A DNA stretch of 64,000 nt. It comes from Candidatus Tanganyikabacteria bacterium. Lineage in GTDB: Bacteria; Cyanobacteriota; Sericytochromatia; S15B-MN24; VGJW01. Below the pieces are notes generated by a model. It had not been told where the DNA came from and made no database searches. It saw only the letters and a program-made list of their open reading frames with translations. The stretch lies in the NCBI GenBank assembly GCA_016867265.1, contig VGJW01000003.1:124001-188000 (forward strand), given 5' to 3'. A program made the translations under genes and the position numbers. Shown piece by piece: positions 1 through 64,000 of this stretch (within the stretch, counting starts at the first letter, position 1; every line of letters starts with the position of its first letter).

Positions 1-1146
1 TGCGGCCGTAGGGCCCGAACCGAGCTTCACGAGGATTTCGTCGTCATCCGCGAGGTTCCGCAGGCTGATGGACGTGGCACCGGCCTGCAGGGCTTCCGTC
101 ACCTGCGGCAGCCATGTCAGCAGCAGGCTTGCCTCGAGGCGCAGGTGATCGGTATCGGGCAGCTGGTCCAAGACCTCGCACAACCGTGCGACCTCGGCAC
201 GGGCCTCGCGCAGCAGGCGCTCGTGCTGCAGGCGGGCCTGATCCGTGTCCCGGGCGGCTTCCTGCATCCGGCCGGCTTCCGCCATGATCTGCTCCACGGC
301 ATCGCTGGCGGTTGCGTCGGTCCGCGTGTCCAGGCGCCATGACCCGGGTCCCAGCCGCCGTGGGACCAGTTTGCCGGCTTCGGCACCGGTGCGCAACAGC
401 GCCAGGTGCGCATCCAGCCGCTGCCAATCCGCCGGTGAGAGCTGGCGTGCCTGAAGCTCGGGCTGGATGCCGATTTCCTCGAGGCGATCCCGGGCATCTT
501 CGCGGGACAGGCCTTGGACCCATGCGGGCAGGAGTTCGACGATAGTGCGTTCCTCTGGCATGTCCCCTGCCGGCAGCCCGCGTCCGGGCTGCCGGCAGCC
601 CGGACGCACCGGCGGGAGCACATAGGGCAAGCCCGGCAAGATGCGGCGGACCCGACTCATGTGCCCCGGGACGCGTCGATCCGCCTCAAGCACGATGCCG
701 TCCTCGTCTGCGAGGATGATGTTGCCGTGGCGCCCCGTCATCTCGACATGCAGGTGATGCGTCCGCATGTCCCCGAGTGCGTCCCGCCCACGGAAGGCCA
801 GCGAGAGCAGCCGCTCGCCACCGGGTTGCGACACGCGCTCGAGGACGGTACCCGTCAGGTGCCGCCGCAGGGCCGACACGAAGCTGTCCGGATCCCCGGT
901 GCCGGATGGATGGGCGGACGTGATCGCATTCGCGAAATCCTCCGCGACGCACGTCACTCTTGCGAGGCGTCCCGCGGCGCAAACGACGAGGCACGCCGTG
1001 CCCGGCCGAAGCCGGAGAACTACATGGCCCTGACCCACCCGGCGCACCCGGTCGATCCGAAGCCCGGTGGCCCGTTCCCTCAGGTCGGCACCCAGCGCCG
1101 TGACCGCAAGGCCGTCAAGGGGACGGGGGGCCCTATTTGAGGACAC
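1..1146 (-). CDS. rqcH: NFACT/RqcH-family ribosome quality control protein, N-terminal part
   Basis: This is the N-terminal 382 codons of an NFACT protein (older name fibronectin-binding protein A); the C-terminus lies beyond position 1. In bacteria RqcH binds stalled 50S-peptidyl-tRNA complexes and adds alanine tails to the nascent chain. The family pattern is visible: an early DGLAVTALGADL segment, HLHVEMTGRHGNIIL, the RRILPGLPYVLPP stretch, a Glu/Arg/Leu-rich coiled region and a final ISLRNLADDDEILVKLG that normally leads into the coiled-coil arms. The Asp-Arg pair important in RqcH seems to be Glu-Arg here (GGERLLSLAF), judged by eye only. No ATG fits; a GTG at 1146 overlapping the end of the upstream response regulator is my choice, so the start is uncertain. 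It is the third gene of a minus-strand run with the lipid kinase and the response regulator. Confidence 0.85.
   Translation of the reverse strand, partial: MSSNRAPRPLDGLAVTALGADLRERATGLRIDRVRRVGQGHVVLRLRPGTACLVVCAAGRLARVTCVAEDFANAITSAHPSGTGDPDSFVSALRRHLTGTVLERVSQPGGERLLSLAFRGRDALGDMRTHHLHVEMTGRHGNIILADEDGIVLEADRRVPGHMSRVRRILPGLPYVLPPVRPGCRQPGRGLPAGDMPEERTIVELLPAWVQGLSREDARDRLEEIGIQPELQARQLSPADWQRLDAHLALLRTGAEAGKLVPRRLGPGSWRLDTRTDATASDAVEQIMAEAGRMQEAARDTDQARLQHERLLREARAEVARLCEVLDQLPDTDHLRLEASLLLTWLPQVTEALQAGATSISLRNLADDDEILVKLGSGPTAA
580..607. repeat. Perfect 28-bp palindrome inside the rqcH coding region
   Basis: The left arm GCGTCCGGGCTGCC (580-593) is followed with no spacer by its exact reverse complement (594-607). 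The 12-base unit GCCGGCAGCCCG also occurs directly upstream (569-580) and again in the right arm. The encoded residues are Arg/Pro/Gly-rich (VRPGCRQPGRG) and sit just after the conserved PP of the family, so the palindrome may be an inserted element that stays in frame. Confidence 0.8.
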
Positions 1147-1492
1147 GCTCCAGCGTCCGCAGCACGTCCTCGGCCTGGAAGGGCTTGCCGATGAAGGCAT
1201 CCGCGCCGCCGGCGAGGCAGCGATGGATGATCTCGTCCTGGACCTGGGAGCTGCAGACAATCACCCGGGCCGCGGGATCCCGGCGCTTGATGGCCGCCAG
1301 AGCTGACTCGCCGTCCATGGTCGGCATCGCAAGGTCCAGCGTCACGACGTCGGGATGGTGCGCTGCCCAAGCATCGATGCCGGCTGCGCCATCTCCCGCT
1401 TCGGCCAGCACTTCGTGACCTGCCCGGGAGACAATGTCCTTCAGCATGCGTCGCATGAAGGAGGAATCGTCGACGATGACGAGAGTCGCCAT
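1133..1492 (-). CDS. Single-domain CheY-like response regulator
   Basis: A 119-residue stand-alone receiver domain. It starts MATLVIVDDS, giving the acidic pair Asp8-Asp9; the phosphoacceptor is Asp53 in TLDLAMPTMDG, the conserved Ser/Thr position is in VIVCSS (about residues 81-82) and the invariant Lys103 is in IGKPF. No output domain is present, so it should act by protein-protein contact like CheY. The ATG at 1492 begins 23 bases after the lipid kinase stop, and the gene end overlaps the proposed rqcH start, so the three are probably cotranscribed. No histidine kinase is encoded nearby and the input signal is unknown. Confidence 0.93.
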   Translation of the reverse strand: MATLVIVDDSSFMRRMLKDIVSRAGHEVLAEAGDGAAGIDAWAAHHPDVVTLDLAMPTMDGESALAAIKRRDPAARVIVCSSQVQDEIIHRCLAGGADAFIGKPFQAEDVLRTLERVLK

Positions 1493-1515
1493 GTCCCGAT
1501 TGTGCGCCTCAGGGC

Positions 1516-2430
1516 TCAGGCGCGCAACCGGAGGGCGCCGGGCAGGACATGGAATTCCGCAGGTGTCGTCCCCAGGACCTCGCCATCGGCCTCGACAGGC
1601 ATGCGGACGGGGCTCGTCACCTTGATGCGCTCGCCCAGCATGACCTCGACCCGAGGATGCATCAAGTGCTGGCCGCGCAGCAGGGCCAGCAGCATCGAGG
1701 GCAGCTGCCAGGCAGGCAGGGCGCCCAGAAGCGCCAGGTCCAGGTGCCCGTCGTCCATCAGGGCCTGAGGTATGACCGGCAGGCCGCCCCCGAAGGCCCG
1801 GCCGTTGGCGATCACGATTTCCAAAAGTGGCATGGCCCGGGTCCAGGTGCCATCGACCTCGACGACGGCGTGGTCCGCCATCAGCTGGCTCCACGAGGCG
1901 AGGGTCGCCAGGATGTAGCTGGCCTTGCCCCAGGGCTTGCCTGTCCGGGCAAGGCGGTCGGCCACCCGTGCCCCCAGGCCCACCTCGGCCACGTTCAGAA
2001 AGGCGCGTTCCAGCCACGCGCCATCGGCACCGACGCAGCGCACCATGCCGACGTCGACGGACCGCACGGGCGCGCTGAGCAATCGGGCCACGGGATCGCC
2101 CGAAGCCCCCTCGAAAGGCAGGGCGGCGAGCGTGTCGTTCGCGGTGCCCAGCGGCAGCCATGCAAGGATGCCCTCGCCACTGGTCAGCCGACCTTCCGTG
2201 AAGCAACCCTGCAGGGCCTCATGCAGGGTGCCGTCGCCCCCGACCACGAGGACCTCGGGAGCGCCGTCCCGGAAGGCCGCGCGCACACCCTCCGCAATCG
2301 CGCCGGGGCCGTGGGCAACGTGTGCGTGGCAGGTCCAACCCGCGCCCCGCAGGCGAGGCTCCAGGCGATGCCAGTGTGCCTGGGCACGTTGGTTGGCTGC
2401 GGAGGGATTGATGAAGGTGGGCAGGGTCAT
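1516..2430 (-). CDS. Diacylglycerol/lipid kinase family protein (YegS/DgkB-like)
   Basis: A 304-residue protein of the DAG-kinase catalytic fold, which phosphorylates diacylglycerol or a related lipid with ATP at the membrane face. The start reads TFINPSA, matching the family NP motif; the nucleotide-binding VVGGDGTLHEAL is at about residues 62-73 and PLGTANDTLAA follows near 94. The C-terminal half (LPVIPQALMDDGHLDL, then PVEADGEVLG) is the usual beta-sandwich with the conserved DG and DGE elements. An in-frame GTG exists 33 bases upstream, but the ATG at 2430 places the NP motif at the normal distance from the N-terminus. The physiological lipid cannot be told from sequence. Confidence 0.9.
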   Translation of the reverse strand: MTLPTFINPSAANQRAQAHWHRLEPRLRGAGWTCHAHVAHGPGAIAEGVRAAFRDGAPEVLVVGGDGTLHEALQGCFTEGRLTSGEGILAWLPLGTANDTLAALPFEGASGDPVARLLSAPVRSVDVGMVRCVGADGAWLERAFLNVAEVGLGARVADRLARTGKPWGKASYILATLASWSQLMADHAVVEVDGTWTRAMPLLEIVIANGRAFGGGLPVIPQALMDDGHLDLALLGALPAWQLPSMLLALLRGQHLMHPRVEVMLGERIKVTSPVRMPVEADGEVLGTTPAEFHVLPGALRLRA

Positions 2431-2464
2431 CGGGGGATTTCCGAAAAATATTTCTCCAGACACG

Positions 2465-2510
2465 CAAGGTTGCGGAAAGATAAGACTATATTAACCTCAA
2501 GTTAAAGCCC
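2465..2510. promoter_or_regulatory. AT-rich patch, likely promoter region for the lipid kinase operon
   Basis: The segment containing TATATTAACCTCAAGTTAAAG is strikingly AT-rich for this genome and holds a TTAAC-N5-GTTAA inverted repeat (2491-2505) next to TATATT. On the minus strand TTTAAC and TTATCT are 17 bases apart, a weak -35/-10 pair pointing towards the lipid kinase. The rest of the gap 2431-2742 contains only the doubtful small reading frame listed next. Confidence 0.35.
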
Positions 2511-2552
2511 CAGCGCCCCGGGTCTTCCGGGTCCACCAGGAACCTTCCTCCC

Positions 2553-2786
2553 GTGATCAAGTCTTCTGCCAACGTCTACCACCCCGCCAGCCGTGGGCTC
2601 TCGATGACCTATTCCTACACCCGTCCGCTTGCCGTGCCCACCCGGGCTGCAGTGACGACGCCGCTCGATCCTTCGGTGCTGCAGACCGGATGGCGCAGCA
2701 ACCTCGGGCGCCTCGTGCACGGCGCGGCGCGTCGGTTGGGGCTCACCAGCGGTGCACCAGCCACCAGGCAACTCCCCAGAGGTTGA
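2553..2786 (+). CDS. Small hypothetical protein (doubtful)
   Basis: A 77-codon plus-strand frame with mostly G/C third positions, lying in the gap between two minus-strand genes and overlapping the end of the membrane protein gene by 44 bases. It could begin at GTG 2553 (AGGAA about 9 bases upstream) or at ATG 2604. The sequence is Arg/Pro/Ala-rich with no signal peptide, membrane segment or family motif that I recognise. Convergent overlap and lack of a family argue against it; it is listed because nothing else explains the 300-base gap. Confidence 0.25.
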   Translation: MIKSSANVYHPASRGLSMTYSYTRPLAVPTRAAVTTPLDPSVLQTGWRSNLGRLVHGAARRLGLTSGAPATRQLPRG

Positions 2787-4053
2787 TCGCGGCGGCCAGC
2801 GCCGTCAGGGCGAGCAACCAAGGCGGCAGCCGCCGCGGCCAAGCGCATCCCAGGGCCAGGATCAGCCAAGGCGTGTAATCCAGGGTGTAGCGCGCACCGA
2901 ACTGGCGCCACCCGTCCCCGAAGTAGACGAGGTAGAGCGCCGCGGAGGGCAGCAGGGCCACCCAGGCCCAACGCGACCACGACACGAGCCGTGCCTCGTC
3001 TGGAGTCGGCAACGAGATTTCGGCCGGTCCCGTCTCGGGCGCCGTGCGCGCGGGCAGCCCCCCCGGCATCAGCCACGCATGGGGCAGCACCGCCGGAGCT
3101 GCGGTCGACACGCCCTCCGGTGTGCGGGGAGAGAGCCAGCCCAGGTGCTCGAGGACGCGTCCTGCCGCCGGAAAAAGCGCGAGGAACGCGGGCGTGGTCC
3201 AGAAAAGGCCGAGGCCATGGTCTGTGACGGAGACGGGTGGCCAGCCCGCGTGGAAGTCCGGGCCGCGCCAGACATAGGCGGGCAGCATCCGGATCAGATG
3301 GTGCATGCTGAACGGCCCGTACTGGTAGTTGCCGTGGATGGCGCCCCACGTTGCGTTGCCCGCACCGTACCCGCTGTCGAGCGGATGGCCGAAACGCGCC
3401 ATGTTGAAGGCCATGTCGAGGCCGGCGAGGAGGGCCGCCACGCCAGCTGCCTGCCCCACGCGGCCGAGCTTGCCGGGCCCGACGAGCAGCAGGGCGAGGA
3501 TCGCGGGGCTCGCGACCACGACGGCTTCCCGGGACAGGATGGCAAGGCAGAACCACAGGCTGACCAGCGCGCCGCGACGGGGCCCGACCAACTCGTGCAG
3601 CGACAGCCACAGGAACAGGTTGGCGACGAGGTGGGCATAGACCCAGCTGTTCCCATGGCTGGCGCACCACCACGCTACCGTCCCGAAGCCATACAGGAAG
3701 GTCAGGCCGTGGATCACGGGCGGCGCGAGGGGCAGGCGCCGCAATGTCAGGTGCGCGATGGCCACCGCGGCGGCACCGACCAGCTTGGCCACGAGGGCAA
3801 GGTCGAGATTCAGGTGCCAGATGGCGGCGAAGGGCAGCAGCAAGATCGAGGGCGCGGGGCCGAAGTAGACGTGGGCCTTGCCGTCCTTCCAGGCCAATTC
3901 ATTGAGCCAGGCGGGCGGGGTGCCGATGTCCAGGCGGCCCTGCAGGAAGGCCTCGGCCTGGTGCAGGTGGTAGTTGAAGTGCATGAACTGGCCGCTGCCC
4001 GAGAGCAGGTAGGCGATGAGCGTGCCGATGAACCACCACAGGGCCGTGGGCAC
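2743..4053 (-). CDS. Polytopic membrane protein, probable GT-C-type glycosyltransferase
   Basis: 436 residues with roughly ten hydrophobic segments spread over the full length (for example LWWFIGTLIAYLL at the N-terminus and LLALTALAAAINLWGVAWWL at the C-terminus). The first loop reads HFNYHLHQAEAFLQGRLDI, which resembles the 'Y-x-x-Q-A-D-A-F-L-x-G-R-L' element of ArnT/PMT-like GT-C enzymes that use polyprenyl-phosphate sugars on the outer face of the membrane. The lumenal Asp expected for catalysis cannot be fixed by eye, so the function is inference. It ends two bases before the RNase HI stop region and is likely translated in series with the genes upstream of it (rnhA, HAD, GHL10). Confidence 0.75.
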   Translation of the reverse strand: MPTALWWFIGTLIAYLLSGSGQFMHFNYHLHQAEAFLQGRLDIGTPPAWLNELAWKDGKAHVYFGPAPSILLLPFAAIWHLNLDLALVAKLVGAAAVAIAHLTLRRLPLAPPVIHGLTFLYGFGTVAWWCASHGNSWVYAHLVANLFLWLSLHELVGPRRGALVSLWFCLAILSREAVVVASPAILALLLVGPGKLGRVGQAAGVAALLAGLDMAFNMARFGHPLDSGYGAGNATWGAIHGNYQYGPFSMHHLIRMLPAYVWRGPDFHAGWPPVSVTDHGLGLFWTTPAFLALFPAAGRVLEHLGWLSPRTPEGVSTAAPAVLPHAWLMPGGLPARTAPETGPAEISLPTPDEARLVSWSRWAWVALLPSAALYLVYFGDGWRQFGARYTLDYTPWLILALGCAWPRRLPPWLLALTALAAAINLWGVAWWLVHRW

Positions 4054-4054
4054 G

Positions 4055-4537
4055 TCAGGTCCTCCGTTCCTGCTGAAACCGGCGCACCGCTGCGACCGCC
4101 AGACGGTCGCACCGTTCGTTGTAGGGATGCCCCGCGTGGCCCTTGACCCACTGCCAAGTGACCTCGTGCCGGTCCGCCAGCGCCTGCAGTTGATGCCAGA
4201 GATCGAGGTTCGCCACGGGATCGCCGCCGGCCGTTCGCCAGCCCTTGCGAATCCAGGCCGGCATCCACTTGGTCATACCGTCCACCAGGTAGCGTGAGTC
4301 GCTCGTGATCGTGATGCGCGTAGGGCGCTTGAGCTGCTCGAGCACGAGGATGCCGCCCTTGAGCTCCTCACGCTGGTTCGTGGTCTGGGGCGTCACGTCG
4401 GACACCACCTCGATCTCCCGTGCGACGGTCGCTCCCTCGCGCGCAACGAGGATGGCGGCCGCAGCCCCGGGACCCGGGTTGCCCGAGCAGGACGCGTCGC
4501 AATAGCCTTCTACCAGCACGCCCCTATGATAGGCCAT
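4055..4537 (-). CDS. rnhA: Ribonuclease HI
   Basis: A 160-residue RNase H type 1, which cuts RNA in RNA-DNA hybrids. All catalytic acids align with the E. coli enzyme: Asp14 (YCDASCSGNPGPG), Glu58 (TTNQREELKGG), Asp80 (TSDSRYLVDG) and Asp144 (YNERCDRLA). The loop KGHAGH with the catalytic His is at residues 132-137. ATG 4537 overlaps the end of the HAD gene by 14 bases; a GTG at 4519 would give a slightly shorter form without overlap, so the start is open. Confidence 0.95.
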   Translation of the reverse strand: MAYHRGVLVEGYCDASCSGNPGPGAAAAILVAREGATVAREIEVVSDVTPQTTNQREELKGGILVLEQLKRPTRITITSDSRYLVDGMTKWMPAWIRKGWRTAGGDPVANLDLWHQLQALADRHEVTWQWVKGHAGHPYNERCDRLAVAAVRRFQQERRT

Positions 4538-5273
4538 GGGCCGCGATGTGCCCTGCGGCCCCCGCGAGGTCGCCAAACACCCGATCGGCCAGCGGCGCCA
4601 GTTCGGCTGCGGTGCAGAAGCCGCTCGTGACGGCCAGGGCCTTTGCAGCGCCCCCGGCGCGGGCCATCCGCATGTCGCCGGGCGTGTCGCCGATGGCCAC
4701 GCTGCAGGATTCGGCGACCCCGGATCGCTTGCACGCCTCGAGGTACAGGTCCGGCGCGGGCTTCGGGCGCGTGACCTCATCGCCGCCGACGACGTCACGC
4801 AGCAAGTCGCCCAGCCCGGCGCGCTCCAGGCTCATCCTGGCGTGGGCGCGCGTGTCCGAGGTCGCCACGACCAGCTGCCAGCCGGCATCACGCAATCCTG
4901 CCAAGGCCTCGGCGACACCGGGCAGCGGCCTGTAGGCCGAGGAAGGCAGGCAGGTGAACGCCTCATGGAATGCCCCCGGCACGCGGCTGACGAGGGTGTC
5001 GGGAATGCCGCGAAGCGAGAGCCAGGCCGTCAGCTGTGCCAGGGTCGTGTTGCCCGGCAGCGTGACCAGTCGTCCGTCGGCGCGTGGTCGTCCCGCGGCA
5101 TCGACGCCCAGCCATGCGGCAAGCTCGTCGCCATCCGGGGCGTGCGCTCCCAGGGCTTCCCGGACGAGGCGCACCCGGGCCTCGGTCACGGCGCCCCAGA
5201 GCGCATGGAAGTCCAGGATGACGCCGTCCTTGTCCAGGACGACGAGGCCGCGTCCGGACGACGAGGCCGCCAC
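4524..5273 (-). CDS. HAD-family phosphatase (phosphoglycolate phosphatase-like)
   Basis: 249 residues with the HAD motifs in order: motif I LVVLDKDGVILD near the N-terminus (nucleophile Asp14, acid Asp16), motif II VVATSDTRAHA, the Lys in VTRPKPAPDLYL and motif IV AIGDTPGDMRMA. The helical cap between motifs I and II is type C1, as in Gph and PGMB enzymes, so the substrate is probably a small phosphorylated metabolite. I start at GTG 5273, directly after the stop of the upstream GHL10 gene; a longer form from ATG 5315 would overlap that gene and adds nothing conserved. It overlaps rnhA by 14 bases at its end. Confidence 0.88.
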   Translation of the reverse strand: MAASSSGRGLVVLDKDGVILDFHALWGAVTEARVRLVREALGAHAPDGDELAAWLGVDAAGRPRADGRLVTLPGNTTLAQLTAWLSLRGIPDTLVSRVPGAFHEAFTCLPSSAYRPLPGVAEALAGLRDAGWQLVVATSDTRAHARMSLERAGLGDLLRDVVGGDEVTRPKPAPDLYLEACKRSGVAESCSVAIGDTPGDMRMARAGGAAKALAVTSGFCTAAELAPLADRVFGDLAGAAGHIAAHGLS

Positions 5274-5274
5274 G

Positions 5275-7275
5275 TCAGCGGCTGCGGTCCGGCCGCCGGG
5301 GCACCGGGGGGCCATAGGCCAACAGATCACGCGGCACGGGTGGACCCATCGGGGCGCGGCCCATGGTGCCCGACCGATCTGCGGGCTTGGCCGGTGACGC
5401 CGGGACGGACGGGGGGGCTTGTCGGCCCGCGCTCTCGAGCGGGGGGTCGCCCAGCGGCACGTAGCGCCGGCGCAGGGACCTGCCCTGCTGGGTATCGAGA
5501 AGCAGGCTGATGTCCGCGAGGCGTTGGCCGACGTCTCGGGTCAGGGCCGGATGGACGCGCTCCAGGCCTTCGAGGGACTGGGCGAGGTTCGCGATGCGCC
5601 CTGCGAGCGCGGGCGTGGGCAGCTTGCCCGCTTGCCTGCGCAGGCTTGCGACCTCGGTCCGCAGGACCCGCAGGGCGGCACCCGTGATCCAGTCGTTGGT
5701 CCCGAGCCGGGCCAGAGGGAAATCGCGCAGATAGCCTCGGTCAAGTTCGGCGAGGATCGCCTCCGAGGCCCTGCGCGGCTGGACAAGCGGCATCGCGGCC
5801 CGATTCCGGAACGGGCCCTGCGCGAGATCGGCAAGCAGGCCCCGGGGAACATGGCCCATCGCGAAGAACATGAAGCCCGACAGGTTCTCGTCCCGGATGT
5901 ACTGGATCTGCTCGAGCGTATCCGCGAGCGGGTCATCCATGCGATGCAGGCCCAGGATGGGCAGGAATTCGGGCGCGCGCCTGCCCTGGTCCGTCTCCTG
6001 GCGAATCCAGCGCTTGAGATCGGCAAGTTCGCCGGTGTACAGCATGCTCGTCGTGACCTGAGTCCAGCCGTTGTCCGCCCAGTGCCGCCAGTTCTGCATC
6101 TTGCGAAGGCGGGCGTAGGACTCGCCCCGGAAGGTCGACACGGCGAGGGGAATCGGTCGGCGACGGTTTCGGCAGAGCTGGCTGACGTCCGCGACGAACT
6201 GGCTGACCTGCGCCTCGCGCCAGAGCTGGTAGTCCCGGCGACGTGCCTCGTCACTCAGGCTCGACGGGGCCGGTGCCATGAAGGTGGACGGCTTCGCGAG
6301 GCCCATCCGCTCCAGCTGGAACTGGGTCCTGCTGGCATCGTCGTCGGGCGTCTCTTCGTCGTAGCGGATGTAGTCGAGCAGCAGGCCGTCGACGTCGTGA
6401 CCGTCGAGCAGCTCCTTGAGCACGGTGCGCATGTAGGCGCGTGCGCCAGGCAAGGAGGGAGACATGAAGCGGGGTTTCTGGGTCTGCTCCGTCCGTGAGG
6501 CCAGGCTGGGCAGCAGGCCCAGAATCGGGTTCCCGAAGTCCCGGGTCTCGTCGTAGCTGCGAACCCGGAAAGACCAGACCCAGGGCATGACCGCCATGCC
6601 GCGCTTGTGTGCCTCGTCGACCATGATGGCGAGGACGTCCGCCTTGTCACGGAAGGTGGCATCCCGGGCCAGGATGCGTGAGGCATGAACGGCGTAGCCC
6701 CGGCGGATGACCTCGGGCACCAGCAGGTTGAAGCCCGCCGTGTCCAGCTCCTGGACCAGACGCCGGACGCCGGCCTCGTCGGTGGGGATCGCGTCCGCGT
6801 CGAGCAGCATGCCCCGGGTTTCGGCCGCCCGGGAGGGCACCAGGGCAAGCCTGACGCTCTTCAGGTGCTGCTGGAACGCATCGAAGCGTTCCTGGACCTC
6901 GCGGGCTTCGGCGTCCCGATCCAGCAGCAGGGCCCCCTGCTCGAGCGCCGTACGCGCCGCGACCAGTTGCTGGCGGGCGATGGGCAACGCGATGTCGACG
7001 GCCATGGTCTCGGCCGTCCGCACCCGCTTCTGGGCGGCCTTCCACTGCTCGAGCAGCAGGCCGTGCTCGAGTCGCATCTCGCCCTGCCTTGGGTTTCGCG
7101 GGGCAGGGGTCGCGAGCAAGGGCTGCGGCAAGGCCGTGGACGAAGGCTGGGGAGCGGGCCTGTCGCTGCCGCCGAACCAGGGCAGCCCCAGCAGGCCACC
7201 CTCCGCACGTGCCGGGGACGCGCCAATGGCCATCTGGAGGGCCAAGGCTGCGGCGAAGAAGGGAAGCAGACGCAT
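5275..7275 (-). CDS. Secreted GHL10-family glycosyl hydrolase-like protein
   Basis: 666 residues. A clear signal peptide (MRLLPFFAAALALQMA..., cleavage near ASPARA) is followed by a coiled region of about 130 residues and then a TIM-barrel domain of the GHL10/YngK (DUF187) type from about 160 to 480. Diagnostic segments are the early GMLLDADAIPTDE, VMPWVWSF, GLLLDYIRYDEETPDDD and FLPILGLHRMDD. Family members act on cell-surface or extracellular polysaccharide. The C-terminal 130 residues are helical and end in a Pro-rich tail. The ATG at 7275 is preferred over an upstream start because it begins the signal peptide. Confidence 0.85.
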   Translation of the reverse strand: MRLLPFFAAALALQMAIGASPARAEGGLLGLPWFGGSDRPAPQPSSTALPQPLLATPAPRNPRQGEMRLEHGLLLEQWKAAQKRVRTAETMAVDIALPIARQQLVAARTALEQGALLLDRDAEAREVQERFDAFQQHLKSVRLALVPSRAAETRGMLLDADAIPTDEAGVRRLVQELDTAGFNLLVPEVIRRGYAVHASRILARDATFRDKADVLAIMVDEAHKRGMAVMPWVWSFRVRSYDETRDFGNPILGLLPSLASRTEQTQKPRFMSPSLPGARAYMRTVLKELLDGHDVDGLLLDYIRYDEETPDDDASRTQFQLERMGLAKPSTFMAPAPSSLSDEARRRDYQLWREAQVSQFVADVSQLCRNRRRPIPLAVSTFRGESYARLRKMQNWRHWADNGWTQVTTSMLYTGELADLKRWIRQETDQGRRAPEFLPILGLHRMDDPLADTLEQIQYIRDENLSGFMFFAMGHVPRGLLADLAQGPFRNRAAMPLVQPRRASEAILAELDRGYLRDFPLARLGTNDWITGAALRVLRTEVASLRRQAGKLPTPALAGRIANLAQSLEGLERVHPALTRDVGQRLADISLLLDTQQGRSLRRRYVPLGDPPLESAGRQAPPSVPASPAKPADRSGTMGRAPMGPPVPRDLLAYGPPVPRRPDRSR

Positions 7276-7342
7276 CTGCCAGTCATGATGGCGGCGACAG
7301 GGCGCTAGTTCGGTAAGCCCTGACACCAAGTCTGCCGTCTCG

Positions 7343-7888
7343 TCAGGACTTGACGAGGTGCTCCGGCTGACCCGCCAGCTGGTTCACCCACCGGGAGGCA
7401 ACGAACAGCCAGTCCGACAGCCGGTTCACGTAGCGCAGGAGCCTCGGGTCGAGCTCTTCTTGGGCGTGCAGGCGGACCATGCAGCGTTCGGCACGGCGTG
7501 CCACCGTCCGGGCCAGGTGCATGGTCGCACCGGCCTTGCTGCCGCCGGGCAGGATGAAGTTCTGCAGGGCCGTCAGTTCGGCTTCCATTCGGTCGATGGA
7601 GGCCTCCGTCTCCTGGATGGCGACCTCATCCATCTGCCAGCGTGCCTTCTGGCTTCCGGAGGGTGTCGCCAGTTCGGCGCCCACGTCGAACAGCACGCGC
7701 TGTGTCCGGAGCAACTCGGCCCCGAGCGTCTCCGCGCCGCCCTCCAGAAAGGCGAGCGCGGCTCCGAGCGTCGCGTTGAGCTCGTCGATGGTGCCATAGG
7801 CCTCGACCCGCAGGTGATCCTTGGCGACCCGGACACCACCGAGGAGGCCGGTCGTGCCGCTGTCGCCGGTCTTCGTGTAGATCTTCAC
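7343..7888 (-). CDS. PduO-type ATP:cob(I)alamin adenosyltransferase
   Basis: 181 residues. It transfers the adenosyl group of ATP to cob(I)alamin to make coenzyme B12. The family signature KIYTKTGDSGTTGL forms the N-terminus (ATP binding), AYGTIDELNATLG follows at about 35-47, and the C-terminal helix holds ARTVARRAERCMVRL and RYVNRLSDWLFVASR. The start is GTG 7888, which puts the KTGD motif at the usual distance from the N-terminus; a longer ATG form has no conserved residues. No other cobalamin gene lies in the window. Confidence 0.95.
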   Translation of the reverse strand: MKIYTKTGDSGTTGLLGGVRVAKDHLRVEAYGTIDELNATLGAALAFLEGGAETLGAELLRTQRVLFDVGAELATPSGSQKARWQMDEVAIQETEASIDRMEAELTALQNFILPGGSKAGATMHLARTVARRAERCMVRLHAQEELDPRLLRYVNRLSDWLFVASRWVNQLAGQPEHLVKS

Positions 7889-8038
7889 TGATTGGACCCC
7901 ATCTCCAGGTCGGACCGGCACGTTCAGGGTCGGGACACGTCATGGTACGTCGTCCAGCGCCACTTGGCCACGTCGGGTCGGGCTACAGTCCGCCCCCGAC
8001 TCTGCCGATGGTCCCTCGTCTGGGGGGGAGGACGGCTC

Positions 8039-8641
8039 TTGGGTGACGTGATGCCGGTGGGAAAGGCTCGGGGCCGCTGTCTCGCGCTGGTTTTGCCGCT
8101 GGTCCGGGACGCCCAGCGTGCCCGTGCCCGCCACCATGAGGAGCGGGCGCGCGCCCGCGTGCGGCGCGGTGCCCACGAGGCGGCCAGCCGCTCGTGGCGC
8201 AGGGTCCTGCAACAGGAGCCGTCCTCCCGTGCGGCATGGTTCGGGCTGGCTGTCGCCCTGCACGCCGCGGGGGAACACCTGGAGGCTATCGTGGCCTATG
8301 CCGCTCTGCTGGAACGTGCTCCCGACGATGTGCAAGCGTGGTTCAACCTGGGCTTTTGCTGGAAGCGCACGGGTGCGGTGGGTCTGGCCCGTGAAGCGTG
8401 GATCGCGGGGCTGGCGCTGGCGCAGGACAGGGACGACATCTGGGAGGTCCTGGGCTTGCTCGAACTGGAACACGGGGTGCCCGCCAGGGCCCGGCGCGCC
8501 CTTGCGCGTGCCGCGGCGTTGCGTCCCGGGGATGCCGAACTGCGCGCGTGGTTGGCCGAGGCTTGCCGGAGGGCCGGCATGCCGCGCGCTGCGGAGCGTG
8601 CCCTTGCGTCGCATCAGGGCAGGCAGGCCGTCACGATCTGA
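8039..8641 (+). CDS. TPR-repeat protein
   Basis: About 200 residues with four to five tetratricopeptide repeats; examples are RAAWFGLAVALHAAGEHLEA, QAWFNLGFCWKRTGAVGLAR and DIWEVLGLLELEHGVPARAR. The basic N-terminal 40 residues (many Arg) are not TPR. A GGAGG seven bases before TTG 8039 favours that start over GTG 8048 or ATG 8051 in the same frame. It is an isolated plus-strand gene among minus-strand ones, and its last 28 bases overlap the end of the convergent damaged phosphatase gene. It is a protein-protein scaffold of unknown partner. Confidence 0.75.
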   Translation: MGDVMPVGKARGRCLALVLPLVRDAQRARARHHEERARARVRRGAHEAASRSWRRVLQQEPSSRAAWFGLAVALHAAGEHLEAIVAYAALLERAPDDVQAWFNLGFCWKRTGAVGLAREAWIAGLALAQDRDDIWEVLGLLELEHGVPARARRALARAAALRPGDAELRAWLAEACRRAGMPRAAERALASHQGRQAVTI

Positions 8642-10034
8642 CACCCCGGGTCCACCAGCGTCAGGCGCGTGGGCAGCGCACAGCCCGTCGCCAGGACGGG
8701 TGTCCAGCTGTCACAGGCGTGCAGCGACCCATGGTTGCCCAGCCCGAGCGGCGTTCCCGAGGTGAATTCCCAGCCGGGCGTGGCGCTGGCGACCATATCC
8801 GCGTGGGCGGTGCCCGTCCACAGGCGCGGGAGGGCCGCTGGAAATCGGCCTTCGCGCAGGCGGGACCCGTCGGGGGCGAGGTCGAGGACCGCAGGGTCCC
8901 CCGACTGGTGCCATCGATGTCCCCACGGATCCCGTAGTGGCCCGTCCGGGCGGACGACCAGTTCCCGGCTGCCTCTCGTGTCCCGGACGGTCATCGCGCC
9001 ATCGCCCCCGCGCCTTGCGAGCAGGTCGATGCCTGTCGTGGCGCCAAGCCCTTGCCAGAGCCGGGCTGCCGCCACCTGACCCTCCCGAGTGTCGGCGCAC
9101 CACGCGAGCAGAGCGCGGTCGTTGGGTGCAAGGGCGAGGGATGGCGCGTACCCAGGCCCGTTCCCCCGAAGCGGACCGGATTCAGGTCGCGGAAGAGCCT
9201 GTCGGGTGCCAAGGCCTGGTTGCCATCCGCGACCTGGCTCTGTCCGTGGTCTCCGACCAGCAGCCACCGGATGCATGCGAGCGCCCTCGCTGGTCCCCCC
9301 ACGGCCTGCATCAGGCGACCGATATGCCGGTCGAGGCGCTCCCAGTGGGCCTGGGACGGCGGCGGACCATGCCGATGACTGGCCATGTCCGTCGCCGGCA
9401 GGTAGAGGACCACAAGGCCGTGGCGTCCGGCCTGCAATCAGGCTGCCGCAGCAGCCACCGCCCTGCCTTCTCCGGGCATGCCGGAGCCAGACATGGAGCG
9501 CTTCCGGAAGCCCGCAAGCGTCAGGTCCGTGGGGCCCATGACGATCACGGGCCCGCGGTGGAGCAGTGGGTCGAGCGGGAAGCTCAGCCGTCCTCCGTGC
9601 GCGACGGGGCCTCGATGGATGGGCAGGTTCGCGACCGCACAACGCACGCCCTGGTCCTCGAGCCTGTCGAACAGCGTCGGGATCCCGGGGTTCAGGTGGC
9701 GGCCATTGAGGTCCATCAGGATGTCCCGGGCCACGCGTGCCATCCGGCGGGCCTTGGCTTGTTCCCAGCTGGGCCAGTAGTGGACGTGCCGATCCTCCTT
9801 GCGGTGGTACCAGAGGATGCCCGGAATCCCGTGCTTGTCAGGCCACTCTCCCGTCATGGGGCTGGCCAGGGCCGTTGGCGTCACGCCGGGAAAGGTGGTC
9901 ACGGCGAGGCCGTGGTGCCCGTGTCGCGCAAGCAGCGCCAGGTGCGGCGTCCGATCCGGTTGCTCGTCCCATGGCCGCGGCCCGAACGGGGGCCATCCGT
10001 CGAGCAGGTTCAGCAGCAAGGGCGGCGCATGCAC
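8614..10034 (-). pseudogene. Alkaline-phosphatase-superfamily gene with an in-frame TGA and a frameshift
   Basis: Read from GTG 10034, the N-terminal part (LLLNLLDGWPPFG, the TTFPGVTPTALASPMTGEWP block, HGIPGILWY) matches type I phosphodiesterase/nucleotide pyrophosphatase proteins with their metal-binding Asp and nucleophile Thr. The frame meets TGA at 9438-9440, yet the same frame continues as GLVVLYLPATDMASHRHG, the conserved metal-binding D-x-x-x-H segment, and then WLLVGDHGQS. A second break lies at the C5 run 9163-9167, where one base is missing and homology moves to another frame (GNGPGYAPSLALAPNDRALL to the end at 8614). All the active-site parts survive, so this is either a recent pseudogene or two sequencing errors. 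The stop at 8614 overlaps the convergent TPR gene. Confidence 0.75.
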
Positions 10035-10097
10035 GCCATGCAGCCTGAAGGCTGCCGTGGCCGCCGGCCAAGCCGGTCATGGCCGTGAGATCAGGGC

Positions 10098-10721
10098 CTA
10101 CTCGCCCTTGAATTCCTGATAGCCCTTCGGCATGGGGTTGAAGGTGTCGGCGTTGAACTTGGGCGCCATGTCGATGCGCCGGATGTCGAGGCGGAAGCCG
10201 TCCCGCCCGGAGGAGCCGTCCACGCGCATCGGAAGCTGCAGGCGATCCGAGAGCCAGATTCGGGCCTGCCCATCTTTCACGGAGCGGGTCCAGATGGTGG
10301 TCGCCTCGCCCGCGAGTGTCTCGCCGGGGCCGACCTTCCTACCCTCCTTGAGGAGGGCGCGACGGAATCCCTCCGGATCGAGCAACTGGTCGAAGCCCAG
10401 TCCGGTCGGTGTGCCGGGTTGCCGCATCGCTGCCGGCGAGAGTTTCACCACGACCTTCTGTGCCGGGTCCAGCATGGCGACCTCCCGATCTCCCTTGCGA
10501 ACCACGAAGACCGTGCGCGCACCGTCCTTGCCGGTGGCCTCGACCCGCAGTGAACCTTGGTGGAAGGCCAGCACGATGGCCTGCTCCTCCCGTTCGCCAT
10601 CGAGGCGATTCTCCAGCGTCCCCGTGGCCACGAAGGACTTCGGGGCCGGACCGGCCCCGGCAGGCAGGGCCGTCGTCACGAACAGGGCGACCAGCATCAT
10701 GAGCGGCTTCAGGAAGGTCAT
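10098..10721 (-). CDS. Secreted LolA-like/DUF4412-like protein
   Basis: 207 residues with a good signal peptide (MTFLKPLMMLVALFVTTALPAGAG). The mature part follows the LolA/LppX outline of beta strands: FVATGTLENRLDG, SLRVEATGKDGARTVFVVRKGDREVAMLDPAQKVVVKL, and a late TTIWTRSVKDGQARIWLSDRLQLPMRV in which a lipid-carrier fold usually ends. Such proteins carry lipids or lipoproteins across the periplasm, but several relatives have no known role. It ends the minus-strand run downstream of the Bat genes with only 14 bases between them. Confidence 0.65.
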   Translation of the reverse strand: MTFLKPLMMLVALFVTTALPAGAGPAPKSFVATGTLENRLDGEREEQAIVLAFHQGSLRVEATGKDGARTVFVVRKGDREVAMLDPAQKVVVKLSPAAMRQPGTPTGLGFDQLLDPEGFRRALLKEGRKVGPGETLAGEATTIWTRSVKDGQARIWLSDRLQLPMRVDGSSGRDGFRLDIRRIDMAPKFNADTFNPMPKGYQEFKGE

Positions 10722-10735
10722 GGCAAGATTCTACG

Positions 10736-12172
10736 CTACCAATCCGGTGCCGTGTCCCCGGGACTGCGGGCCGTGTCGGGCGAAGGCTCAGACGCCCGGG
10801 GCGTCCGGTCTCGCGTAAGCGCGGCCTGCAGCGTCCGGAGTGCGTCGGTATCCGCTTCCGGGCTCGAGTCGCGCGCCCGCAGATGTGCCTCCGCAACGGC
10901 GAGGTTGTGCCGGGCATCGGCATCGCCGGGCAGGAGGGCGAGACTGCGCCGGAAGGCCGTGGCCGCGGCCTGCCAGCGCCCGGAACGCCCCTCGACCATG
11001 CCGAGGTTGTAGGCGCTCGCGGCCTTAAGGCGACGGCTGGCTCCCCGTTGCTTCTCGGCAAGGGTGAACCGTTCGCGGGCCCGTGCCGTGCGGCCCATGG
11101 CCAGATCGACGCAGGCAAGGTCGTACATCGCCGCCGGGTGGGGGTCCCTATGCCGCAACGCGCGCTGGTAGTGTCGGGCGGCCTGCTCGGGTTCCCCGCG
11201 TTGCCAAGCCTCCTGGCCTGCCCAGAGGTCCGGGAGGGAAGCCCATGTGGCGCCCTGCAGCAGGCCCGTGAGGGCAACGGCTGCGAGGGCACGACGCTCC
11301 CCCGCCGACAGCCTCGTGGGGATGCGTCCCCACAGCGCCAGGCAGGTCACGATTGTCAGCAGCCGGACCATGTCCGACGTCGACGTGGCCCAGGCGTCGG
11401 TCGCCTCAGGTTGTCGGCTTCCTCCCAGGGCCTTGCCGAGGGCGGCGGCTGCAGCCGGGTCACGGAGGCTGCGCGCCGGACGGGACGCTTCCGGCCAAGG
11501 TGCGCCGTCCGGACCGGGGACAGTCGCGGGCGTCTCGCCCCCCACGCTGATCACGCGGACGTCGGCCAGTGAGGGCGCCAGCATCCGGGCGGCCATACGG
11601 GCATCATGTCCGTGGAACTCGCCGTCGGTGACCAACCAGAGGGATCCGAGCTTCGCCACGGGCAGGGCAAGCCTGGCGAGGCTCAGGGCCTGTCCGGGCC
11701 TGCTTCCTCCACCCAAGGCGGCAGGGGCTGGCTTCAGGGCGTCAAGCGTCCGCGCCACGGCTTCCCGATCCGGGGTCGGCGGCAGGGCGAGCACGGCACG
11801 GCTTGCGAAGAGGACGATGCCGACCTCACGTCCCTCCTCGTCTCTGAGGGCCTCCCGCAGGCGCGTCCGCGCTTCCTCGAGGCGGCTGACCGGTCCGGAT
11901 GGCCCCCGGCCGTCCCGCGCGCCCATCGATCGCGAGACGTCGCACACGATCATCAAGGGTCCGCTCGGAGAGCTCCCCTGACCCGGGCTGGCCGGTACGA
12001 GGGCACCCATCGCGAGGATGGGAAGAAGCAGGCCCATGGCCTCGCGCCCGCGGGGCAACGGGAGGTGCGGCAACCCCCAGGCTTCGAGGGTCAGCCGGCG
12101 TTCCCTGCCGTAGCGGCGAACCATCACGGTGCCCGCGATGAGCAGGATGAGGCTGGCGAGGGCCGCAGTCAC
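10736..12172 (-). CDS. BatB-type VWA protein fused to TPRs
   Basis: 478 residues. Two N-terminal hydrophobic segments precede a von Willebrand A domain (about 70-240) with a MIDAS-like IVCDVSRSMGARD and SLWLVTDGEFHGHD. A further membrane region (about 270-310) is followed by three TPRs (AARHYQRALRHRD, AASAYNLGMVEGRSGRW, AAATAFRRSLALLPGDADAR). This joins what are separate BatB and BatC proteins in Bacteroides aerotolerance operons. The gene overlaps the upstream BatA-like gene by four bases (ATGA), indicating coupled translation. The Bat role in envelope or oxygen tolerance is known only by analogy; no MoxR ATPase gene is seen. Confidence 0.85.
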   Translation of the reverse strand: MTAALASLILLIAGTVMVRRYGRERRLTLEAWGLPHLPLPRGREAMGLLLPILAMGALVPASPGQGSSPSGPLMIVCDVSRSMGARDGRGPSGPVSRLEEARTRLREALRDEEGREVGIVLFASRAVLALPPTPDREAVARTLDALKPAPAALGGGSRPGQALSLARLALPVAKLGSLWLVTDGEFHGHDARMAARMLAPSLADVRVISVGGETPATVPGPDGAPWPEASRPARSLRDPAAAAALGKALGGSRQPEATDAWATSTSDMVRLLTIVTCLALWGRIPTRLSAGERRALAAVALTGLLQGATWASLPDLWAGQEAWQRGEPEQAARHYQRALRHRDPHPAAMYDLACVDLAMGRTARARERFTLAEKQRGASRRLKAASAYNLGMVEGRSGRWQAAATAFRRSLALLPGDADARHNLAVAEAHLRARDSSPEADTDALRTLQAALTRDRTPRASEPSPDTARSPGDTAPDW

Positions 12173-13191
12173 GCGCTTTCCCCCGGCATCGGCTCCGGCA
12201 AGGCGATGACGGCGCCCGGACCCCGGCGCAGCACGAGGTCGCCAAGGAGCAGCAGGCTCGCGGCCAGTGTGAGTCCATGCGCCAGGGGGTGAGGGATTCG
12301 GCGGCGCTCGCCCGTCGGCAGGCGTGAACGTACAAGGCCATCGATGCTGCGGTAGGCGCGTGCCAGCCCGGCCGTGTCGCCGGCGCGGAAGGTGGTGCCC
12401 CCCGTCCGGCGCGCCATGGCCGCCAGCCCGGCATGGTCGACCCTCGTCAGGAAGATCTTGCCATCAGGACCTCGCGCCCAGTCCATCCTGCCCTTGGCAT
12501 CGCGCACCGGTACCGGGGCTCCGCCATCACGTCCGACGGCCACGGTATGGACGGTGATGCCGGAGGCGGCTGCCAGCCCGGCAGCGGCGCCCGGGCCAAG
12601 TGCGCCGGAATTGGTCACGCCATCCGTCAGCAGGACCACGGCGCGGGCCCGTGTCCGATCCTGACCGAGCCGGGCCACGGCGACGGCCAGGGCATCGCCG
12701 AGCGCCGTGCCGTCCTCGGGCAGGTCGGCGGGCTCTGCACGGTCCAGCGCCGCCTCGAGACCGGGATGGTGCCGGGTCAGGGGACAGGCCGTCAAGGTGC
12801 CGGCCCGGAAGAGGACCAGCCCGATGCGATCGTCGGGATGGCGGCGGATGAAGGACCGAAGGACGGAACGGGCGGCCGAGAGGCGATCCGGGCTCAAGTC
12901 CCGGGCAGCCATGGAGCCGGACATGTCGAGCACGAGCATGAGGTCGGCAGAGGGCGGTTCGGTGTCCCCGCGTGTCCACCAGACCGGACCTGACAGGGCC
13001 AGGACCAGCAGCGCCAGGGCGCAGGCCCGCACGGGGGGCAGCCACTTCCTGCGGCCATCAAGGTCAGTCCCCGGCCATTGGTGGGCGGTCGGCAGCGGGA
13101 TGGCGGCGTCCCGCCGGATCCTGCCCAAAGCGACGAGGGGGAGCAGGCTGAGCGGGAGCAGCAGCAGCCAGCCGGGCGCAAGCCACGTCAC
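12169..13191 (-). CDS. BatA-type VWA membrane protein
   Basis: 340 residues: two N-terminal membrane helices, a VWA domain with the complete MIDAS MLVLDMSGSMAARDLSP and LTDGVTNSG, and a C-terminal membrane helix (LAHGLTLAASLLLLGDLVL). The layout is that of BatA in aerotolerance-type operons. Four-base overlaps at both ends (with the TPR-fused BatB and with the upstream small membrane gene) mark a tightly coupled operon. Metal-dependent binding of a partner protein is expected from the intact MIDAS. Confidence 0.88.
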   Translation of the reverse strand: MTWLAPGWLLLLPLSLLPLVALGRIRRDAAIPLPTAHQWPGTDLDGRRKWLPPVRACALALLVLALSGPVWWTRGDTEPPSADLMLVLDMSGSMAARDLSPDRLSAARSVLRSFIRRHPDDRIGLVLFRAGTLTACPLTRHHPGLEAALDRAEPADLPEDGTALGDALAVAVARLGQDRTRARAVVLLTDGVTNSGALGPGAAAGLAAASGITVHTVAVGRDGGAPVPVRDAKGRMDWARGPDGKIFLTRVDHAGLAAMARRTGGTTFRAGDTAGLARAYRSIDGLVRSRLPTGERRRIPHPLAHGLTLAASLLLLGDLVLRRGPGAVIALPEPMPGESA

Positions 13192-13679
13192 GGGTGCGGA
13201 CTCCCCAGGGCCTGCAGCAGGGTCCTGATTCGACCCTCGAGGTGTCCGGCGGGGGGAGCCCAGCCGGCAAAGCGAATCAGGTCGCAGGCCTCGAGGGTCT
13301 CGGCGATGTTGCGGCGCACGGTCTCACGGGCCTCATGGGTTTCGAGCAGTCCGAGCAGCTCTTGCGTCGTCATGCGCTGGGCCGGTACCTGGTGAACGCG
13401 GGCGAGGTGCTCACGCAGGGCGAGGTGGATTTGCTCCGCGGCGGCCAGCAGCTGGGGTCGGGAGATGCCGCTCAGGTTGCCCAGGCGACCGAGCGTCCGG
13501 AGCGGGTCCTTGCGCCTCGCGGGCTGGTTGCCCGGCACCGGTCGGCCGGGGCGTCGGCGCCAGAGCAGGATGGCGCCCAGCGCGATCAGCAAGGGCAGGG
13601 CGAACCACGGCCAAGGCAATCCCGGGTCAATCGGTGGCTTGGCCGGGCGGAGCCCGGTCGTGTCGAGGGCCGGCGGCAC
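13188..13679 (-). CDS. Bat-operon membrane protein, DUF4381-like
   Basis: 163 residues starting at GTG 13679, immediately after the stop of the upstream lipoprotein gene. A single membrane helix (FALPLLIALGAILLWRRR) is followed by a soluble helical domain with LLAAAEQIHLALREHLARVH and QRMTTQELLGLLE. This arrangement and position resemble the DUF4381/BatD-C-terminal protein that accompanies VWA genes. The function is unknown; it probably binds its VWA neighbours in the membrane. Confidence 0.7.
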   Translation of the reverse strand: MPPALDTTGLRPAKPPIDPGLPWPWFALPLLIALGAILLWRRRPGRPVPGNQPARRKDPLRTLGRLGNLSGISRPQLLAAAEQIHLALREHLARVHQVPAQRMTTQELLGLLETHEARETVRRNIAETLEACDLIRFAGWAPPAGHLEGRIRTLLQALGSPHP

Positions 13680-14303
13680 TCAGCCGGGCGGCATGGGCAG
13701 GGGTGGCGGAGCCCCGTTGCCCTGCGGCATGGCCCTGCCTGCGCCCGCGGGCAGCACCGGGACGGCCTGTGGGAAGCCACCGGGGAGCCCGCCCGGGATG
13801 CCCTCGAGCGGATTGCCCTCGGCAACGGGGACCGCCGCGGGATGATTCTCGGGATGTTCCGCGATGTCCAGCCACATCATGGCGTTGGCGTCTTTGGGCT
13901 TGATCAGCAGCGCCTTCTTGAAGGACGCGACGGCGTCGGCGGTCCGGCCGGTCTCGAGAGCCTCGATCCCCTCGGTGCGGTAGTGGTCGAATAACATGTT
14001 CTTGCGGGTCTGTTGCGTGACAGCCTGCTCGTCGAGTTTGTCGATCGCCGGCTTTGCGGCCTCCTCGGCAGCCTTGGCAGCCGCCTTTCGGGCCCTCGCC
14101 TTGATGCGCAACCGATCCAGCTCGGGATTTCCCTGTACAGCGGCCGGACCGAGGATCGTGTTGGCGAGGTCTTCGGGCAGGATGGCGCGCAGGCTGTCCG
14201 AGACCGTCGTGCCGACGCCGGCAAGGGGCCCGTCGTCGCCGCAGCCCGACAGGGCCGGGGCCATGGTCACGGCCAGCAGCAGCGTCAGAATGTCGGGTCT
14301 CAT
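13680..14303 (-). CDS. Lipoprotein with TPR-like segment
   Basis: 207 residues, first gene of the Bat-type operon. The signal peptide ends in a lipobox (APALSGCGDD). A Lys/Ala-rich helical stretch follows, then a TPR-like pair at about 105-150 (HYRTEGIEALETGRTADAVA, FKKALLIKPKDANAMMW), and a Pro/Gly-rich tail (GIPGGLPGGFPQAVP, PPPLPMPPG). It has no recognised family. Position ahead of the VWA genes suggests it is the periplasmic lipoprotein partner of that complex. Confidence 0.75.
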   Translation of the reverse strand: MRPDILTLLLAVTMAPALSGCGDDGPLAGVGTTVSDSLRAILPEDLANTILGPAAVQGNPELDRLRIKARARKAAAKAAEEAAKPAIDKLDEQAVTQQTRKNMLFDHYRTEGIEALETGRTADAVASFKKALLIKPKDANAMMWLDIAEHPENHPAAVPVAEGNPLEGIPGGLPGGFPQAVPVLPAGAGRAMPQGNGAPPPLPMPPG

Positions 14304-14368
14304 GGGCCGCCTGTTCCCTACCCCGGGAAGTCACTTGCCAAACCCGCCCCGACCCGGCGCACGCCCCG

Positions 14369-14377
14369 TGCTACGAT
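14369..14377 (+). promoter_or_regulatory. Possible extended -10 element for the GT28 gene
   Basis: TGCTACGAT lies 75 bases before the ATG at 14453 and matches the same TGN-TAC-AT layout as the rpsJ promoter. No good -35 is present. The divergent gap 14304-14452 holds nothing else I can name. Confidence 0.35.
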
Positions 14378-14452
14378 GCCTCCGGCCCTGCCGTGCGTTC
14401 TGCCGGCACGTTCCGGCCGGCATTGGCCGGACACGGCGAAAGGTTGGGTGGT

Positions 14453-15640
14453 ATGGCGCGCAAGCGAGTGATGGTCCTCTACGAGACCGCCGGAGGTGGC
14501 CATCTGGCCAACGCACGCGCCATCCAGGCCGCGATGGCCGACCGGCATCCCCACGTCGAGGTCGAGCTGGTTCACCTGGCAGACGAGTTGGGCAGCCAGC
14601 GCATCCGGGCCGTCTTCTCCAGCTACAACGCCCTGCTCAAGAGCGATCCCCGGCTCGTCAAGGTCGGCCTCAAGGTCATGAACCGCCTCGATATCGAGCC
14701 CCTGATCTACCGCGTTTTCGCCAAGGCCCGCCGAAATCTCCAGGAGAGCATCCGCAGACATCGGCCCGACCTCATCGTGAGCGTCTTCGGGGTCGGCAAC
14801 ACGGCCACGCCCATGGCTTTGGAGCACGTCGGCTGGCGCCATCGTGTGCCCTTTCTGGTTTTCTGCACCGACATGACCACCGACTTTCTCAGGGGTTGGG
14901 TCAGCGGTGAGGCGGACGGTATGATTGCCCTCACGCCCGACGCGGCCGGGCAACTGGTCGCCTACGGCTACCCGGCCGATCGCATCCTGACCTTGCCCGG
15001 CCTGCCGGTGCATCCGGCCTTCATCCGGCAGGAAGGGGACCAAGGGACCTCCCGGGCGGAGTTCGGCCTTGCACCGGACGTCTTCACCGTGCTCGTGACG
15101 ATGGGTGGCGTCGCCGTGCGCAATGCGTGGCGCGTCAGCCGTGCGCTCGCGGCCTCCGACCTGCCCGTCCAGGTGGTGGTCGCCTGCGGCCGGAACGGAA
15201 TTCTCGAGCGAAAGGTGCGCCGCTTGGCCGAGAAGTCGGGCCCGATGATTCGGGTTCTCGGACACACGGATCGCATGGCGTCGCTGATGCGGGCCGCCGA
15301 CCTGGTCGTGGCCAAGCCGGGCCCGGGTACGATCGCCGAGGCGATCCAGATGGCCCGTCCCTTGCTGATTGATGCGACGCGCGAGGCCATGCCGCAGGAG
15401 AAGGGCAACCTCGAGTACCTGATTGCCCGTGGTTTGTGCGAGCCCATTCTCGACATGGATGCCCTGCCCAAGATGATTCGCAGGCACATCGACGATCCGG
15501 CGCTCCATGCCAAGGCGGTCGAGCGGCTCACCGAGGCACGCAGGCCCGAGGCCGTCTCGCAACTGGTCGACTGGATCGCGGCGCGGATTCCCGAGCGGGG
15601 GCCGACGCGTCCCCTCGATCCTGCGTTTCTCGAGGGCTAG
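14453..15640 (+). CDS. GT28 glycosyltransferase (MGDG synthase/UgtP/MurG-like)
   Basis: 395 residues with the two Rossmann halves of family 28. The N-terminal half starts VMVLYETAGGGHLANARAIQ and contains the acceptor-side SVFGVGNTATPMA; the C-terminal half has VLVTMGGVAVRN and the sugar-nucleotide site VAKPGPGTIAEAIQMARP. UgtP and plant-type MGD synthases move a hexose from UDP to diacylglycerol, and the long DUF-type N-terminus fits these better than MurG. AAAGG precedes the ATG at 14453 by 8 bases. Glycolipid synthesis fits a cyanobacterial relative but the sugar cannot be read from sequence. Confidence 0.85.
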   Translation: MARKRVMVLYETAGGGHLANARAIQAAMADRHPHVEVELVHLADELGSQRIRAVFSSYNALLKSDPRLVKVGLKVMNRLDIEPLIYRVFAKARRNLQESIRRHRPDLIVSVFGVGNTATPMALEHVGWRHRVPFLVFCTDMTTDFLRGWVSGEADGMIALTPDAAGQLVAYGYPADRILTLPGLPVHPAFIRQEGDQGTSRAEFGLAPDVFTVLVTMGGVAVRNAWRVSRALAASDLPVQVVVACGRNGILERKVRRLAEKSGPMIRVLGHTDRMASLMRAADLVVAKPGPGTIAEAIQMARPLLIDATREAMPQEKGNLEYLIARGLCEPILDMDALPKMIRRHIDDPALHAKAVERLTEARRPEAVSQLVDWIAARIPERGPTRPLDPAFLEG

Positions 15641-15727
15641 GGTCATCGCGCGCGGGGCGTTACCCTTCACCCGGCGGTGGTATGTTGGCCCCGTGTCGCG
15701 CCAACAGCCACGCGGGAGGACCGGTCG

Positions 15728-16600
15728 ATGATCGCGACCGGTGACCTTTCCGGTTTCTCACTGCCTGATCTGATCCAGATCATGGCGCTCGAAGAGGTCA
15801 CGGGTGTCCTTCACCTGGAAGGGCCTCGTCGGCGCGCGCGGTTGGCCGTCGAGAAGGGTCGCATCGTGGCGGCCGCCTGTGGCCCCAAGGTCGGTGAGGA
15901 TGCGGTCTATGCGCTTTTCCTGTGGGACGAGGCGACCTTCCGCTGGTCCGAGGGTGAGGCCCCTTCCGATGTGCCGCCGGTGACGACCGATCTGGTGGAC
16001 CTGGCCCGCGAGGGGCTGCGTCGTCGGGACGCTTGGCGGGCGGCCGAGGCCGTATTGCCCAGCCTTGACGCTATCTATGCCCTGCGGCCGGGTGCGGCAA
16101 CGACGGACGACAAGTTGGCTGCCGCACTGCGGGAGCCCGTCACCATCGGTGCGCTGGGCCGTTTGCTGGGCTGTAGCCCGGCAGAGGCGGCGGAGCACCT
16201 CGTGAGGTTGTGGGAGGAGGGCCTGCTCGCGGCAAATCTGCCGGAGCAGGAGGTGGCGTGGGCCTCCCTGCTCAAGGTGCTGACGGGGGTGCGCCGGCGC
16301 TTTTCGGAGATATCCGGGCTGAGGATGACCGAGGCATTCGAGCAGCAGATCCTGGCTCTGGCCGACAGCGTTGGGGTGGACGTGCGTTGGACCGATGGCC
16401 GGCTCGAGGTGGTCGATCCGCCCCCCGAGGCTTCGGCGGAGGCCGCGATCGCCCTGCTCGGGGCCGTGGCCGAACAGGCTTCGCGGTTGCATGGTCAGGG
16501 GCCCATCGTGCGCTGGTGTCGTCAGGAAGTGGCGACGCTCGAAGAGCCCGGCAGGGTGCTGCTGCTTGGCAAGTGGCCCCTCGTCGCGCAGGGTGCCTGA
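15728..16600 (+). CDS. DUF4388 domain protein
   Basis: 290 residues starting at ATG 15728 after GGAGG. The N-terminal 100 residues (ATGDLSGFSLPDLIQIMALE, GVLHLEGPRRRARLAVEKGRIVAA, YALFLWDEATFRWSEGE) are a DUF4388 (PatA-type) domain, common in gliding-motility and two-component proteins. The C-terminal half is helical with a possible winged-helix stretch (PVTIGALGRLLGCSPAEAAE). It heads a gene set with an MglB-like and an MglA-like protein, 16 bases upstream of the former, so it probably feeds or reads that GTPase switch. Confidence 0.82.
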   Translation: MIATGDLSGFSLPDLIQIMALEEVTGVLHLEGPRRRARLAVEKGRIVAAACGPKVGEDAVYALFLWDEATFRWSEGEAPSDVPPVTTDLVDLAREGLRRRDAWRAAEAVLPSLDAIYALRPGAATTDDKLAAALREPVTIGALGRLLGCSPAEAAEHLVRLWEEGLLAANLPEQEVAWASLLKVLTGVRRRFSEISGLRMTEAFEQQILALADSVGVDVRWTDGRLEVVDPPPEASAEAAIALLGAVAEQASRLHGQGPIVRWCRQEVATLEEPGRVLLLGKWPLVAQGA

Positions 16601-16616
16601 CGGGAGGGCTGCGAGC

Positions 16617-17093
16617 GTGCAACGTCAAGGGGGCCATCTGGTCCTCACCGAAGAGGGCCTGAGGACGCTCAATGCGTCGCTTGGGGACTTGGTGGCGGAG
16701 TCCGGCGCACGGGCCGTCTTGCTCGTGGGCGGGGCGGGCCAGCTGATTTCTGCTCAAGGGGAAACCCAGCACCTCGACACCATGTCGCTTGCGGCGCTTT
16801 CCTCGGGGTCCTTTGGCTCCAACAAGGCGATTGCCGGGCTGGTGGGTGAGTCCGGATTCCGCCGCATGTTCCAGCAGGGGCGCCAGTCCAGCCTTTACAT
16901 GGCCTTGGTCGGCGCGGCGGATCTGCTCGCGGTGGTCTTCCCCAATGAGATCACCATGGGCAAGATCAAGTTCCAGGTCGAGCAGGCCATGCCTGCAATA
17001 GAGGAGGCGCTCGGCGCCATGTACAAGGCTTCCCCAACCAATCCCTTCCGGTCCGCCCCTCAGGCGGCCCCGAAGATCCAGGATCTCTTCTAG
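16617..17093 (+). CDS. mglB: Roadblock/LC7 protein, MglB-like
   Basis: 158 residues of the roadblock/LC7 fold: [31 protein letters not shown], then [21 protein letters not shown] and a late [21 protein letters not shown]. In Myxococcus and Thermus MglB is the GTPase-activating partner of MglA and sets cell polarity. The start is GTG 16617 with GGAGG 11 bases before it. The mglA homologue follows after 11 bases, so both are cotranscribed and surely interact; the process controlled here is unknown. Confidence 0.88.
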
Positions 17094-17104
17094 GAGCGAC
17101 GCAC

Positions 17105-17683
17105 GTGGCCCTTATCAACTATGCGAGCCGTGAGATCAATTGCAAGTTGGTCTTCTACGGGACCGGTCTCGGCGGGAAGACGACCAACCTCGAGTACATC
17201 TTCAAGCAACTGGCCCCCGGTATCCGCGGCGAGATGATCAGTCTCGCGACCGAGACCGAGCGGACGTTGTTCTTCGACTTCCTGCCCCTGGACCTGGGCT
17301 CGGTGCAGGGTTTCAAGACCAAGTTCAGCCTCTACACCGTGCCTGGTCAGGTCGAGTACAACGCTTCCCGCAAGCTGATTCTGAATGGTGTGGATGGCAT
17401 CGTCTTCGTGGCTGATTCGCAGGTCGAGAAGATGGCCGAGAACATCGAGTCGCTCCGCAACATGGAGGAGAACCTGGCCGAGTACGGGCTCACGCTGGAC
17501 AGCGTGCCCTTCGTCCTGCAGTACAACAAGCGCGACATGCCCAATGTCAGCAGCTTCGAGGAACTTGAGGCGGCGCTGAACCAGCGGGGCGTCCCGTCTT
17601 TCGAGGCGGTCGCCGTCGAGGGTTCCGGTGTCTTCGCGACGCTGAAGGCCATCTCCAAGTCCGTCCTGAACAGGCTCTCCTGA
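17105..17683 (+). CDS. mglA: MglA-like small Ras-family GTPase
   Basis: 192 residues. The P-loop [11 protein letters not shown] is at about residues 18-28, the MglA-type switch [15 protein letters not shown] at about 78-90 (TVPG in place of the DxxG of Ras) and the guanine motif LQYNKRDMP at 138-146. GTG 17105 is preceded by TAGGAGC. MglA-GTP recruits motility or polarity effectors, and its GTPase is stimulated by MglB, encoded just upstream. Confidence 0.95.
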
Positions 17684-17752
17684 CGTCCGCGAGCAGAGGC
17701 GCCCGGTCCTGCGCGGCCTAGCCCTCGGACGCCGGACCGCGACCATGGGGAC

Positions 17753-18396
17753 ATGGGTCGTCACCGGCGTGCGCCACGCTTCCTCTGCGTGTCTGTCTTG
17801 CTTGTTGCCTGCGCGCCGCTGGCGCCTGGCGTCGATGTCGTCCTGCCATTGCCTGCACCCCTCGGGTTCCGGATCGAGCCGTCGGGGCACCGTGGCCACA
17901 GGCTCCGGAGGACCGGAATGTCTTGTTGCGTCGCTGGTGGCCCGATGTGGCAGGGCTTGCGCACGGTCGGCTGGCAGCAGGACAGGATCGCGGCGTCTTG
18001 TCTCTGGTGCAGCGCCCGGGGCCGGGCTTGCACGAGGTCGTCGTGCTTGACGGCGCGGGCCAGCCGCTCTGGTTGGCGCTCCTCTTGCGGCCGGGGACCC
18101 TTCCTTCCGGCGGCCTGAATTTCAGCCTTGCCGGTACGGTCGTTGCGTTGAGCGCGCGCTGGGCCATCCGGCAGGGTCGTGATCCGCAAGATTGGGATGT
18201 CGCGGCGCGGACACGCAGCAAGGTTGCCTTGGAACTGGTTGGGCGCCTGGCCAAGGAGGTCCGTGGGGGCAGCTTGGCCGAGGGTCCCTTGGGCTGGCTG
18301 GAGCGTCGCAGCCTCTCGTGGGAGGTGCGGTATGCCCTGGATGACCTAGCCTCGGGTTCGATGCCGCTGGCCACGCCTTCTCCGGCAATCCGTTAA
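17753..18396 (+). pseudogene. Probable lipoprotein gene with a one-base frameshift
   Basis: The first part from ATG 17753 encodes a signal peptide with a lipobox (VLLVACAPLAP) and continues to GFRIEPSG. Coding quality then moves to another frame, which reads GAPWPQAPEDRNVLLRRWWPDVAGLAHG and runs to TAA 18396 with sensible composition (SLAGTVVALSARWAIRQGRD, LVGRLAKEVRGGSLAEGPLGW). A one-base deletion in the G4 run 17883-17886 would explain the switch. The reconstructed protein would have about 213 residues. No family is recognised. It follows mglA by 70 bases, so it may be its operon's envelope partner. A sequencing error is as likely as true decay. Confidence 0.5.
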
Positions 18397-18492
18397 CCCA
18401 ACCTTTCCCACGGTTTTAAGTTTCCTTTGGGGAACGGGCGTCAGTCCCTCGCGCGACAGCCCGATAACCCTCTCGTGAAGGAGACCAACCCC

Positions 18493-19098
18493 ATGCTGCG
18501 TGGCAAGACGCTTCCGGCCCTGATGGCCCTCGCCGTCCTGGGCCTCGTGGGTTGTGGTGGCCTGGATTCCGGGGCCACCGTGTCGTATGGCAGCAACTAC
18601 GGCAACGGCAGCAATTATGGCAACGGCGGCGCCTATGGCAACGGTTACGGCCAGACTTTTCCGACGACTCCCGTGGCCTACCCCACGCCTTACACGGACC
18701 CGTACGCGTCTGCCTATCCCGGGGCGCCCTATGCGACTGGTTCGGTGCTGCCCGTCGTCCCGACGCCGCAGCCCTCCGTCGCGCCATCGACTGCGCCCGC
18801 TCCGTCCGTTTCCCCGGCGCCTGCCTACCCGTCCGCGTACTCCCTGCGGATCCTTGACCTCAAGAAGAGCACCAGCGGCCTGATGTGGTTCAAGCGAGCC
18901 AGCGTGGCGCTGCAGGTGCACAACCCCCTCTTCGTCGCAACCCAGACCGGTCGCTTGCACGTGACCTGGTACCTCGAGGGCCAGGTGGTCGGTACGCCCC
19001 AGGAGATTCCTGTCCAGCTTGCTCCGGCAGAGATCCGATCCTATAGCTTCAAGGCGGATGTCCGCTCAGACGATGTCGTCGTGAAGCTCGCGCTGTAA
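18493..19098 (+). CDS. Lipoprotein with Tyr-Gly-Asn repeats and Pro-rich linker
   Basis: 201 residues from ATG 18493 (AAGGAG 12 bases before). The lipobox is LGLVGCGG. It is followed by a low-complexity run of YGN/NYG units (YGSNYGNGSNYGNGG), a Tyr/Pro stretch and a Pro/Ser/Ala linker with APS and PAP units. The C-terminal 75 residues look folded and beta-rich (YSLRILDLKKSTSGLMWF, TGRLHVTWYLEGQVVG, RSYSFKADVRSDDVVVKLAL). It seems to be an outer-membrane-anchored surface protein on a flexible stalk. Function is unknown. Confidence 0.82.
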   Translation: MLRGKTLPALMALAVLGLVGCGGLDSGATVSYGSNYGNGSNYGNGGAYGNGYGQTFPTTPVAYPTPYTDPYASAYPGAPYATGSVLPVVPTPQPSVAPSTAPAPSVSPAPAYPSAYSLRILDLKKSTSGLMWFKRASVALQVHNPLFVATQTGRLHVTWYLEGQVVGTPQEIPVQLAPAEIRSYSFKADVRSDDVVVKLAL

Positions 19099-19173
19099 CC
19101 ACCATCACCGACAGCGCGTGATGCGCCTAATCAGCATGGCATGTTGCTTCATGCTCCATGTTGTGGAGGCGTC

Positions 19174-21144
19174 ATGGCCGAACGGTTTGCCGACTACGAG
19201 CTGATTACCCTGCTCGCCGAGAGTCTGACGGGCCGGGTCTGGCTTGCGCAGAAGATAGACGACGACAACCTGCTGGTCGTCAAGGAGATGCTGCTCGAGC
19301 AGGAAGGGGCTTTGTCCGAGGCCGAGCAGACCGCGCGGTTCGAACGCGAGATCCGCCTGCATTCCGTGCTCGACCATCCGAGCATCGTCAAGGCCATCGG
19401 CGGCGGAACCTGGGAAGGACGCCACTACCTCGTCTGCCAGCATCAGCCCGGCCTCACGCTGCACGCACTCATTGAGCAGGGGTTGCCCCCGGTTCCGCAG
19501 GTGCTGGAGTGGGGCCTGCAACTCTGCTCGGCCCTCGAATACCTCTACGACCGCTTCCAGTTGGTCCACCGGGACATCAAGCCGGCCAACCTGATCGTCG
19601 ATCCGAGCGGCCGCATCATGATGACCGACTTTGGTCTGGCCCGGATTGCGCTGCATCCCGAGATCACGCAGACCAAGATGATGCTCGGGACCATCGCCTA
19701 CATGTCGGCCGAGCAATTGCTCGATCCGACGCTGGTCGACAACCGTGCCGACATCTTCTCGGTCGGCGTCGTGCTCTACAAGTGCCTGACGGGAACCCTG
19801 CCCTTCCATGCGGATGACGTTGCCGGCATGGCGCATCGCTTGCTCTACGATGCTCCTACGAATCCGCGCGAACATCGCGCCGACCTGCCCGAGAGCCTGG
19901 CCAAGCTGCTGCTTCGTTGCCTTTCCAAGGACACCGAGTCCCGCTACACCTCCGCCCAGCAACTGGCGGCAGACCTCAGGACCGAGCTGGCACGTCCGGA
20001 GTTGCATCTGGCTCATGCCGAGGACCTCATGGCTCGCGGCGCCTGGGCCGAAGCCGCCCTGTCCCTGCAGCATGTCCTGGCGCAGGATCCGGCTCGGACG
20101 GAGGCGTGGTTCGATCTTGGCCAGGCCAAGATGGCCCTGGGCCAAGACAGTGCGGCTCTCGACTGCTTCCTGAAGGTGGTCAGCGCCCAGCCCTCGCACG
20201 TCGGGGCGTATCGGCAGCTGGGTGCGCTTTACCAGAAGCGCGGCGATGCCCGCTCCCTCGAGGCTTCGGCCCGCATGCTGGAGCGTGCCTGGACGCTTCA
20301 GCCCACGGACCTCGCGACCTGCCTCGAGTTGCTCGCCAGCCGGACTCGTTCCGGCCAGCACGCCGAGGCGCTGGAACTGGCCGAGATCATTCTGACGCGG
20401 CATCCTGACGAGACCCGCGCGCAGCTCGAGCGGGGACGCATCCTCGCGAGGATGGGCGACCGCGACGGCGCGATCGGGGCCTTCCGGGCCGTCTTGTCCA
20501 CGGCTCCCGGGCAGCCCGACGCCCTTTACATCCTCGGGACCCTTTACCTTCAGGCGCGCCACTGGGCCGAGGCCGAGCGCCTGTTGCTCGCCGCCCTCGA
20601 TCACGAATCGACGCGCGAGGGCGCGATGCAGAACCTGGCTGTGGTCTATCTCGAGGAAGGGCGTCCCGTCGATGCCGAGGCCGTGCTCGAGGAACTGCTG
20701 GCACTGCGCCCCACGGCTGCCGCGTGGTCGCTGATCGGGATGGCGCGCATGGCCCGTCGTCTGCCGCTGGAGGCGATCGAACCCTTCACGCGAGCCTACG
20801 CGCTGGGTGCCGAGCACGCGCATGCGCTTCAGCTTTCCGAGGCCCTTGTTGCCTCCTACCGCTTCCGTGAAGCCTTGCAGGTGCTTCGGGATCTTGTCCC
20901 GACGACTCCTGCTGACGAACTGGCACCGCTCTGGCTGCGCATCGCCCAGCTCGAGGCCTCCTCGGGCCTGCGTGCCGAGGCCGTCCTGAGTCTGACGCAA
21001 TGCATCGAGGCGGGTGCCACCGGTATGGTGAGGCTCGAGGCCGACAATCGCCTCAAGGCCCTGCAGCCGCAGCGCAGCCCGCGGGTGACGGCCCCGGCGG
21101 GCGTGGCCCGCATGCTGGAGCGGGCACTCCCCTGGGCCAGGTAG
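19174..21144 (+). CDS. Hanks-type Ser/Thr protein kinase with TPR tail
   Basis: 656 residues. Kinase domain (about 7-275): Lys36 in LLVVKEML, catalytic loop LVHRDIKPANLIVD at about 129-142, metal-binding DFGLA, and an activation segment ending MLGTIAYMSAEQL. The glycine loop is degenerate (LLAESLTGRV in place of GxGxxG). From about 285 the protein consists of eight to nine TPRs (for example AEAALSLQHVLAQDPARTEA and AIGAFRAVLSTAPGQPDALY). No membrane helix is seen, so it is cytoplasmic and probably binds regulators by the TPRs. GGAGGC lies six bases before the ATG. Confidence 0.93.
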   Translation: MAERFADYELITLLAESLTGRVWLAQKIDDDNLLVVKEMLLEQEGALSEAEQTARFEREIRLHSVLDHPSIVKAIGGGTWEGRHYLVCQHQPGLTLHALIEQGLPPVPQVLEWGLQLCSALEYLYDRFQLVHRDIKPANLIVDPSGRIMMTDFGLARIALHPEITQTKMMLGTIAYMSAEQLLDPTLVDNRADIFSVGVVLYKCLTGTLPFHADDVAGMAHRLLYDAPTNPREHRADLPESLAKLLLRCLSKDTESRYTSAQQLAADLRTELARPELHLAHAEDLMARGAWAEAALSLQHVLAQDPARTEAWFDLGQAKMALGQDSAALDCFLKVVSAQPSHVGAYRQLGALYQKRGDARSLEASARMLERAWTLQPTDLATCLELLASRTRSGQHAEALELAEIILTRHPDETRAQLERGRILARMGDRDGAIGAFRAVLSTAPGQPDALYILGTLYLQARHWAEAERLLLAALDHESTREGAMQNLAVVYLEEGRPVDAEAVLEELLALRPTAAAWSLIGMARMARRLPLEAIEPFTRAYALGAEHAHALQLSEALVASYRFREALQVLRDLVPTTPADELAPLWLRIAQLEASSGLRAEAVLSLTQCIEAGATGMVRLEADNRLKALQPQRSPRVTAPAGVARMLERALPWAR

Positions 21145-21177
21145 GACCCTCGACCGGCCCGGGGCAGTGGCTCCTTA

Positions 21178-21250
21178 TGGAAGCGCTCGGATTCGAACCG
21201 AGGTTGATCCGGTTATGAGCCGGACGTCCTGACCGCTAGACGACGCTTCC
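21178..21250 (-). tRNA. tRNA with CAU anticodon (Met elongator or Ile2)
   Basis: 73 nucleotides fold as a full cloverleaf: acceptor GGAAGCG/CGCTTCC, D stem GTCT/GGAC, anticodon stem TCCGG/CCGGA with loop CTCATAA, and T stem CTCGG/CCGAG with loop TTCGAAT; discriminator A, CCA not encoded. The initiator features (unpaired first base, three G-C pairs in the anticodon stem) are absent. It is therefore either elongator Met or a lysidine-modified Ile tRNA; the GTCTAGC D-arm is unusual for Met. Confidence 0.93.
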
Positions 21251-21261
21251 CCGACGATCCA

Positions 21262-22074
21262 TCATAGCGTACCTCCGGTCTCGTCCGTGTGGTACATCCC
21301 GGGCCTGCGGTCCTGCCAGAGCGGCAGGTGTCTGCGCGCAGCCCCGACCTTGTCTCGCGACAGCGTGCCCCAGGCGATGCCGGCTTCCTCCGTGCCTGCG
21401 TCGGCCAGCCAGTTGCCGCGCGGATCGATGAGGCCGCTGTGTCCGCCATAGGGCACATGGCCTGCCCCGACGCGGTTTGCGGCCAGGACGTAGACCTGAT
21501 TTTCGAGTGCCCGTGCCGTGAGCAAGGTGCGGAACTGTGCGCCGCGGACGGCCGGCCACTGGGCGGGGGTAAGCAGCAGGCTGGCGCCTCCCCGGGCCAG
21601 CTTGCGGGACCATTCGGGAAACCGCAGGTCATAGCAGATTACCCCTCCGACTTCCCACGATCCGAGGCGGAACGGTGCACCCGCGTCGGCTTCCGTGAAC
21701 CAGCGTCGTTCGCCGCCCGGCCCGAAGAGGTGCACCTTGTCCTGCTGGCCCAGCAGGGCTCCGGACTGATCGAAGACGAGCAGGCGGTTGGTCATGCCTC
21801 GGGCAGTGGCGAGTGCGACGGTCCCTGCCACGACGAGGTGCCCTTCCCGGGCCAGGTCCGCCATGGCGTGCCGTTCGACGGCGTCTTCCGGCCAGGCCTC
21901 GGGAGCCCGGCTGTCCAGGGAGTAGCCCTCCTGCCAGAGCTCGGGCAGCAAAAGCAAGTCGAGCCCGAGCGCCCTGGCTTGCTGGACGGCACGCCGCGCG
22001 GCGGCCACGTTGGCCGCGCGGTCGTCATCAGACAAGACGAGTTGCGCCGCTCCTGCGCGGAACTCCGGATTCAT
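21262..22074 (-). CDS. Carbon-nitrogen hydrolase (nitrilase superfamily)
   Basis: 270 residues with the catalytic triad of the superfamily: Glu45 in LLLLPELWQEGY, Lys113 in QQDKVHLF and Cys147 in GGVICYDLRFPEW. After the Cys come LLTPAQWP and ALENQVYVLAANRVG, typical of omega-amidase/Nit2-like amide hydrolases that deaminate small dicarboxylic monoamides. It overlaps the upstream secreted-protein gene by four bases and ends 11 bases before the tRNA on the same strand. Confidence 0.93.
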   Translation of the reverse strand: MNPEFRAGAAQLVLSDDDRAANVAAARRAVQQARALGLDLLLLPELWQEGYSLDSRAPEAWPEDAVERHAMADLAREGHLVVAGTVALATARGMTNRLLVFDQSGALLGQQDKVHLFGPGGERRWFTEADAGAPFRLGSWEVGGVICYDLRFPEWSRKLARGGASLLLTPAQWPAVRGAQFRTLLTARALENQVYVLAANRVGAGHVPYGGHSGLIDPRGNWLADAGTEEAGIAWGTLSRDKVGAARRHLPLWQDRRPGMYHTDETGGTL

Positions 22075-23360
22075 CGCGGCGCCTCACCCGACAGCAGGGC
22101 GACCTGCAACGACCACCCCTCGGCCTCGCGTCGGCCCCAACCCGCGAGCCACTGGCGGGGGCCGGTGGCGGACAGGATCAGCGGCACGAGGTCGCGCGTG
22201 GCGATGTCGAGGAGGATGGGTGCGCTCGTGGCCTCGCCGCCTTCCGCGTGGAGACGGGCCATCAGGGCCTGCCCCGGCAGGCCGGGCTGTACGCGCTGGG
22301 ACCACGCCACGAGCAGGCGGCCGTGGCCATCGGTGCCGACACGCGCCCGATCCGGCGCAGCCGGCGACAGGTCGGTGCGCAGGTCGGCATGCCACCGGGG
22401 GCCGGGGTAGCCCACCCGACGCAGGTGCAACTGGCGGCCTATCGGGTCCGGTCCCTGCCAGCCCGCGAGCGGTGGGCTGCTGCCCTCGACCGGCAAGGGG
22501 CCAAGCATCGGGGTGCCGTCTGCGATAGGGACGGTCAACGGCAGCGCCTGGCCCTCCTGCCAGGAGGCCGCGAGGATACGGTCCGGACGGCCCGGGGCCG
22601 TGCTTCGCCACAGGGCCAGCCAACGGTCGGGCAGCGCCTGAAGGACGGGTTGTTCGGGCACCTTGCCCGCGTGGGCAATCCATCGCAGGCGTCCCAGATC
22701 GGCCGTGCCCCAGGAACGGGCCGCGAGCGCGACACGCTGGCTGCCGAGCCGGACACGCCACATCGCACCCAGCCGTACGGTGCCATCGGTTCTGCGGCTG
22801 GCGGTTGTCAGGCGGTCGAGCACGCCCGGGCTGCGTTGCAGGACCCATGCCTTGCCGCCCCGCAGCGCCTGGGCCGCGACGATGCTCTCCTGGCCAACCT
22901 GACGGATGCTGACCAACCACGGGGCGTCGACGGGCCCGGCGAATCCGAACGCGCCGGGGGATACGGAGGCCAGTGCCGCGGGTACCGGCACCGGGTCCCA
23001 CGTCAGTGGGGCAGGGGCAGGTGACGTCGCGGGGCCTGTCGTCGGTGAGGCCGACAATGTCGCCGTGGCGGGCCCTTCGACGGCTTGTGCGGCCAGAGGC
23101 GAAGGCGGCACCGTCATCACGGGCGTGGCCGGATCGGGGTTACGCAGCTGCACGACCCGGAGGCCTTCCGGGGCGGTCCAAGCAACGAGGGGGCGCGCCG
23201 TCGGCAACGAGGCCATCACGGGCTGCTCCGCGCCCGTCGCGAGCGTGGCCGTCGCGAGCAGCCTCAGGGGCTCGGGACCCGGCACGGCGGCAAGGGCCGG
23301 CCCGAAGCCCAGGAAGAGGGTCGCGGCAAACACGCCGAGGCGGGGCACCATGCCGGCCAC
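22071..23360 (-). CDS. Secreted protein of unknown function
   Basis: 429 residues. An N-terminal signal peptide (LGVFAATLFLGFGPALAA) precedes a mature part with repeated short beta motifs containing W and G (RPLVAWTAPEGLRVVQL, RLRWIAHAGK, RWLALWRSTA, GRLLVAWSQRV, RQWLAGWGRREAEG), spaced about 50 residues apart as in a beta-propeller. A Ser/Pro/Ala stretch separates the first repeat from the rest. I do not recognise the family. GTG 23360 or ATG 23351 can be the start. Translation is coupled to the nitrilase (four-base overlap). Confidence 0.75.
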   Translation of the reverse strand: MAGMVPRLGVFAATLFLGFGPALAAVPGPEPLRLLATATLATGAEQPVMASLPTARPLVAWTAPEGLRVVQLRNPDPATPVMTVPPSPLAAQAVEGPATATLSASPTTGPATSPAPAPLTWDPVPVPAALASVSPGAFGFAGPVDAPWLVSIRQVGQESIVAAQALRGGKAWVLQRSPGVLDRLTTASRRTDGTVRLGAMWRVRLGSQRVALAARSWGTADLGRLRWIAHAGKVPEQPVLQALPDRWLALWRSTAPGRPDRILAASWQEGQALPLTVPIADGTPMLGPLPVEGSSPPLAGWQGPDPIGRQLHLRRVGYPGPRWHADLRTDLSPAAPDRARVGTDGHGRLLVAWSQRVQPGLPGQALMARLHAEGGEATSAPILLDIATRDLVPLILSATGPRQWLAGWGRREAEGWSLQVALLSGEAPR

Positions 23361-23403
23361 TCTAGCAGTTCCGGTACACTAGATTCCACCGGAGGAGTCC
23401 CAG

Positions 23404-24441
23404 ATGACCAAGGCCCTGCAACGACGCGTGCCTGTCCCCCCCCTCGCCGCTGAACCGGATCCCGTACCCGTGTTGCTGTACGGCGCTGGTGCCATCGGGG
23501 CCGGCGTGGCGCGGGCCATCCGCCGGTCGCGGGGCCTGCGGCTGGTGGCGGCCGTGGATGCCGATCCCGCGAAGAGCGGCCTCGATCTGGGCTCGCTGCT
23601 GGGCGAAGAGCCTTGGGGCGTCGTGGTGCGTGCGGATCTCGGGGACGTGGCGGGTGCCCGGGTCGCGGTGCACACGACCGGCTCCTTCCTGCCGGACATC
23701 AAGGCGCAGGTCGAGGCCCTGGTGGGTGCCGGCCTGCATGTGGTCTCCAGCACCGAGGAGCTCGCCTGGCCGTGGCTGCGTCACCCGGAGCTTTCGGCAG
23801 AGCTCGATGCGGTGTGCCGCCAGGCGGCCTGTACCGTGGTCGGTACAGGCGTCAACCCCGGCTTCGTCATGGATGTCTTGCCCCTGGTGGCGACCCACGC
23901 CGTGCGCGATGTCCGGCGCGTGGTGATCCGGCGTCGCGTCGATACCGCCTTGCGTCGGCGCAACCTGCAAGTCAAGACCGGGGCAGGCATGACCGTGTCG
24001 GCCTTCGGCAGCGAGATGGCGGCCGGTCGCATGGGGCATATCGGCCTTGCGGAGTCTCTGGCCATGGTGGCTGCCGGCCTTGGCTGGCCCGTGGGCGATA
24101 TCCATGAAGAGCTGGCACCCATCGTCTCCGAGGCCGGAACCAGGTCGACCGAGATCGAGGTGCCGGCCGGACACGTCGCCGGCCTACGCCAGACCATGGA
24201 GGCACGCACCGGAGATGGTCGGACCGTGGTCCTCGAGCTGGTCATGGAACTGGCGGGCGGTGGTGATGCCGATGAGGTCGAACTCGAGTCCGATCCACCT
24301 GTCCGCTTGCGGGTCGAGGGCGGTGTCTCGGGCGACAAGGCGACGGTGGCCACGCTGGTCAACACGGTAGGGCGCGTCCTGGAGGCGCCCCGGGGCCTGC
24401 GTTCCGCGCTCGACCTCCCGCTGCCCCGCGTCACGGGCTGA
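23404..24441 (+). CDS. DapB-like NAD(P)-dependent dehydrogenase
   Basis: 345 residues. The Rossmann motif LLYGAGAIGAGVARAI is at about 26-41. The HTTGSFLPDIKAQVEALVGAG and VVSSTEEL segments and VGTGVNPGFVMDVLP mark the dihydrodipicolinate-reductase-like family that includes 2,4-diaminopentanoate dehydrogenase. True DapB has a different catalytic His/Lys block, so an amino-acid dehydrogenase role is more likely than lysine synthesis. GGAGGAG precedes the ATG at a good distance. The 43-base divergent gap before it contains TACACT, a possible -10. Confidence 0.82.
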   Translation: MTKALQRRVPVPPLAAEPDPVPVLLYGAGAIGAGVARAIRRSRGLRLVAAVDADPAKSGLDLGSLLGEEPWGVVVRADLGDVAGARVAVHTTGSFLPDIKAQVEALVGAGLHVVSSTEELAWPWLRHPELSAELDAVCRQAACTVVGTGVNPGFVMDVLPLVATHAVRDVRRVVIRRRVDTALRRRNLQVKTGAGMTVSAFGSEMAAGRMGHIGLAESLAMVAAGLGWPVGDIHEELAPIVSEAGTRSTEIEVPAGHVAGLRQTMEARTGDGRTVVLELVMELAGGGDADEVELESDPPVRLRVEGGVSGDKATVATLVNTVGRVLEAPRGLRSALDLPLPRVTG

Positions 24442-24450
24442 GGTTCGGGC

Positions 24451-25854
24451 GTGGGTCTCCGCAGCCGCCGCTGGTGCCGGGTACTGCCCGGCGTCGTGCT
24501 GCTGGCGGGCTGTGACGTGCTGCTGCTGTCGCCCACGATGCCCGGCCTCGTCCCCGGCATCGGCCAGCCGCTGCGCGGACAGGTCCTCGATGCGCTTACG
24601 GGCCTGCCCTTGGGCGGGGCGTCGGTCGTCGGCGATGTCGGCTGGACCACGACCGGATCCGATGGGCGATTCGAACTGTACGGGGCCATCTCGCGGCACA
24701 TCATCTCGCTGGCCCGGGCGGGCTACACGTCCGAAACGCTGGCGACCGGCCCCCTCGAGGATGGTCGCGCCTACCATCTTTCCCCGCTCTTTCCCGCGAC
24801 GGGCAATCTCAAGGCCCGTTTCGCGACCGTGCTCGGATCGGCCGTCGGTGCCGGCGGTGCTCCGGCGGTGTCGGGGGATGTCGTCTTCGCCGGACTCAAG
24901 TCCGGCCGTATCAACCAGGGGCGCTATGCCATCGTCATGGACCCTGCCAGCGGCCTTCCGGGCTCCATCTTCTCGGGGGTCCTCGCCGGGGGGGAGGTCA
25001 TCGACGGCCCGATTGACGCGCCGGATGCACCGTTCCAGTTCCGCTCCTTCGGCATGCAGGCCATCGACGTGCCATTCACGGCTGCAGCCAATCCCGCGAC
25101 CACCTCCGTCCAGATCCCGCTCAAGCTGGATCGGCCGATGACCAGCCTGGCCATCAGCTACGCCAACACGACATGGGCGCGGGAAGTGCGCAGTTCGGTG
25201 ACGCTGGACTTCGGCCTGATGGGGTCGGTGCCCGTGGCGCGGGGTACCGGCACGGCACAGACGCTGCAGGTGCCCTCCATCGCGGGGACCAAGACCGTCC
25301 TCGAGGGCCTCGCCGTCGATGCGCAGGGCGAGCGGGTCAGCAAGGTGACCATCACGACGAACCTGTTGGCCAAGGTGCCCTTCGACCTGCTGACGCCACC
25401 GGACAATGTGGCGCCGGCATCGGGCTCCGAGGGGGTCGGCGGTTGGCCGGCCTTTGCGTGGCAGGCCGTTCCGGGTGCCGATGGCTATCTCGTTCAGGTC
25501 TATGAGCCCGGCATCGCCCAGCCGAAGTGGCGGGGGCGGACGCGGGGGACCTCCCTGTCCTTTGGCCGGTTCGGGGACGGTGATTCCAATGGTGCGGCGC
25601 TTCTGCCCTTAACGGATTACACGTGGGAGGTCCATGCCTTGAGTTCCCAGGTGGAGGTCGTCGGAACGCGTGGCGTCCAGAGGGCGACCGATCCGTTCGA
25701 TGCGGCTGTGGACCCGTCGCCATGGTTGCTCGGGCCCGGAGACGGTGTTCCCGGGCTGTGGGCGAGCGTCCTGAGGCCGGCGGGCCCACCCATGAGGCCT
25801 TTCCGAAACAAGAGTCGGGAGTCGGTCCGACGCGGCATGGGGTTCCGTCGATGA
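24451..25854 (+). CDS. Lipoprotein with carboxypeptidase-regulatory-like domain
   Basis: 467 residues from GTG 24451. The lipobox is VVLLAGCDVL. Residues about 40-95 (LRGQVLDALTGLPLGGASV, GWTTTGSDGRFELYGA) form a carboxypeptidase-regulatory/prealbumin-like beta sandwich, common in surface proteins. A middle beta-rich part is unassigned, and a fibronectin-III-like stretch appears near 330-400 (WPAFAWQAVPGADGYLVQVYEP, DYTWEVHAL). The stop overlaps the following protease gene (ATGA), so both are translated together and may form one surface unit. Confidence 0.78.
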   Translation: MGLRSRRWCRVLPGVVLLAGCDVLLLSPTMPGLVPGIGQPLRGQVLDALTGLPLGGASVVGDVGWTTTGSDGRFELYGAISRHIISLARAGYTSETLATGPLEDGRAYHLSPLFPATGNLKARFATVLGSAVGAGGAPAVSGDVVFAGLKSGRINQGRYAIVMDPASGLPGSIFSGVLAGGEVIDGPIDAPDAPFQFRSFGMQAIDVPFTAAANPATTSVQIPLKLDRPMTSLAISYANTTWAREVRSSVTLDFGLMGSVPVARGTGTAQTLQVPSIAGTKTVLEGLAVDAQGERVSKVTITTNLLAKVPFDLLTPPDNVAPASGSEGVGGWPAFAWQAVPGADGYLVQVYEPGIAQPKWRGRTRGTSLSFGRFGDGDSNGAALLPLTDYTWEVHALSSQVEVVGTRGVQRATDPFDAAVDPSPWLLGPGDGVPGLWASVLRPAGPPMRPFRNKSRESVRRGMGFRR

Positions 25855-27134
25855 GTCGCGTCCCTTCCTGGGGATGGATGCTGCCTGTCCTTGCCGCTTG
25901 TCATGCCGTGCCGCCTTGGCAGGCAACGGTTGCGGCGGATGCGCCCGGGCGCTTCCTCGTGTCCCTCGATGCCCCCGACGCCGAGGCCCGAGCGGTAGCC
26001 TGGGGCTCCGGTGCCCGGGTTCGCGCCGTGTCTGACCACGTCTTGCTGGTGCAACCCGAGAGGGCGATGACCCTGCCCGAGGCCCGCACCCTTTGGCAGG
26101 GCGTGCCCGGAATCCGCCACGTCGAGGAGGATCGCCTGTTGCGGCCTTCGTGGTGGGGGAGTTGGCGTGCGGCCTTGCGTCTGGCCTTGCCCGCATTCAG
26201 GATCGCCATCCAGGCCGTTGACCCCTTGACGCCCGAGGGCGCGGGCGGTGCCGGCCTGCCCGGGCAATGGGCAGTCGGCGCCCTGGGCCTCGAGGCTGTC
26301 TGGGCCCGAACCCAGGGCCGGGGCATCAAGGTCGCGGTCCTCGATACCGGGGTCGATGCCGGCCATCCGGACCTGGCGGGCAATCTGGATGCGGGGCTCA
26401 ACCTGATCGAGGGTGGCGGCCTGCCCCCGACCGACGACTTCGGGCACGGGACGCATGTGGCGGGCATCGTGGGCGCTGCCCTGAACGGTCGCGGCGTTGT
26501 CGGCGTGGCACCCGAATGTCGTATCCTGCCCATCCGGGTCCTCGGGGTCGAGGGCGGGACGACGGCAGCGCTCATCGAGGGCCTTGATGCGGCGAGAAGG
26601 CGCGGCGCTCAGGTTGCCAACCTGAGCCTCGGGTCGGCGCAAATCAGCCGGATTGAGGCGGATGAGATGGCCCGCGCCGTGGGCCAAGGGATGATTGTCG
26701 TTGCCGCGGCGGGTAACGAAGCGCTCTCCGGGAACCCGATCGAGTATCCTGCTGCGCTTACGGGCGTCATTTCCGTGGCTGCGCTGGGCCTGTCCGGCAA
26801 GGATGCCGCCGGGGCACCCGTGATGGTGCGTGCTGCGTTCTCCAACCACAATCCTTTCAATGCCGTGGCGGCCCCGGGAGTCGACATCCTTTCTACCGTT
26901 CCCCTCGCGCTGTTTCCCGATGCGACGGCAGTGGGAGCAGGCTATGCTTATGCCAGCGGTACCTCGATGGCCAGCCCGCTGGTCGCGGGGGTCGCGGCCT
27001 TGATGCTGGCCCGCGGATTGCCTGCGGCGCAGGTTCGTTACCGCTTGCAGGAGACGGCTCGTGACCTGGGCGCTCCGGGGCCGGATGACTTGCACGGGGC
27101 CGGTCTCGTCCAACCCGCTGTTGCCGTGCCCTGA
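25851..27134 (+). CDS. Subtilisin-like (S8) serine protease, lipoprotein
   Basis: 427 residues with a full S8 catalytic set: Asp165 (VAVLDTGVDAGHPD), His199 (DDFGHGTHVAG), oxyanion Asn289 (VVAAAGNEA) and Ser372 (YASGTSMASPLVAG). The N-terminus has a lipobox-like LPVLAACH (Cys17). Residues 30-100 resemble an inhibitor-I9 propeptide (RFLVSLDAPDAEARAVAWGS, GIRHVEEDRLL). It is coupled by four-base overlap to the carboxypeptidase-regulatory-like lipoprotein and by one base to the asparaginase-like gene. Confidence 0.95.
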   Translation: MSRVPSWGWMLPVLAACHAVPPWQATVAADAPGRFLVSLDAPDAEARAVAWGSGARVRAVSDHVLLVQPERAMTLPEARTLWQGVPGIRHVEEDRLLRPSWWGSWRAALRLALPAFRIAIQAVDPLTPEGAGGAGLPGQWAVGALGLEAVWARTQGRGIKVAVLDTGVDAGHPDLAGNLDAGLNLIEGGGLPPTDDFGHGTHVAGIVGAALNGRGVVGVAPECRILPIRVLGVEGGTTAALIEGLDAARRRGAQVANLSLGSAQISRIEADEMARAVGQGMIVVAAAGNEALSGNPIEYPAALTGVISVAALGLSGKDAAGAPVMVRAAFSNHNPFNAVAAPGVDILSTVPLALFPDATAVGAGYAYASGTSMASPLVAGVAALMLARGLPAAQVRYRLQETARDLGAPGPDDLHGAGLVQPAVAVP

Positions 27135-28144
27135 TGTCCGACCGGAGAATGGCCATGTCCCTCGCCACCGAAAGCCGTCAGCCCGAGGGGCTCGGCAGCG
27201 CACCCGAGCCCTTGGTGGCCGTCTGGCGTGGCCCCCATGTGGAAAGCGTCCATTTCGGCTGGTTTGCGCTGGTGGATGCCCGTGGTGACGTTGAGGAGAT
27301 GACTCCGGATGCGCCGCGCATCTTTGCGCGATCGACGGCCAAGCCGTTCCAGGCACTTCCCTTGCTCCGTTCGGGTGCCGCCGCGGTCTTCGGTCTCGAG
27401 GAGCGCCACCTGGCCCTGACGTGCGCCTCACACGCAGGTGAGGCCGTGCATCAGGAGGGTGTTCGGGCCTTGCTCGAACGGGCCGGACTGGAAGAATCCA
27501 TGCTCGGATGCGGCATGCACGCGCCGTTCTCCGCGCCGCGATCCGCGCCGGGCCTGCTGGCCAACAACTGCTCGGGCAAGCATTCGGGCATGCTGGCGAC
27601 GTGCCGGCACCAACGCTGGAGCACTGTAGACTATCTCGACCCGGCTCACCCCTTGCAGCAGCAGATCGCCGCGATCCTCGAAGAGATGGGGGGCTATCTG
27701 CCCGACAGCGAGCCTGACGGCTGCAGCGCGCCTTCGTGGCACCTGCCGATCGAGGCGCTCGCGAGGGCCTTCTCGGCCTTGCCCAAGGACCCGGATGGTG
27801 CCCGCCTGCTCGCTGCCATGGCCGCTCACCCCTTGCTGGTCGCCGGCACGGGCCGTCGGGACTCTGTGCTCATGGAGGTCACGGGTGGTCGCCTTGTCTC
27901 CAAGGGGGGAGCGGAAGGCGTGACGGTCGGTGTATGCCGGGTGACGGGCAGGGCGTGGGCGCTCAAGGTCGCCGACGGCACGTCCCGGGCGGTCGGTCCC
28001 GCGTTGCTGGCCTTCCTGCGTCGGTTCGGACTCATCGACGCGAACGAGGCCCAACGGCTCGAGGCGTTGGCTGTGCCCGAGTTGCGCAATCATGCGGGGA
28101 CGCGGGTCGGCCGCCTGTCGGGTGCCGGCCGGATCGCGCCCTGA
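27134..28144 (+). CDS. Asparaginase-II-type protein (Pfam Asparaginase_II family)
   Basis: 336 residues resembling the Rhizobium etli AnsA-like family: SVHFGWFALVDARGDVEE, IFARSTAKPFQALPLL, ALTCASHAGEAVHQ, LLANNCSGKHSGMLA and SKGGAEGVTVGV. The conserved Ser-Thr-Lys (ARSTAK) and Ser-Gly-Lys (CSGKHSG) segments thought to form the active site are intact. The enzyme would hydrolyse L-asparagine to aspartate and ammonia. ATG 27134 overlaps the protease stop, but ATG 27155 has a better ribosome site (GGAGA 7 bases before). Confidence 0.9.
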   Translation: MSDRRMAMSLATESRQPEGLGSAPEPLVAVWRGPHVESVHFGWFALVDARGDVEEMTPDAPRIFARSTAKPFQALPLLRSGAAAVFGLEERHLALTCASHAGEAVHQEGVRALLERAGLEESMLGCGMHAPFSAPRSAPGLLANNCSGKHSGMLATCRHQRWSTVDYLDPAHPLQQQIAAILEEMGGYLPDSEPDGCSAPSWHLPIEALARAFSALPKDPDGARLLAAMAAHPLLVAGTGRRDSVLMEVTGGRLVSKGGAEGVTVGVCRVTGRAWALKVADGTSRAVGPALLAFLRRFGLIDANEAQRLEALAVPELRNHAGTRVGRLSGAGRIAP

Positions 28145-28154
28145 ACGACGGCCG

Positions 28155-28589
28155 TCAGGGCGTCGAGGTACCCGCGCCGTCCCCACGGGACGTGGCGAGG
28201 CCGACGCGTTGGACGCCACTCGCCTTCAGGCGGTCGATGACCGAGACGACCCTCTCGAAGGCCAGCCGCTTGTCGGCCGCGACCATGACGGCCAGATCTG
28301 ACTTGTCCTGGCGCAGGCGCCGGATGCGGGCCTCGAAGGCCTCTGGCCCGATGTCCTGGCCCTCGAGCCGGAGCGAGCCGTCCTCGAGGACCTGCACGAC
28401 CGTCGCGGGTGGCGTCTTCTCGGACGATTGGCTGCTCGGCAACTCGGCCTTGAGGGCTTCCGAAATCTGGGGCAGGAAGGCCATCACCATCAGGAACAGG
28501 GTCACGATCATGAAGACGTCGATCATCGGGACCACTTCGAAACGTGTCTCGCGTCGGCGGCGTCGGGACGGGCCCCGGGGATCAGCCAC
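28155..28589 (-). CDS. exbD: ExbD/TolR-family biopolymer transport protein
   Basis: 144 residues from GTG 28589. A basic cytoplasmic N-terminus leads into one membrane helix with the functional Asp24 (VVPMIDVFMIVTLFLM), and a periplasmic domain follows (SLRLEGQDIGPEAFEARI, VMVAADKRLAFERVVSVIDRL). It works with ExbB to couple the proton gradient to energy use in the outer membrane. It overlaps the exbB end by eight bases; no tonB or tolA gene is present here, so TonB- or Tol-type use is open. Confidence 0.93.
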   Translation of the reverse strand: MADPRGPSRRRRRETRFEVVPMIDVFMIVTLFLMVMAFLPQISEALKAELPSSQSSEKTPPATVVQVLEDGSLRLEGQDIGPEAFEARIRRLRQDKSDLAVMVAADKRLAFERVVSVIDRLKASGVQRVGLATSRGDGAGTSTP

Positions 28590-29193
28590 GCTCGGGCACC
28601 TCGACGGGTGGGGTAGGCGCCTGTTTCGGCTGCCGTGCCGGCAGGGGGCCTTGCAGCAGGCTGCCCAGCGTGTCGGCGAAGGTGTCGAGGCGATTCTGCA
28701 GGGCGTGATGGGCCAGTGCGGCGAGGATCGCCACGACCAGGCCGCCTGCCGTCGCAACGAGCGCCTCGGAAATGCCCCGGGACAGCTCGTTGAGTGGGTC
28801 GGTCGGCCGGACCGCGGCAACCTTGGCGAAGTTCTGGATCATGCCCGACACGGTTCCCAGCAAGCCGAAGAGGGGCGAGATTGCGGCGATGACATTCAGC
28901 CAGGCGATGCGACGCTCGACGGCGGACACCGCGGTCGCGGCGAAGCGCGTACGGCCCTCGGTCCCGGCTTCCGGATGCGCCAGCGCCCAGGCCATGGTCC
29001 TGCTGAACAGGTCCGCAGGCGCCCCCTTCCGGGTCAGGGCCCGGTCGCCTTCCTCCCACGCTTCGCATTGGCGTTCACTGCGGGCCAGCAGCCAGCCGAC
29101 CTCGAAGATGAGGGCAAGGCTGACGACCGAGGCGAGGACGATGGGAACCATCACCCATCCGCCCAGACGCAGCGTGTCGAGAATCTCGAGCAT
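28582..29193 (-). CDS. exbB: ExbB/MotA/TolQ-family proton channel protein
   Basis: 203 residues with three membrane helices: GGWVMVPIVLASVVSLALIFEVGWLL at the N-terminus, and two in the conserved C-terminal half (AWLNVIAAISPLFGLLGTVSGMIQNF and EALVATAGGLVVAILAALAHHAL). The TVSGMI and EALVATAGGL segments are the signature that packs around ExbD. GGGAG stands eight bases before the ATG. It is translated in series with exbD. Confidence 0.93.
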   Translation of the reverse strand: MLEILDTLRLGGWVMVPIVLASVVSLALIFEVGWLLARSERQCEAWEEGDRALTRKGAPADLFSRTMAWALAHPEAGTEGRTRFAATAVSAVERRIAWLNVIAAISPLFGLLGTVSGMIQNFAKVAAVRPTDPLNELSRGISEALVATAGGLVVAILAALAHHALQNRLDTFADTLGSLLQGPLPARQPKQAPTPPVEVPERG

Positions 29194-29344
29194 CGGTCAC
29201 TCCCGGGACGCGACGGACCCTTCAGGTACACGCCCTTTGGGACGACGGCGGGCGCGACCGGGTTCCATCACGCCGCAACGACCCCTGTGTCGTCAAGGGC
29301 GCGCGTCACGTGCGAGGCAGCGCTCGCCGGGGCATAGGGGACGC

Positions 29345-29647
29345 ATGATTGAGCCAAGGACCCGATTCGACCTCGTATCCCGCGGCATCGGCCGGGTGAC
29401 GGGGGGTGTCGTCCTTTGGCTGATCGGGGGCGTGCTTTATTTGGCTCAGCCCTCGGCGGCGGCGGGGATGCTGCTATTCGGAACGTGCCTGCTGGCTCTC
29501 GGGGGCTGGGAAATCGCGAAAGGTCGAATGGCGGCCCAGCGCAGCGTCGGCTGTCCCGGATGCGGAACACGCAACGATGTCCTGTCCCAAGTCGAGACCT
29601 TTGCCTGTTACCAGTGCGGCAAGCCGCTGCGTCTGCCACCCGCGTGA
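29345..29647 (+). CDS. Small membrane protein with zinc ribbon
   Basis: 100 residues. Two membrane helices (GGVVLWLIGGVLYLA and AAGMLLFGTCLLALGGWEIA) are followed by a cytoplasmic four-Cys zinc ribbon (GCPGCGTRND and FACYQCGKPL). AGGGGACGC precedes the ATG. No function is known. It lies alone between the exb pair and the protease promoter region. Confidence 0.75.
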   Translation: MIEPRTRFDLVSRGIGRVTGGVVLWLIGGVLYLAQPSAAAGMLLFGTCLLALGGWEIAKGRMAAQRSVGCPGCGTRNDVLSQVETFACYQCGKPLRLPPA

Positions 29648-29688
29648 TGCGCACCACTGCCTGATCTCCGCCACAAGGGCCACGCAGT

Positions 29689-29765
29689 CAGGTTAAAATT
29701 CTGTTAAATATGGGGCTCTCCTCTTGAGCCTGAGTAAAGGACCTGTTAAGTTAGATTCAGGTTAA
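29689..29765. promoter_or_regulatory. Mirrored CAGGTTAA/CTGTTAA motif array before the second protease gene
   Basis: Within an AT-rich island, CAGGTTAA (29689-29696) and CTGTTAA (29701-29707) are followed by CTGTTAA (29743-29749) and CAGGTTAA (29758-29765), so the order is mirrored around about 29727. Spacers between the first and second pair members are 4 and 8 bases. The gene starts at 29917, so the array lies 150-230 bases upstream. It is a candidate binding region for a regulator or a promoter block; the rest of 29648-29916 shows nothing else. Confidence 0.45.
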
Positions 29766-29916
29766 GTCGTGGTTGCGTTTGGCACGAGCGACGGCCTTCT
29801 TCATGACGGTTCCCGGTTTCATGGCAACGTCATTTCCCAGGCCCTTGGCCTTCGCAATATCTCGTTCCCTCCCTTGCCCATTGGTCGGGCCCAGTGCCCA
29901 TTCAGGAGTTCGCCGG

Positions 29917-31203
29917 ATGAAGAAGTTCGCCCTGCTCGCCTCGCTCGCGGTTGCTGCCGGAACCGTCGGCTGCGGCACGTCCCCCGTCGGTCAGACGCAG
30001 GCCCTTGGTGGCCAGGTCAACCTGTCGGCCGCCGCCGTGCCCGGCCAGGTGCTCGTCAAGTTGAAGCCCGGCGCGAATGCGATGGGCGTGATGGCCGCTC
30101 GGTCCGCAATGGGCCTTCGTTCGGTCGCCGCGCAGAGCGCAACGCTGAATCGGATGGGCTGGACGATGATGTCGTTCGACGCCAGCCGCACGAACATGGC
30201 CAGCGTTATCGGTGCTCTGTCCTCGGATGCTTCGGTGGCCTACGCCGAGCCCAACTACGTCGCCACCGTCTCCGATTTCCGCCCCATCCGTCCGGGTGTG
30301 GGCGCTACGGCCAAGGCCGGCTACAACGACCCGATGGTGGCCGATCAGTATACCCTCGAAAAAGTTGAAACTGCCGCCGCGCACGCCGTCACCGAGGGTT
30401 CCGAGAAGACCCTGCTTGCCATCGTCGACACCGGCGTGGATTACAACCATCCCGACTTCATGAGCCGTGACGGCCGTGGCAGTCGCGTCGTCAAGGGCAA
30501 GGACTTCGCCAACATGGACGATGATCCGATGGACATGCACGGCCACGGCACCCATTGCGCCGGCATCGCCGCCGCGACCTCCAACAACGGTGAGGGCATC
30601 GTCGGCCAGGCCCCCGGCGTCCGCATCCTCGCGGTCAAGGTTCTGGGCGACAACGGCTCCGGCAGCTACGGTGGCGTCGCCAACGGCATCATCTACGCCG
30701 CGGACCAGGGTTCGTCGGTGATCAGCATGAGCCTCGGTGGCCCGAGCAGCTCGAAGGTGGTCGAGGATGCCGTCAAGTACGCCATCTCGAAGGGTTCGTT
30801 GGTTGTTGCCGCGATGGGTAATGACGGCCGCAAGATCAAGAGCTTCCCCGCCGCGATCCCCGGCGTGATGGCCGTGGGTTCGACCAACGTGTCCGAGAAG
30901 CGCAGCAGCTACTCGAACTTCGGCGAGTGGATTTCGCTGGGCGCCCCTGGTGAAGCCATCCTGTCGACGCTGCCGACCAAGGGCAGCCAGATGGGCAAGG
31001 TCTATGGCAAGGCCAGCGGCACCTCGATGGCGACTCCTTGCGCCGCTGGCGTGGCGGCTCTGGTTCGTGGCCTGCATCCCGAGTGGGACGCGGCCATGGT
31101 CCGGGCGCACCTCGAGCGGACCAGCGATGACCTCGGCGACAAGGGCTTCGACATCCAGTTCGGCCACGGCCGCGTCAACGCCCGTCGCGCCGTCACCGAG
31201 TAG
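29917..31203 (+). CDS. Subtilisin-like (S8) serine protease, lipoprotein
   Basis: 428 residues. The lipobox is AAGTVGCGT (Cys19). Residues 42-115 look like an inhibitor-I9 propeptide (GQVLVKLKPGANAMG ... VAYAEPNYVATV). The catalytic residues are Asp171 (IVDTGVDYNHPD), His210 (HGHGTHCAGIAA), Asn302 (AAMGNDG) and Ser370 (SGTSMATPCAAG). It is not a close copy of the other S8 protein in the window. AGGAG lies ten bases before ATG 29917, and a strong terminator follows, so it is a single-gene unit. Confidence 0.96.
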   Translation: MKKFALLASLAVAAGTVGCGTSPVGQTQALGGQVNLSAAAVPGQVLVKLKPGANAMGVMAARSAMGLRSVAAQSATLNRMGWTMMSFDASRTNMASVIGALSSDASVAYAEPNYVATVSDFRPIRPGVGATAKAGYNDPMVADQYTLEKVETAAAHAVTEGSEKTLLAIVDTGVDYNHPDFMSRDGRGSRVVKGKDFANMDDDPMDMHGHGTHCAGIAAATSNNGEGIVGQAPGVRILAVKVLGDNGSGSYGGVANGIIYAADQGSSVISMSLGGPSSSKVVEDAVKYAISKGSLVVAAMGNDGRKIKSFPAAIPGVMAVGSTNVSEKRSSYSNFGEWISLGAPGEAILSTLPTKGSQMGKVYGKASGTSMATPCAAGVAALVRGLHPEWDAAMVRAHLERTSDDLGDKGFDIQFGHGRVNARRAVTE

Positions 31204-31220
31204 GCCTCGTCCGGTTCCCG

Positions 31221-31253
31221 AAAGGGCGACCACCCACCGGGTGGTCGCCCTTT
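31221..31253 (+). terminator. Rho-independent-type terminator after the S8 protease gene
   Basis: A perfect 14-bp stem (31221-31234 with 31240-31253) with a five-base loop starts 18 bases after the stop codon. The following bases TCCCTTG form only a weak T-tract; the A/T ends of the stem add TTT. Confidence 0.85.
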
Positions 31254-31283
31254 CCCTTGCTTGGGGCATCGTTCCCAAGCAAA

Positions 31284-31310
31284 ACACCCCCGCCGAGAGG
31301 GCAGGGGTGT
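31284..31310 (-). terminator. Terminator of the birA/small-protein unit
   Basis: On the minus strand an 11-bp stem (one G-T pair) with loop CTCTC is followed by TTTTGCTT. It lies 37 bases after the stop of the small minus-strand gene at 31347. Confidence 0.82.
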
Positions 31311-31346
31311 CCGCGCCGACCTGGTCGGACCTTCGATCGTCCGGGT

Positions 31347-31604
31347 TCAGGTAGGGAGGGGTTCGCGTCCCGACCGAGTCAGGACGGTGTCGAGAAGGGT
31401 GTCGATCAAGGGGCCGCGGTGGCGAAGAATGATGTCCGACAGACCGGGTTCGGCTTCCGGGTAGAGTTCGACTTCGACCTCGGCTCCCGGCAGCCATGTG
31501 ACGGTCCACAGGGTCTGGTGGCGGCGATTGCCGACACGAAGTTCCATCACCCCGCAGCAGGACTCGCCGTCCTGTCTCTCGATGTCGATGGCATGGATAC
31601 GCAA
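31347..31604 (-). CDS. Small conserved-looking protein of unknown function
   Basis: 85 residues. TTG 31604 has GGAG eight bases upstream and starts LRIHAIDIERQDGESC. The remaining sequence (GVMELRVGNRRHQTLW, WLPGAEVEVELYPEAEPGL, IILRHRGPLIDTLLDTVL) has the strand-rich makeup of a small soluble fold and good third-position GC. I do not know the family. It lies 108 bases after birA on the same strand and just before a shared terminator, so they probably form one transcript. Confidence 0.65.
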   Translation of the reverse strand: MRIHAIDIERQDGESCCGVMELRVGNRRHQTLWTVTWLPGAEVEVELYPEAEPGLSDIILRHRGPLIDTLLDTVLTRSGREPLPT

Positions 31605-31712
31605 GGTTGGGGCTCCATCGTCCCCCCGGAACGGACCGGGACCATGCAGAGGCTAGCATCGGCTGTTGGCGGCAGGATGCTACCTGCGTCACCAATTTGA
31701 TGGTCCCTGCCG

Positions 31713-32435
31713 CTACATGTACCGGTCGGCCAGGCCCCGTACCTGACCACTGCGGATGGTGTGCTGGCGACCTGCGTGATCCTGCATGCAGAGGCTGCCG
31801 TCCTCCAGGAGGGCCGAAAACGTGCCCTCCCTGGTCGTGCCATCGGGACACAGCCATGTTCCCTGTCTGCCCAAGGTGCGACATGCCTTGGCGTAGTCCT
31901 CTCGGACCTGCTCGGTCGTTCGCGGTACGGCCATTTCCGCTTGCAGCGCTTCCATCCACGATATGGCCGGTGGCAGGCAGCTCGAGAAGGCGCCGACCCA
32001 TGTCGCCTCGGGCCATTCGGGGGGTACGAGGTTGAGTCCGATGCCCAGGATGATGCCTGCCGGGCCGGGGGACTCCGCCAGGATGCCACCCCATTTTCCG
32101 GGGGCACCCTCGGCTGGCACGTGGACCAGGTCATTGACCCATTTCAGGCCGCAATCCTCGAGTTCGACGCCAAGCCGGGCCGCGGCCGCGAGCACCACGA
32201 GGCCGGCCCGGTGCGTGGTCCATGCATCCCGGGGCGGTCCCGGAAGCCACCAGGATGCGGAAAGATTGCCCGGTGGCGCGCGCCACGTCCGGCCGCGCTG
32301 GCCGTGGCCGGACGTCTGGACGGTGGTCCATACCCGCATCGGCACAGCGGTCGGATGCCCCGCCGCCAAGCGCCTGCGAATTTCGTCCGAGGTCGAGTCG
32401 ACCTCGGGCATATAGCCATCAGGGGTTACGGTCAC
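31713..32435 (-). CDS. birA: Biotin-[acetyl-CoA carboxylase] ligase
   Basis: 240 residues. It activates biotin with ATP and attaches it to the carboxylase carrier protein. The biotinoyl-AMP site SGHGQRGRTWRAPPGNLSAS, the LKWVNDLVH segment and GKWGGILAE are present. The N-terminal helix-turn-helix of repressor-type BirA is missing, so this is the monofunctional class. GTG 32435 or ATG 32411 (before PEVDSTSDE) may be the start. The gene diverges from rpoB. Confidence 0.93.
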   Translation of the reverse strand: MTVTPDGYMPEVDSTSDEIRRRLAAGHPTAVPMRVWTTVQTSGHGQRGRTWRAPPGNLSASWWLPGPPRDAWTTHRAGLVVLAAAARLGVELEDCGLKWVNDLVHVPAEGAPGKWGGILAESPGPAGIILGIGLNLVPPEWPEATWVGAFSSCLPPAISWMEALQAEMAVPRTTEQVREDYAKACRTLGRQGTWLCPDGTTREGTFSALLEDGSLCMQDHAGRQHTIRSGQVRGLADRYM

Positions 32436-32466
32436 GGCTTGTGTACCGGGGGCCGGAGTGCAGGCG

Positions 32467-32496
32467 TTGACGCCATCTCGAGGAGCCTGCTAGACT
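32467..32496 (+). promoter_or_regulatory. Sigma-70-type promoter of rpoB
   Basis: TTGACG (32467-32472) and TAGACT (32491-32496) are 18 bases apart. Transcription would start near 32503 and give a leader of about 110 bases. The divergent gap 32436-32614 has no other gene. No rplJ-rplL unit precedes rpoB here, so this is its main promoter. Confidence 0.8.
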
Positions 32497-32614
32497 GTGG
32501 GTTCCGCATATTGTGGGATAACGCGTTTCCTGCTGCCTGCGCGCCTTGCTCTTCTGTTTGTTCGGAACGAGTCGCGGTGCGACGAGGGGCAAGTGATAGA
32601 CGAAGGGTGGAAGC

Positions 32615-35600
32615 ATGCCGAATCTCTCCGGCGAACGTCAAAATGTGTACCCCGGCACCCGCTCGATTGACGAGAACCTGCCGAACCTGATCGAGATTCA
32701 GAAGCAGTCCTTCGCGTGGTTCCTGAAGGAGGGGCTCAAGGAAGAGCTCGAGTCCTTCTCGCCCATCTCGGACTACTCCAATCGTCTCGAGCTTCATTTT
32801 TTGACGGATTTCAAGCTGGGTGAGCCCAAGTACTCCGTGAACGAGTGCCGTTCGCGGGATGCCACGTATGCCAAGCCCCTCCGCATCAAGGTTCGTCTGT
32901 ACGCCAAGGAGACGGGCGAGATCAAGGAACAGGAGATCTTCATCGGCGAGATGCCGGTCATGACGCCCTACGGCACGTTCATCATCAACGGTGCGGAGCG
33001 CGTCATCGTTTCGCAGATTGTCCGCAGCCCCGGCGTCTACTTCAAGCGCGAGATTGACCCCTCGGGCAAGCGAAGCTACAGCGCGACCATCATCCCGAGC
33101 CGCGGTGCCTGGCTCAAGTTCGAGACGGACTCGAAGGAAGAAATCCATGTCCGCATCGACAAGAACCGCAAGCTTCACGCCAGCGTGCTGCTTCGTGCGC
33201 TCGGCTACAAGCATGACGAGCTTCCCGACCTGTTCAAGCATCCCGAGTTCTTCCGCAAGACCATGCAAGGGGAGGGCAAGGAGGGCAAGTCCGGCAAGGG
33301 CAAGGAGGTCGACCTGTCCGAGGAGGCCGCCCTCATCGAGGTCTACCGCAAGCTCCGTCCGGGCGACATGCCCAGCGTCGAAGGCGGTCGTCAGGTTCTC
33401 GGCAGCCGCTTCTTCGATCCCAAGCGCTATGATCTGGGTCGGGTTGGTCGCTACAAGCTGAATTCCAAGCTCGGCAATTCCGATCCCCTGTCGGCGCGTG
33501 TCCTGACGAGGGATGACATCGTTGCCGTCATCGACTACCTGGTCAGCCTGCATCACGACATCGGTACGGTCGATGATATCGACCATCTGGGCAATCGCCG
33601 CATCCGCAGCGTGGGCGAGTTGCTGCAGGCTCAGTTCCGTGTGGGGCTCACGCGACTCGAGCGCATCATCCGCGAGCGCATGACCATTACCGAGGCCGAT
33701 ACCCTGACGCCCCAGAACTTGGTCAATGCCAAGCCGCTGGTGGCGGCCATCAAGGAGTTTTTCGGTTCCAGTCAGCTGTCGCAGTTCATGGACCAGACGA
33801 ACCCCTTGGCCGAGCTGACCCACAAGCGTCGTCTTTCGGCGCTCGGTCCCGGCGGACTGACGCGTGAGCGGGCCGGTTTCGCGGTCCGTGACATCCACCA
33901 GTCCCACTACGGCCGCATCTGCCCGATCGAGACCCCCGAAGGTCCCAACGCCGGACTCATCGGCTCCTTGTCGACCTATGCCCGTGTCAATGACCTCGGC
34001 TTCATCGAGACACCGTACTACGTCGTCGACCACGGCCGCGTCACGGACGAGGTCCATTACCTGACGGCCGACCTCGAGGACGACCAACGCATCGCCCCCG
34101 GGGATGTCAAGCTGAAACCCCGCGAGGTGGAGAAGGCCAGCGGCAAGGCCTTCCAAGAGTTCGTCGAAGAGACGGTGAGCGTCCGCTTCAAGGGCAACTT
34201 CCAGAAGGTCACGCCCACTGAGGTCAACTACGTGGGCGTGGCGCCCATCCAAATCATCTCGGTCGCAACAGCCATGATCCCCTTCCTCGAGCACGATGAC
34301 GCCAACCGCGCGCTGATGGGCTCGAACATGCAGCGTCAGTCGGTGCCGCTGCTCCGCACGGAGCGGCCGCGCGTGGGTACGGGCATCGAATCCCGGACGG
34401 CCGTTGACTCGGGCATGGTGACCGTGGCCAAGGCTGCGGGTACCGTCACGCGGGTGACGGCGACGTCCGTCGATATCCTCGAGGACGAGACCAAGCAGAC
34501 CCGGACCTACTACCTGCTCAAGTTCCTCCGGTCCAACCAGGACACCTGCATCAATCAGCGTCCGATCGTCCGCAAGGGCGACCGAGTGCGCGAAGGTTCG
34601 CCCTTGGCGGACGGTGCGGCGACCCAGCAGGGCGAGATGTCGCTGGGGCGCAACATCCTCGTGGCATTCCTGCCGTGGGAGGGCTACAACTACGAAGACG
34701 CCATCCTGCTGAGCCAGCGTCTGGTTCGGGACGATGTCTTCACCTCGATTCACATCGAGAAGTACGAGATCGAGGCCCGTGCCACCAAGTTGGGCAACGA
34801 GGAGATTACTCGCGAGGTGCCCAACGTCTCGGATGAGACGCTCAGGGATCTCGACGAGCGTGGCATCATCCGCATCGGTGCTGAGGTCGAACCGGACGAC
34901 ATTCTTGTCGGTAAGGTGACGCCCAAGGGTGAGTCCGAGCATCCCCCCGAAGAGAAGCTCCTGCGGGCAATCTTCGGTGAGAAGTCCCGCGACGTCCGTG
35001 ACACGTCGCTTCGCGTGCCCCACGGCGAAAAGGGCTGGGTTGTCGACGTCAAGGTCTTCAGCCGGGACAATAACGACGAGCTGCCGCCCGGCGTCAACCA
35101 GGTGGTTCGTGTCTACGTCGCCCAGAAGCGCAAGATCAGCGTCGGTGACAAGATCGCCGGCCGTCACGGCAACAAGGGTATCGTTGCCAAGATCCTGCCC
35201 GTCGAGGACATGCCTTTTCTGCCCGACGGTACGCCGGTCGACATCGTGCTGAACCCGTTGGGCGTGCCCAGCCGCATGAACGTGGGTCAGACCTACGAGA
35301 CGACACTGGGACGTGCAGCCGAGTTGTTGGATGCCTACTTCTCGGTGTCGCCCTTCGACGAGATGTTTGCCCACGACGCTTCGGACGAGCTGATCAAGGC
35401 CAAGATGCGTGAGGCGCGTACGAAACTGGTCCAAGACAAGCTGCGTCGTGCGGACGGTAAGGTCTCCGAGGAACAGGCTGCTGCAGAGTTCGCTTGGCTG
35501 GGTGAGGACGGTAAGGCCACCCTGTATGACGGGCGGACGGGTGAGCCGTTCGACCGGAAGGTCACGGTCGGCAACATCTACATGATGAAGCTGGTCCACC

Positions 35601-36013
35601 TGGTCGACGACAAGATCCACGCACGGTCTACCGGTCCGTACTCGTTGGTCACGCAGCAGCCCCTCGGTGGCAAGGCCCAGTTCGGCGGCCAGCGGTTCGG
35701 CGAGATGGAAGTCTGGGCACTTGAAGCCTACGGGGCGGCCTACACCCTGCAGGAGATGCTCACGATCAAGTCCGACGACGTTCCGGGCCGTGCCAAGGCT
35801 TATGAGGCGATCGTCAAGGGCAACAACCTGTCGCGCCCCGGTATCCCGGAGTCCTTCAAGGTCCTGATTCGCGAGCTGCAGAGCCTGTGTCTCGACATTC
35901 ACGTCGCGCGCAGCGATGGCCAGGAGATCGAGCTGTTCGAGATCGAGGAAGAGCGGCGTCCGCCCTTCCAGCGTTACTCGGTGCCCCGAGCCGGAGTTGA
36001 CCTCGGCCTCTAG
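32615..36013 (+). CDS. rpoB: DNA-directed RNA polymerase subunit beta
   Basis: 1132 residues, the short beta form without the E. coli lineage-specific insertions. The rifampicin region [20 protein letters not shown] (382-401) and following [14 protein letters not shown] are fully conserved; the sites matching E. coli Asp516, His526 and Ser531 are Asp393, His403 and Ser408, all the sensitive type. [14 protein letters not shown] and the C-terminal [20 protein letters not shown] clamp segment are present. The start ATG 32615 follows GAAGGGTGG. rpoC is not next; it lies 12 kb downstream. Confidence 0.98.
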
Positions 36014-36032
36014 CTGCCTGACGTGTCTGGTC

Positions 36033-36065
36033 GACGCCCCTTCCCGATGGCCGGGAGGGGGCGTC
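36033..36065 (+). terminator. Hairpin after rpoB
   Basis: A 14-bp stem with one G-T pair (36033-36046 with 36052-36065) and a five-base loop lies 20 bases after the rpoB stop. It has no T-tract, so its strength is uncertain, but it sits where rpoBC operons are usually continuous. Confidence 0.65.
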
Positions 36066-36138
36066 GTGGCTAGATGGACGGTTAAAGGACCTTCGTGCAA
36101 GGGTACGGAAGAACTACTTGGACCGTCAGGGAGGTCCC

Positions 36139-37275
36139 ATGCGGAAGTTCGTCGGTCGACTGGGGTTGGGTTCGCTTGGCCTCGCGCTGGCAGCTTGCGC
36201 CGTGCCGCAGCCTGTGCGGACCGCAGGTGCGCCTGAGGGCGGCGATCTGGCCCAGTTGTCGCTCCTGCCGGACTTCGAAATTGCGCCGCGCGAAGGCATC
36301 AAGGGCCGCGTCACTTGGCCTGAGGCCGTTCGTCGCTTGATGGCAACGCAGGATGATGTCGCGAAGCGGGCCCGCGTCGGCTTGCTGCAGCCGTCGGCGG
36401 CTGGTGAGTTTCGGACGGTCTATACGGCCCTGACTGATGAGGGTGGCAACTTCAACTTCCCTGCCGAGGTCACGGAAGGCGCCAATGGCATTCCGATCGA
36501 TGCTAATAAGGTGCTGATCCTGCAGGCTGAAAACGGGCTCAATAACAATGCCGCCGGCAATAGCTCGGCTCGTCTGCGCACGTTTCTGACCCGCGTAGCT
36601 TCGGGTGCGAGCGGTTATCGCAGCACTTATGAGGATCCGCAGGGCACAGGCTTTGTTTCCATCGACCTCAATACGACGGCAATGGCCGTCATCAAGTCCC
36701 TGCGGGATCAATCCCGAGTCCCTGCCGGCGACATCAGGGGTTTCATCGGCTCTCTGACGCCCAAGACGACGGGCAGCAACCCGACGGTGGCGCCAAGCAA
36801 GGTTGACGTGCTGAAGGTGCCCGATACCGAGTTCCAGACCGTGTCGGCCTTGGTGTTGAATGTTTTGCAGGGCAATCGGGATCCGCTTGCCGCCATCGAG
36901 CTGCGCGATGCGGAGTCCAACCCGAAGCGCTACCTTATCAAGTCCGAATCGCAGCCCGTCATTCAGGATGTTCGTTACATCGGCACCGGCGCCCCACGGA
37001 CCGTATTCCAACCGCTGGATCTCATCCGTGTTTCGGGCGTCAATCTGTCTTATTACAATCAAGGTGTCCTGGAGTTTCAGGGAAAGTCGGGAGTCTTGAC
37101 GGCGCCCATCACGGGGGCGGATCTGAACCAGAACACCTATCTGGACACCCAGGTGCCTCTGGACGTGGTCAAGGGCGTCGCTCAGTTGCGCTATGTGGCG
37201 CAGAACGGCGTGCTTGCCTACGCAACGATGTCCGTAGTGACGCCGCTGGGTGGAAGCCTGACGCCCAGTCGCTGA
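36139..37275 (+). CDS. Lipoprotein of unknown function between rpoB and rpoC
   Basis: 378 residues. The signal peptide ends in the lipobox LALAACAVP, with GGGAGG six bases before ATG 36139. The mature sequence contains GIKGRVTWPEAVRRLMA near residue 60 (the Trp-Pro echoes the RWP motif of the neighbouring operon), a beta-rich TALTDEGGNFNFPAEVTEG, a helical centre (FVSIDLNTTAMAVIKSL) and a C-terminal RVSGVNLSYYNQGVLEFQ that may be IPT-like. Codons look less GC-rich than in rpoB (many ending in T or A). It converges with the minus-strand lipoprotein operon; function is unknown. Confidence 0.8.
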   Translation: MRKFVGRLGLGSLGLALAACAVPQPVRTAGAPEGGDLAQLSLLPDFEIAPREGIKGRVTWPEAVRRLMATQDDVAKRARVGLLQPSAAGEFRTVYTALTDEGGNFNFPAEVTEGANGIPIDANKVLILQAENGLNNNAAGNSSARLRTFLTRVASGASGYRSTYEDPQGTGFVSIDLNTTAMAVIKSLRDQSRVPAGDIRGFIGSLTPKTTGSNPTVAPSKVDVLKVPDTEFQTVSALVLNVLQGNRDPLAAIELRDAESNPKRYLIKSESQPVIQDVRYIGTGAPRTVFQPLDLIRVSGVNLSYYNQGVLEFQGKSGVLTAPITGADLNQNTYLDTQVPLDVVKGVAQLRYVAQNGVLAYATMSVVTPLGGSLTPSR

Positions 37276-37418
37276 GTCGGGCTGGCGGCCTCGGCTACGG
37301 CTTGGCCCCCTTGAGGTGAGCCAGAGCTGCGTGGTGGGCGGCTTGCCTGCTGATATGTTCTTGGTGGCCCAATGGACACCATCCCTGCCTTGCTTGCCGC
37401 CAGGGACTGCTTACGGAA

Positions 37419-37444
37419 GAGGGGTCGCGCCATCGCGACCCCTC
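37419..37444. terminator. Hairpin between the two convergent lipoprotein units
   Basis: A perfect 11-bp stem GAGGGGTCGCG/CGCGACCCCTC with loop CCAT lies 20 bases after the minus-strand operon end and 144 bases after the plus-strand gene. There is no T-tract on either side; it may serve both directions. Confidence 0.6.
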
Positions 37445-37464
37445 GAGTATCCAGGCCATGCTCG

Positions 37465-38640
37465 TCAGTTGATGAATACGCTGGCCGTTGCTTGATTCAG
37501 GTCCGTGATTCCGAAGTAGACCTTGTCGAGGCCTGACGCAGGCTTCTGTGCAGGTGCCGTGTAGACACCTGACTGGTTGACGACGCCAAGTCTGCGTCGG
37601 TTTTCTGGATTCGTGTTGAAGAAGTCGGGTTCGGCGAGCCGATCGGCATTGACCTTGAAGGTGATCTTGGGATTCTGGGGCACGAACTCGGCGTTGTCGG
37701 TGTCGAAGCACTTGCCGACGAAGGTCTGGCTGCCGCCGGCCGACAAGTCTGCCGTCGTCGGCGAGATCGAGAACCGGGAGATCCGCTTGAAGGCCGGCTG
37801 CAGGCTGGCTGTGGCTCCGCCATTGACGAGTTGGATCTTGCCCTTGGTCATGCTGCTCTGGACCGGGAACTGCAGCATGCCCCGACCGGCATCCGTCAGG
37901 CCGTTCGTGACGCTGCTGGCCTGGACGCCACCGACGAAGATCTTGAAGGAATCCGGCGCGCCGGGTTCGAGGATGTCTTCGACATGAAGCGTCATGAGGA
38001 AGCCGGTTGGTGCCGCATCGACGGAAGCAGTCGCGTCCGCGCCCACCTGCTCGTAGACTCCGAGCAGGCGCGGCTCACCACTGCGGATGAAGGAAAGACG
38101 AGCCTTGTTGCCGGCTCCCGGAACCAGGTTGACGTTGGCCGTGGCTTCGGCCCTCTGCGTGCCTAAGCCATCCCGGTCATCGTAGGCTCTCGCAGTAACC
38201 TTGGCGAAGCCGAGCGGCAAGTTCTGGAAAGAGGCTGCCACTGGCGACGAGGTATCCGAGAAGAGGTTGATGGCCCTTTTTGGAAAAGTACCGAAATGTG
38301 TCACGGTGGAGCCGTAGTCCGGCTCGAGGGTCTGGTTGCCAACGGTCAAATAGACCTTGATGGAGCCGCTCTGGCGAACCGCGAGAGGTAGCGACTGCAC
38401 GGCTCGGGCGGTCGCCTTCTGGACGAACCGTATGGTGAGTTGGGCGGTACGCGCTATATCTGCCACCGGTGCGGCGGCTGCGGGATCGGACTCGGGAACC
38501 AGGGCCAGGCGGCCGAAAGCCGTGGAAGCGGATGCGTCTTCCACCTGGGAAGGCGGTGCAGACAGGGTGGTCACGGCACAGCCGGCGAGTACCGTCGACC
38601 AGAGGGCCAGGCCCAAGCGCGAATGCGTGACGTACTTCAC
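37465..38640 (-). CDS. Lipoprotein, last gene of the minus-strand operon
   Basis: 391 residues from GTG 38640. The lipobox is STVLAGCAV. An N-terminal beta domain of about 150 residues ends in ATANVNLVPGAGNKARLSF, which resembles the GST-x5-PN block at the end of the shared domain of its neighbours, so it may be a divergent member. The C-terminal part reads as an Ig-like domain (ISPTTADLSAGGSQTFVGK ... GVVNQSGVYTAPAQKP), a big-2-type pattern. The start overlaps the preceding gene (GTGA). Confidence 0.78.
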   Translation of the reverse strand: MKYVTHSRLGLALWSTVLAGCAVTTLSAPPSQVEDASASTAFGRLALVPESDPAAAAPVADIARTAQLTIRFVQKATARAVQSLPLAVRQSGSIKVYLTVGNQTLEPDYGSTVTHFGTFPKRAINLFSDTSSPVAASFQNLPLGFAKVTARAYDDRDGLGTQRAEATANVNLVPGAGNKARLSFIRSGEPRLLGVYEQVGADATASVDAAPTGFLMTLHVEDILEPGAPDSFKIFVGGVQASSVTNGLTDAGRGMLQFPVQSSMTKGKIQLVNGGATASLQPAFKRISRFSISPTTADLSAGGSQTFVGKCFDTDNAEFVPQNPKITFKVNADRLAEPDFFNTNPENRRRLGVVNQSGVYTAPAQKPASGLDKVYFGITDLNQATASVFIN

Positions 38641-39185
38641 AGTTCGATCTCCACGGTCAAGCCGGCCGGCTCGGGTGTGGGGCTGGGGGTTGGTGCAGGC
38701 GTCGGATTCACGACCGGGTCGGTCGTGCCGCCGCCTGCGCCACCGTTGCCGCCGCCCGAAATCTGTGTCCCGAGAGGTACGGGCGTGGGGGTCGCGGTGG
38801 TTCCGCCCCCTCCACCTACCGAGATGGGCGTGGCCAATGGCGAGGGCGTGGCCAATGGCACGGGCGTGGCCGTCGGTGCGGTGGTGTTACCGCCACCTCC
38901 ACCGGAGACGGGTGTGGCGAAGGGTGCGGGCGATGGTGTGACCGTCGAGCCTCCCGTGCCGCCGCCCGCATCCACCTTCCCCGCAACTCCACCGTTTTGC
39001 TTGGGCACCGTTCCGCTGGCTGCCGTCGAAGGAGTGGCCGAGGGCTGGGGCGTTCCGGAAGTCTTGCGGAGCGTCCGCGGGGTGACCGCATCGTCGGCGC
39101 ATGCTGCCAGTGTCAGGGTGAAGGCGATGCAAGTGGCCGCCACGATTCCGTGCCGGCGCCTGGACAGGGTCATTGTCATCTCCAT
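38637..39185 (-). CDS. Low-complexity lipoprotein (Pro/Thr/Gly-rich stalk)
   Basis: 182 residues. The signal peptide ends in the lipobox LTLAACAD. Nearly the whole mature part is low complexity: TPSP/ATP units and Gly runs (VSGGGGGNT, VGGGGGTT), closing with PTPAPTPSPTPEPAG and a short LTVEIEL. It is probably a flexible surface stalk or linker. Starts at 39185, 39179 or 39173 are all possible. It overlaps the next gene by four bases. Confidence 0.72.
   Translation of the reverse strand: MEMTMTLSRRRHGIVAATCIAFTLTLAACADDAVTPRTLRKTSGTPQPSATPSTAASGTVPKQNGGVAGKVDAGGGTGGSTVTPSPAPFATPVSGGGGGNTTAPTATPVPLATPSPLATPISVGGGGGTTATPTPVPLGTQISGGGNGGAGGGTTDPVVNPTPAPTPSPTPEPAGLTVEIEL
38826..38879. repeat. Three 18-bp tandem repeats
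   Basis: Units beginning GGGCGTGGCCAATGGC start at 38826 and 38844, with a third, more diverged unit (GGGCGTGGCCGTCGGTGC) at 38862. They encode the ATPSPL/ATPVPL units of the stalk lipoprotein and may vary in number between strains. Confidence 0.75.
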
Positions 39186-39251
39186 CCCTCGCTTCGAGGT
39201 CTCGGGATCAACCTACCCGCAGGCTGCCGCCTTTATGCGATGGCGTACCGT

Positions 39252-41243
39252 TCAGGGCGTGATGACGGGCGAGACGGTGGCGGTCAGGGCGTGATGGAAA
39301 GCGATGAGCGCGTCCCATTCCCCCAGAGCGGGCCCCGGTCCGTCCGGATCGGTCTTCATGTCCGGTGGTTGCCGCATCTCAGGCGCCAGATTGACGGCCT
39401 TGGTGGCGAAGCGTTCATAGAAGTGTACGGCCGAGAACAGGTCCGGTTGGCTGCCGTTGTGGAAGTAGGGAGCCGTCTGGGCCACGTTGCGTAGGCCGGG
39501 CGTCTTGAACTTGCCTTGGTCACTCGCGAGCCCCGTGACACCACGACGCCCCGGATCGCCGGTGCCGAACTCGTCGAAGCCGATGTTGTGGAACTTGTTG
39601 TCGGTGAAGAGCGGGCCGTTGTGGCAGGCTGCACAGTTGGCCTTGCCCGTGAAGATGGCGAGACCCCGTATCTGGTCCGCCGACATCGCGTTGTCATCCC
39701 CGAGCGTCCACCGGTCGAAGGGTGCCGCCGCCGGATTGGGTGTGTTGTCAGGCCTGCGCCCTGCCGGCGACACGTGTGAACGGACATAAGCCGCAATGGC
39801 CCTGCGTGCCAGCAGACCATCGGGCGAGGAACCATAGACGGTCTGGAAGGCCTGAACGTAGCTGGCACTGGCTTGAAGCGTTGCCGTTATGGCAGCTTCG
39901 TTCGTCGCAAACTCACGCGGGCGCTGGAAGACCAGCAGGTGTTGCTTCTCGAGGGAATCCGCAGCACCGTCCCAGTTGAATAGCGTGTTGAACGCGGTAT
40001 TCCAGATCGTCGGCACGTGGCGAGGAAGTTCCTTGCCGTCCTTGTCGATCCCCAGCTTCAGGCCATCCCCGCCGCCCAGGCTGTCCTGATGGCAACTGGC
40101 ACAGGACATCTTGCCCGTCGAGGAAAGCGTCGAATCGGCAAAGAGTCGCTCCCCCAGTTCGAACTCGCTGCGCGGCACAGGCGTGATGGCGGGCATCGGG
40201 CCCATGTTCCACTTGGCCAGGTCAGCGCGACCGAAGGCGTGGACCTCGAACGAGACGGTCGCGTTCAGGGTGTCGTTGCCGAGGCGGACGGCGATGGAGC
40301 CGGGCGTTTCCGGAAGGACGAAACAGCCCCCACCCTGGACGAAAAGCTCCTTGAGCCGCAAGTTGGGCGCGCAATCCCCGTCCGCGCAGCGGCGGGACCA
40401 GTGGGTCGCCAGCGACAGCGGGTCCAACGTGCTGCCGTCGTGGGCGTAGGCCTTGGCGCGCAGTTCAACGAGGCCTCCCGGAGCATGGGCAGCGGTGCTG
40501 AGAACCTCGATGGAGATGGACGCAATGCGCCGGATAGTCTGGCGGTAGGTGTTGACTTGTCCTGAGACATCGACGGCCACGGTGCCGCTCGTGAAGTCGG
40601 CGGGCGGGGTCACGACCAGGTTGGTGTCACTTCGCGTCGCGATGGCGGATTCAGGCAGGACCTTGCCGTCCAGGCGAACCTCGAGGGGCAGGCGACTCGT
40701 CCAGCCGAAGCCCTGCCCGCTGATGCTGAGCTGCTGGCCCGGAAGCGGTTGCTTCGGGTCCACGTTGAAGATCGTGACCGGGATGATGTTCTGCAAGGTC
40801 AGGACGGCGGGCACAAGAGTGTTGGGCGCGACGACCACTTCGGTCGAGCCCGTCGCGAGCAGGCCGCCCGATGCCGAGAGAGCCTCGGCGGTGATGGAGA
40901 CCGTGCCGGGCTCAAGCGGTTTCAGGCTGCCCGTTGCGATCGGGGTGTCACCCTCCCGGACCAGGGTCAGCACCACGGGGGGGCCCCCCGAGCCATCTCG
41001 GGCCTTGAGTGTGAGGGATGCGATGTCGGCGGGGATGACCTGAGTCGTGCGCTGGGGCCAGCGCAGGCCCACCCGCACTCCGCCTTGCCCTGCCGGCAGC
41101 GCGGTGCCTGCCGGATCGGCAACGCGCACGGCTTCCTCGGACGGCGACCCGCTGGCCGCAGGCACTGCGGCATCCCGGCATCCCCCGAGGGAAAGGCCGG
41201 CAAGCATCGCGGTCACCGCCAAGAAGAATATCCGGGTTCGCAT
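39252..41243 (-). CDS. IPT-domain lipoprotein fused to di-haem cytochrome c peroxidase (MauG family)
   Basis: 663 residues. Lipobox LGGCRD; then a domain of about 100 residues containing GLRWPQRTTQVIP and GSTEVVVAPNT that is shared with neighbouring lipoproteins; an IPT/TIG domain (VDPKQPLPGQQLSISGQGFG); an Ig-like stretch; and from about 355 a bacterial cytochrome c peroxidase with two haem motifs, CASCH (near residue 382) and CAACH (near 538). SEFELGERLFADSTLSS and GLRNVAQTAPYFHNGS are typical of that family. It would reduce peroxide or oxidise a protein in the periplasm. A fusion to surface Ig-like modules is not the usual peroxidase layout. Confidence 0.9.
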   Translation of the reverse strand: MRTRIFFLAVTAMLAGLSLGGCRDAAVPAASGSPSEEAVRVADPAGTALPAGQGGVRVGLRWPQRTTQVIPADIASLTLKARDGSGGPPVVLTLVREGDTPIATGSLKPLEPGTVSITAEALSASGGLLATGSTEVVVAPNTLVPAVLTLQNIIPVTIFNVDPKQPLPGQQLSISGQGFGWTSRLPLEVRLDGKVLPESAIATRSDTNLVVTPPADFTSGTVAVDVSGQVNTYRQTIRRIASISIEVLSTAAHAPGGLVELRAKAYAHDGSTLDPLSLATHWSRRCADGDCAPNLRLKELFVQGGGCFVLPETPGSIAVRLGNDTLNATVSFEVHAFGRADLAKWNMGPMPAITPVPRSEFELGERLFADSTLSSTGKMSCASCHQDSLGGGDGLKLGIDKDGKELPRHVPTIWNTAFNTLFNWDGAADSLEKQHLLVFQRPREFATNEAAITATLQASASYVQAFQTVYGSSPDGLLARRAIAAYVRSHVSPAGRRPDNTPNPAAAPFDRWTLGDDNAMSADQIRGLAIFTGKANCAACHNGPLFTDNKFHNIGFDEFGTGDPGRRGVTGLASDQGKFKTPGLRNVAQTAPYFHNGSQPDLFSAVHFYERFATKAVNLAPEMRQPPDMKTDPDGPGPALGEWDALIAFHHALTATVSPVITP

Positions 41244-41248
41244 GCGCG

Positions 41249-41884
41249 TTACTCCACGACAACGTCCATCGCAGATTCATCGACGATGGACACGGGCAGC
41301 GTCATCTTCATCCGACCGTCGAGGCTCTCGACGATGATCCGGGCCGTACCCGTCTCGTCGTCGGCTTCGAACAGCCCGGGTTCGACCTCGTCCAATTCGA
41401 CGTCCCCATCCACTTCGATGGTGAAACGGGCTCTGGCATCCGTGCTTTGGTCGTTCAGTCGGATCTCGGGTACCAGACGAAGGGTGTGCGGGCGCAAGGG
41501 GGTGCTGCCCACTACTGGAGCGACGCCCAACTCGAGGGGGGTCGTCCCGTCGAAGTACGGGGCATCCGGGCCTGCACCCAGACGAACGCGGATGCCGGTC
41601 GCGAACTTGCCCTCCGGGTAGCTCTCGACGAACGGAGGGCTGGAAACCGGGGTCGGAACGACTGTGGGCAGTGTCGTCGGCACTGCCGTCGGGAGGGCCG
41701 TGGGCGCAGCCGTCGGTGTCGTGGCGATTCCTGGTGTCGGGCTGACGGGAGCCTCACCGGTCGACGGACTTGCACCCGGTGGGGCCGTTGCGAGCAGGCG
41801 CGCAGGAACGAGGGCCTCGCAAGCAGGGACGAGCGCCATCGCCAGGGCGGCGCTACCGAGCGCCAGAGTGCGTCGTGCGAACAT
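41249..41884 (-). CDS. Lipoprotein with Pro/Thr stalk
   Basis: 211 residues. The N-terminal ALAMALVPACEAL is lipobox-like (Cys22). A stalk of TALPTAVPTTLPTVVPT units follows, then a small C-terminal domain that is Glu/Asp-rich and beta-like (TGIRVRLGAGPDAPYFDG, IEVDGDVELDEVEPGLF, DGRMKMTLPVSIVDE). It stands five bases before the peroxidase gene, so they are cotranslated. No known family. Confidence 0.75.
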   Translation of the reverse strand: MFARRTLALGSAALAMALVPACEALVPARLLATAPPGASPSTGEAPVSPTPGIATTPTAAPTALPTAVPTTLPTVVPTPVSSPPFVESYPEGKFATGIRVRLGAGPDAPYFDGTTPLELGVAPVVGSTPLRPHTLRLVPEIRLNDQSTDARARFTIEVDGDVELDEVEPGLFEADDETGTARIIVESLDGRMKMTLPVSIVDESAMDVVVE

Positions 41885-42003
41885 CAGGCGACCTCGTGTG
41901 CTGCGCTGGAAGGGACTGGGGCACGCGCCGAGCCTCTCGTGGCGGTCTTGGCAGCACGCGTGGCCATGGGCGGCAGGACGCGGGGGCGATCCATCCGGAC
42001 CAT
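41884..42003 (-). CDS. Possible 39-residue protein bridging two lipoprotein genes
   Basis: ATG 42003 overlaps the stop of the upstream gene (TGATG) and the stop overlaps the start of the next gene in the same way. The product is very basic and Ala/Arg-rich (VRMDRPRVLPPMATRAAKTA). It could be a real coupled small gene or merely a frame that fills the 118-base gap. Confidence 0.3.
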   Translation of the reverse strand: MVRMDRPRVLPPMATRAAKTATRGSARAPVPSSAAHEVA

Positions 42004-43139
42004 CACTTCCGGACCTCGATGTCGACGGTTGCCGTCAAGGGCGGCACGCCCACGACAAAGCTGCCGAACCCTTCCTTCAGGCATCCCTTGTAGGCATCCA
42101 CGACGGACACGCTCTGGGTGAGCGCGTCCACGGCCTCGAGGCTGAAGAATTCGTCATCGCCGCAATCCACTTGCACCGGAACCTCGTCATAGACCGGGCG
42201 CCCACCCGTCAGTCCGTTGGGCGGACGCGTGACGGGCTGTCCCGAGGCATTCAGGAACGAGACGGCAAAGGTGGGCTTGTCGTCTGGACCCATGATCAGC
42301 AGTCTGGGCAAGACGGATACGGACGCGATGACCTCGATGGTTTCGCTCAGCGTTGCGCTCTGGCCGTCTATCGTCAGGACCAGAGGACCGCCCGTCGCGT
42401 CTGCCGGCACCCGGAACGACAAGGTGTTGTCCGAGGCCCTGCCCAGCGGTGGCTCGCCGGGCAGCCCCACGAGCGCATCGCCCTCGATTGCGCGATTCCC
42501 TAGTTTCAGGCTGAAGCTGGCGCCCCGGGTGGCACCGAAGCCATCGCCATCCAGCGTGACGACCTCTCCTCTGAAAGCGGTCACGGGGTTGGCGCGCCGC
42601 AGCGCAAGAGGCTGATCGGGAGGGGCGAGGGTCACGAGCGCGCGCCCTCGGGTGTTGGGCAGGAGATGGACGCGGGTGCTGCCTGCCACGACGAGCTCGC
42701 GCAGCGTGTTGCGTCCCTCGACGAACAGGGTCCAGTTGCCCGGCCTGAGACCGTAGAAGGTGGCTTGACCGACCGAACCGACAAGTCTCGGGATGGTTCG
42801 ACGCTCGGTCGGCAGATCGTTGGTATCCGGGACAAGGCGACAAGCCAGTTCCCGGACTCCCTCGGGGATGACCTGGGTGCTGCGTGCGGTTGGCCAGCGC
42901 ACCGAGAGCGTCAGGCTGGCCGCCGGCAAGACGTTTTGTGAATGGCCTTCAGGGACCCCTGTCCTATCGCGGAAAGGTCGCTCGCCAACAGGATCTGATC
43001 CCAAGGCCGCTGGGGCACCAGAGAGCTGGCAGGCTGTCGTCAGCACGGCGGCGAGGCTGCAAGCCACGACGACCCTCCCCCTCAATCCCTTCCCCGAGGA
43101 AGACCGGGGTGGGAGGGAGCTCAGGGAGGAGGGGGTCAT
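42003..43139 (-). CDS. IPT-domain lipoprotein with shared RWP/QVIP domain
   Basis: 378 residues. The lipobox is LTTACQLS, after a longer basic N-terminus. The shared domain reads SVRWPTARSTQVIPEGV with GSTRVHLLPNT about 80 residues later. An IPT/TIG domain (VTAFRGEVVTLDGDGFGATRGA, PLVLTIDGQSATL) and an unassigned C-terminal part follow; the C-terminal part has two Cys (QVDCGDDEF and YKGCLKEG) that could form a disulfide. Part of the operon running from 47777 to 37465. Confidence 0.82.
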   Translation of the reverse strand: MTPSSLSSLPPRSSSGKGLRGRVVVACSLAAVLTTACQLSGAPAALGSDPVGERPFRDRTGVPEGHSQNVLPAASLTLSVRWPTARSTQVIPEGVRELACRLVPDTNDLPTERRTIPRLVGSVGQATFYGLRPGNWTLFVEGRNTLRELVVAGSTRVHLLPNTRGRALVTLAPPDQPLALRRANPVTAFRGEVVTLDGDGFGATRGASFSLKLGNRAIEGDALVGLPGEPPLGRASDNTLSFRVPADATGGPLVLTIDGQSATLSETIEVIASVSVLPRLLIMGPDDKPTFAVSFLNASGQPVTRPPNGLTGGRPVYDEVPVQVDCGDDEFFSLEAVDALTQSVSVVDAYKGCLKEGFGSFVVGVPPLTATVDIEVRK

Positions 43140-43148
43140 GGACGCTGT

Positions 43149-44495
43149 TTAGGGTGTGATGGTGACGGTCGCCGAGGCTCTCAGGCTCGAGAAGCCGAAC
43201 TCGACGACTTCGGCACTGCCGGTCGACACACCGATGAACTTGCTCGTGTAGGGCGTGCCGGGCGGGACCGTGGCGCCCGGTGAGGGGACGACCGTAGGCG
43301 TCTGGACGTCGTAGGGCGAGATGAGATAGCCGCCCGAGACAGGGTCCAGGAAGCTCTTGCCGTAGACGGGTGCCTTGGAATCAATTAGCTCCCATCCCAG
43401 ATCGTTGCCCTTGAACTGGTAGACCTTCTCGTAGGCCTGGGCGGCATAACGCTCGACACTGACCGAGTCCGAACCAGCACCCATCCGGAAGGCCGGCGCT
43501 CCGGCCTTGCCACGGTAGAGAGAAAGGTCAATTTCATCCGCACCGCTGAAGGCCTTGCCGATGAAGACGATGTCGAAGCTCGAACTTGCCGCCAGCGAAG
43601 TGGTGGCCTGGGGCGCCGCCGACTTCGACAGGCTCGCGGTTTGCGGCGTGATCGTCACGCGGTCGACGCGTGTTGCCGTGTTGGCGCTGCACTTCGTGAC
43701 GCCGCTGATGGCCACGCAGAGGGGTTCGTTCTTCGACAGGTCCCCCGGAACCTTGACGGACAGCAAGCCCTTGCCATCGCCCAACTCGATGAAGCTGCGG
43801 TTGGCGCCACTGATGGGCACACCTTGGTTGTCGTTGCCGAAGAAGACGGACATGCCACCGGCGGCGTCCTGGCCAACGCCGTCAAGGCGAACGTTGACGG
43901 TATCCCCGAGGGTGACGAGTTCGGCGCTCAGTTTGCCCACCTCGTGGATGATCGTCGGGATGAGGTTGAGCGAGACCTTCGTGTTGACATTGGGGGCGAC
44001 TGTAAAGGTCGTCGAACCCGATGCCACGACCACCGAATCGGTCGACACGGCCATGTTGACGGTGTCGTAGCGCGTGTACGCCAGGACCGTCATCTTCGCA
44101 GAGCCGATGGCAACCTGATCAAAGACAATGGAGGATGTGGCTTCCCCAACCTTGCGTATGGCTGTCTTGGTCAGCGAAACACTGGGGGAGCCGGCCTCGA
44201 GGGTGAAGGCCAGGGCATTCGTGATGTCCGGAATGACTTGAACCTGCCTGTCCGGCCACCGGATCTCGAAGGCAACGCGGCCGGAAGCGAGGTTGGTCGG
44301 TGACGCGATGGCTGCCAAGTCAGGAAGCGGTGCCGCACTCTGGGGGTTCGACTCCGGGGTCGGTGGCTTCACGCTCTCGGGTGTCGCCACGCAGGCCCCA
44401 ATCAGCAGGGTGGCGGCGAGCGAAAGACCACCGGCGACGACGTGCTTGAGCAGCAGACGATGGGGGGTGCGCGACATGGCCTGATTGACTCCCAT
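43149..44495 (-). CDS. Lipoprotein with shared RWP/QVIP domain
   Basis: 448 residues (or 442 from ATG 44477). The lipobox is LLIGACVAT. The shared domain reads FEIRWPDRQVQVIPDITN and ends GSTTFTVAPNVNTKVSLNL. The central part is IPT-like (LVTLGDTVNVRLDGVGQDAAG, with SVFFGNDNQGVPISG). The C-terminal 170 residues contain another beta sandwich (SSSFDIVFIGKAFSGADEIDL ... ISPYDVQTPTVVPSPG). ATG 44495 directly follows the stop codon of the upstream gene. Confidence 0.8.
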   Translation of the reverse strand: MGVNQAMSRTPHRLLLKHVVAGGLSLAATLLIGACVATPESVKPPTPESNPQSAAPLPDLAAIASPTNLASGRVAFEIRWPDRQVQVIPDITNALAFTLEAGSPSVSLTKTAIRKVGEATSSIVFDQVAIGSAKMTVLAYTRYDTVNMAVSTDSVVVASGSTTFTVAPNVNTKVSLNLIPTIIHEVGKLSAELVTLGDTVNVRLDGVGQDAAGGMSVFFGNDNQGVPISGANRSFIELGDGKGLLSVKVPGDLSKNEPLCVAISGVTKCSANTATRVDRVTITPQTASLSKSAAPQATTSLAASSSFDIVFIGKAFSGADEIDLSLYRGKAGAPAFRMGAGSDSVSVERYAAQAYEKVYQFKGNDLGWELIDSKAPVYGKSFLDPVSGGYLISPYDVQTPTVVPSPGATVPPGTPYTSKFIGVSTGSAEVVEFGFSSLRASATVTITP

Positions 44496-45263
44496 CTACC
44501 GCACCTCGACCGTGACCCGGCCCTCGCCGGAGACTTCGATGGCGAAGGTGCGCGTCAGGAACTTGTCCACGGCACCCACTGTTTCGGAAGGATCCAACGA
44601 CGTCATGACAAGGGTGGTCTTGCCCGGTTTCTTGCCCGTAAGGCGCCAGAACTTGGTGGCGCCACCAAACGGCAGGGGCTTGGATTGCTCGACCACGGTC
44701 ACGATGCTGGTGTCATTGGAGACGACCGTCAAGTCCTTCGTTACCTTGCCGGGGTCTGTGTAGATAACCTTGGGTTCGATATCCAGTTCCCAGCCTGGCT
44801 GGAGCGGTTCGTTGCCTGAGCCCGGATCGACCGAGAGGGTCGCGGGCTCGGCAAGAGGTTCGGTCTTGCCCAGCGCCGACAGGGTGATGGCGGTGACCAG
44901 CACGGAGGCGACGGGGATGGTGGTCGGCGCCACCGTCGGACTTGGCGCAAAAGTCGGGCGCGGGGACGGGGTCGGCGTGGGCGCCGACGTGGGGAAGGTC
45001 GTGCCCGTTCCCGGCCTGGGTGTGACGAGTCCGCCGGCTGACCCGCCTGGAGCTGCCGTAGGTGCCGTGCCGCTGCCAACTTGGCCCCCGATCCCCGCCG
45101 CCGTCGGGCTGGGTGTAGGCCGGGGAACCGCGTTCCGAGCCGGCGCGGCCGTCGGGTCAACCGTCGGAAGCCCGGTCGTGCTGGCATCGGCGCAAGCGGC
45201 CAGCAGCACCAAGCCTACGGCGGAGTGCCGCACGGTCCGTCGCAGGAAGGATTGTCGGGGCAT
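44496..45263 (-). CDS. Lipoprotein with Pro/Thr-rich stalk and Ig-like C-terminus
   Basis: 255 residues. The lipobox is LVLLAACADA. About 95 residues of Ala/Pro/Thr-rich stalk (TPSPTAAGIGG, PTPTPSPRPTFAPSPT) lead to a C-terminal domain with a big-2/Ig-like pattern (VIYTDPGKVTKDLTVVSNDTS, WRLTGKKPGKTTLVMTS). The ATG at 45263 is 54 bases after the large IPT lipoprotein, with the G7 hairpin between them. Confidence 0.78.
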   Translation of the reverse strand: MPRQSFLRRTVRHSAVGLVLLAACADASTTGLPTVDPTAAPARNAVPRPTPSPTAAGIGGQVGSGTAPTAAPGGSAGGLVTPRPGTGTTFPTSAPTPTPSPRPTFAPSPTVAPTTIPVASVLVTAITLSALGKTEPLAEPATLSVDPGSGNEPLQPGWELDIEPKVIYTDPGKVTKDLTVVSNDTSIVTVVEQSKPLPFGGATKFWRLTGKKPGKTTLVMTSLDPSETVGAVDKFLTRTFAIEVSGEGRVTVEVR

Positions 45264-45288
45264 GGGTTGAAGGCAAGTCCTGTATGTG

Positions 45289-45311
45289 GCGGGGGGGCAA
45301 GGCCCCCCCGC
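45289..45311. repeat. Poly-G/poly-C hairpin between two operon genes
   Basis: A perfect 10-bp stem GCGGGGGGGC/GCCCCCCCGC with a three-base loop lies between the stop of the large lipoprotein (45318) and the next start (45263). It may attenuate transcription or protect the upstream mRNA, and its G7 and C7 runs may vary. Confidence 0.7.
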
Positions 45312-45317
45312 TGTGGG

Positions 45318-47777
45318 TCAGTTCATCGAGGTGTACTGGACGGAGTTGGTGTTGCCACACCAGCCACCGATCTTGTACACGAACCGGCCGCAGGTAACCG
45401 TGGTTCCGCCGCCGCCGAAGTCGACATTGGCGTTGCCGTAGTAGGGCCAGCAGCCCCCTGCATTCTGCGGTGCGTTGCCGTCCGCCGTGAGCGTCGACCG
45501 CCGGACCTCGGTGCCACCGCACCAGGGACCGAGCATGTACAGATATTGGCCGGCGGCGAAGGCACAAGCACCGTAGTTGCCGCAGAATGCGCCGCCGCCC
45601 GTCTGGTTCCAGCCGCCGTTGGGCGTGCCGTCGTCGTTGATGTTCAGGTACGAGGTGTAGTTGTACGTGAGCCACCACAGGCGATTACCTACGAAGACAA
45701 TGGGCGTCTCGGCATTGCCGGTGTAGGGACCGGTCTGCCAGCCACCGGAGTAGCTGTCGTTCGCGGGGTTGTAGGTCTTGTAGAAGAACGGTGTGCTGCA
45801 GTAACCGGCCATGCCGTAGACACCGCGACCGCTGCCCACCGAGCTGAGCTCGGACGCGCACCAGCGGATGTCATCCCGGCTGTTGCCGTTCCACTGGCCC
45901 CAGCCACTTCCGGCATTGCCTTCGATGTCGAAGCTGAGGTAGCCCGCGGCGCTGCTGCCTTCATCCTGGAAGACGTAGAAGCGCTTGCCTACCCAGTTGT
46001 CGAAGGTGCCGGCCATGTCCTGCTGACGCAGGGCCCAGCTGTAGTTGCCCGCGAACTGCAGGCCCGAGGCCGGACCTCCGTCGTTGTTCAGGTCGAAGTA
46101 GTATACGGTGTTCTGCTCGGCGGGCAGGATGTAGAAACGCTTGCCCGACCAGAAGCCGGCATTCATGTTGCCGCCGCCGTGACCGCCTGAGACATACGCC
46201 CAGTTCGAGTTGTTGAGGTTGCCGTCGATGGTCGCCACCGTCGAGTCCGCCTGGGCACCCGAAGCAAGGCGCACGGATACCGCCGTCGCGTTGCTTGCCC
46301 CGATGGCGGAGGGCACCCGGCAACGGATGGTGGTGTTGGTCCAGTACTGAATCATGGCCGCCTTATTGCCTATCGTGACCGAGCCCAGCGCCGTGCCGAA
46401 CTTGTCACCCTTGATCTGGACGTAGCCATGGGAACCGACGCTACGTGGGTAGATCTCGGAAATCGTGACGGAGTTGTCGATCATCGTCAGGGGGTAGGGG
46501 TCGGACAGCCCATTGGGGTTGTAGAGGTAGACCGGCCCCGAGGTGGCATCGGCAGGAACCTTGAGGTACAGCGACCTCGACCCGCTGATTCTCGTGTCGT
46601 AGGTCGACACCGAGGCCGTCGCCACCTTGCCGCTGCTCAACGGGAACGCCTTGCCCGTTGCCTTGTCCAGCATCGTGAAGTAGACCTCGTTCTTCGCGAT
46701 GTTGGCACCGGTCATGAAGCCGTAGCCCGAAATCTTGCAGTACTCGTCGAACTTGACCGGCAGGCTGCTGTTCAAAGGGTAGCGCTCGATATTCAATATG
46801 TTGACGTTGACGCCAGGAGGCACCTGAAAGTCGACCTCGGCGGCCTTGCCCAGCGATTCGATACGAAGCTTGCCGGACGCCGCCGTCGCGGGGACGAGCA
46901 CCGTGACCATGTTGGGACGGACACTGACAGGCGTCTGCGGGGGAGCCGAAGACCCGCCGAAGCGTACGACGGTTCCTCCGGGATAGGATGCGAAGCCCGT
47001 GCCGTTGATGGTCACGAGCGTGCCGGGCCCCCCCGATGTGGGTGAGATTCCCGATATGGTCACGGCGCCGGTCGTTGGAAGGTTGCCAATGGGTTCCATG
47101 CCGGCCAGCAGGTAGTTCTTGACGGCCAGCGCGATGTCCTGGATTTCGGCGGCAGCCACGGCGCCCACGCTGGCTGCGCTGAGCTGGACGCTGCTCGAGG
47201 TGACGGCCACCTTGCCGATCGAATCCGCCACGTTGATGCGGCCTTGGCCCACCAGGATGGCAAGGGCCGTGGTGAGCTGATTGATGACGATGCCACCGCC
47301 CACCGTGCCGTTGCTGATGGACTTCCAGCCGCCTGCCGTCGCATCCCACTGCACGATGGTGCGCATACGCAGGATGGGCGAGCCCGGAGCCGAGCTGACG
47401 GCCTTCGCCGCCTCGAGGTAGTAATAGCGGCCATCCGGGGGCGCGGCGCCACCCTGGTAGGTCAAGGTGAAGCCGCCGGAGTTGTCGCTCAGGCCCGAGC
47501 CCACGGGCTGGCCGGTCGACAGGTCGATCAGCGAGATGGTGGCCTGACTGGCGATCGAGGCCAGCTGGGCGTCCGTCAGTTGCTGATTTTGGCTGCTGAG
47601 CGACCCGGGCTCGCGCACGGACCCATAGATGACGAATCGTGCCGGGTCCCATCCTTCGGATGCCTCAGCCCCGGCCGCCCGCTCCGGATTCGTGCCGGCG
47701 ACGCGCCCCGGCAACGACGAACAACCCACGGCCAGAATGATAGCCGATGACAGTCCCCACCTCTTCCACGCGTTCAT
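45318..47777 (-). CDS. Large multi-IPT lipoprotein with W/G-rich propeller-like C-terminus
   Basis: 819 residues, first gene of the operon. The lipobox is ILAVGCSSL. A helical/beta N-terminal region with SLIDLSTGQPVGSGLSDNSGGF (carboxypeptidase-regulatory-like) precedes three IPT/TIG domains (near 240, 330 and 440: ISGISPTSGGPGTLVTINGT, EYCKISGYGFMTGANIA, ISEIYPRSVGSHGYVQIKGD). The last 270 residues contain repeats with W, Y, G and N and many paired Cys (WSGKRFYILPAEQN, WVGKRFYVFQDE, FVGNRLWWLTYNY, GWCGNTNS), suggesting a kelch-like or propeller fold stabilised by disulfides. It is an outer surface protein; the ligand is unknown. Confidence 0.85.
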   Translation of the reverse strand: MNAWKRWGLSSAIILAVGCSSLPGRVAGTNPERAAGAEASEGWDPARFVIYGSVREPGSLSSQNQQLTDAQLASIASQATISLIDLSTGQPVGSGLSDNSGGFTLTYQGGAAPPDGRYYYLEAAKAVSSAPGSPILRMRTIVQWDATAGGWKSISNGTVGGGIVINQLTTALAILVGQGRINVADSIGKVAVTSSSVQLSAASVGAVAAAEIQDIALAVKNYLLAGMEPIGNLPTTGAVTISGISPTSGGPGTLVTINGTGFASYPGGTVVRFGGSSAPPQTPVSVRPNMVTVLVPATAASGKLRIESLGKAAEVDFQVPPGVNVNILNIERYPLNSSLPVKFDEYCKISGYGFMTGANIAKNEVYFTMLDKATGKAFPLSSGKVATASVSTYDTRISGSRSLYLKVPADATSGPVYLYNPNGLSDPYPLTMIDNSVTISEIYPRSVGSHGYVQIKGDKFGTALGSVTIGNKAAMIQYWTNTTIRCRVPSAIGASNATAVSVRLASGAQADSTVATIDGNLNNSNWAYVSGGHGGGNMNAGFWSGKRFYILPAEQNTVYYFDLNNDGGPASGLQFAGNYSWALRQQDMAGTFDNWVGKRFYVFQDEGSSAAGYLSFDIEGNAGSGWGQWNGNSRDDIRWCASELSSVGSGRGVYGMAGYCSTPFFYKTYNPANDSYSGGWQTGPYTGNAETPIVFVGNRLWWLTYNYTSYLNINDDGTPNGGWNQTGGGAFCGNYGACAFAAGQYLYMLGPWCGGTEVRRSTLTADGNAPQNAGGCWPYYGNANVDFGGGGTTVTCGRFVYKIGGWCGNTNSVQYTSMN

Positions 47778-47810
47778 CTTGGGTGCGCCCTTTCAGTCAG
47801 GTATGCGACT

Positions 47811-47820
47811 TGTCCGGACA
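47811..47820. promoter_or_regulatory. TGTCCGGACA palindrome in the rpoC/lipoprotein divergent gap
   Basis: The 10-base perfect palindrome lies 33 bases upstream of the large lipoprotein start and 90 bases upstream of the rpoC promoter. It might be an operator for the minus-strand operon. I see no clear minus-strand promoter in the 306-base gap 47778-48083; the rest of that gap is the rpoC promoter and leader. Confidence 0.3.
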
Positions 47821-47905
47821 GGTTGCTTACCATGGGGCCCGTACCCGGCTTTTTCGGGACTCTAACGGTTTCGGAAAGGCATTATTTGCCGGCTCGGAGG
47901 CGGTC

Positions 47906-47934
47906 TTGACCCTTTGCCTCTGCCGGCCTACAAT
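47906..47934 (+). promoter_or_regulatory. Sigma-70-type promoter of rpoC
   Basis: TTGACC (47906-47911) and TACAAT (47929-47934) with a 17-base spacer are a near-consensus pair. Transcription would start near 47941, giving a leader of about 140 bases before the rpoC ATG. An own promoter is needed because rpoB is 12 kb away. Confidence 0.88.
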
Positions 47935-48083
47935 GGTTGACCCTGGGTCTGTGCCCGGCGGTGTGCGGGTCGTGGCCATTGGTGTCGCGGGTCCGGGTTT
48001 ATGAGAGACGATTCGGGTCGGCGGACCTCCCTTCCATCGTGCAGGTGGCGGGCCGGCGCCCGTGAAGCCAGTAAGGAGCGCGG

Positions 48084-51000
48084 ATGAGTTCCCGGTTTGA
48101 CTACATCAAGGTCGGTATCGCCTCCCCGGAGCGGATCCTCAGTTGGTCCCGGGGTGAGGTCACCAAGCCGGAGACCATCAACTACCGCACGCTCAAGCCG
48201 GAAAAGGACGGCCTTTTCTGCGAGAAGATCTTTGGCCCCGCCAAGGATTGGGAGTGCCATTGCGGCAAGTACAAGCGTGTCCGCCACAAGGGCATCATCT
48301 GCGAGCGCTGCGGCGTCGAGGTCACGGACTCCAAGGTCCGGCGCTACCGCATGGGTCACATCCAGCTGGCCGCGCCCGTCGTGCACATCTGGTACCTCAA
48401 GGGTATCCCGTCGTACCTTTCCCAGTTGCTCGACATCCCGCTGAAGAATCTCGAGAACGTCGTTTACTTCAACGAGTACATCGTCCTTGATCCCGGCACG
48501 GGGGCCATCGACGGCAAGGCCCTCGAGTATGGACAGACCATCAATGAGGACCAGTACGAAGAGTTCGAGTCCAAGGAGGCCGTCTTCACGGCCAAGATGG
48601 GCGCCGAAGCCATCAAGGAACTGCTGGATCGCCTGGACCTGCAGGCCGAGCGGGACAAGCTCACGGTCGATGCCGAGTCGACCAGCGAGACCAAGCGCCT
48701 GAAGGCGATCAAGCGCCTGCGTGTCGTCGATTCGTTCCTGTCGGCCGGTGCGCGCCCGGCATGGATGGTCCTGGACGTCATTCCCGTCATCCCGCCCGAT
48801 CTGCGTCCCATGGTGCAGCTCGATGGCGGCCGTTTCGCCACGTCGGACCTGAACGACCTGTATCGTCGCGTCATCAACCGCAACAATCGCTTGCGCCGCC
48901 TCAAGGACATGGGCGCGCCGGACATCATCGTTCGGAACGAGAAGCGCATGCTGCAGGAAGCCGTCGACGCGCTCATTGACAACGGCCGTCGTGGTCGTGC
49001 GGTCGTGGGCCCCAGCCAGCGCGCCCTCAAGAGCCTGTCGGACATCATCGAAGGCAAGCAGGGGCGCTTCCGTCAGAACCTGCTGGGCAAGCGCGTCGAC
49101 TACTCGGGTCGTTCTGTCATCGTCGTCGGTCCCAACCTCAAGCTGCACCAGTGCGGTTTGCCCAAGGAAATGGCGCTCGAGCTCTTCAAGCCATTCGTCA
49201 TGAACAAGCTGGTCGAGCGGGGCATCGTCCAGAACATCAAGTCCGCCAAGAAGAAGATCGAGCGCGGCGAAACCATCGTGTGGGACATCCTCGAGGAAGT
49301 CATCCGCAACCACCCGGTCCTGCTGAACCGCGCCCCGACGCTTCATCGCCTGGGCATCCAGGCCTTCGAGCCCCTGCTGGTCGAGGGTCGCGCCATCCAG
49401 ATTCATCCGTTGGTCTGTACGGCGTTCAATGCCGACTTCGACGGTGACCAGATGGCCGTCCACGTGCCCCTCTCGGTCGAGGCCCAGACCGAAGCCCGTC
49501 TGCTGATGCTGGCTTCCAACAACGTCCTCTCGCCGGCAACGGGCAAGCCGATCATCACGCCGACACAGGACATGGTTCTCGGTTGCTTCTACCTGACGGT
49601 CGAGAATCCTCGGGCGGATCGCGGCAAGGGTCTGCGCTTCAAGAACTTCTCCGACGTCCTGTCGGCCTTCGCCGAGGGGCGTGACAAGCGTGATACCCAT
49701 GCGGTGCTCGATCTTCACGCCAAGGTGGTGGTCCGCTTCGAAGGCGCAAGGGAAGAGGACGCCGTCGATGCCGACGAGATCGCCGCGGGTGTCTATGACG
49801 AGCCCGAGGCGCGTGCGTGGTTGGCCAAGGGCTTGCGTGACGGACGCGTCATGGTGACGACGGCCGGCCGCATCATCCTGAACGAGGTCCTGCCGGAGGA
49901 GTTCCCGTTCCTCAACAAGGTCATCGACAAGAAGGGCCTCGAGCGGATCATCCAGCGGGCCTTCTCGCAGATTGGTTCGTCCCGCGCCGCGCATCTGGCC
50001 AACGAGCTCAAGGGCCTGGGCTTCAAGTACGCGACCCGAGCGGGCGTCTCCATCGCCATCGACGATCTGATGATCCCGAAGGCCAAGAAGGAGTTGCTCA
50101 AGGTCGCGGAAGCCGACATTGAAACAGCACAGCGTGACTTCTTCGCGGGCGAGATTACCGAGGTCGAGCGCTATACCAAGGTCATCGACACTTGGGCACG
50201 GGTCACCGAGCAGCTCAAGGGCAAGGTGAAGGAAGAGTACGACCGCTTGAACTCGGTCTACATGATGGCCTTCTCCGGCGCACGAGGAAACATCACTCAG
50301 GTGAGTCAGTTGGTCTGCATGCGCGGCCTGATGGCTGACCCGTCGGGCCGCATCATCGACTTGCCCATCAAGTCGAACTTCCGTGAGGGCCTGAACCAGA
50401 CGGAGTACATCATTTCGTCCTACGGCGCCCGCAAGGGGTTGGTCGACACCGCACTCCGCACCGCCGACTCCGGCTACTTGACCCGTCGTCTTGCGGACGT
50501 GGCGCAGGATGTCATCGTTCGCGACGAGGATTGCGGCACGCGTCGCGGGCTGGAACTGCGGGCGATCGTCGAAGGCGATCGTGTCATCGTACCTTTGGCT
50601 GACCGCGTGGTGGGCCGGGTGGTTGCAGCCGACGTCCTCGACGCCGAAGGTCGGGTCATCTTCGAGCGTGGGCACCTCCTGGGCTTCGAGGATGCTGACC
50701 GCATCGCATCTGAGGGCATCACCAGCATCCAGGTCCGCTCACCGCTCACGTGCGAGAGCCCTCGTGGCGTCTGCCGTCACTGCTACGGCTGGTCGCTGAC
50801 CAACCACCAGCTCGTGGACATCGGCGAGGCTGTCGGCATCATCGCGGCGCAGTCCATCGGTGAGCCTGGTACCCAGCTCACGATGCGGACCTTCCACACG
50901 GGCGGCGTCTTCACGGCCGAGGCGACCACGCTGGTCGAGCGTGCCTCCAAGGCCGGCAAGGTCCGGATCCCGGAGCCTTTCGAGACCCGCGAGTTCCGGA

Positions 51001-53750
51001 CGCGACATGGCAAGCGAGTCATGGTGACGGAGCGGGAGGGGGTCATCGAAATCGTTTCCGGATCCACCTCCAAGGTCGTCGACAAGGTCACGGTCGGTGT
51101 CAACTTCGTCATCGACGTGCGGGACGGTGATGCCGTTGCCGCCGGTGCGCAGCTCGCGCACTCGGAGCTCGAGATGCGTGGTGCCTCCCGCAAGTCGATG
51201 GAACAGGCGACGAAGGAGATCGCGGCGGACGACGACGGCATCCTCTGCTTCGAGAACTTCGCCGTCGAGGAGAAGACCGACCGTCAGGGGAATACCACAC
51301 GGACTGCCGTACCGCTGCCCGGCAAGTCGGGCGAGGCGATTGTCTGGGTCGTCGAGGGTGATGTCTTCAAGCTTCCGACCGGTGCTCAGGTCAAGGTCAC
51401 CAAGGGGCAGGCGGTCAAGAAAGATGACGTGATTGCGGAGACGGTGCAGGTCAGCCAGCTGGGCGGCACGCTGCGTCTGGGTGCGGATATCGAGATCGAG
51501 AAGACCAAGGCCGGCACCGTCATTCGCAAGGGTCGCGACGTCTCCGTCGTCACGGCTTCACTGGTCTGCCAAGGTGATGCCACCGGCTTGGCCGAGGGCA
51601 TGAAGCTCCGGATCGATGACGAGGGCGGTCAGCGCATCTTCTCTCTGAAGTGCGGCGATGGTGCACGCGTCGAGTCCGATCAGGTCATCGCCGAGCATGT
51701 CGACGACGAGAACCTGGTGCAGTCGGCTGGCGAAATCCGGTATGACGGGGAGCCCGTGTTCCTGGACAAGGAGCGCCGGACGGTGGGCAAGCAGGTCAAG
51801 CTGCTGTTCATCCCCGAGGAGCGGATTACCGTCAACAAAGACATCACGCTACTCATTGAGGGTATCCGCAACGGTTGTGAGGTTTCTGCCGGCACCGAGG
51901 TCGTTCGCGACGTCGAGGTCAAGACCAATGGGGTGCTCGAAGTCGTCGAGGACAACAACATCATCAAGGAAGTCTATGTCTTCCCGGGTGATCGCTATGA
52001 GCTGCCTGCCGATGTCGACGTCCTCGTCGACGACGGCCAGCGCATCGCCGCAGGTGCGACCCTCGCCGAGGGGGTCGTCGCCCGTCAGGGTGGCGTCGTC
52101 CGGAAGATCGAGATCAAGGATGGCGAGGAAACGGTCGGTAGGGTCGTCGTCGTCCGCAAGACCGTGGACCGCGTCGTCAGGGCGGCCCAGCGGGGCATCC
52201 CGTTCGAGACGTCCGGTGAGGACATCAGTCTCCAGTATGAGACCCGGCTGCAGGTCAAGGATGGAGAGCGGGTCAAGGCCGGAACGGCCTTGGCCAAGAC
52301 CGAGGTCTCGCTCCGCCTGACGGGCACGCTTGCGCGCCTTTCGGGCCGGGTCGAGATGCCCGAGCTGCCCCAAGCCGAGGAGGGCGAGTCCGTGCCGATG
52401 CGGGTCTTGTCCATCACGATCCTCGAGCCCCTGCTCATTCGCCGTGAGCCGGTTGCCCTGCGCACCGGTCGCAGCGAGCAGGAGGTGGTGGTCTACCTGA
52501 TGCTCGATGAGGGCGCCCGGGTTGCGCCTGGTCAGGTGGTGGTGCGATCCGAGTTGCTGGCGCATACCTCGGGTATCGTGGAGGAGCCCCGGCGGTCCGA
52601 TGACGCGCAGGCGTTCATCTCCCGTCTCGCGCTCATCACGACCGAGCATGAGCTGGTCCAGGAAGGCCTCTCCGCCTCCGCGGCCACGGTCAAGGATGGC
52701 GAGTATGTCATCAAGGGCCGTGACCTCGGCGGTGGTGTCGGGGCCACGGCGACCGGACGGGTCCGCTTCGAGGGCAAGAAGGTACTTGTCCGCAAGGGTC
52801 GCCCCTACCTGATCTCGCAAGGCACGCAGCTGTTGGCGAACGACGGCGACATGGTGATGATGGGCGAGCCTCTGGCGATGCTCATCTACAACCGTCAGAA
52901 GACCGGCGACATCATCCAGGGTCTGCCGCGCGTCGAGGAGCTCCTCGAGGCCCGCAAGCCCAAGGACAATGCCTTGCTCGCTCCCCATGACGGCGTCATT
53001 GAACTGGACAAGGATCCCGAGGAAGCGGCAGAAGTCCGCATCGTCGCCGATCGTCCGTTGGTCGAGGGTGAGCCCATGGAAGAGGTGCCTCAGCCCAAGT
53101 CCAAGAGCAGGGACAAGTCGGCCCAAGGCATCACGACCCTCAAGGTCCCGGCTTCGGTCCGCCTGATCGTGGCTCGAGGCGAGCGGGTCGAGCGCGGCCA
53201 GCCGCTCACGGACGGCCCTGTCAGCCCCAAGGACGTGCTGTCGGCGACGGGTTCCGTCGAAGAGACGCAGCGCTTCCTCGTCGACGAGGTCCAGATGGTG
53301 TACCGTTCGCAGGGCGTCGAGATTGCCGACAAGCATCTCGAGGTCATCGTCAGGCAGATGACGCGCAAGGTGAAGGTCGACGAGAGCCAAGCCTCCAAGC
53401 TGCTGCCCGGCGAGATGGTCGACAGCCTGGATGCGGAGCGGATCAACCACGAGCTGGTCGCGGACGGCAAGACGCCCGCCAAGCTCAGCCCGGAGCTTCT
53501 GGGTATCACCAAGGCGTCGCTCAACACGGATTCGTTCGTGTCGGCCGCCTCGTTCCAGGAGACGACCCGCGTCCTGACGGAAGCGGCCATTGCCGGGAAG
53601 AAGGATTTCCTGCATGGTCTCAAGGAGAACGTGGTCATCGGTCGCCTGATCCCGGCCGGTACCGGTTACTTCGATCCGGGCGAGGAACCCGAACTGGTCG
53701 GGGCCGAGGCCGCGATCATCGGCGGGATTCCTACGGAGGTTCGCTTCTAG
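48084..53750 (+). CDS. rpoC: DNA-directed RNA polymerase subunit beta' with giant trigger-loop insertion
   Basis: 1888 residues, far above the usual 1150-1410. Landmarks: zinc site 1 Cys58/60/73/76, catalytic NADFDGDQM at 449-457 with Asp451, Asp453 and Asp455, second zinc cluster [11 protein letters not shown] near 890, and trigger-loop N-helix [19 protein letters not shown] at 923-941. The partner half [17 protein letters not shown] starts only at about 1608. The 660 residues between are strand-rich with recurring short beta-hairpin units of the sandwich-barrel-hybrid kind ([40 protein letters not shown]). Cyanobacteria carry such an insertion in RpoC2, but there the gene is split in two; here it is continuous. 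TAAGGAG stands six bases before the ATG. Confidence 0.98.
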
Positions 53751-53764
53751 CGGCCTTTGGTTCC

Positions 53765-53804
53765 AGGGCCGTCCGCTCCTCGCTGCGCGAGGGCGGGCGG
53801 CCCT
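53765..53804 (+). terminator. Terminator after rpoC
   Basis: A long hairpin with a 12-bp outer stem (one mismatch; 53765-53776 with 53793-53804) and an inner CCTCGC/GCGAGG stem is followed by TTCCTT. The rpsL promoter begins five bases later, so rpoC and rpsL are separate units with little read-through. Confidence 0.8.
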
Positions 53805-53808
53805 TTCC

Positions 53809-53838
53809 TTGACGCTTCTCCGGCCGTTGGCCTATACT
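53809..53838 (+). promoter_or_regulatory. Sigma-70-type promoter of rpsL
   Basis: TTGACG (53809-53814) and TATACT (53833-53838) are spaced 18 bases. The start would be near 53845, giving a 50-base leader to GTG 53895. Confidence 0.85.
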
Positions 53839-53894
53839 GGTTAGCCATTGCTTTATTAGCCTTTTCGCATGTTGCTACCTTCCAGGAGGAGTTT

Positions 53895-54293
53895 GTGCCC
53901 ACCATCAGTCAGCTTGTCCGCCGTGAGCGGGAGCGGGTTGTCTACAAGACGAAGTCGCCCGCCCTGCTCAAGTGTCCCCAGCGTCGCGGTGTCTGTACGC
54001 GTGTCTACACGACCACGCCCAAGAAGCCGAACTCGGCGCTGCGCAAGGTCGCCCGTGTGAAGCTGACCAATCAGATCGAAGTCACGAGCTATATCCCTGG
54101 CGAGGGTCACAATCTTCAGGAGCACTCCGTGGTCCTGATTCGCGGGGGGCGTGTCAAGGATCTGCCCGGCGTTCGTTATCACATCGTCCGGGGCACGCTC
54201 GACACGGCGGGCGTCAAGGACCGCATGCAAGGTCGCAGCAAGTACGGCGCCAAGCGTCCCAAGGCCGGCGCTGCCGCTGCCAAGAAGAAGTAG
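53895..54293 (+). CDS. rpsL: 30S ribosomal protein S12
   Basis: 132 residues from GTG 53895 (AGGAGG five bases before). The decoding-site segment [17 protein letters not shown] keeps the Lys that matches E. coli Lys43, and [13 protein letters not shown] keeps the second drug-related Lys, so the protein is streptomycin-sensitive in sequence. The C-terminus has a Lys/Ala tail. It starts the str operon with rpsG and fusA. Confidence 0.98.
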
Positions 54294-54328
54294 TTCTCCG
54301 AATCGTTTTTTGAAAAGAGGTTTTTGCG

Positions 54329-54799
54329 ATGCCGCGTCGTGGTCATCTCGTGAAGCGTGCGCCCGAGCCGGATCCCCGGTTGGGTAGCACGCAGGTTACG
54401 CGTTTCATCAACTGTCTGATGTACAGCGGCAAGAAGTCGCTGGCCGAGCGCATCTTCTACGGTGCGGTCGACAAAGTGGCCGAGAAGGTGGGCAAGGAGC
54501 CCCTCGAGGTTTTCCAGCGTGCCATGCGCAACGCCACGCCGATGGTCGAGGTCAAGCCTCGCCGTGTCGGTGGTGCGACCTACCAGGTGCCGGTCGAGGT
54601 CAAGCCTGAGCGGGGTGCCGCGCTTGCCACCCGCTGGATCATTGCCAATGCGCGCAAGCGGGCGGGCAAGCCGATGATCGAGAAGTTGTCCATCGAGTTC
54701 CTTGAGAGCTTCAACAACACCGGTCCGAGCGTCAAGAAGAAGGAAGACACCCACAAGATGGCTGAGGCGAACAAGGCCTTCGCCCATTACCGCTGGTAA
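54329..54799 (+). CDS. rpsG: 30S ribosomal protein S7
   Basis: 156 residues, normal length. [10 protein letters not shown], the [17 protein letters not shown] helix, [11 protein letters not shown] and [15 protein letters not shown] at the C-terminus are all family standard. It nucleates assembly of the 30S head and follows rpsL by 35 bases. Confidence 0.98.
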
Positions 54800-54817
54800 G
54801 CTCAGGAGTTTTGCCCC

Positions 54818-56902
54818 ATGCCCCGTACCGTACCCTTGGAGCGCACCCGGAACATCGGGATTGCGGCCCACATCGACGCCGGCAAGACCACGACGACCGA
54901 GCGCATCCTCTATTACACGGGGCGTGTGCACAAGATAGGCGAAGTGCACGAAGGCGCCGCTACCATGGACTACATGGTCCAGGAGCAAGAACGGGGCATC
55001 ACGATCACCTCGGCTGCGACCCAGTGTGTCTGGCGTGATCACCGTATCAACATCATTGACACGCCTGGTCACGTTGATTTCACGGTCGAAGTCGAGCGGT
55101 CGCTGCGCGTCCTTGATGGCGTCGTGGCCGTCTTCTGTGCCGTGGGCGGCGTCCAGCCCCAGTCCGAAACGGTCTGGCGTCAGGCGAATCGCTACGAGGT
55201 TCCCCGCATGGTGTTCGTCAACAAGATGGACCGCGTGGGTGCGGACTTCTATCGTGTCCTCGACCAGATTCGTGAGCGCCTGGGTGCCCGCGCCGTTCCG
55301 CTGCAGCTCCCGATCGGTGCCGAGGACCAGTTCAAGGGTGTCATCGACCTGATCGACATGGTTGCCATCCGTTATTACGACGACGAAGGCAAGGACATCC
55401 GGACCGAGGAGATTCCGGCCGATCTGCTCGACAGGGCGAAGACCTTCCGCGAGCAGTTGATCGAGGCGGCAGCGGAGTGTGACGACGAGTTGCTCAACAA
55501 GTATCTGGAGGGCGAGGAACTCTCGAAGGACGAGATTATCCGCGGTGTCCGCAAGGGTACGTGCGCCACGACCCTCGTGCCGATGGTGTGTGGTTCGGCT
55601 TTCAAGAACAAGGGCGTTCAGCCCATGCTCGATGCCGTCGTCGCCTTCCTGCCCAGCCCGTTGGATGTTCCGGACATCAAGGGCACCACGCCCGACGGTG
55701 ATCCGGACACCCGCAAGAGCAGCGACGATGCGCCGTTCTCGGCGTTGGCCTTCAAGATTCTCTCCGACCCCTTCATCGGTCGCTTGACGTTCTTCAGGGT
55801 CTACAGTGGCCGCATCGAGAAGGGCAGCTATGTCCTCAACGCCACTAAGAACAAGCGCGAGCGCGTCAGCCGTATCGTCCAGATGCATGCCAACAAGCGT
55901 GAGGATGTGGAAGAGGTGTTGGCGGGCGACCTGGCCGCGGCCGTCGGTCTCAAGGACACCACCACCGGAGATACCCTGTGTGCAGAGAACAGCCCGATCA
56001 TCCTCGAGTCGATGAACTTCCCCGAGCCGGTCATTCACGTGGCCATCGAGCCGAAGACCAAGGGCGACCAAGAGAAGCTGGGCGAGTCCCTGCGCCGACT
56101 GGCGGAAGAGGATCCTACCTTCAAGGTGTCGACCGATCATGAGACGGGCCAGACCATCATTGCCGGCATGGGCGAACTGCACCTCGAGATCATCGTCGAC
56201 CGTCTCCTTCGTGAGTTCAAGGTCGAGGCGAACGTCGGGCGTCCGCAGGTGGCATACCGCGAGACCATCCGCAAGTCCGTCAACCAGGACACGAAGTTCG
56301 TTCGCCAGACGGGTGGCCGTGGTCAGTATGGGCACGTTGTCATCACGGCCGAGCCGAACGAGCCCGGCAAGGGCTTCGAGTTCCTCAACAAGATCGTCGG
56401 CGGTGTCATTCCCAAGGAATACATCCCGGCCGTCGGTCAGGGTATCGAAGAGGCCCTCGGATCCGGAACCCTGGCGGGTTACCCCGTCGTTGACGTCAAG
56501 GTCAGCCTGACCTTCGGCTCCTACCACGATGTCGACTCGTCGGAGATGGCCTTCAAGATTGCCGGTTCCATGGCGATCAAGGAGGCGATGCCCAAGGCGA
56601 GTCCTGCCTTGCTCGAGCCCTTGATGAAGGTCGAGGTCGAGGTTCCCGAGGCCAACATGGGCGATGTCATCGGAGATCTCCAGGGTCGTCGTCGTGGCAT
56701 CGTGCAGGGTCTCGAAGCCCGGAGCGGCCTGCAGGTCATTCGTATGCTGGTTCCTCTGGCCGAGATGTTCGGTTACGCGACGGACCTTCGTTCGATGACC
56801 CAGGGTCGTGGTACGTTCTCGATGGAGTTCGCCCACTACGCCGAGGCTCCCAAGCAGATCGCCGATGCGATCATCGCCAAGAGCCAGGGTGCCAAGGTTT
56901 AG
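54818..56902 (+). CDS. fusA: Elongation factor G
   Basis: 694 residues with all five domains. P-loop [10 protein letters not shown] at 17-26, switch [10 protein letters not shown], guanine motif VNKMDRVG, and domain [13 protein letters not shown] followed by the conserved [11 protein letters not shown] loop. It moves tRNA and mRNA through the ribosome after peptide transfer. CAGGAG precedes the ATG. tuf, usually next in this operon, is absent; a terminator follows. Confidence 0.98.
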
Positions 56903-56913
56903 TCCGCAAGGTT

Positions 56914-56948
56914 ACGGCTCCCCATGCCGACAACGCATGGGGGGCCGT
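56914..56948 (+). terminator. Terminator between fusA and rpsJ
   Basis: A 14-bp stem with one T-G pair (56914-56927 with 56935-56948) and a seven-base loop, followed by TTCGTT. It splits the str and S10 operons. Confidence 0.88.
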
Positions 56949-56981
56949 TTCGTTGGAGACGTGCGCTCTCCAGCGTTTGTG

Positions 56982-56990
56982 TGCTACACT
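56982..56990 (+). promoter_or_regulatory. Extended -10 promoter of the S10 operon
   Basis: TGCTACACT (TG plus TACACT) lies 78 bases before the rpsJ ATG, just after the fusA terminator. The -35 is weak, as usual for extended -10 promoters. Confidence 0.7.
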
Positions 56991-57067
56991 GGTGATCCTG
57001 ATTCCGCTCGGAGGCTGTTCTCCGGGTCTGTCCGAAGTTTCCCCGGTCCCTGATCAAGAGTTCTCAG

Positions 57068-57373
57068 ATGTCCGACAAGATTCGCATTCGCCTCAAGGCC
57101 TACGATCATCAGTTGATCGACCAGTCTACTGCCAAGATCGTGGACGTGGCCCGTCGTACTGGCGCCAAGGTGGTGGGTCCTATTCCCCTGCCGACCCAGC
57201 GCAGTGTCTACTGCGTCAACCGTAGTCCCCACGTCGACAAGAAGTCTCGCGAGCACTTCGAGGTTCGGGTGCACAAGCGCTTGATCGACGTCGCTGATTT
57301 TCATGCCAAGACCATCGAGCAGCTCCAGCGGCTCGACTTGCCTGCTGGCGTGGACATCGAAGTCAAGCTTTAA
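57068..57373 (+). CDS. rpsJ: 30S ribosomal protein S10
   Basis: 101 residues. [38 protein letters not shown] and [16 protein letters not shown] are the family core; the loop with the NusE function is intact. It is the first gene after the extended -10 promoter. Confidence 0.98.
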
Positions 57374-57593
57374 GATGTGGTGTGTGGTTCCTCTCCGGAG
57401 GGGCTGCCCGGTTGGTCTGCGGACGTCCGGGGTTCGGTGTCCGCAGCAGTATGACTTTCCTTATTCCGTTTTTGGATAGGGTTCCCGTGAGGGGGTCGAG
57501 GCCAAGCCTCGTGGTCCTCTGGGTTCGTGGACGCAACCCTCGTCCGATGAATCCATCGACCGCTGTACCCCCGAACAAGAAGGAGTTGCGCCT
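57374..57593 (+). promoter_or_regulatory. Structured 220-base leader between rpsJ and rplC
   Basis: The gap is much wider than others in this operon. It contains a perfect 8-bp stem CTGCGGAC/GTCCGCAG (57417-57424 with 57439-57446), an AT-rich patch with CCTTATTCCGTTTTTGG, and a GAGGC/GCCTC hairpin. It could hold an internal promoter or a ribosomal-protein control site (the S10 operon is controlled by L4 in E. coli), but no match to the known element is claimed. Confidence 0.4.
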
Positions 57594-58229
57594 ATGGCCC
57601 TCGGATTGCTGGGGCAGAAGCTGGGGATGACCCAGATCTTCGATGAGAAGGATCGTTGCGTGCCCGTCACGGTTGTGGCGGTGGGTCCGTGTTTTGTCAC
57701 GCAGGTGAAGACGGTTGATCGCGATGGCTACAGCGCCATCCAGGTCGGTTTCGGTGAGGTCAAGGAGCGTCGGCTCTCCAAGGGCGAAGTGGGTCACCTG
57801 AAGGCCGCGGGCCACGGTGGCCTGCGTCATCTTCGCGAGTTCCGCGTGGACAACGCCGGTGACTACAAGGTGGGCGACGAGATCAAGGCTGACCTGTTCG
57901 CGGCTGACCAGATGGTCGATGTCGTGGGCAAGAGCATCGGCAAGGGTTTCCAGGGCATGCAGAAGCGGCACAACGCTGGTCGCGGTCCGATGGCTCATGG
58001 TTCCAAGTTCCACCGCCACCCGGGCTCCATCGGTGCCGGTACGACGCCTTCCCGCGTCTACAAGGGTGCGTCGATGCCGGGCCGGATGGGCAACGAGCGG
58101 GTTACGGTCCGCAAGTTGACTGTGGTCCGGGTTGATGCGGAGAAGGGTCTCTTGCTGATCAAGGGTGCCCTGCCGGGTGCCGAGGGTGGCCTGCTCATGG
58201 TTCGCCCGGCCGTCAAGGTGGGGAGGTAG
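57594..58229 (+). CDS. rplC: 50S ribosomal protein L3
   Basis: 211 residues. [15 protein letters not shown] at the N-terminus, the [19 protein letters not shown] loop that reaches the peptidyl transferase centre (with the Gln methylated in E. coli not evaluated), and [13 protein letters not shown] are present. AAGAAGGAG precedes the ATG. Confidence 0.98.
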
Positions 58230-58234
58230 TCGCC

Positions 58235-58852
58235 ATGAAGGTCAACCTGTTCAACGCCGCTGGCGACAAGGTCAAGGAAATTGATCTTCCGGAAGCCATT
58301 TTCGGCATCACGCCCAACACGCATGAGATGCATCGTGCCTTCGTCCGGCAGATGGCCAACTGGCGTGCCGGTACGCACAGCACCCTGACCCGTTCCGAGG
58401 TTCGCGGCGGTGGTCGCAAGCCTTGGAAGCAGAAGGGTACGGGGCGTGCGCGCGCCGGTTCTACCCGCAGTCCGCTGTGGCGTGGCGGCGGTGTCATCTT
58501 CGGGCCCAAGCCGCGTTCCTATGTGAAGGGTCTGCCGCGCAAGATTCGTCGTCTTGCGCTCCGCAGCGCCTTGGCTACCCGCAAGGATGCCGTCCGCGTC
58601 ATGGAGTCGTGGGTCCTCGAGGCCCCCAAGACCCGCGTCGTCGCCGGTCTCCTGAACAAAATCGGTGCAACGGGCAAGGTCCTGCTGATTGTCGAGGGGC
58701 GTAACGACCTTCTCGAGCGTTCGGCCCGCAACCTTCCCGATGTGCGTCTGATTCTTTCGGACAACCTCAATGTCAAGGACATCCTCGAGGCGGACGTGAT
58801 TGTTCCGACCGAGGGCGCCCTGAAGAAGATCACGGAGGTCTTCGCCGCATGA
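58235..58852 (+). CDS. rplD: 50S ribosomal protein L4
   Basis: 205 residues. The long loop [20 protein letters not shown] (tunnel wall, macrolide region) and the globular part ([35 protein letters not shown]) are complete. Five bases separate it from rplC, and it overlaps rplW by four bases. Confidence 0.98.
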
Positions 58853-59148
58853 ACGATCTCTACCAGGTGATTCGCCGCCCCTTGGTGACCGAAAAGGGTG
58901 CCCAGGTCGGCGAGCAGAACAAGTACTGCTTCGAGGTGGCCAAGTCCGCCAACAAGATCGAGATCCGAAAGGCCGTCGAGACCTTGTTCGGCGTCAAGGT
59001 CCTCTCCATCAACACCATGCACGTTCGTGGCCGTACGCGTCGGGTAAACCCGAAGTCGGCGCGCCTCGGCACGTCTCCGTCGACGAAGAAGGCGTTCGTG
59101 ACCCTCGCCGAGGGCCACGCCATCGACTTCTACGGCGAGCAGGCGTAG
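58849..59148 (+). CDS. rplW: 50S ribosomal protein L23
   Basis: 99 residues. [19 protein letters not shown] is the conserved N-terminal block, followed by [20 protein letters not shown]. It forms the tunnel exit site for trigger factor and SRP. Four-base overlap with rplD. Confidence 0.97.
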
Positions 59149-59162
59149 GAGGTCCAGTCATC

Positions 59163-59990
59163 ATGGCAGTCAAGAAGATGAATCCCCGGACGCCGGGGAC
59201 CCGCGGCATGAGCGTCGCCTCGTTCGAGGACATCACGCGCTCCGCGCCCGAAAAGTCCCTGGTCGTTCATCTGTCTCCCAAGGCGGGTCGTAACGCTCAC
59301 GGTCACATCACGTCGCGGTTCCGTGGCGGTGGCCACAAGCGGAACTATCGCCTGATCGATTTCAAGCGGAACAAGGATGGCGTGCCCGGCAAGGTCGCTT
59401 CGATCGAGTACGATCCGAATCGTAACGCCCGCATCGCGCTCATCAACTATGTCGATGGCGAGAAGCGCTACATCCTTGCCCCGCTCAACCTGGTGGTCGG
59501 CCAGACCGTCGTGTCGGGTCCCGAGGCTGAGCCTCGTCTGGGTAACGCCTTGCCGCTCAAGGCGATTCCCTTGGGTACGATGGTCCACAACATCGAACTC
59601 AAGCGCGGGCGTGGGGGCCAGCTGGTTCGTGCGGCTGGTGCCGCCGCCCAGATCATGGCCAAGGAGGGTAGCTACGTGACCCTCAAGATGCCCAGCGGCG
59701 AGATGCGGTTGGTGCATTGCGAGTGCCGGGCGACCGTCGGTCAGGTTGGTAACCTCGAGGCCAAGAACATCGCGGTAGGGAAGGCTGGGCGCAGCCGTTG
59801 GCTGGGCCGTCGTCCGCACAACCGCGGCGTCGTCATGAATGCGGTCGATCATCCGCATGGTGGCGGTGAGGGCAAGAGCCCGGTCGGCGGCAAGCCTCAG
59901 ACGCCTTGGGGCAAGCCGGCGATGGGCTACAAGACCCGCCGCGGTCGTCGCCCGAGCGACAAGTTCATCGTCAAGCGGAGGGGGAAGTAA
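59163..59990 (+). CDS. rplB: 50S ribosomal protein L2
   Basis: 275 residues, usual length. [37 protein letters not shown] and the C-terminal [18 protein letters not shown] with the conserved His near the peptidyl transferase centre are all present. Confidence 0.98.
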
Positions 59991-59993
59991 GTC

Positions 59994-60266
59994 ATGTCGC
60001 GTAGCCTGAAGAAGGGTCCCTTCATCCAGGAGCGTCTGCTGGCCCGTGTCGAGGCCTTGGGCGCTGGCCGGGATCGCAAGGTGATCAAGACCTGGTCACG
60101 TGCCAGCACCATCGTGCCCCAGATGATCGGACACACCATTGCCGTCCATAACGGTCGCAAGCATGTGCCCATCTACATCACCGAGAACATGATCGGACAC
60201 AAGTTGGGTGAGTTTGCTCCCACCCGCCTGTTCCGGGGTCATGCCGGTTCCGAGAAGTCGAGGTAA
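59994..60266 (+). CDS. rpsS: 30S ribosomal protein S19
   Basis: 90 residues. [32 protein letters not shown] and [14 protein letters not shown] match the family along its length. It starts three bases after the rplB stop. Confidence 0.98.
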
Positions 60267-60269
60267 CCC

Positions 60270-60698
60270 GTGTCTGAGCAGCAAGAGAGTGTCGAGGACG
60301 CGGCGACCGTCGCCACGCCCAAGGCCGTTGGCCGCAAGCTGGCTGGCCGGGGGCTTCCCGGTGCCGAGGTCAAGGCCGTTGCCAAGTATGTTCGTATGAG
60401 CCCTCGCAAGGCGCGTCGCGTGATCGATCTGATTCGCGGCAAGTCGGTCGAGGAGGCCCGCACGATCCTGCAGTTCCTGCCCCAGTTGGCAGCCCGTACG
60501 GTCGTGAAGGTGCTCGACAGCGCCGTGGCCAATGCCGAGCATAATCGTGGCCTGCACCGACGGGACCTGGTCGTTACGGCCGCGTTTGCCGATGGTGGGC
60601 CCACGATGAAGCGTTTCCAGCCGCACGCCCAGGGTCGGGCGTTCCAGATTCTCAAGCGGACCAGCCACATCACCGTGGTGGTCGGGAAGGTGAGGTAG
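60270..60698 (+). CDS. rplV: 50S ribosomal protein L22 with N-terminal extension
   Basis: 142 residues from GTG 60270. The core starts near [19 protein letters not shown], so about 35 acidic/basic residues precede it, longer than the usual 110-residue L22. The tunnel hairpin region [20 protein letters not shown] is normal. No internal start with a better ribosome site was found. Confidence 0.95.
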
Positions 60699-60702
60699 CC
60701 AG

Positions 60703-61374
60703 ATGGGACAGAAGATCCATCCGTATGGGCTCCGTCTGGGCATCATCAAGCCTTGGCGGTCCCGCTGGTTCGCCGGTCACAAGGACTACCGGCTGAATCT
60801 GGTCGAGGATCGCAAGATCCGCGAGCACATCAAGTCCAAGCTTTACTCCGCCGGCATCGCGGATATCCAGATCGAGCGCAAGTCCTCGGCCGTGACCGTC
60901 TTCGTGACGGCTGCCAAGCCGGGTGTCGTGGTCGGTCGGGGTGGGGCCGGCATCGAGGCGCTTCGCAAGGAGTTGGCCGCGATGACGGGCAAGAAGGTTC
61001 ATGTCGACACGGTCGAGGTGAAGAACCCGGATATCGAGGCCCAGCTGGTGGCCGAGAGCATCGCCGCCCAGCTCGAGAAGCGCGTCGCGTTCCGCCGCGC
61101 CATCAAGTTGTCCATTCAGCGGACGATGAAGGCCGGGGCCCAGGGCGTGAAGGTCATGGTCGCGGGTCGTCTGGGCGGGGCGGAAATCGCCCGTACCGAG
61201 TGGCAGCGCGATGGCCGGATTCCCTTGCATACCTTGCGTGCCGACATCGATTACGGTGTCACCGAGGCGCGGACCATGGCCGGTGTCATCGGCATCAAGG
61301 TCTGGGTCTACAAGGGTGAAGTGCTGCCTCAGCAGCGCGAGGAGAAGGGGGGAACCAGCCGTGCTCATGCCTAA
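60703..61374 (+). CDS. rpsC: 30S ribosomal protein S3
   Basis: 223 residues. [15 protein letters not shown]-domain [15 protein letters not shown] and the C-terminal [20 protein letters not shown] with [13 protein letters not shown] are intact. Its last 14 bases overlap the rplP start. Confidence 0.98.
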
Positions 61375-61801
61375 GCGCACCAAGTTCCGCAAGCAGCAGC
61401 GCGGACGTATGCGGGGCGTCGAGACGCGGGGTGCCAAGATTGACTTCGGCACCTACGGTCTTCAGGCCCTCGAGCCCTGCTGGCTGACCAGCCGACAGAT
61501 CGAGGCGGCCCGCCGGGCCATGACCCGCAGCATCAAGCGCGGCGGCAAGGTCTGGATTCGGGTGTTCCCGGACAAGCCGGTGACGGCGCGTCCTGCCGAG
61601 ACCCGCATGGGCTCCGGCAAGGGGGCTCCCGAGTTCTGGGTGGCCGTCGTCAAGCCCGGTCGCGTCCTTTTCGAGATCGAGGGCGTCGCGCCCGAGGTTG
61701 CCGAGGAGGCGATGCGTCTGGCGAGCCACAAGCTGCCCATTCGCACCAAGTTCCTGACGAAGGAAGTTGCGGTCGACGAGAAGGAGGTCACCCATGTCTG
61801 A
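61361..61801 (+). CDS. rplP: 50S ribosomal protein L16
   Basis: 146 residues from GTG 61361, which gives [12 protein letters not shown], matching the [11 protein letters not shown] start of E. coli L16; an ATG at 61367 would drop two residues. [20 protein letters not shown] and [20 protein letters not shown] are conserved. A run of G (GGGGGGAA) is the ribosome site. Confidence 0.96.
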
Positions 61802-62024
61802 GGCCGTCAAGGCTGCCAAGGTGATCTTCTCGGATCTCCTGGCCAAGACCGCCGACGAGCTCGGGTCCGAGCTCAAGGCTGCCCGTGAAGAGCTGTTTCG
61901 CCTTCGCTTCCAGCTGGCGCTGAAGCAGCTCGAGGACACCTCGCGGATCGGCGCTTGCCGCCACCGCATTGCCCAACTGTCGGATGCCCTCCGGCGCAAG
62001 GAGCGGGAGGTGGCCCAGGCTTAG
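61794..62024 (+). CDS. rpmC: 50S ribosomal protein L29
   Basis: 76 residues, two helices ([24 protein letters not shown] and [22 protein letters not shown]). AAGGAGG is well placed before ATG 61794. The start lies inside the end of rplP (8-base overlap). Confidence 0.96.
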
Positions 62025-62055
62025 GCCTGGGTCATCGCCCCGGAGGACATCAACC

Positions 62056-62301
62056 ATGCCTAAGCGTGAAATCACGGGCAAGGTCGTCAGCGACAAGATG
62101 GAGAAGACCATCGTCGTTGCCGTCGAGACCCGTCACCCCCATCCCCGTTACGGGAAGATCGTCAAGAAGACCAACAGGTTCAAGGCTCATGACGAGGAGA
62201 ATGCCGCTCGTGAGGGCGACGTTGTCCGCATCATCGAGTCGCGCCCCTTGTCTCGCGACAAGCGCTGGAGCCTGACCGAGATTGTGGAGAGAGCCCGATG
62301 A
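62056..62301 (+). CDS. rpsQ: 30S ribosomal protein S17
   Basis: 81 residues. [36 protein letters not shown] and [15 protein letters not shown] are standard. The ATG at 62056 follows GGAGG; longer upstream frames have no conserved residues. Confidence 0.98.
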
Positions 62302-62666
62302 TCCAGGTTCAGACCCGTCTCGCGGTGGCCGACAACACCGGCGCCCGCGAGCTCATGTGTATCCGCGTCCTTGGCGGCGGCAACCGTCGGTATGCTAATA
62401 TCGGAGACGTGATCGTTGCGGTCGTCAAGGAAGCCGCTCCGAACATGCCTGTCAAGAAGTCCGAAGTTGTGAAGGCGGTCGTCGTGCGCTCCAAGCACGG
62501 TGTTCGTCGCACGGACGGCAGTCTCATCAAGTTCGACGAGAATGCGGCCGTCATCATCAACAAAGACAACAATCCGCGGGGAACCCGCGTTTTTGGTCCC
62601 ATCGCCCGCGAGCTTCGTGATCGTAACTACATGAAGATCATCTCGTTGGCGCCCGAAGTCCTCTGA
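62298..62666 (+). CDS. rplN: 50S ribosomal protein L14
   Basis: 122 residues. [38 protein letters not shown] and the last EVL are the canonical form. Overlaps rpsQ by four bases. Confidence 0.98.
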
Positions 62667-62726
62667 TAGTCAGAGGCGTTTGTTTCTCTGTTTCGTCTCT
62701 CTTTTCAGGAGAAGGATACCTACCGC

Positions 62727-63074
62727 ATGCACATCAAAAAGGGTGATACGGTGATGGTCATCTCCGGGCGCAAGGCCGCCGAGGGCGGGGACAAGGGCAG
62801 GACCGGCGAGGTCCTGCAAGTGTTTCCGAAGGATGGCAAGGCCGTGGTCCAGGGTGTGAACATCAAGACCCGCCATGTGAAGCCAAGCATGGAGAATCCT
62901 CAGGGCGGCATCATCAAGTCCGAGGCTCCCGTCCATACTTGCAAACTGATGGTCGTCGATCCGTCGTCGGGCAAGCCGACGCGCGTGGGCCGTGCCGTCG
63001 TCGACGGCAAGAAGGTCCGTGTGGCCAAGAAGTCGGGCCAGGTCCTCGCCGACAACACGAAGGTGAAGGAGTAG
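62727..63074 (+). CDS. rplX: 50S ribosomal protein L24
   Basis: 115 residues with the KOW start [20 protein letters not shown] and [12 protein letters not shown]. It follows a 60-base gap after rplN in which I see no strong promoter or hairpin. Confidence 0.97.
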
Positions 63075-63078
63075 TTCG

Positions 63079-63660
63079 ATGCCCAGAATGCTTGACAAGT
63101 ACCAGACTGAGGTCGTTCCGGGCCTTCAGGCCGAGTTTGCTTATGGCAACGTCAATGCCGTTCCGAGGATCCACAAGATCGTCCTGAACGTCGGCATGGG
63201 CGAGGCCGTCCAGAATCCGAAGTCGCTCGAGCGTGCCGTGGCTGACCTGGCTGCCATCGCTGGCCAGAAGCCCGTGCTGACCAAGGCCAAGAAGTCCATC
63301 GCGACCTTCAAGGTCCGCGAGGGCATGGCCATCGGGACTTCCGTCACCCTCCGCGGCGCGCGGATGTGGCAATTTCTTGATCGTCTGATCACGCTTTCTC
63401 TGCCGCGCATCCGGGACTTCCGGGGCGTCAGTGCCAAGAGCTTCGATGGCCGCGGTAATTATTCGCTGGGCATCAAGGAGCAGCTGATCTTCCCCGAGAT
63501 CGACTACGACAAGGTCGACAAGGTCCGGGGCATGGACATTACCATCGTCACCACGGCCGGTACCGACGAGGAAGCGCGCAGTCTGCTGCGTCGCCTCGGC
63601 ATGCCGTTCCGCAAGTCGCCGCAGGATCGTGCGGCCCAAGAGGAGGTCGCCAATGGCTAA
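63079..63660 (+). CDS. rplE: 50S ribosomal protein L5
   Basis: 193 residues. [37 protein letters not shown] and [19 protein letters not shown] are conserved; it binds 5S rRNA. The C-terminus has a short extra tail ([13 protein letters not shown]). It overlaps rpsN by eight bases. Confidence 0.98.
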
Positions 63661-63838
63661 GACGTCCATGGTCCTGAAGTCGCAGCGGAAGCCGAAGTTC
63701 TCGGTCCGTGCGCACAACCGTTGCCTCCGGTGCGGTCGGCCTCGCGGCTACTACCGCGATTTCGGCCTGTGTCGTGTCTGCCTGCGCCAGATGGCTCACC
63801 GTGGTGAGCTGCCGGGCGTTGTGAAGTCGAGCTGGTAG
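63653..63838 (+). CDS. rpsN: 30S ribosomal protein S14, zinc-binding type
   Basis: 61 residues with the two CxxC pairs CLRCGRPRG and [10 protein letters not shown], the short zinc form common in many Gram-positives and deep lineages, rather than the 100-residue Cys-free form. The start ATG 63653 lies inside the rplE end. Confidence 0.98.
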
Positions 63839-63853
63839 GGGAGGAGCACGAAC

Positions 63854-64000
63854 ATGCCTGTGACCGATCCCATCGCGGACATGCTGACCCGCATCCGCAA
63901 CGGCAATACCGCCTTCAAGCCGGTTGTCGACGTTCCCCTTTCCCGGATCAAGCGAGAGATCGCCCGGGTCCTGCTTGAGGAAGGCTATGTGACGGCAGTC
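63854..64000 (+). CDS. rpsH: 30S ribosomal protein S8, N-terminal part
   Basis: The first 49 codons of S8 from ATG 63854 ([15 protein letters not shown], then [16 protein letters not shown]); the rest is beyond the window edge. GAGGAG stands eight bases before the start. The order rplE-rpsN-rpsH is the normal spc operon. Confidence 0.95.

Follow-up and report, generated by a model that had tools for sequence, protein, structure and literature searches.

Which role could be played by a set of lipoprotein genes that lies between rpoB and rpoC? Few gene clusters of bacteria are as strongly conserved as the one that holds these two genes (PMC8046335), and the two were adjacent in all 78 resolvable reference loci. 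In the window analyzed here, a stretch of 64,000 nucleotides from a little-known relative of the Cyanobacteriota, a Candidatus Tanganyikabacteria bacterium, they are set apart, and the gap contains eight lipoprotein genes on the minus strand and a ninth on the opposite strand (Table 1). A sequence-only reading of this DNA had described an eight-gene operon, and the ORF calls bear this out: eight minus-strand genes span 37465-47777, with intergenic gaps in transcription order of 54, 0, 9, 118, 5, 66, and -4 nt. From this spacing and the conserved gene order, we infer that the eight genes are co-transcribed. The position between rpoB and rpoC, a repeated two-gene unit, an apparent Kelch-like propeller, and a CCP_MauG domain were features that the reading had passed over. 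An acceptable lipobox, which had been ascribed to every product, is found in seven of the eight and in the ninth protein (36118; PS51257-like, judged by eye and with a simple pattern), while that of 41249 (LVPAC) has a proline at -2 and is off consensus. The 36118 product is weakly similar to products of genes close to related lipoprotein clusters in the related genome G002. The promoter-like site upstream of rpoC (TTGACC-17-TACAAT) is a single find against 1.5 expected by chance.

Table 1. Features in and around the rpoB-rpoC gap; positions are those of the window, and D denotes the shared N-terminal domain.
Feature	Position	Strand	Description
rpoB	32615..36013	+	very stable hairpin after the gene (36022-36080; fold z-score -5.2)
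36118	36118..37275	+	ninth lipoprotein gene of the gap, opposite strand to the operon
37465	37465..38640	-	D-TIG-Ig lipoprotein, 391 aa; diverged D at 38080-38448; 4-nt overlap with the 38637 stop
38637	38637..39185	-	stalk-only lipoprotein, 182 aa; lipobox plus Pro/Thr/Gly stalk; Ig domain absent; C-terminal strand GLTVEIEL (38640-38663)
39252	39252..41243	-	D-TIG-Ig-MauG lipoprotein of 663 aa; D, 40782-41090; di-heme domain, approximately 39264-40211; CxxCH motifs, 40089-40103 and 39621-39635; Tyr609 codon 39417-39419
41249	41249..41884	-	stalk-Ig lipoprotein, 211 aa, partner of the MauG-type protein; C-terminal strand AMDVVVE (41252-41272); off-consensus lipobox
42003	42003..43139	-	D-TIG-Ig lipoprotein, 378 aa; D at 42618-42923; not immediately preceded by a stalk gene
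43149	43149..44495	-	D-TIG-Ig lipoprotein, 448 aa; D at 43953-44288; homologue in G001:C8
44496	44496..45263	-	stalk-Ig lipoprotein, 255 aa; lipobox, Pro/Thr stalk, Ig-like domain; C-terminal strand RVTVEVR (44499-44519)
45318	45318..47777	-	head gene, lipoprotein, 819 aa; two TIG (46860-47060, 46266-46466); C-terminal Kelch-like propeller region (45321-46235)
Promoter-like site	47906-47934		5' of rpoC
rpoC	48084..53750	+	12 kb away from rpoB

Unrelated lipoprotein genes might simply have piled up by chance where rpoB and rpoC were parted by a break prone to recombination. In G002, different genes flank rpoB and rpoC, and the lipoprotein operon sits elsewhere in the genome; in G003, rpoB and rpoC are neighbors, and TIG lipoprotein genes lie next to rpoB. 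However, gene order and orientation are common to the genome of the window (G000) and a sister genus (G001), in which a propeller gene is followed by stalk-Ig, D-TIG-Ig, stalk-Ig, and D-TIG-Ig-MauG genes, with a homologue of 44496 in the same place and the set divergently upstream of rpoC. G002 and G004 also retain the core of the operon, at sites distant from rpoC. Such a chance accumulation is therefore very improbable, and the idea of a co-inherited set holds. A phage origin was dropped, as the three genes tested against PHROGs gave no match. The locus also documents the separation of rpoB and rpoC in a bacterial family.

Domain D, an N-terminal domain of approximately 97 aa, is common to 39252, 42003, and 43149, and a profile recovers a fourth, diverged copy in 37465, where a weaker version of the second motif had been noticed before. 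BLASTP among the operon products (6e-11 for 39252 versus 42003, 1e-3 for 39252 versus 43149) indicates that the shared N-terminal block is real. The second of the two motifs reported for it, GST-x5-PN, occurs in all three proteins, but the first reads RWP-x4-QVIP in 39252 and 43149 and has the reported x5 spacing only in 42003. That the domain is unnamed was correct: a Pfam scan of 28 members gave no curated family, just scattered weak matches in one or two members each, which rules out a Pfam Ig-like family, and NCBIfam gave nothing over cut-off in D genes lacking MauG. The proposal that D defines the operon did not survive, since D is present in all 18 searched genomes of the class with 1-64 copies per genome, most of them outside operons of this kind. 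The sequence-only reading would have been undermined by a known Pfam Ig-like family spread widely without linkage; the spread is there, but the known family is not. Outside the class, the domain is marginal in 2 of 274 genomes from the rest of the phylum and was found in none of 34 genomes reached through the loci of other lineages. Both D and the operon are genuine, and D is found essentially in its own class without being confined to the operon. A nameless class-wide lipoprotein domain thereby gains a profile, a range, and a genetic partner. The other modules proposed for these proteins fared unevenly: TIG (PF01833) exceeds the Pfam gathering cut-off in both copies of 45318 (52.9 bits, 3.8e-14) and is sub-threshold in 39252 and 42003, whereas no Pfam carboxypeptidase-regulatory match was obtained among the operon products.

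The genetic partner of D is a lipoprotein with a stalk rich in proline and threonine. The operon is built of a repeated two-gene unit, in which a stalk lipoprotein gene is followed by a D-TIG-Ig gene, and the same pairing was seen for 14 of 22 further D genes; the two proteins of each unit probably act as a pair. One way to join them would be donor-strand complementation of the kind known from type V and chaperone-usher pili, in which an extra C-terminal beta strand of the stalk protein would complete one of the Ig-like domains in the D protein encoded downstream. An alternating aliphatic C-terminal strand is present in 13 of 13 first-found stalk partners and in 12 of 14 later ones, as opposed to 2 of 133 background ORFs, by a looser pattern picked after the data were seen, and 38637, which lacks the Ig domain, nevertheless retains its stalk and the strand GLTVEIEL. 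A stricter pattern, fixed beforehand, matched only 6 of 14 held-out partners, below its own 80% criterion, and the strand may equally be the ordinary end of an Ig domain or partly reflect the ribosome-binding site of the next gene. Type V (Bacteroidetes) pili are assembled from lipoprotein precursors through donor strands; the parallel is speculative, as the donor strand here is putative and the operon has no pilin family match. We regard donor-strand joining, which is compatible with each of the other readings, as quite unlikely.

Pro/Thr stalks are typical of surface proteins, and the operon might accordingly encode a structural or adhesive surface assembly, with stalk and D proteins that build fibers or a coat, a propeller protein that binds a ligand, and a heme enzyme that is decorative or does no more than cross-link. 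Most D proteins of the class have no enzyme, and D, placed after the lipobox, precedes varied cargo that includes Kelch or NHL repeats. The structure model of 42003 (A3 alignment) is of low confidence (pLDDT 52) and supports no more than an "all-beta, Ig-like" description of D and TIG; among its closest folds are tandem-Ig surface glycan-binding lipoproteins (SGBP-B), a weak match that would fit such an assembly. Like the SGBP-B and SusE-like proteins of Bacteroidetes, the D proteins present a distal functional domain at the end of tandem Ig-like domains that follow a lipobox, but they belong to a different phylum and share no detectable sequence family with them, and the region examined contains no Sus/PUL genes. 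The head gene 45318 appears to end in a Kelch-like propeller, to judge from matches to Kelch_1 in two of five homologues (best E 0.005) and a profile match to thiocyanate-forming protein (E 0.0018); modeled alone, the propeller reached a pLDDT of 32 and is not usable. A galactose-oxidase-like propeller was dropped because the propeller alignment shows no conserved His or other candidate copper ligand. A structural or adhesive assembly leaves unexplained why both hemes and the Tyr ligand described below are kept in the fused enzyme of G000, G001, and G002, and we consider it somewhat unlikely.

The set had been thought to match no described system, which overlooked the MauG-type enzyme in 39252, the sole part with a known biochemical relative. 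CCP_MauG (PF03150) is matched with 141.5 bits (gathering cut-off 25.6, E 4.2e-41), and the protein has two CxxCH motifs (residues 381 and 537), a conserved Trp424 between the hemes, and Tyr609, which aligns with the axial ligand Tyr294 of MauG. This Tyr is invariant in five of five fused homologues and occupies the column of the Met that is the canonical ligand of the electron-transfer heme in bacterial cytochrome c peroxidases (bCCPs), both in the reference proteins and in a separate peroxidase of the same genome (G000:C9); this genome also encodes a cytochrome c assembly protein. The heme motifs, the Trp, and the Tyr are shared with MauG, MbnH, and BthA; unlike these, 39252 is fused to a lipobox-D-TIG-Ig stem and has stalk and propeller lipoproteins as neighbors. 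Orthology with MauG or MbnH is ruled out because the scores, the best two in NCBIfam, lie far below the equivalog cut-offs (MauG TIGR03791, 181 versus 443.85 bits; MbnH TIGR04039, 138.9 versus 362.85 bits). The full fusion was detected in G000, in G002, and three times in G001; G004 has a probable contig-truncated copy, and the other families of the class gave none. With one exception, the copies from these four genomes have a stalk gene before them, which lies directly upstream in the window and likewise in G001:C8, G001:C39, G002:C81, and G004:C245.

Lipoprotein cytochrome c peroxidases are known from other bacteria, and 39252 might merely detoxify external H2O2 at the membrane, with D, TIG, Ig, and the other lipoproteins as spacers. 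Bacterial di-heme peroxidases, members of the same fold family, are indeed its closest solved relatives (E 2e-39), ahead of MauG (E approximately 1e-17), and the distal Gln/Glu region can be aligned in the window copy. In contrast to the bCCPs, 39252 is a multi-domain lipoprotein. Against simple detoxification stand the replacement of Met by Tyr in all five fused copies, the absence of the distal Gln and/or Glu from two G001 copies, the Met-type peroxidase that the genome already has, and the conserved operon partners, which detoxification leaves unexplained. We judge it unlikely.

Our preferred reading, held tentatively and with somewhat less than even confidence, is that the operon encodes a class-specific, lipid-anchored scaffold on which a MauG-type oxidase that uses peroxide is exposed outside the cytoplasm, beside partner lipoproteins that the enzyme may modify. 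MauG-type enzymes act on, or adjoin the genes of, other periplasmic proteins, such as MADH and the product of the methanethiol oxidase gene mtoX (PMC6405878, PMC5739008). Here, the D-TIG-Ig stem would tether the enzyme at the outer membrane or the cell surface, and H2O2 would oxidize both hemes to a MauG-like high-valent state. The hemes could then oxidize a Trp, Tyr, or Cys of a neighboring operon protein, with the stalk-Ig partner and the propeller protein as the likeliest targets, to give a cofactor, a metal site, or a cross-link. Several observations speak against this reading. The stalk partner 41249 lacks Trp and differs in sequence from genus to genus, so that no conserved target residue is obvious in it. 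Two of the G001 copies are without the Gln and/or Glu that the window copy has in its distal pocket. The Tyr ligand alone is no proof of protein modification, as many CCP/MauG domains elsewhere in the class have this ligand but no D. The MADH light chain (PF02975) had no match in the genome or in the control genomes, and MbnP (TIGR04052) had none either, with no positive control matching. More broadly, though with a low probability, the lipid-anchored stalk-Ig and D-TIG-Ig module, possibly joined by a donor strand, might be an interchangeable display platform on which one family captured a MauG-type enzyme that matures operon partners oxidatively outside the cytoplasm. A MauG-type heme enzyme with its own membrane tether is a natural place to seek new oxidative protein modifications. 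The combination of Ig, di-heme, and propeller parts also recalls quinohemoprotein amine dehydrogenase, a resemblance only, as the heme domain of 39252 is PF03150.

Eight minus-strand genes between rpoB and rpoC, named here by their left coordinates, make up a lipoprotein operon that is conserved. It combines a domain confined to the class with a two-gene unit that recurs, and one of its products carries a di-heme enzyme with a Tyr ligand on a membrane-anchored stem. The source genome (2.85 Mb, 41 contigs, 98% complete) belongs to a class of 18 genomes among those available; the window's RpoB is nearest to Cyanobacteriota and their relatives (about 66% identity), and its RpoC is unsplit (1888 aa). 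These features suggest that the lineage is a Cyanobacteriota branch without photosynthesis, perhaps Sericytochromatia. Intergenic gaps in the operon are 54, 0, 9, 118, 5, 66 and -4 nt, and promoter-like and terminator-like sites across the stretch show no excess over chance, which fits a single transcript without establishing it. Co-transcription is the most confident of our four inferences; export of the products to the outer membrane or surface ranks second. A lipobox had been read in every product, and is acceptable in seven of the eight, 41249 being off consensus. The head gene 45318 carries two TIG domains above cut-off and repeated C-terminal 'GxxLYxxGG...DG' units. Weak links to Kelch come from its homologues (best E 0.005) and from a profile match to thiocyanate-forming protein (E 0.0018), a Kelch protein. 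A C-terminal propeller is probable. A limited literature search found no described system with this architecture.

Coordinates of the operon, its flanks and further loci (window positions unless another contig or locus is named)
Feature	Location	Strand	Observation
TPR-kinase gene	19174-21141		TPR repeats fused to protein kinase domain
Lipoprotein-like gene	24451-25854		upstream of rpoB; CarboxypepD_reg match sub-threshold
Subtilase	29902-31203		Peptidase_S8 (1e-60), fervidolysin-like prodomain; possible exported protease near operon
rpoB	32615-36013	+	
Operon	37465-47777	-	eight genes
rpoC	48084-53750	+	
rpoB match	G010:C139:3866-7087 (L125, L168)		one in-frame TAG
motA-like and motB-like genes (flagellar motor)	L158:4052-5746 (G001:C39)		directly adjoin D-MauG lipoproteins, rpoB side
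Tyr-type CCP/MauG gene (455 aa frame)	L207 (source genome, C10:90000-105000)		about 3 kb from D lipoprotein gene (725 aa frame)
D lipoprotein	L208:2178-3998 (source genome, C40)		C-terminal half resembles formylglycine-generating-enzyme (FGE) domain by eye; no Pfam match at 0.01
D lipoprotein row	L214 (G001:C49:1-20000)		at least eight ORFs, one strand; the single ORF scanned bears Kelch and NHL repeats

Among reference loci, rpoC lies directly downstream of rpoB in all 78 that are resolvable; at the only other locus with ample room, in Spirulinaceae cyanobacterium SM2_1_0 (L017), rpoC was not found in the approximately 10 kb downstream. The two genes are adjacent in genomes G007, G010, G012, G013 and G015. 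Within the family of the source genome the pair is intact in G003 and broken in the source genome (12 kb apart), in the sister genus G001 (on separate contigs, by at least 25 kb) and in G002 (different neighbours). Misassembly is argued against, because the independent assemblies of the source genome and G001 both place the same operon divergently upstream of rpoC. A strong hairpin lies 3' of rpoB (z -5.2), and rpoC has one promoter-like site, a count no higher than chance expectation. Third-position GC at the G003 locus (L159, C317) is about 0.55-0.6 vs about 0.9 in G001 and G002, though G003 is listed in the same family.

The N-terminal block (domain D, about 97 aa) that the sequence-only reading described is clear in three genes and present as a diverged copy in a fourth, with its spacing amended to RWP-x4/5-QVIP, then GST-x5-PN; it was rightly called unnamed, as none of its members matches a Pfam family convincingly. 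A profile of 28 members (alignment A2) matches all 18 class genomes, with 1 to 64 copies (64 in G001). Outside the class it matched 2/274 phylum genomes (E 5e-4 and 8e-4, one match spanning a stop) and none of 34 genomes reached via other lineages' loci, a set without its own positive control, searched with the profile that is strong within the class. D sits shortly downstream of the lipobox in nearly every case. What comes after it is TIG-Ig, a cargo, for example Kelch (L182) or NHL repeats (L218, L220), or no sizeable region at all. A low-confidence structure model is all-beta (pLDDT about 60-80 for D and TIG); its neighbours in the PDB are generic chains of tandem Ig domains, headed by SGBP-B.

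Three of the window's D-TIG-Ig genes have a gene for a Pro/Thr-stalk lipoprotein directly upstream (stalk/D pairs 44496/43149, 41249/39252, 38637/37465). Antisense upstream of rpoC, contig C8 of G001 encodes a CpR/TIG-like lipoprotein, a propeller lipoprotein, stalk-Ig, D-TIG-Ig, stalk-Ig and D-TIG-Ig-MauG. The pair of stalk and D-MauG recurs in G001:C39, G002:C81 and G004:C245, and a third G001 D-MauG copy has no stalk partner. A partner lies directly upstream of 14 of 22 further D genes (6 of the 14 recognised by eye), and an earlier survey found one for 1/30 cargo-bearing D genes. An extra alternating aliphatic C-terminal strand occurs in 13/13 first-seen partners, 12/14 later ones and 2/133 background ORFs by a looser pattern picked after data inspection; the stricter pattern, fixed beforehand, finds 6/14 later partners, under its 80% criterion, and 0/133 background ORFs. 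The strongest pointer to a role for the strand by itself is 38637, which has no Ig domain and retains stalk and strand. Donor-strand pairing of stalk partner and D protein may occur, and is the last of the four in confidence.

The product of 39252 contains a di-heme CCP_MauG domain (Pfam 4e-41) with CxxCH motifs at residues 381 and 537. Trp424 corresponds to the inter-heme Trp, and Tyr609 falls on MauG Tyr294 (C-terminal query, gap-free alignment to MauG 275-302); the ligand Tyr is kept in 5/5 fused homologues. By NCBIfam cut-offs the enzyme is an orthologue of neither MauG nor MbnH. Oxidation of a partner protein with peroxide, in the manner of MauG, is suggested, third in confidence, and MauG-type chemistry and gene neighbourhoods have precedents (PMC6405878, PMC5739008). 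Besides this enzyme, the source genome encodes a Met-type peroxidase as well as a cytochrome c assembly protein. The full D-TIG-Ig-MauG fusion occurs in the source genome, G001 (three copies) and G002, and G004 has a probable copy truncated by its contig. In the remaining families of the class, CCP/MauG proteins are seen unfused only, many of them also Tyr-type.
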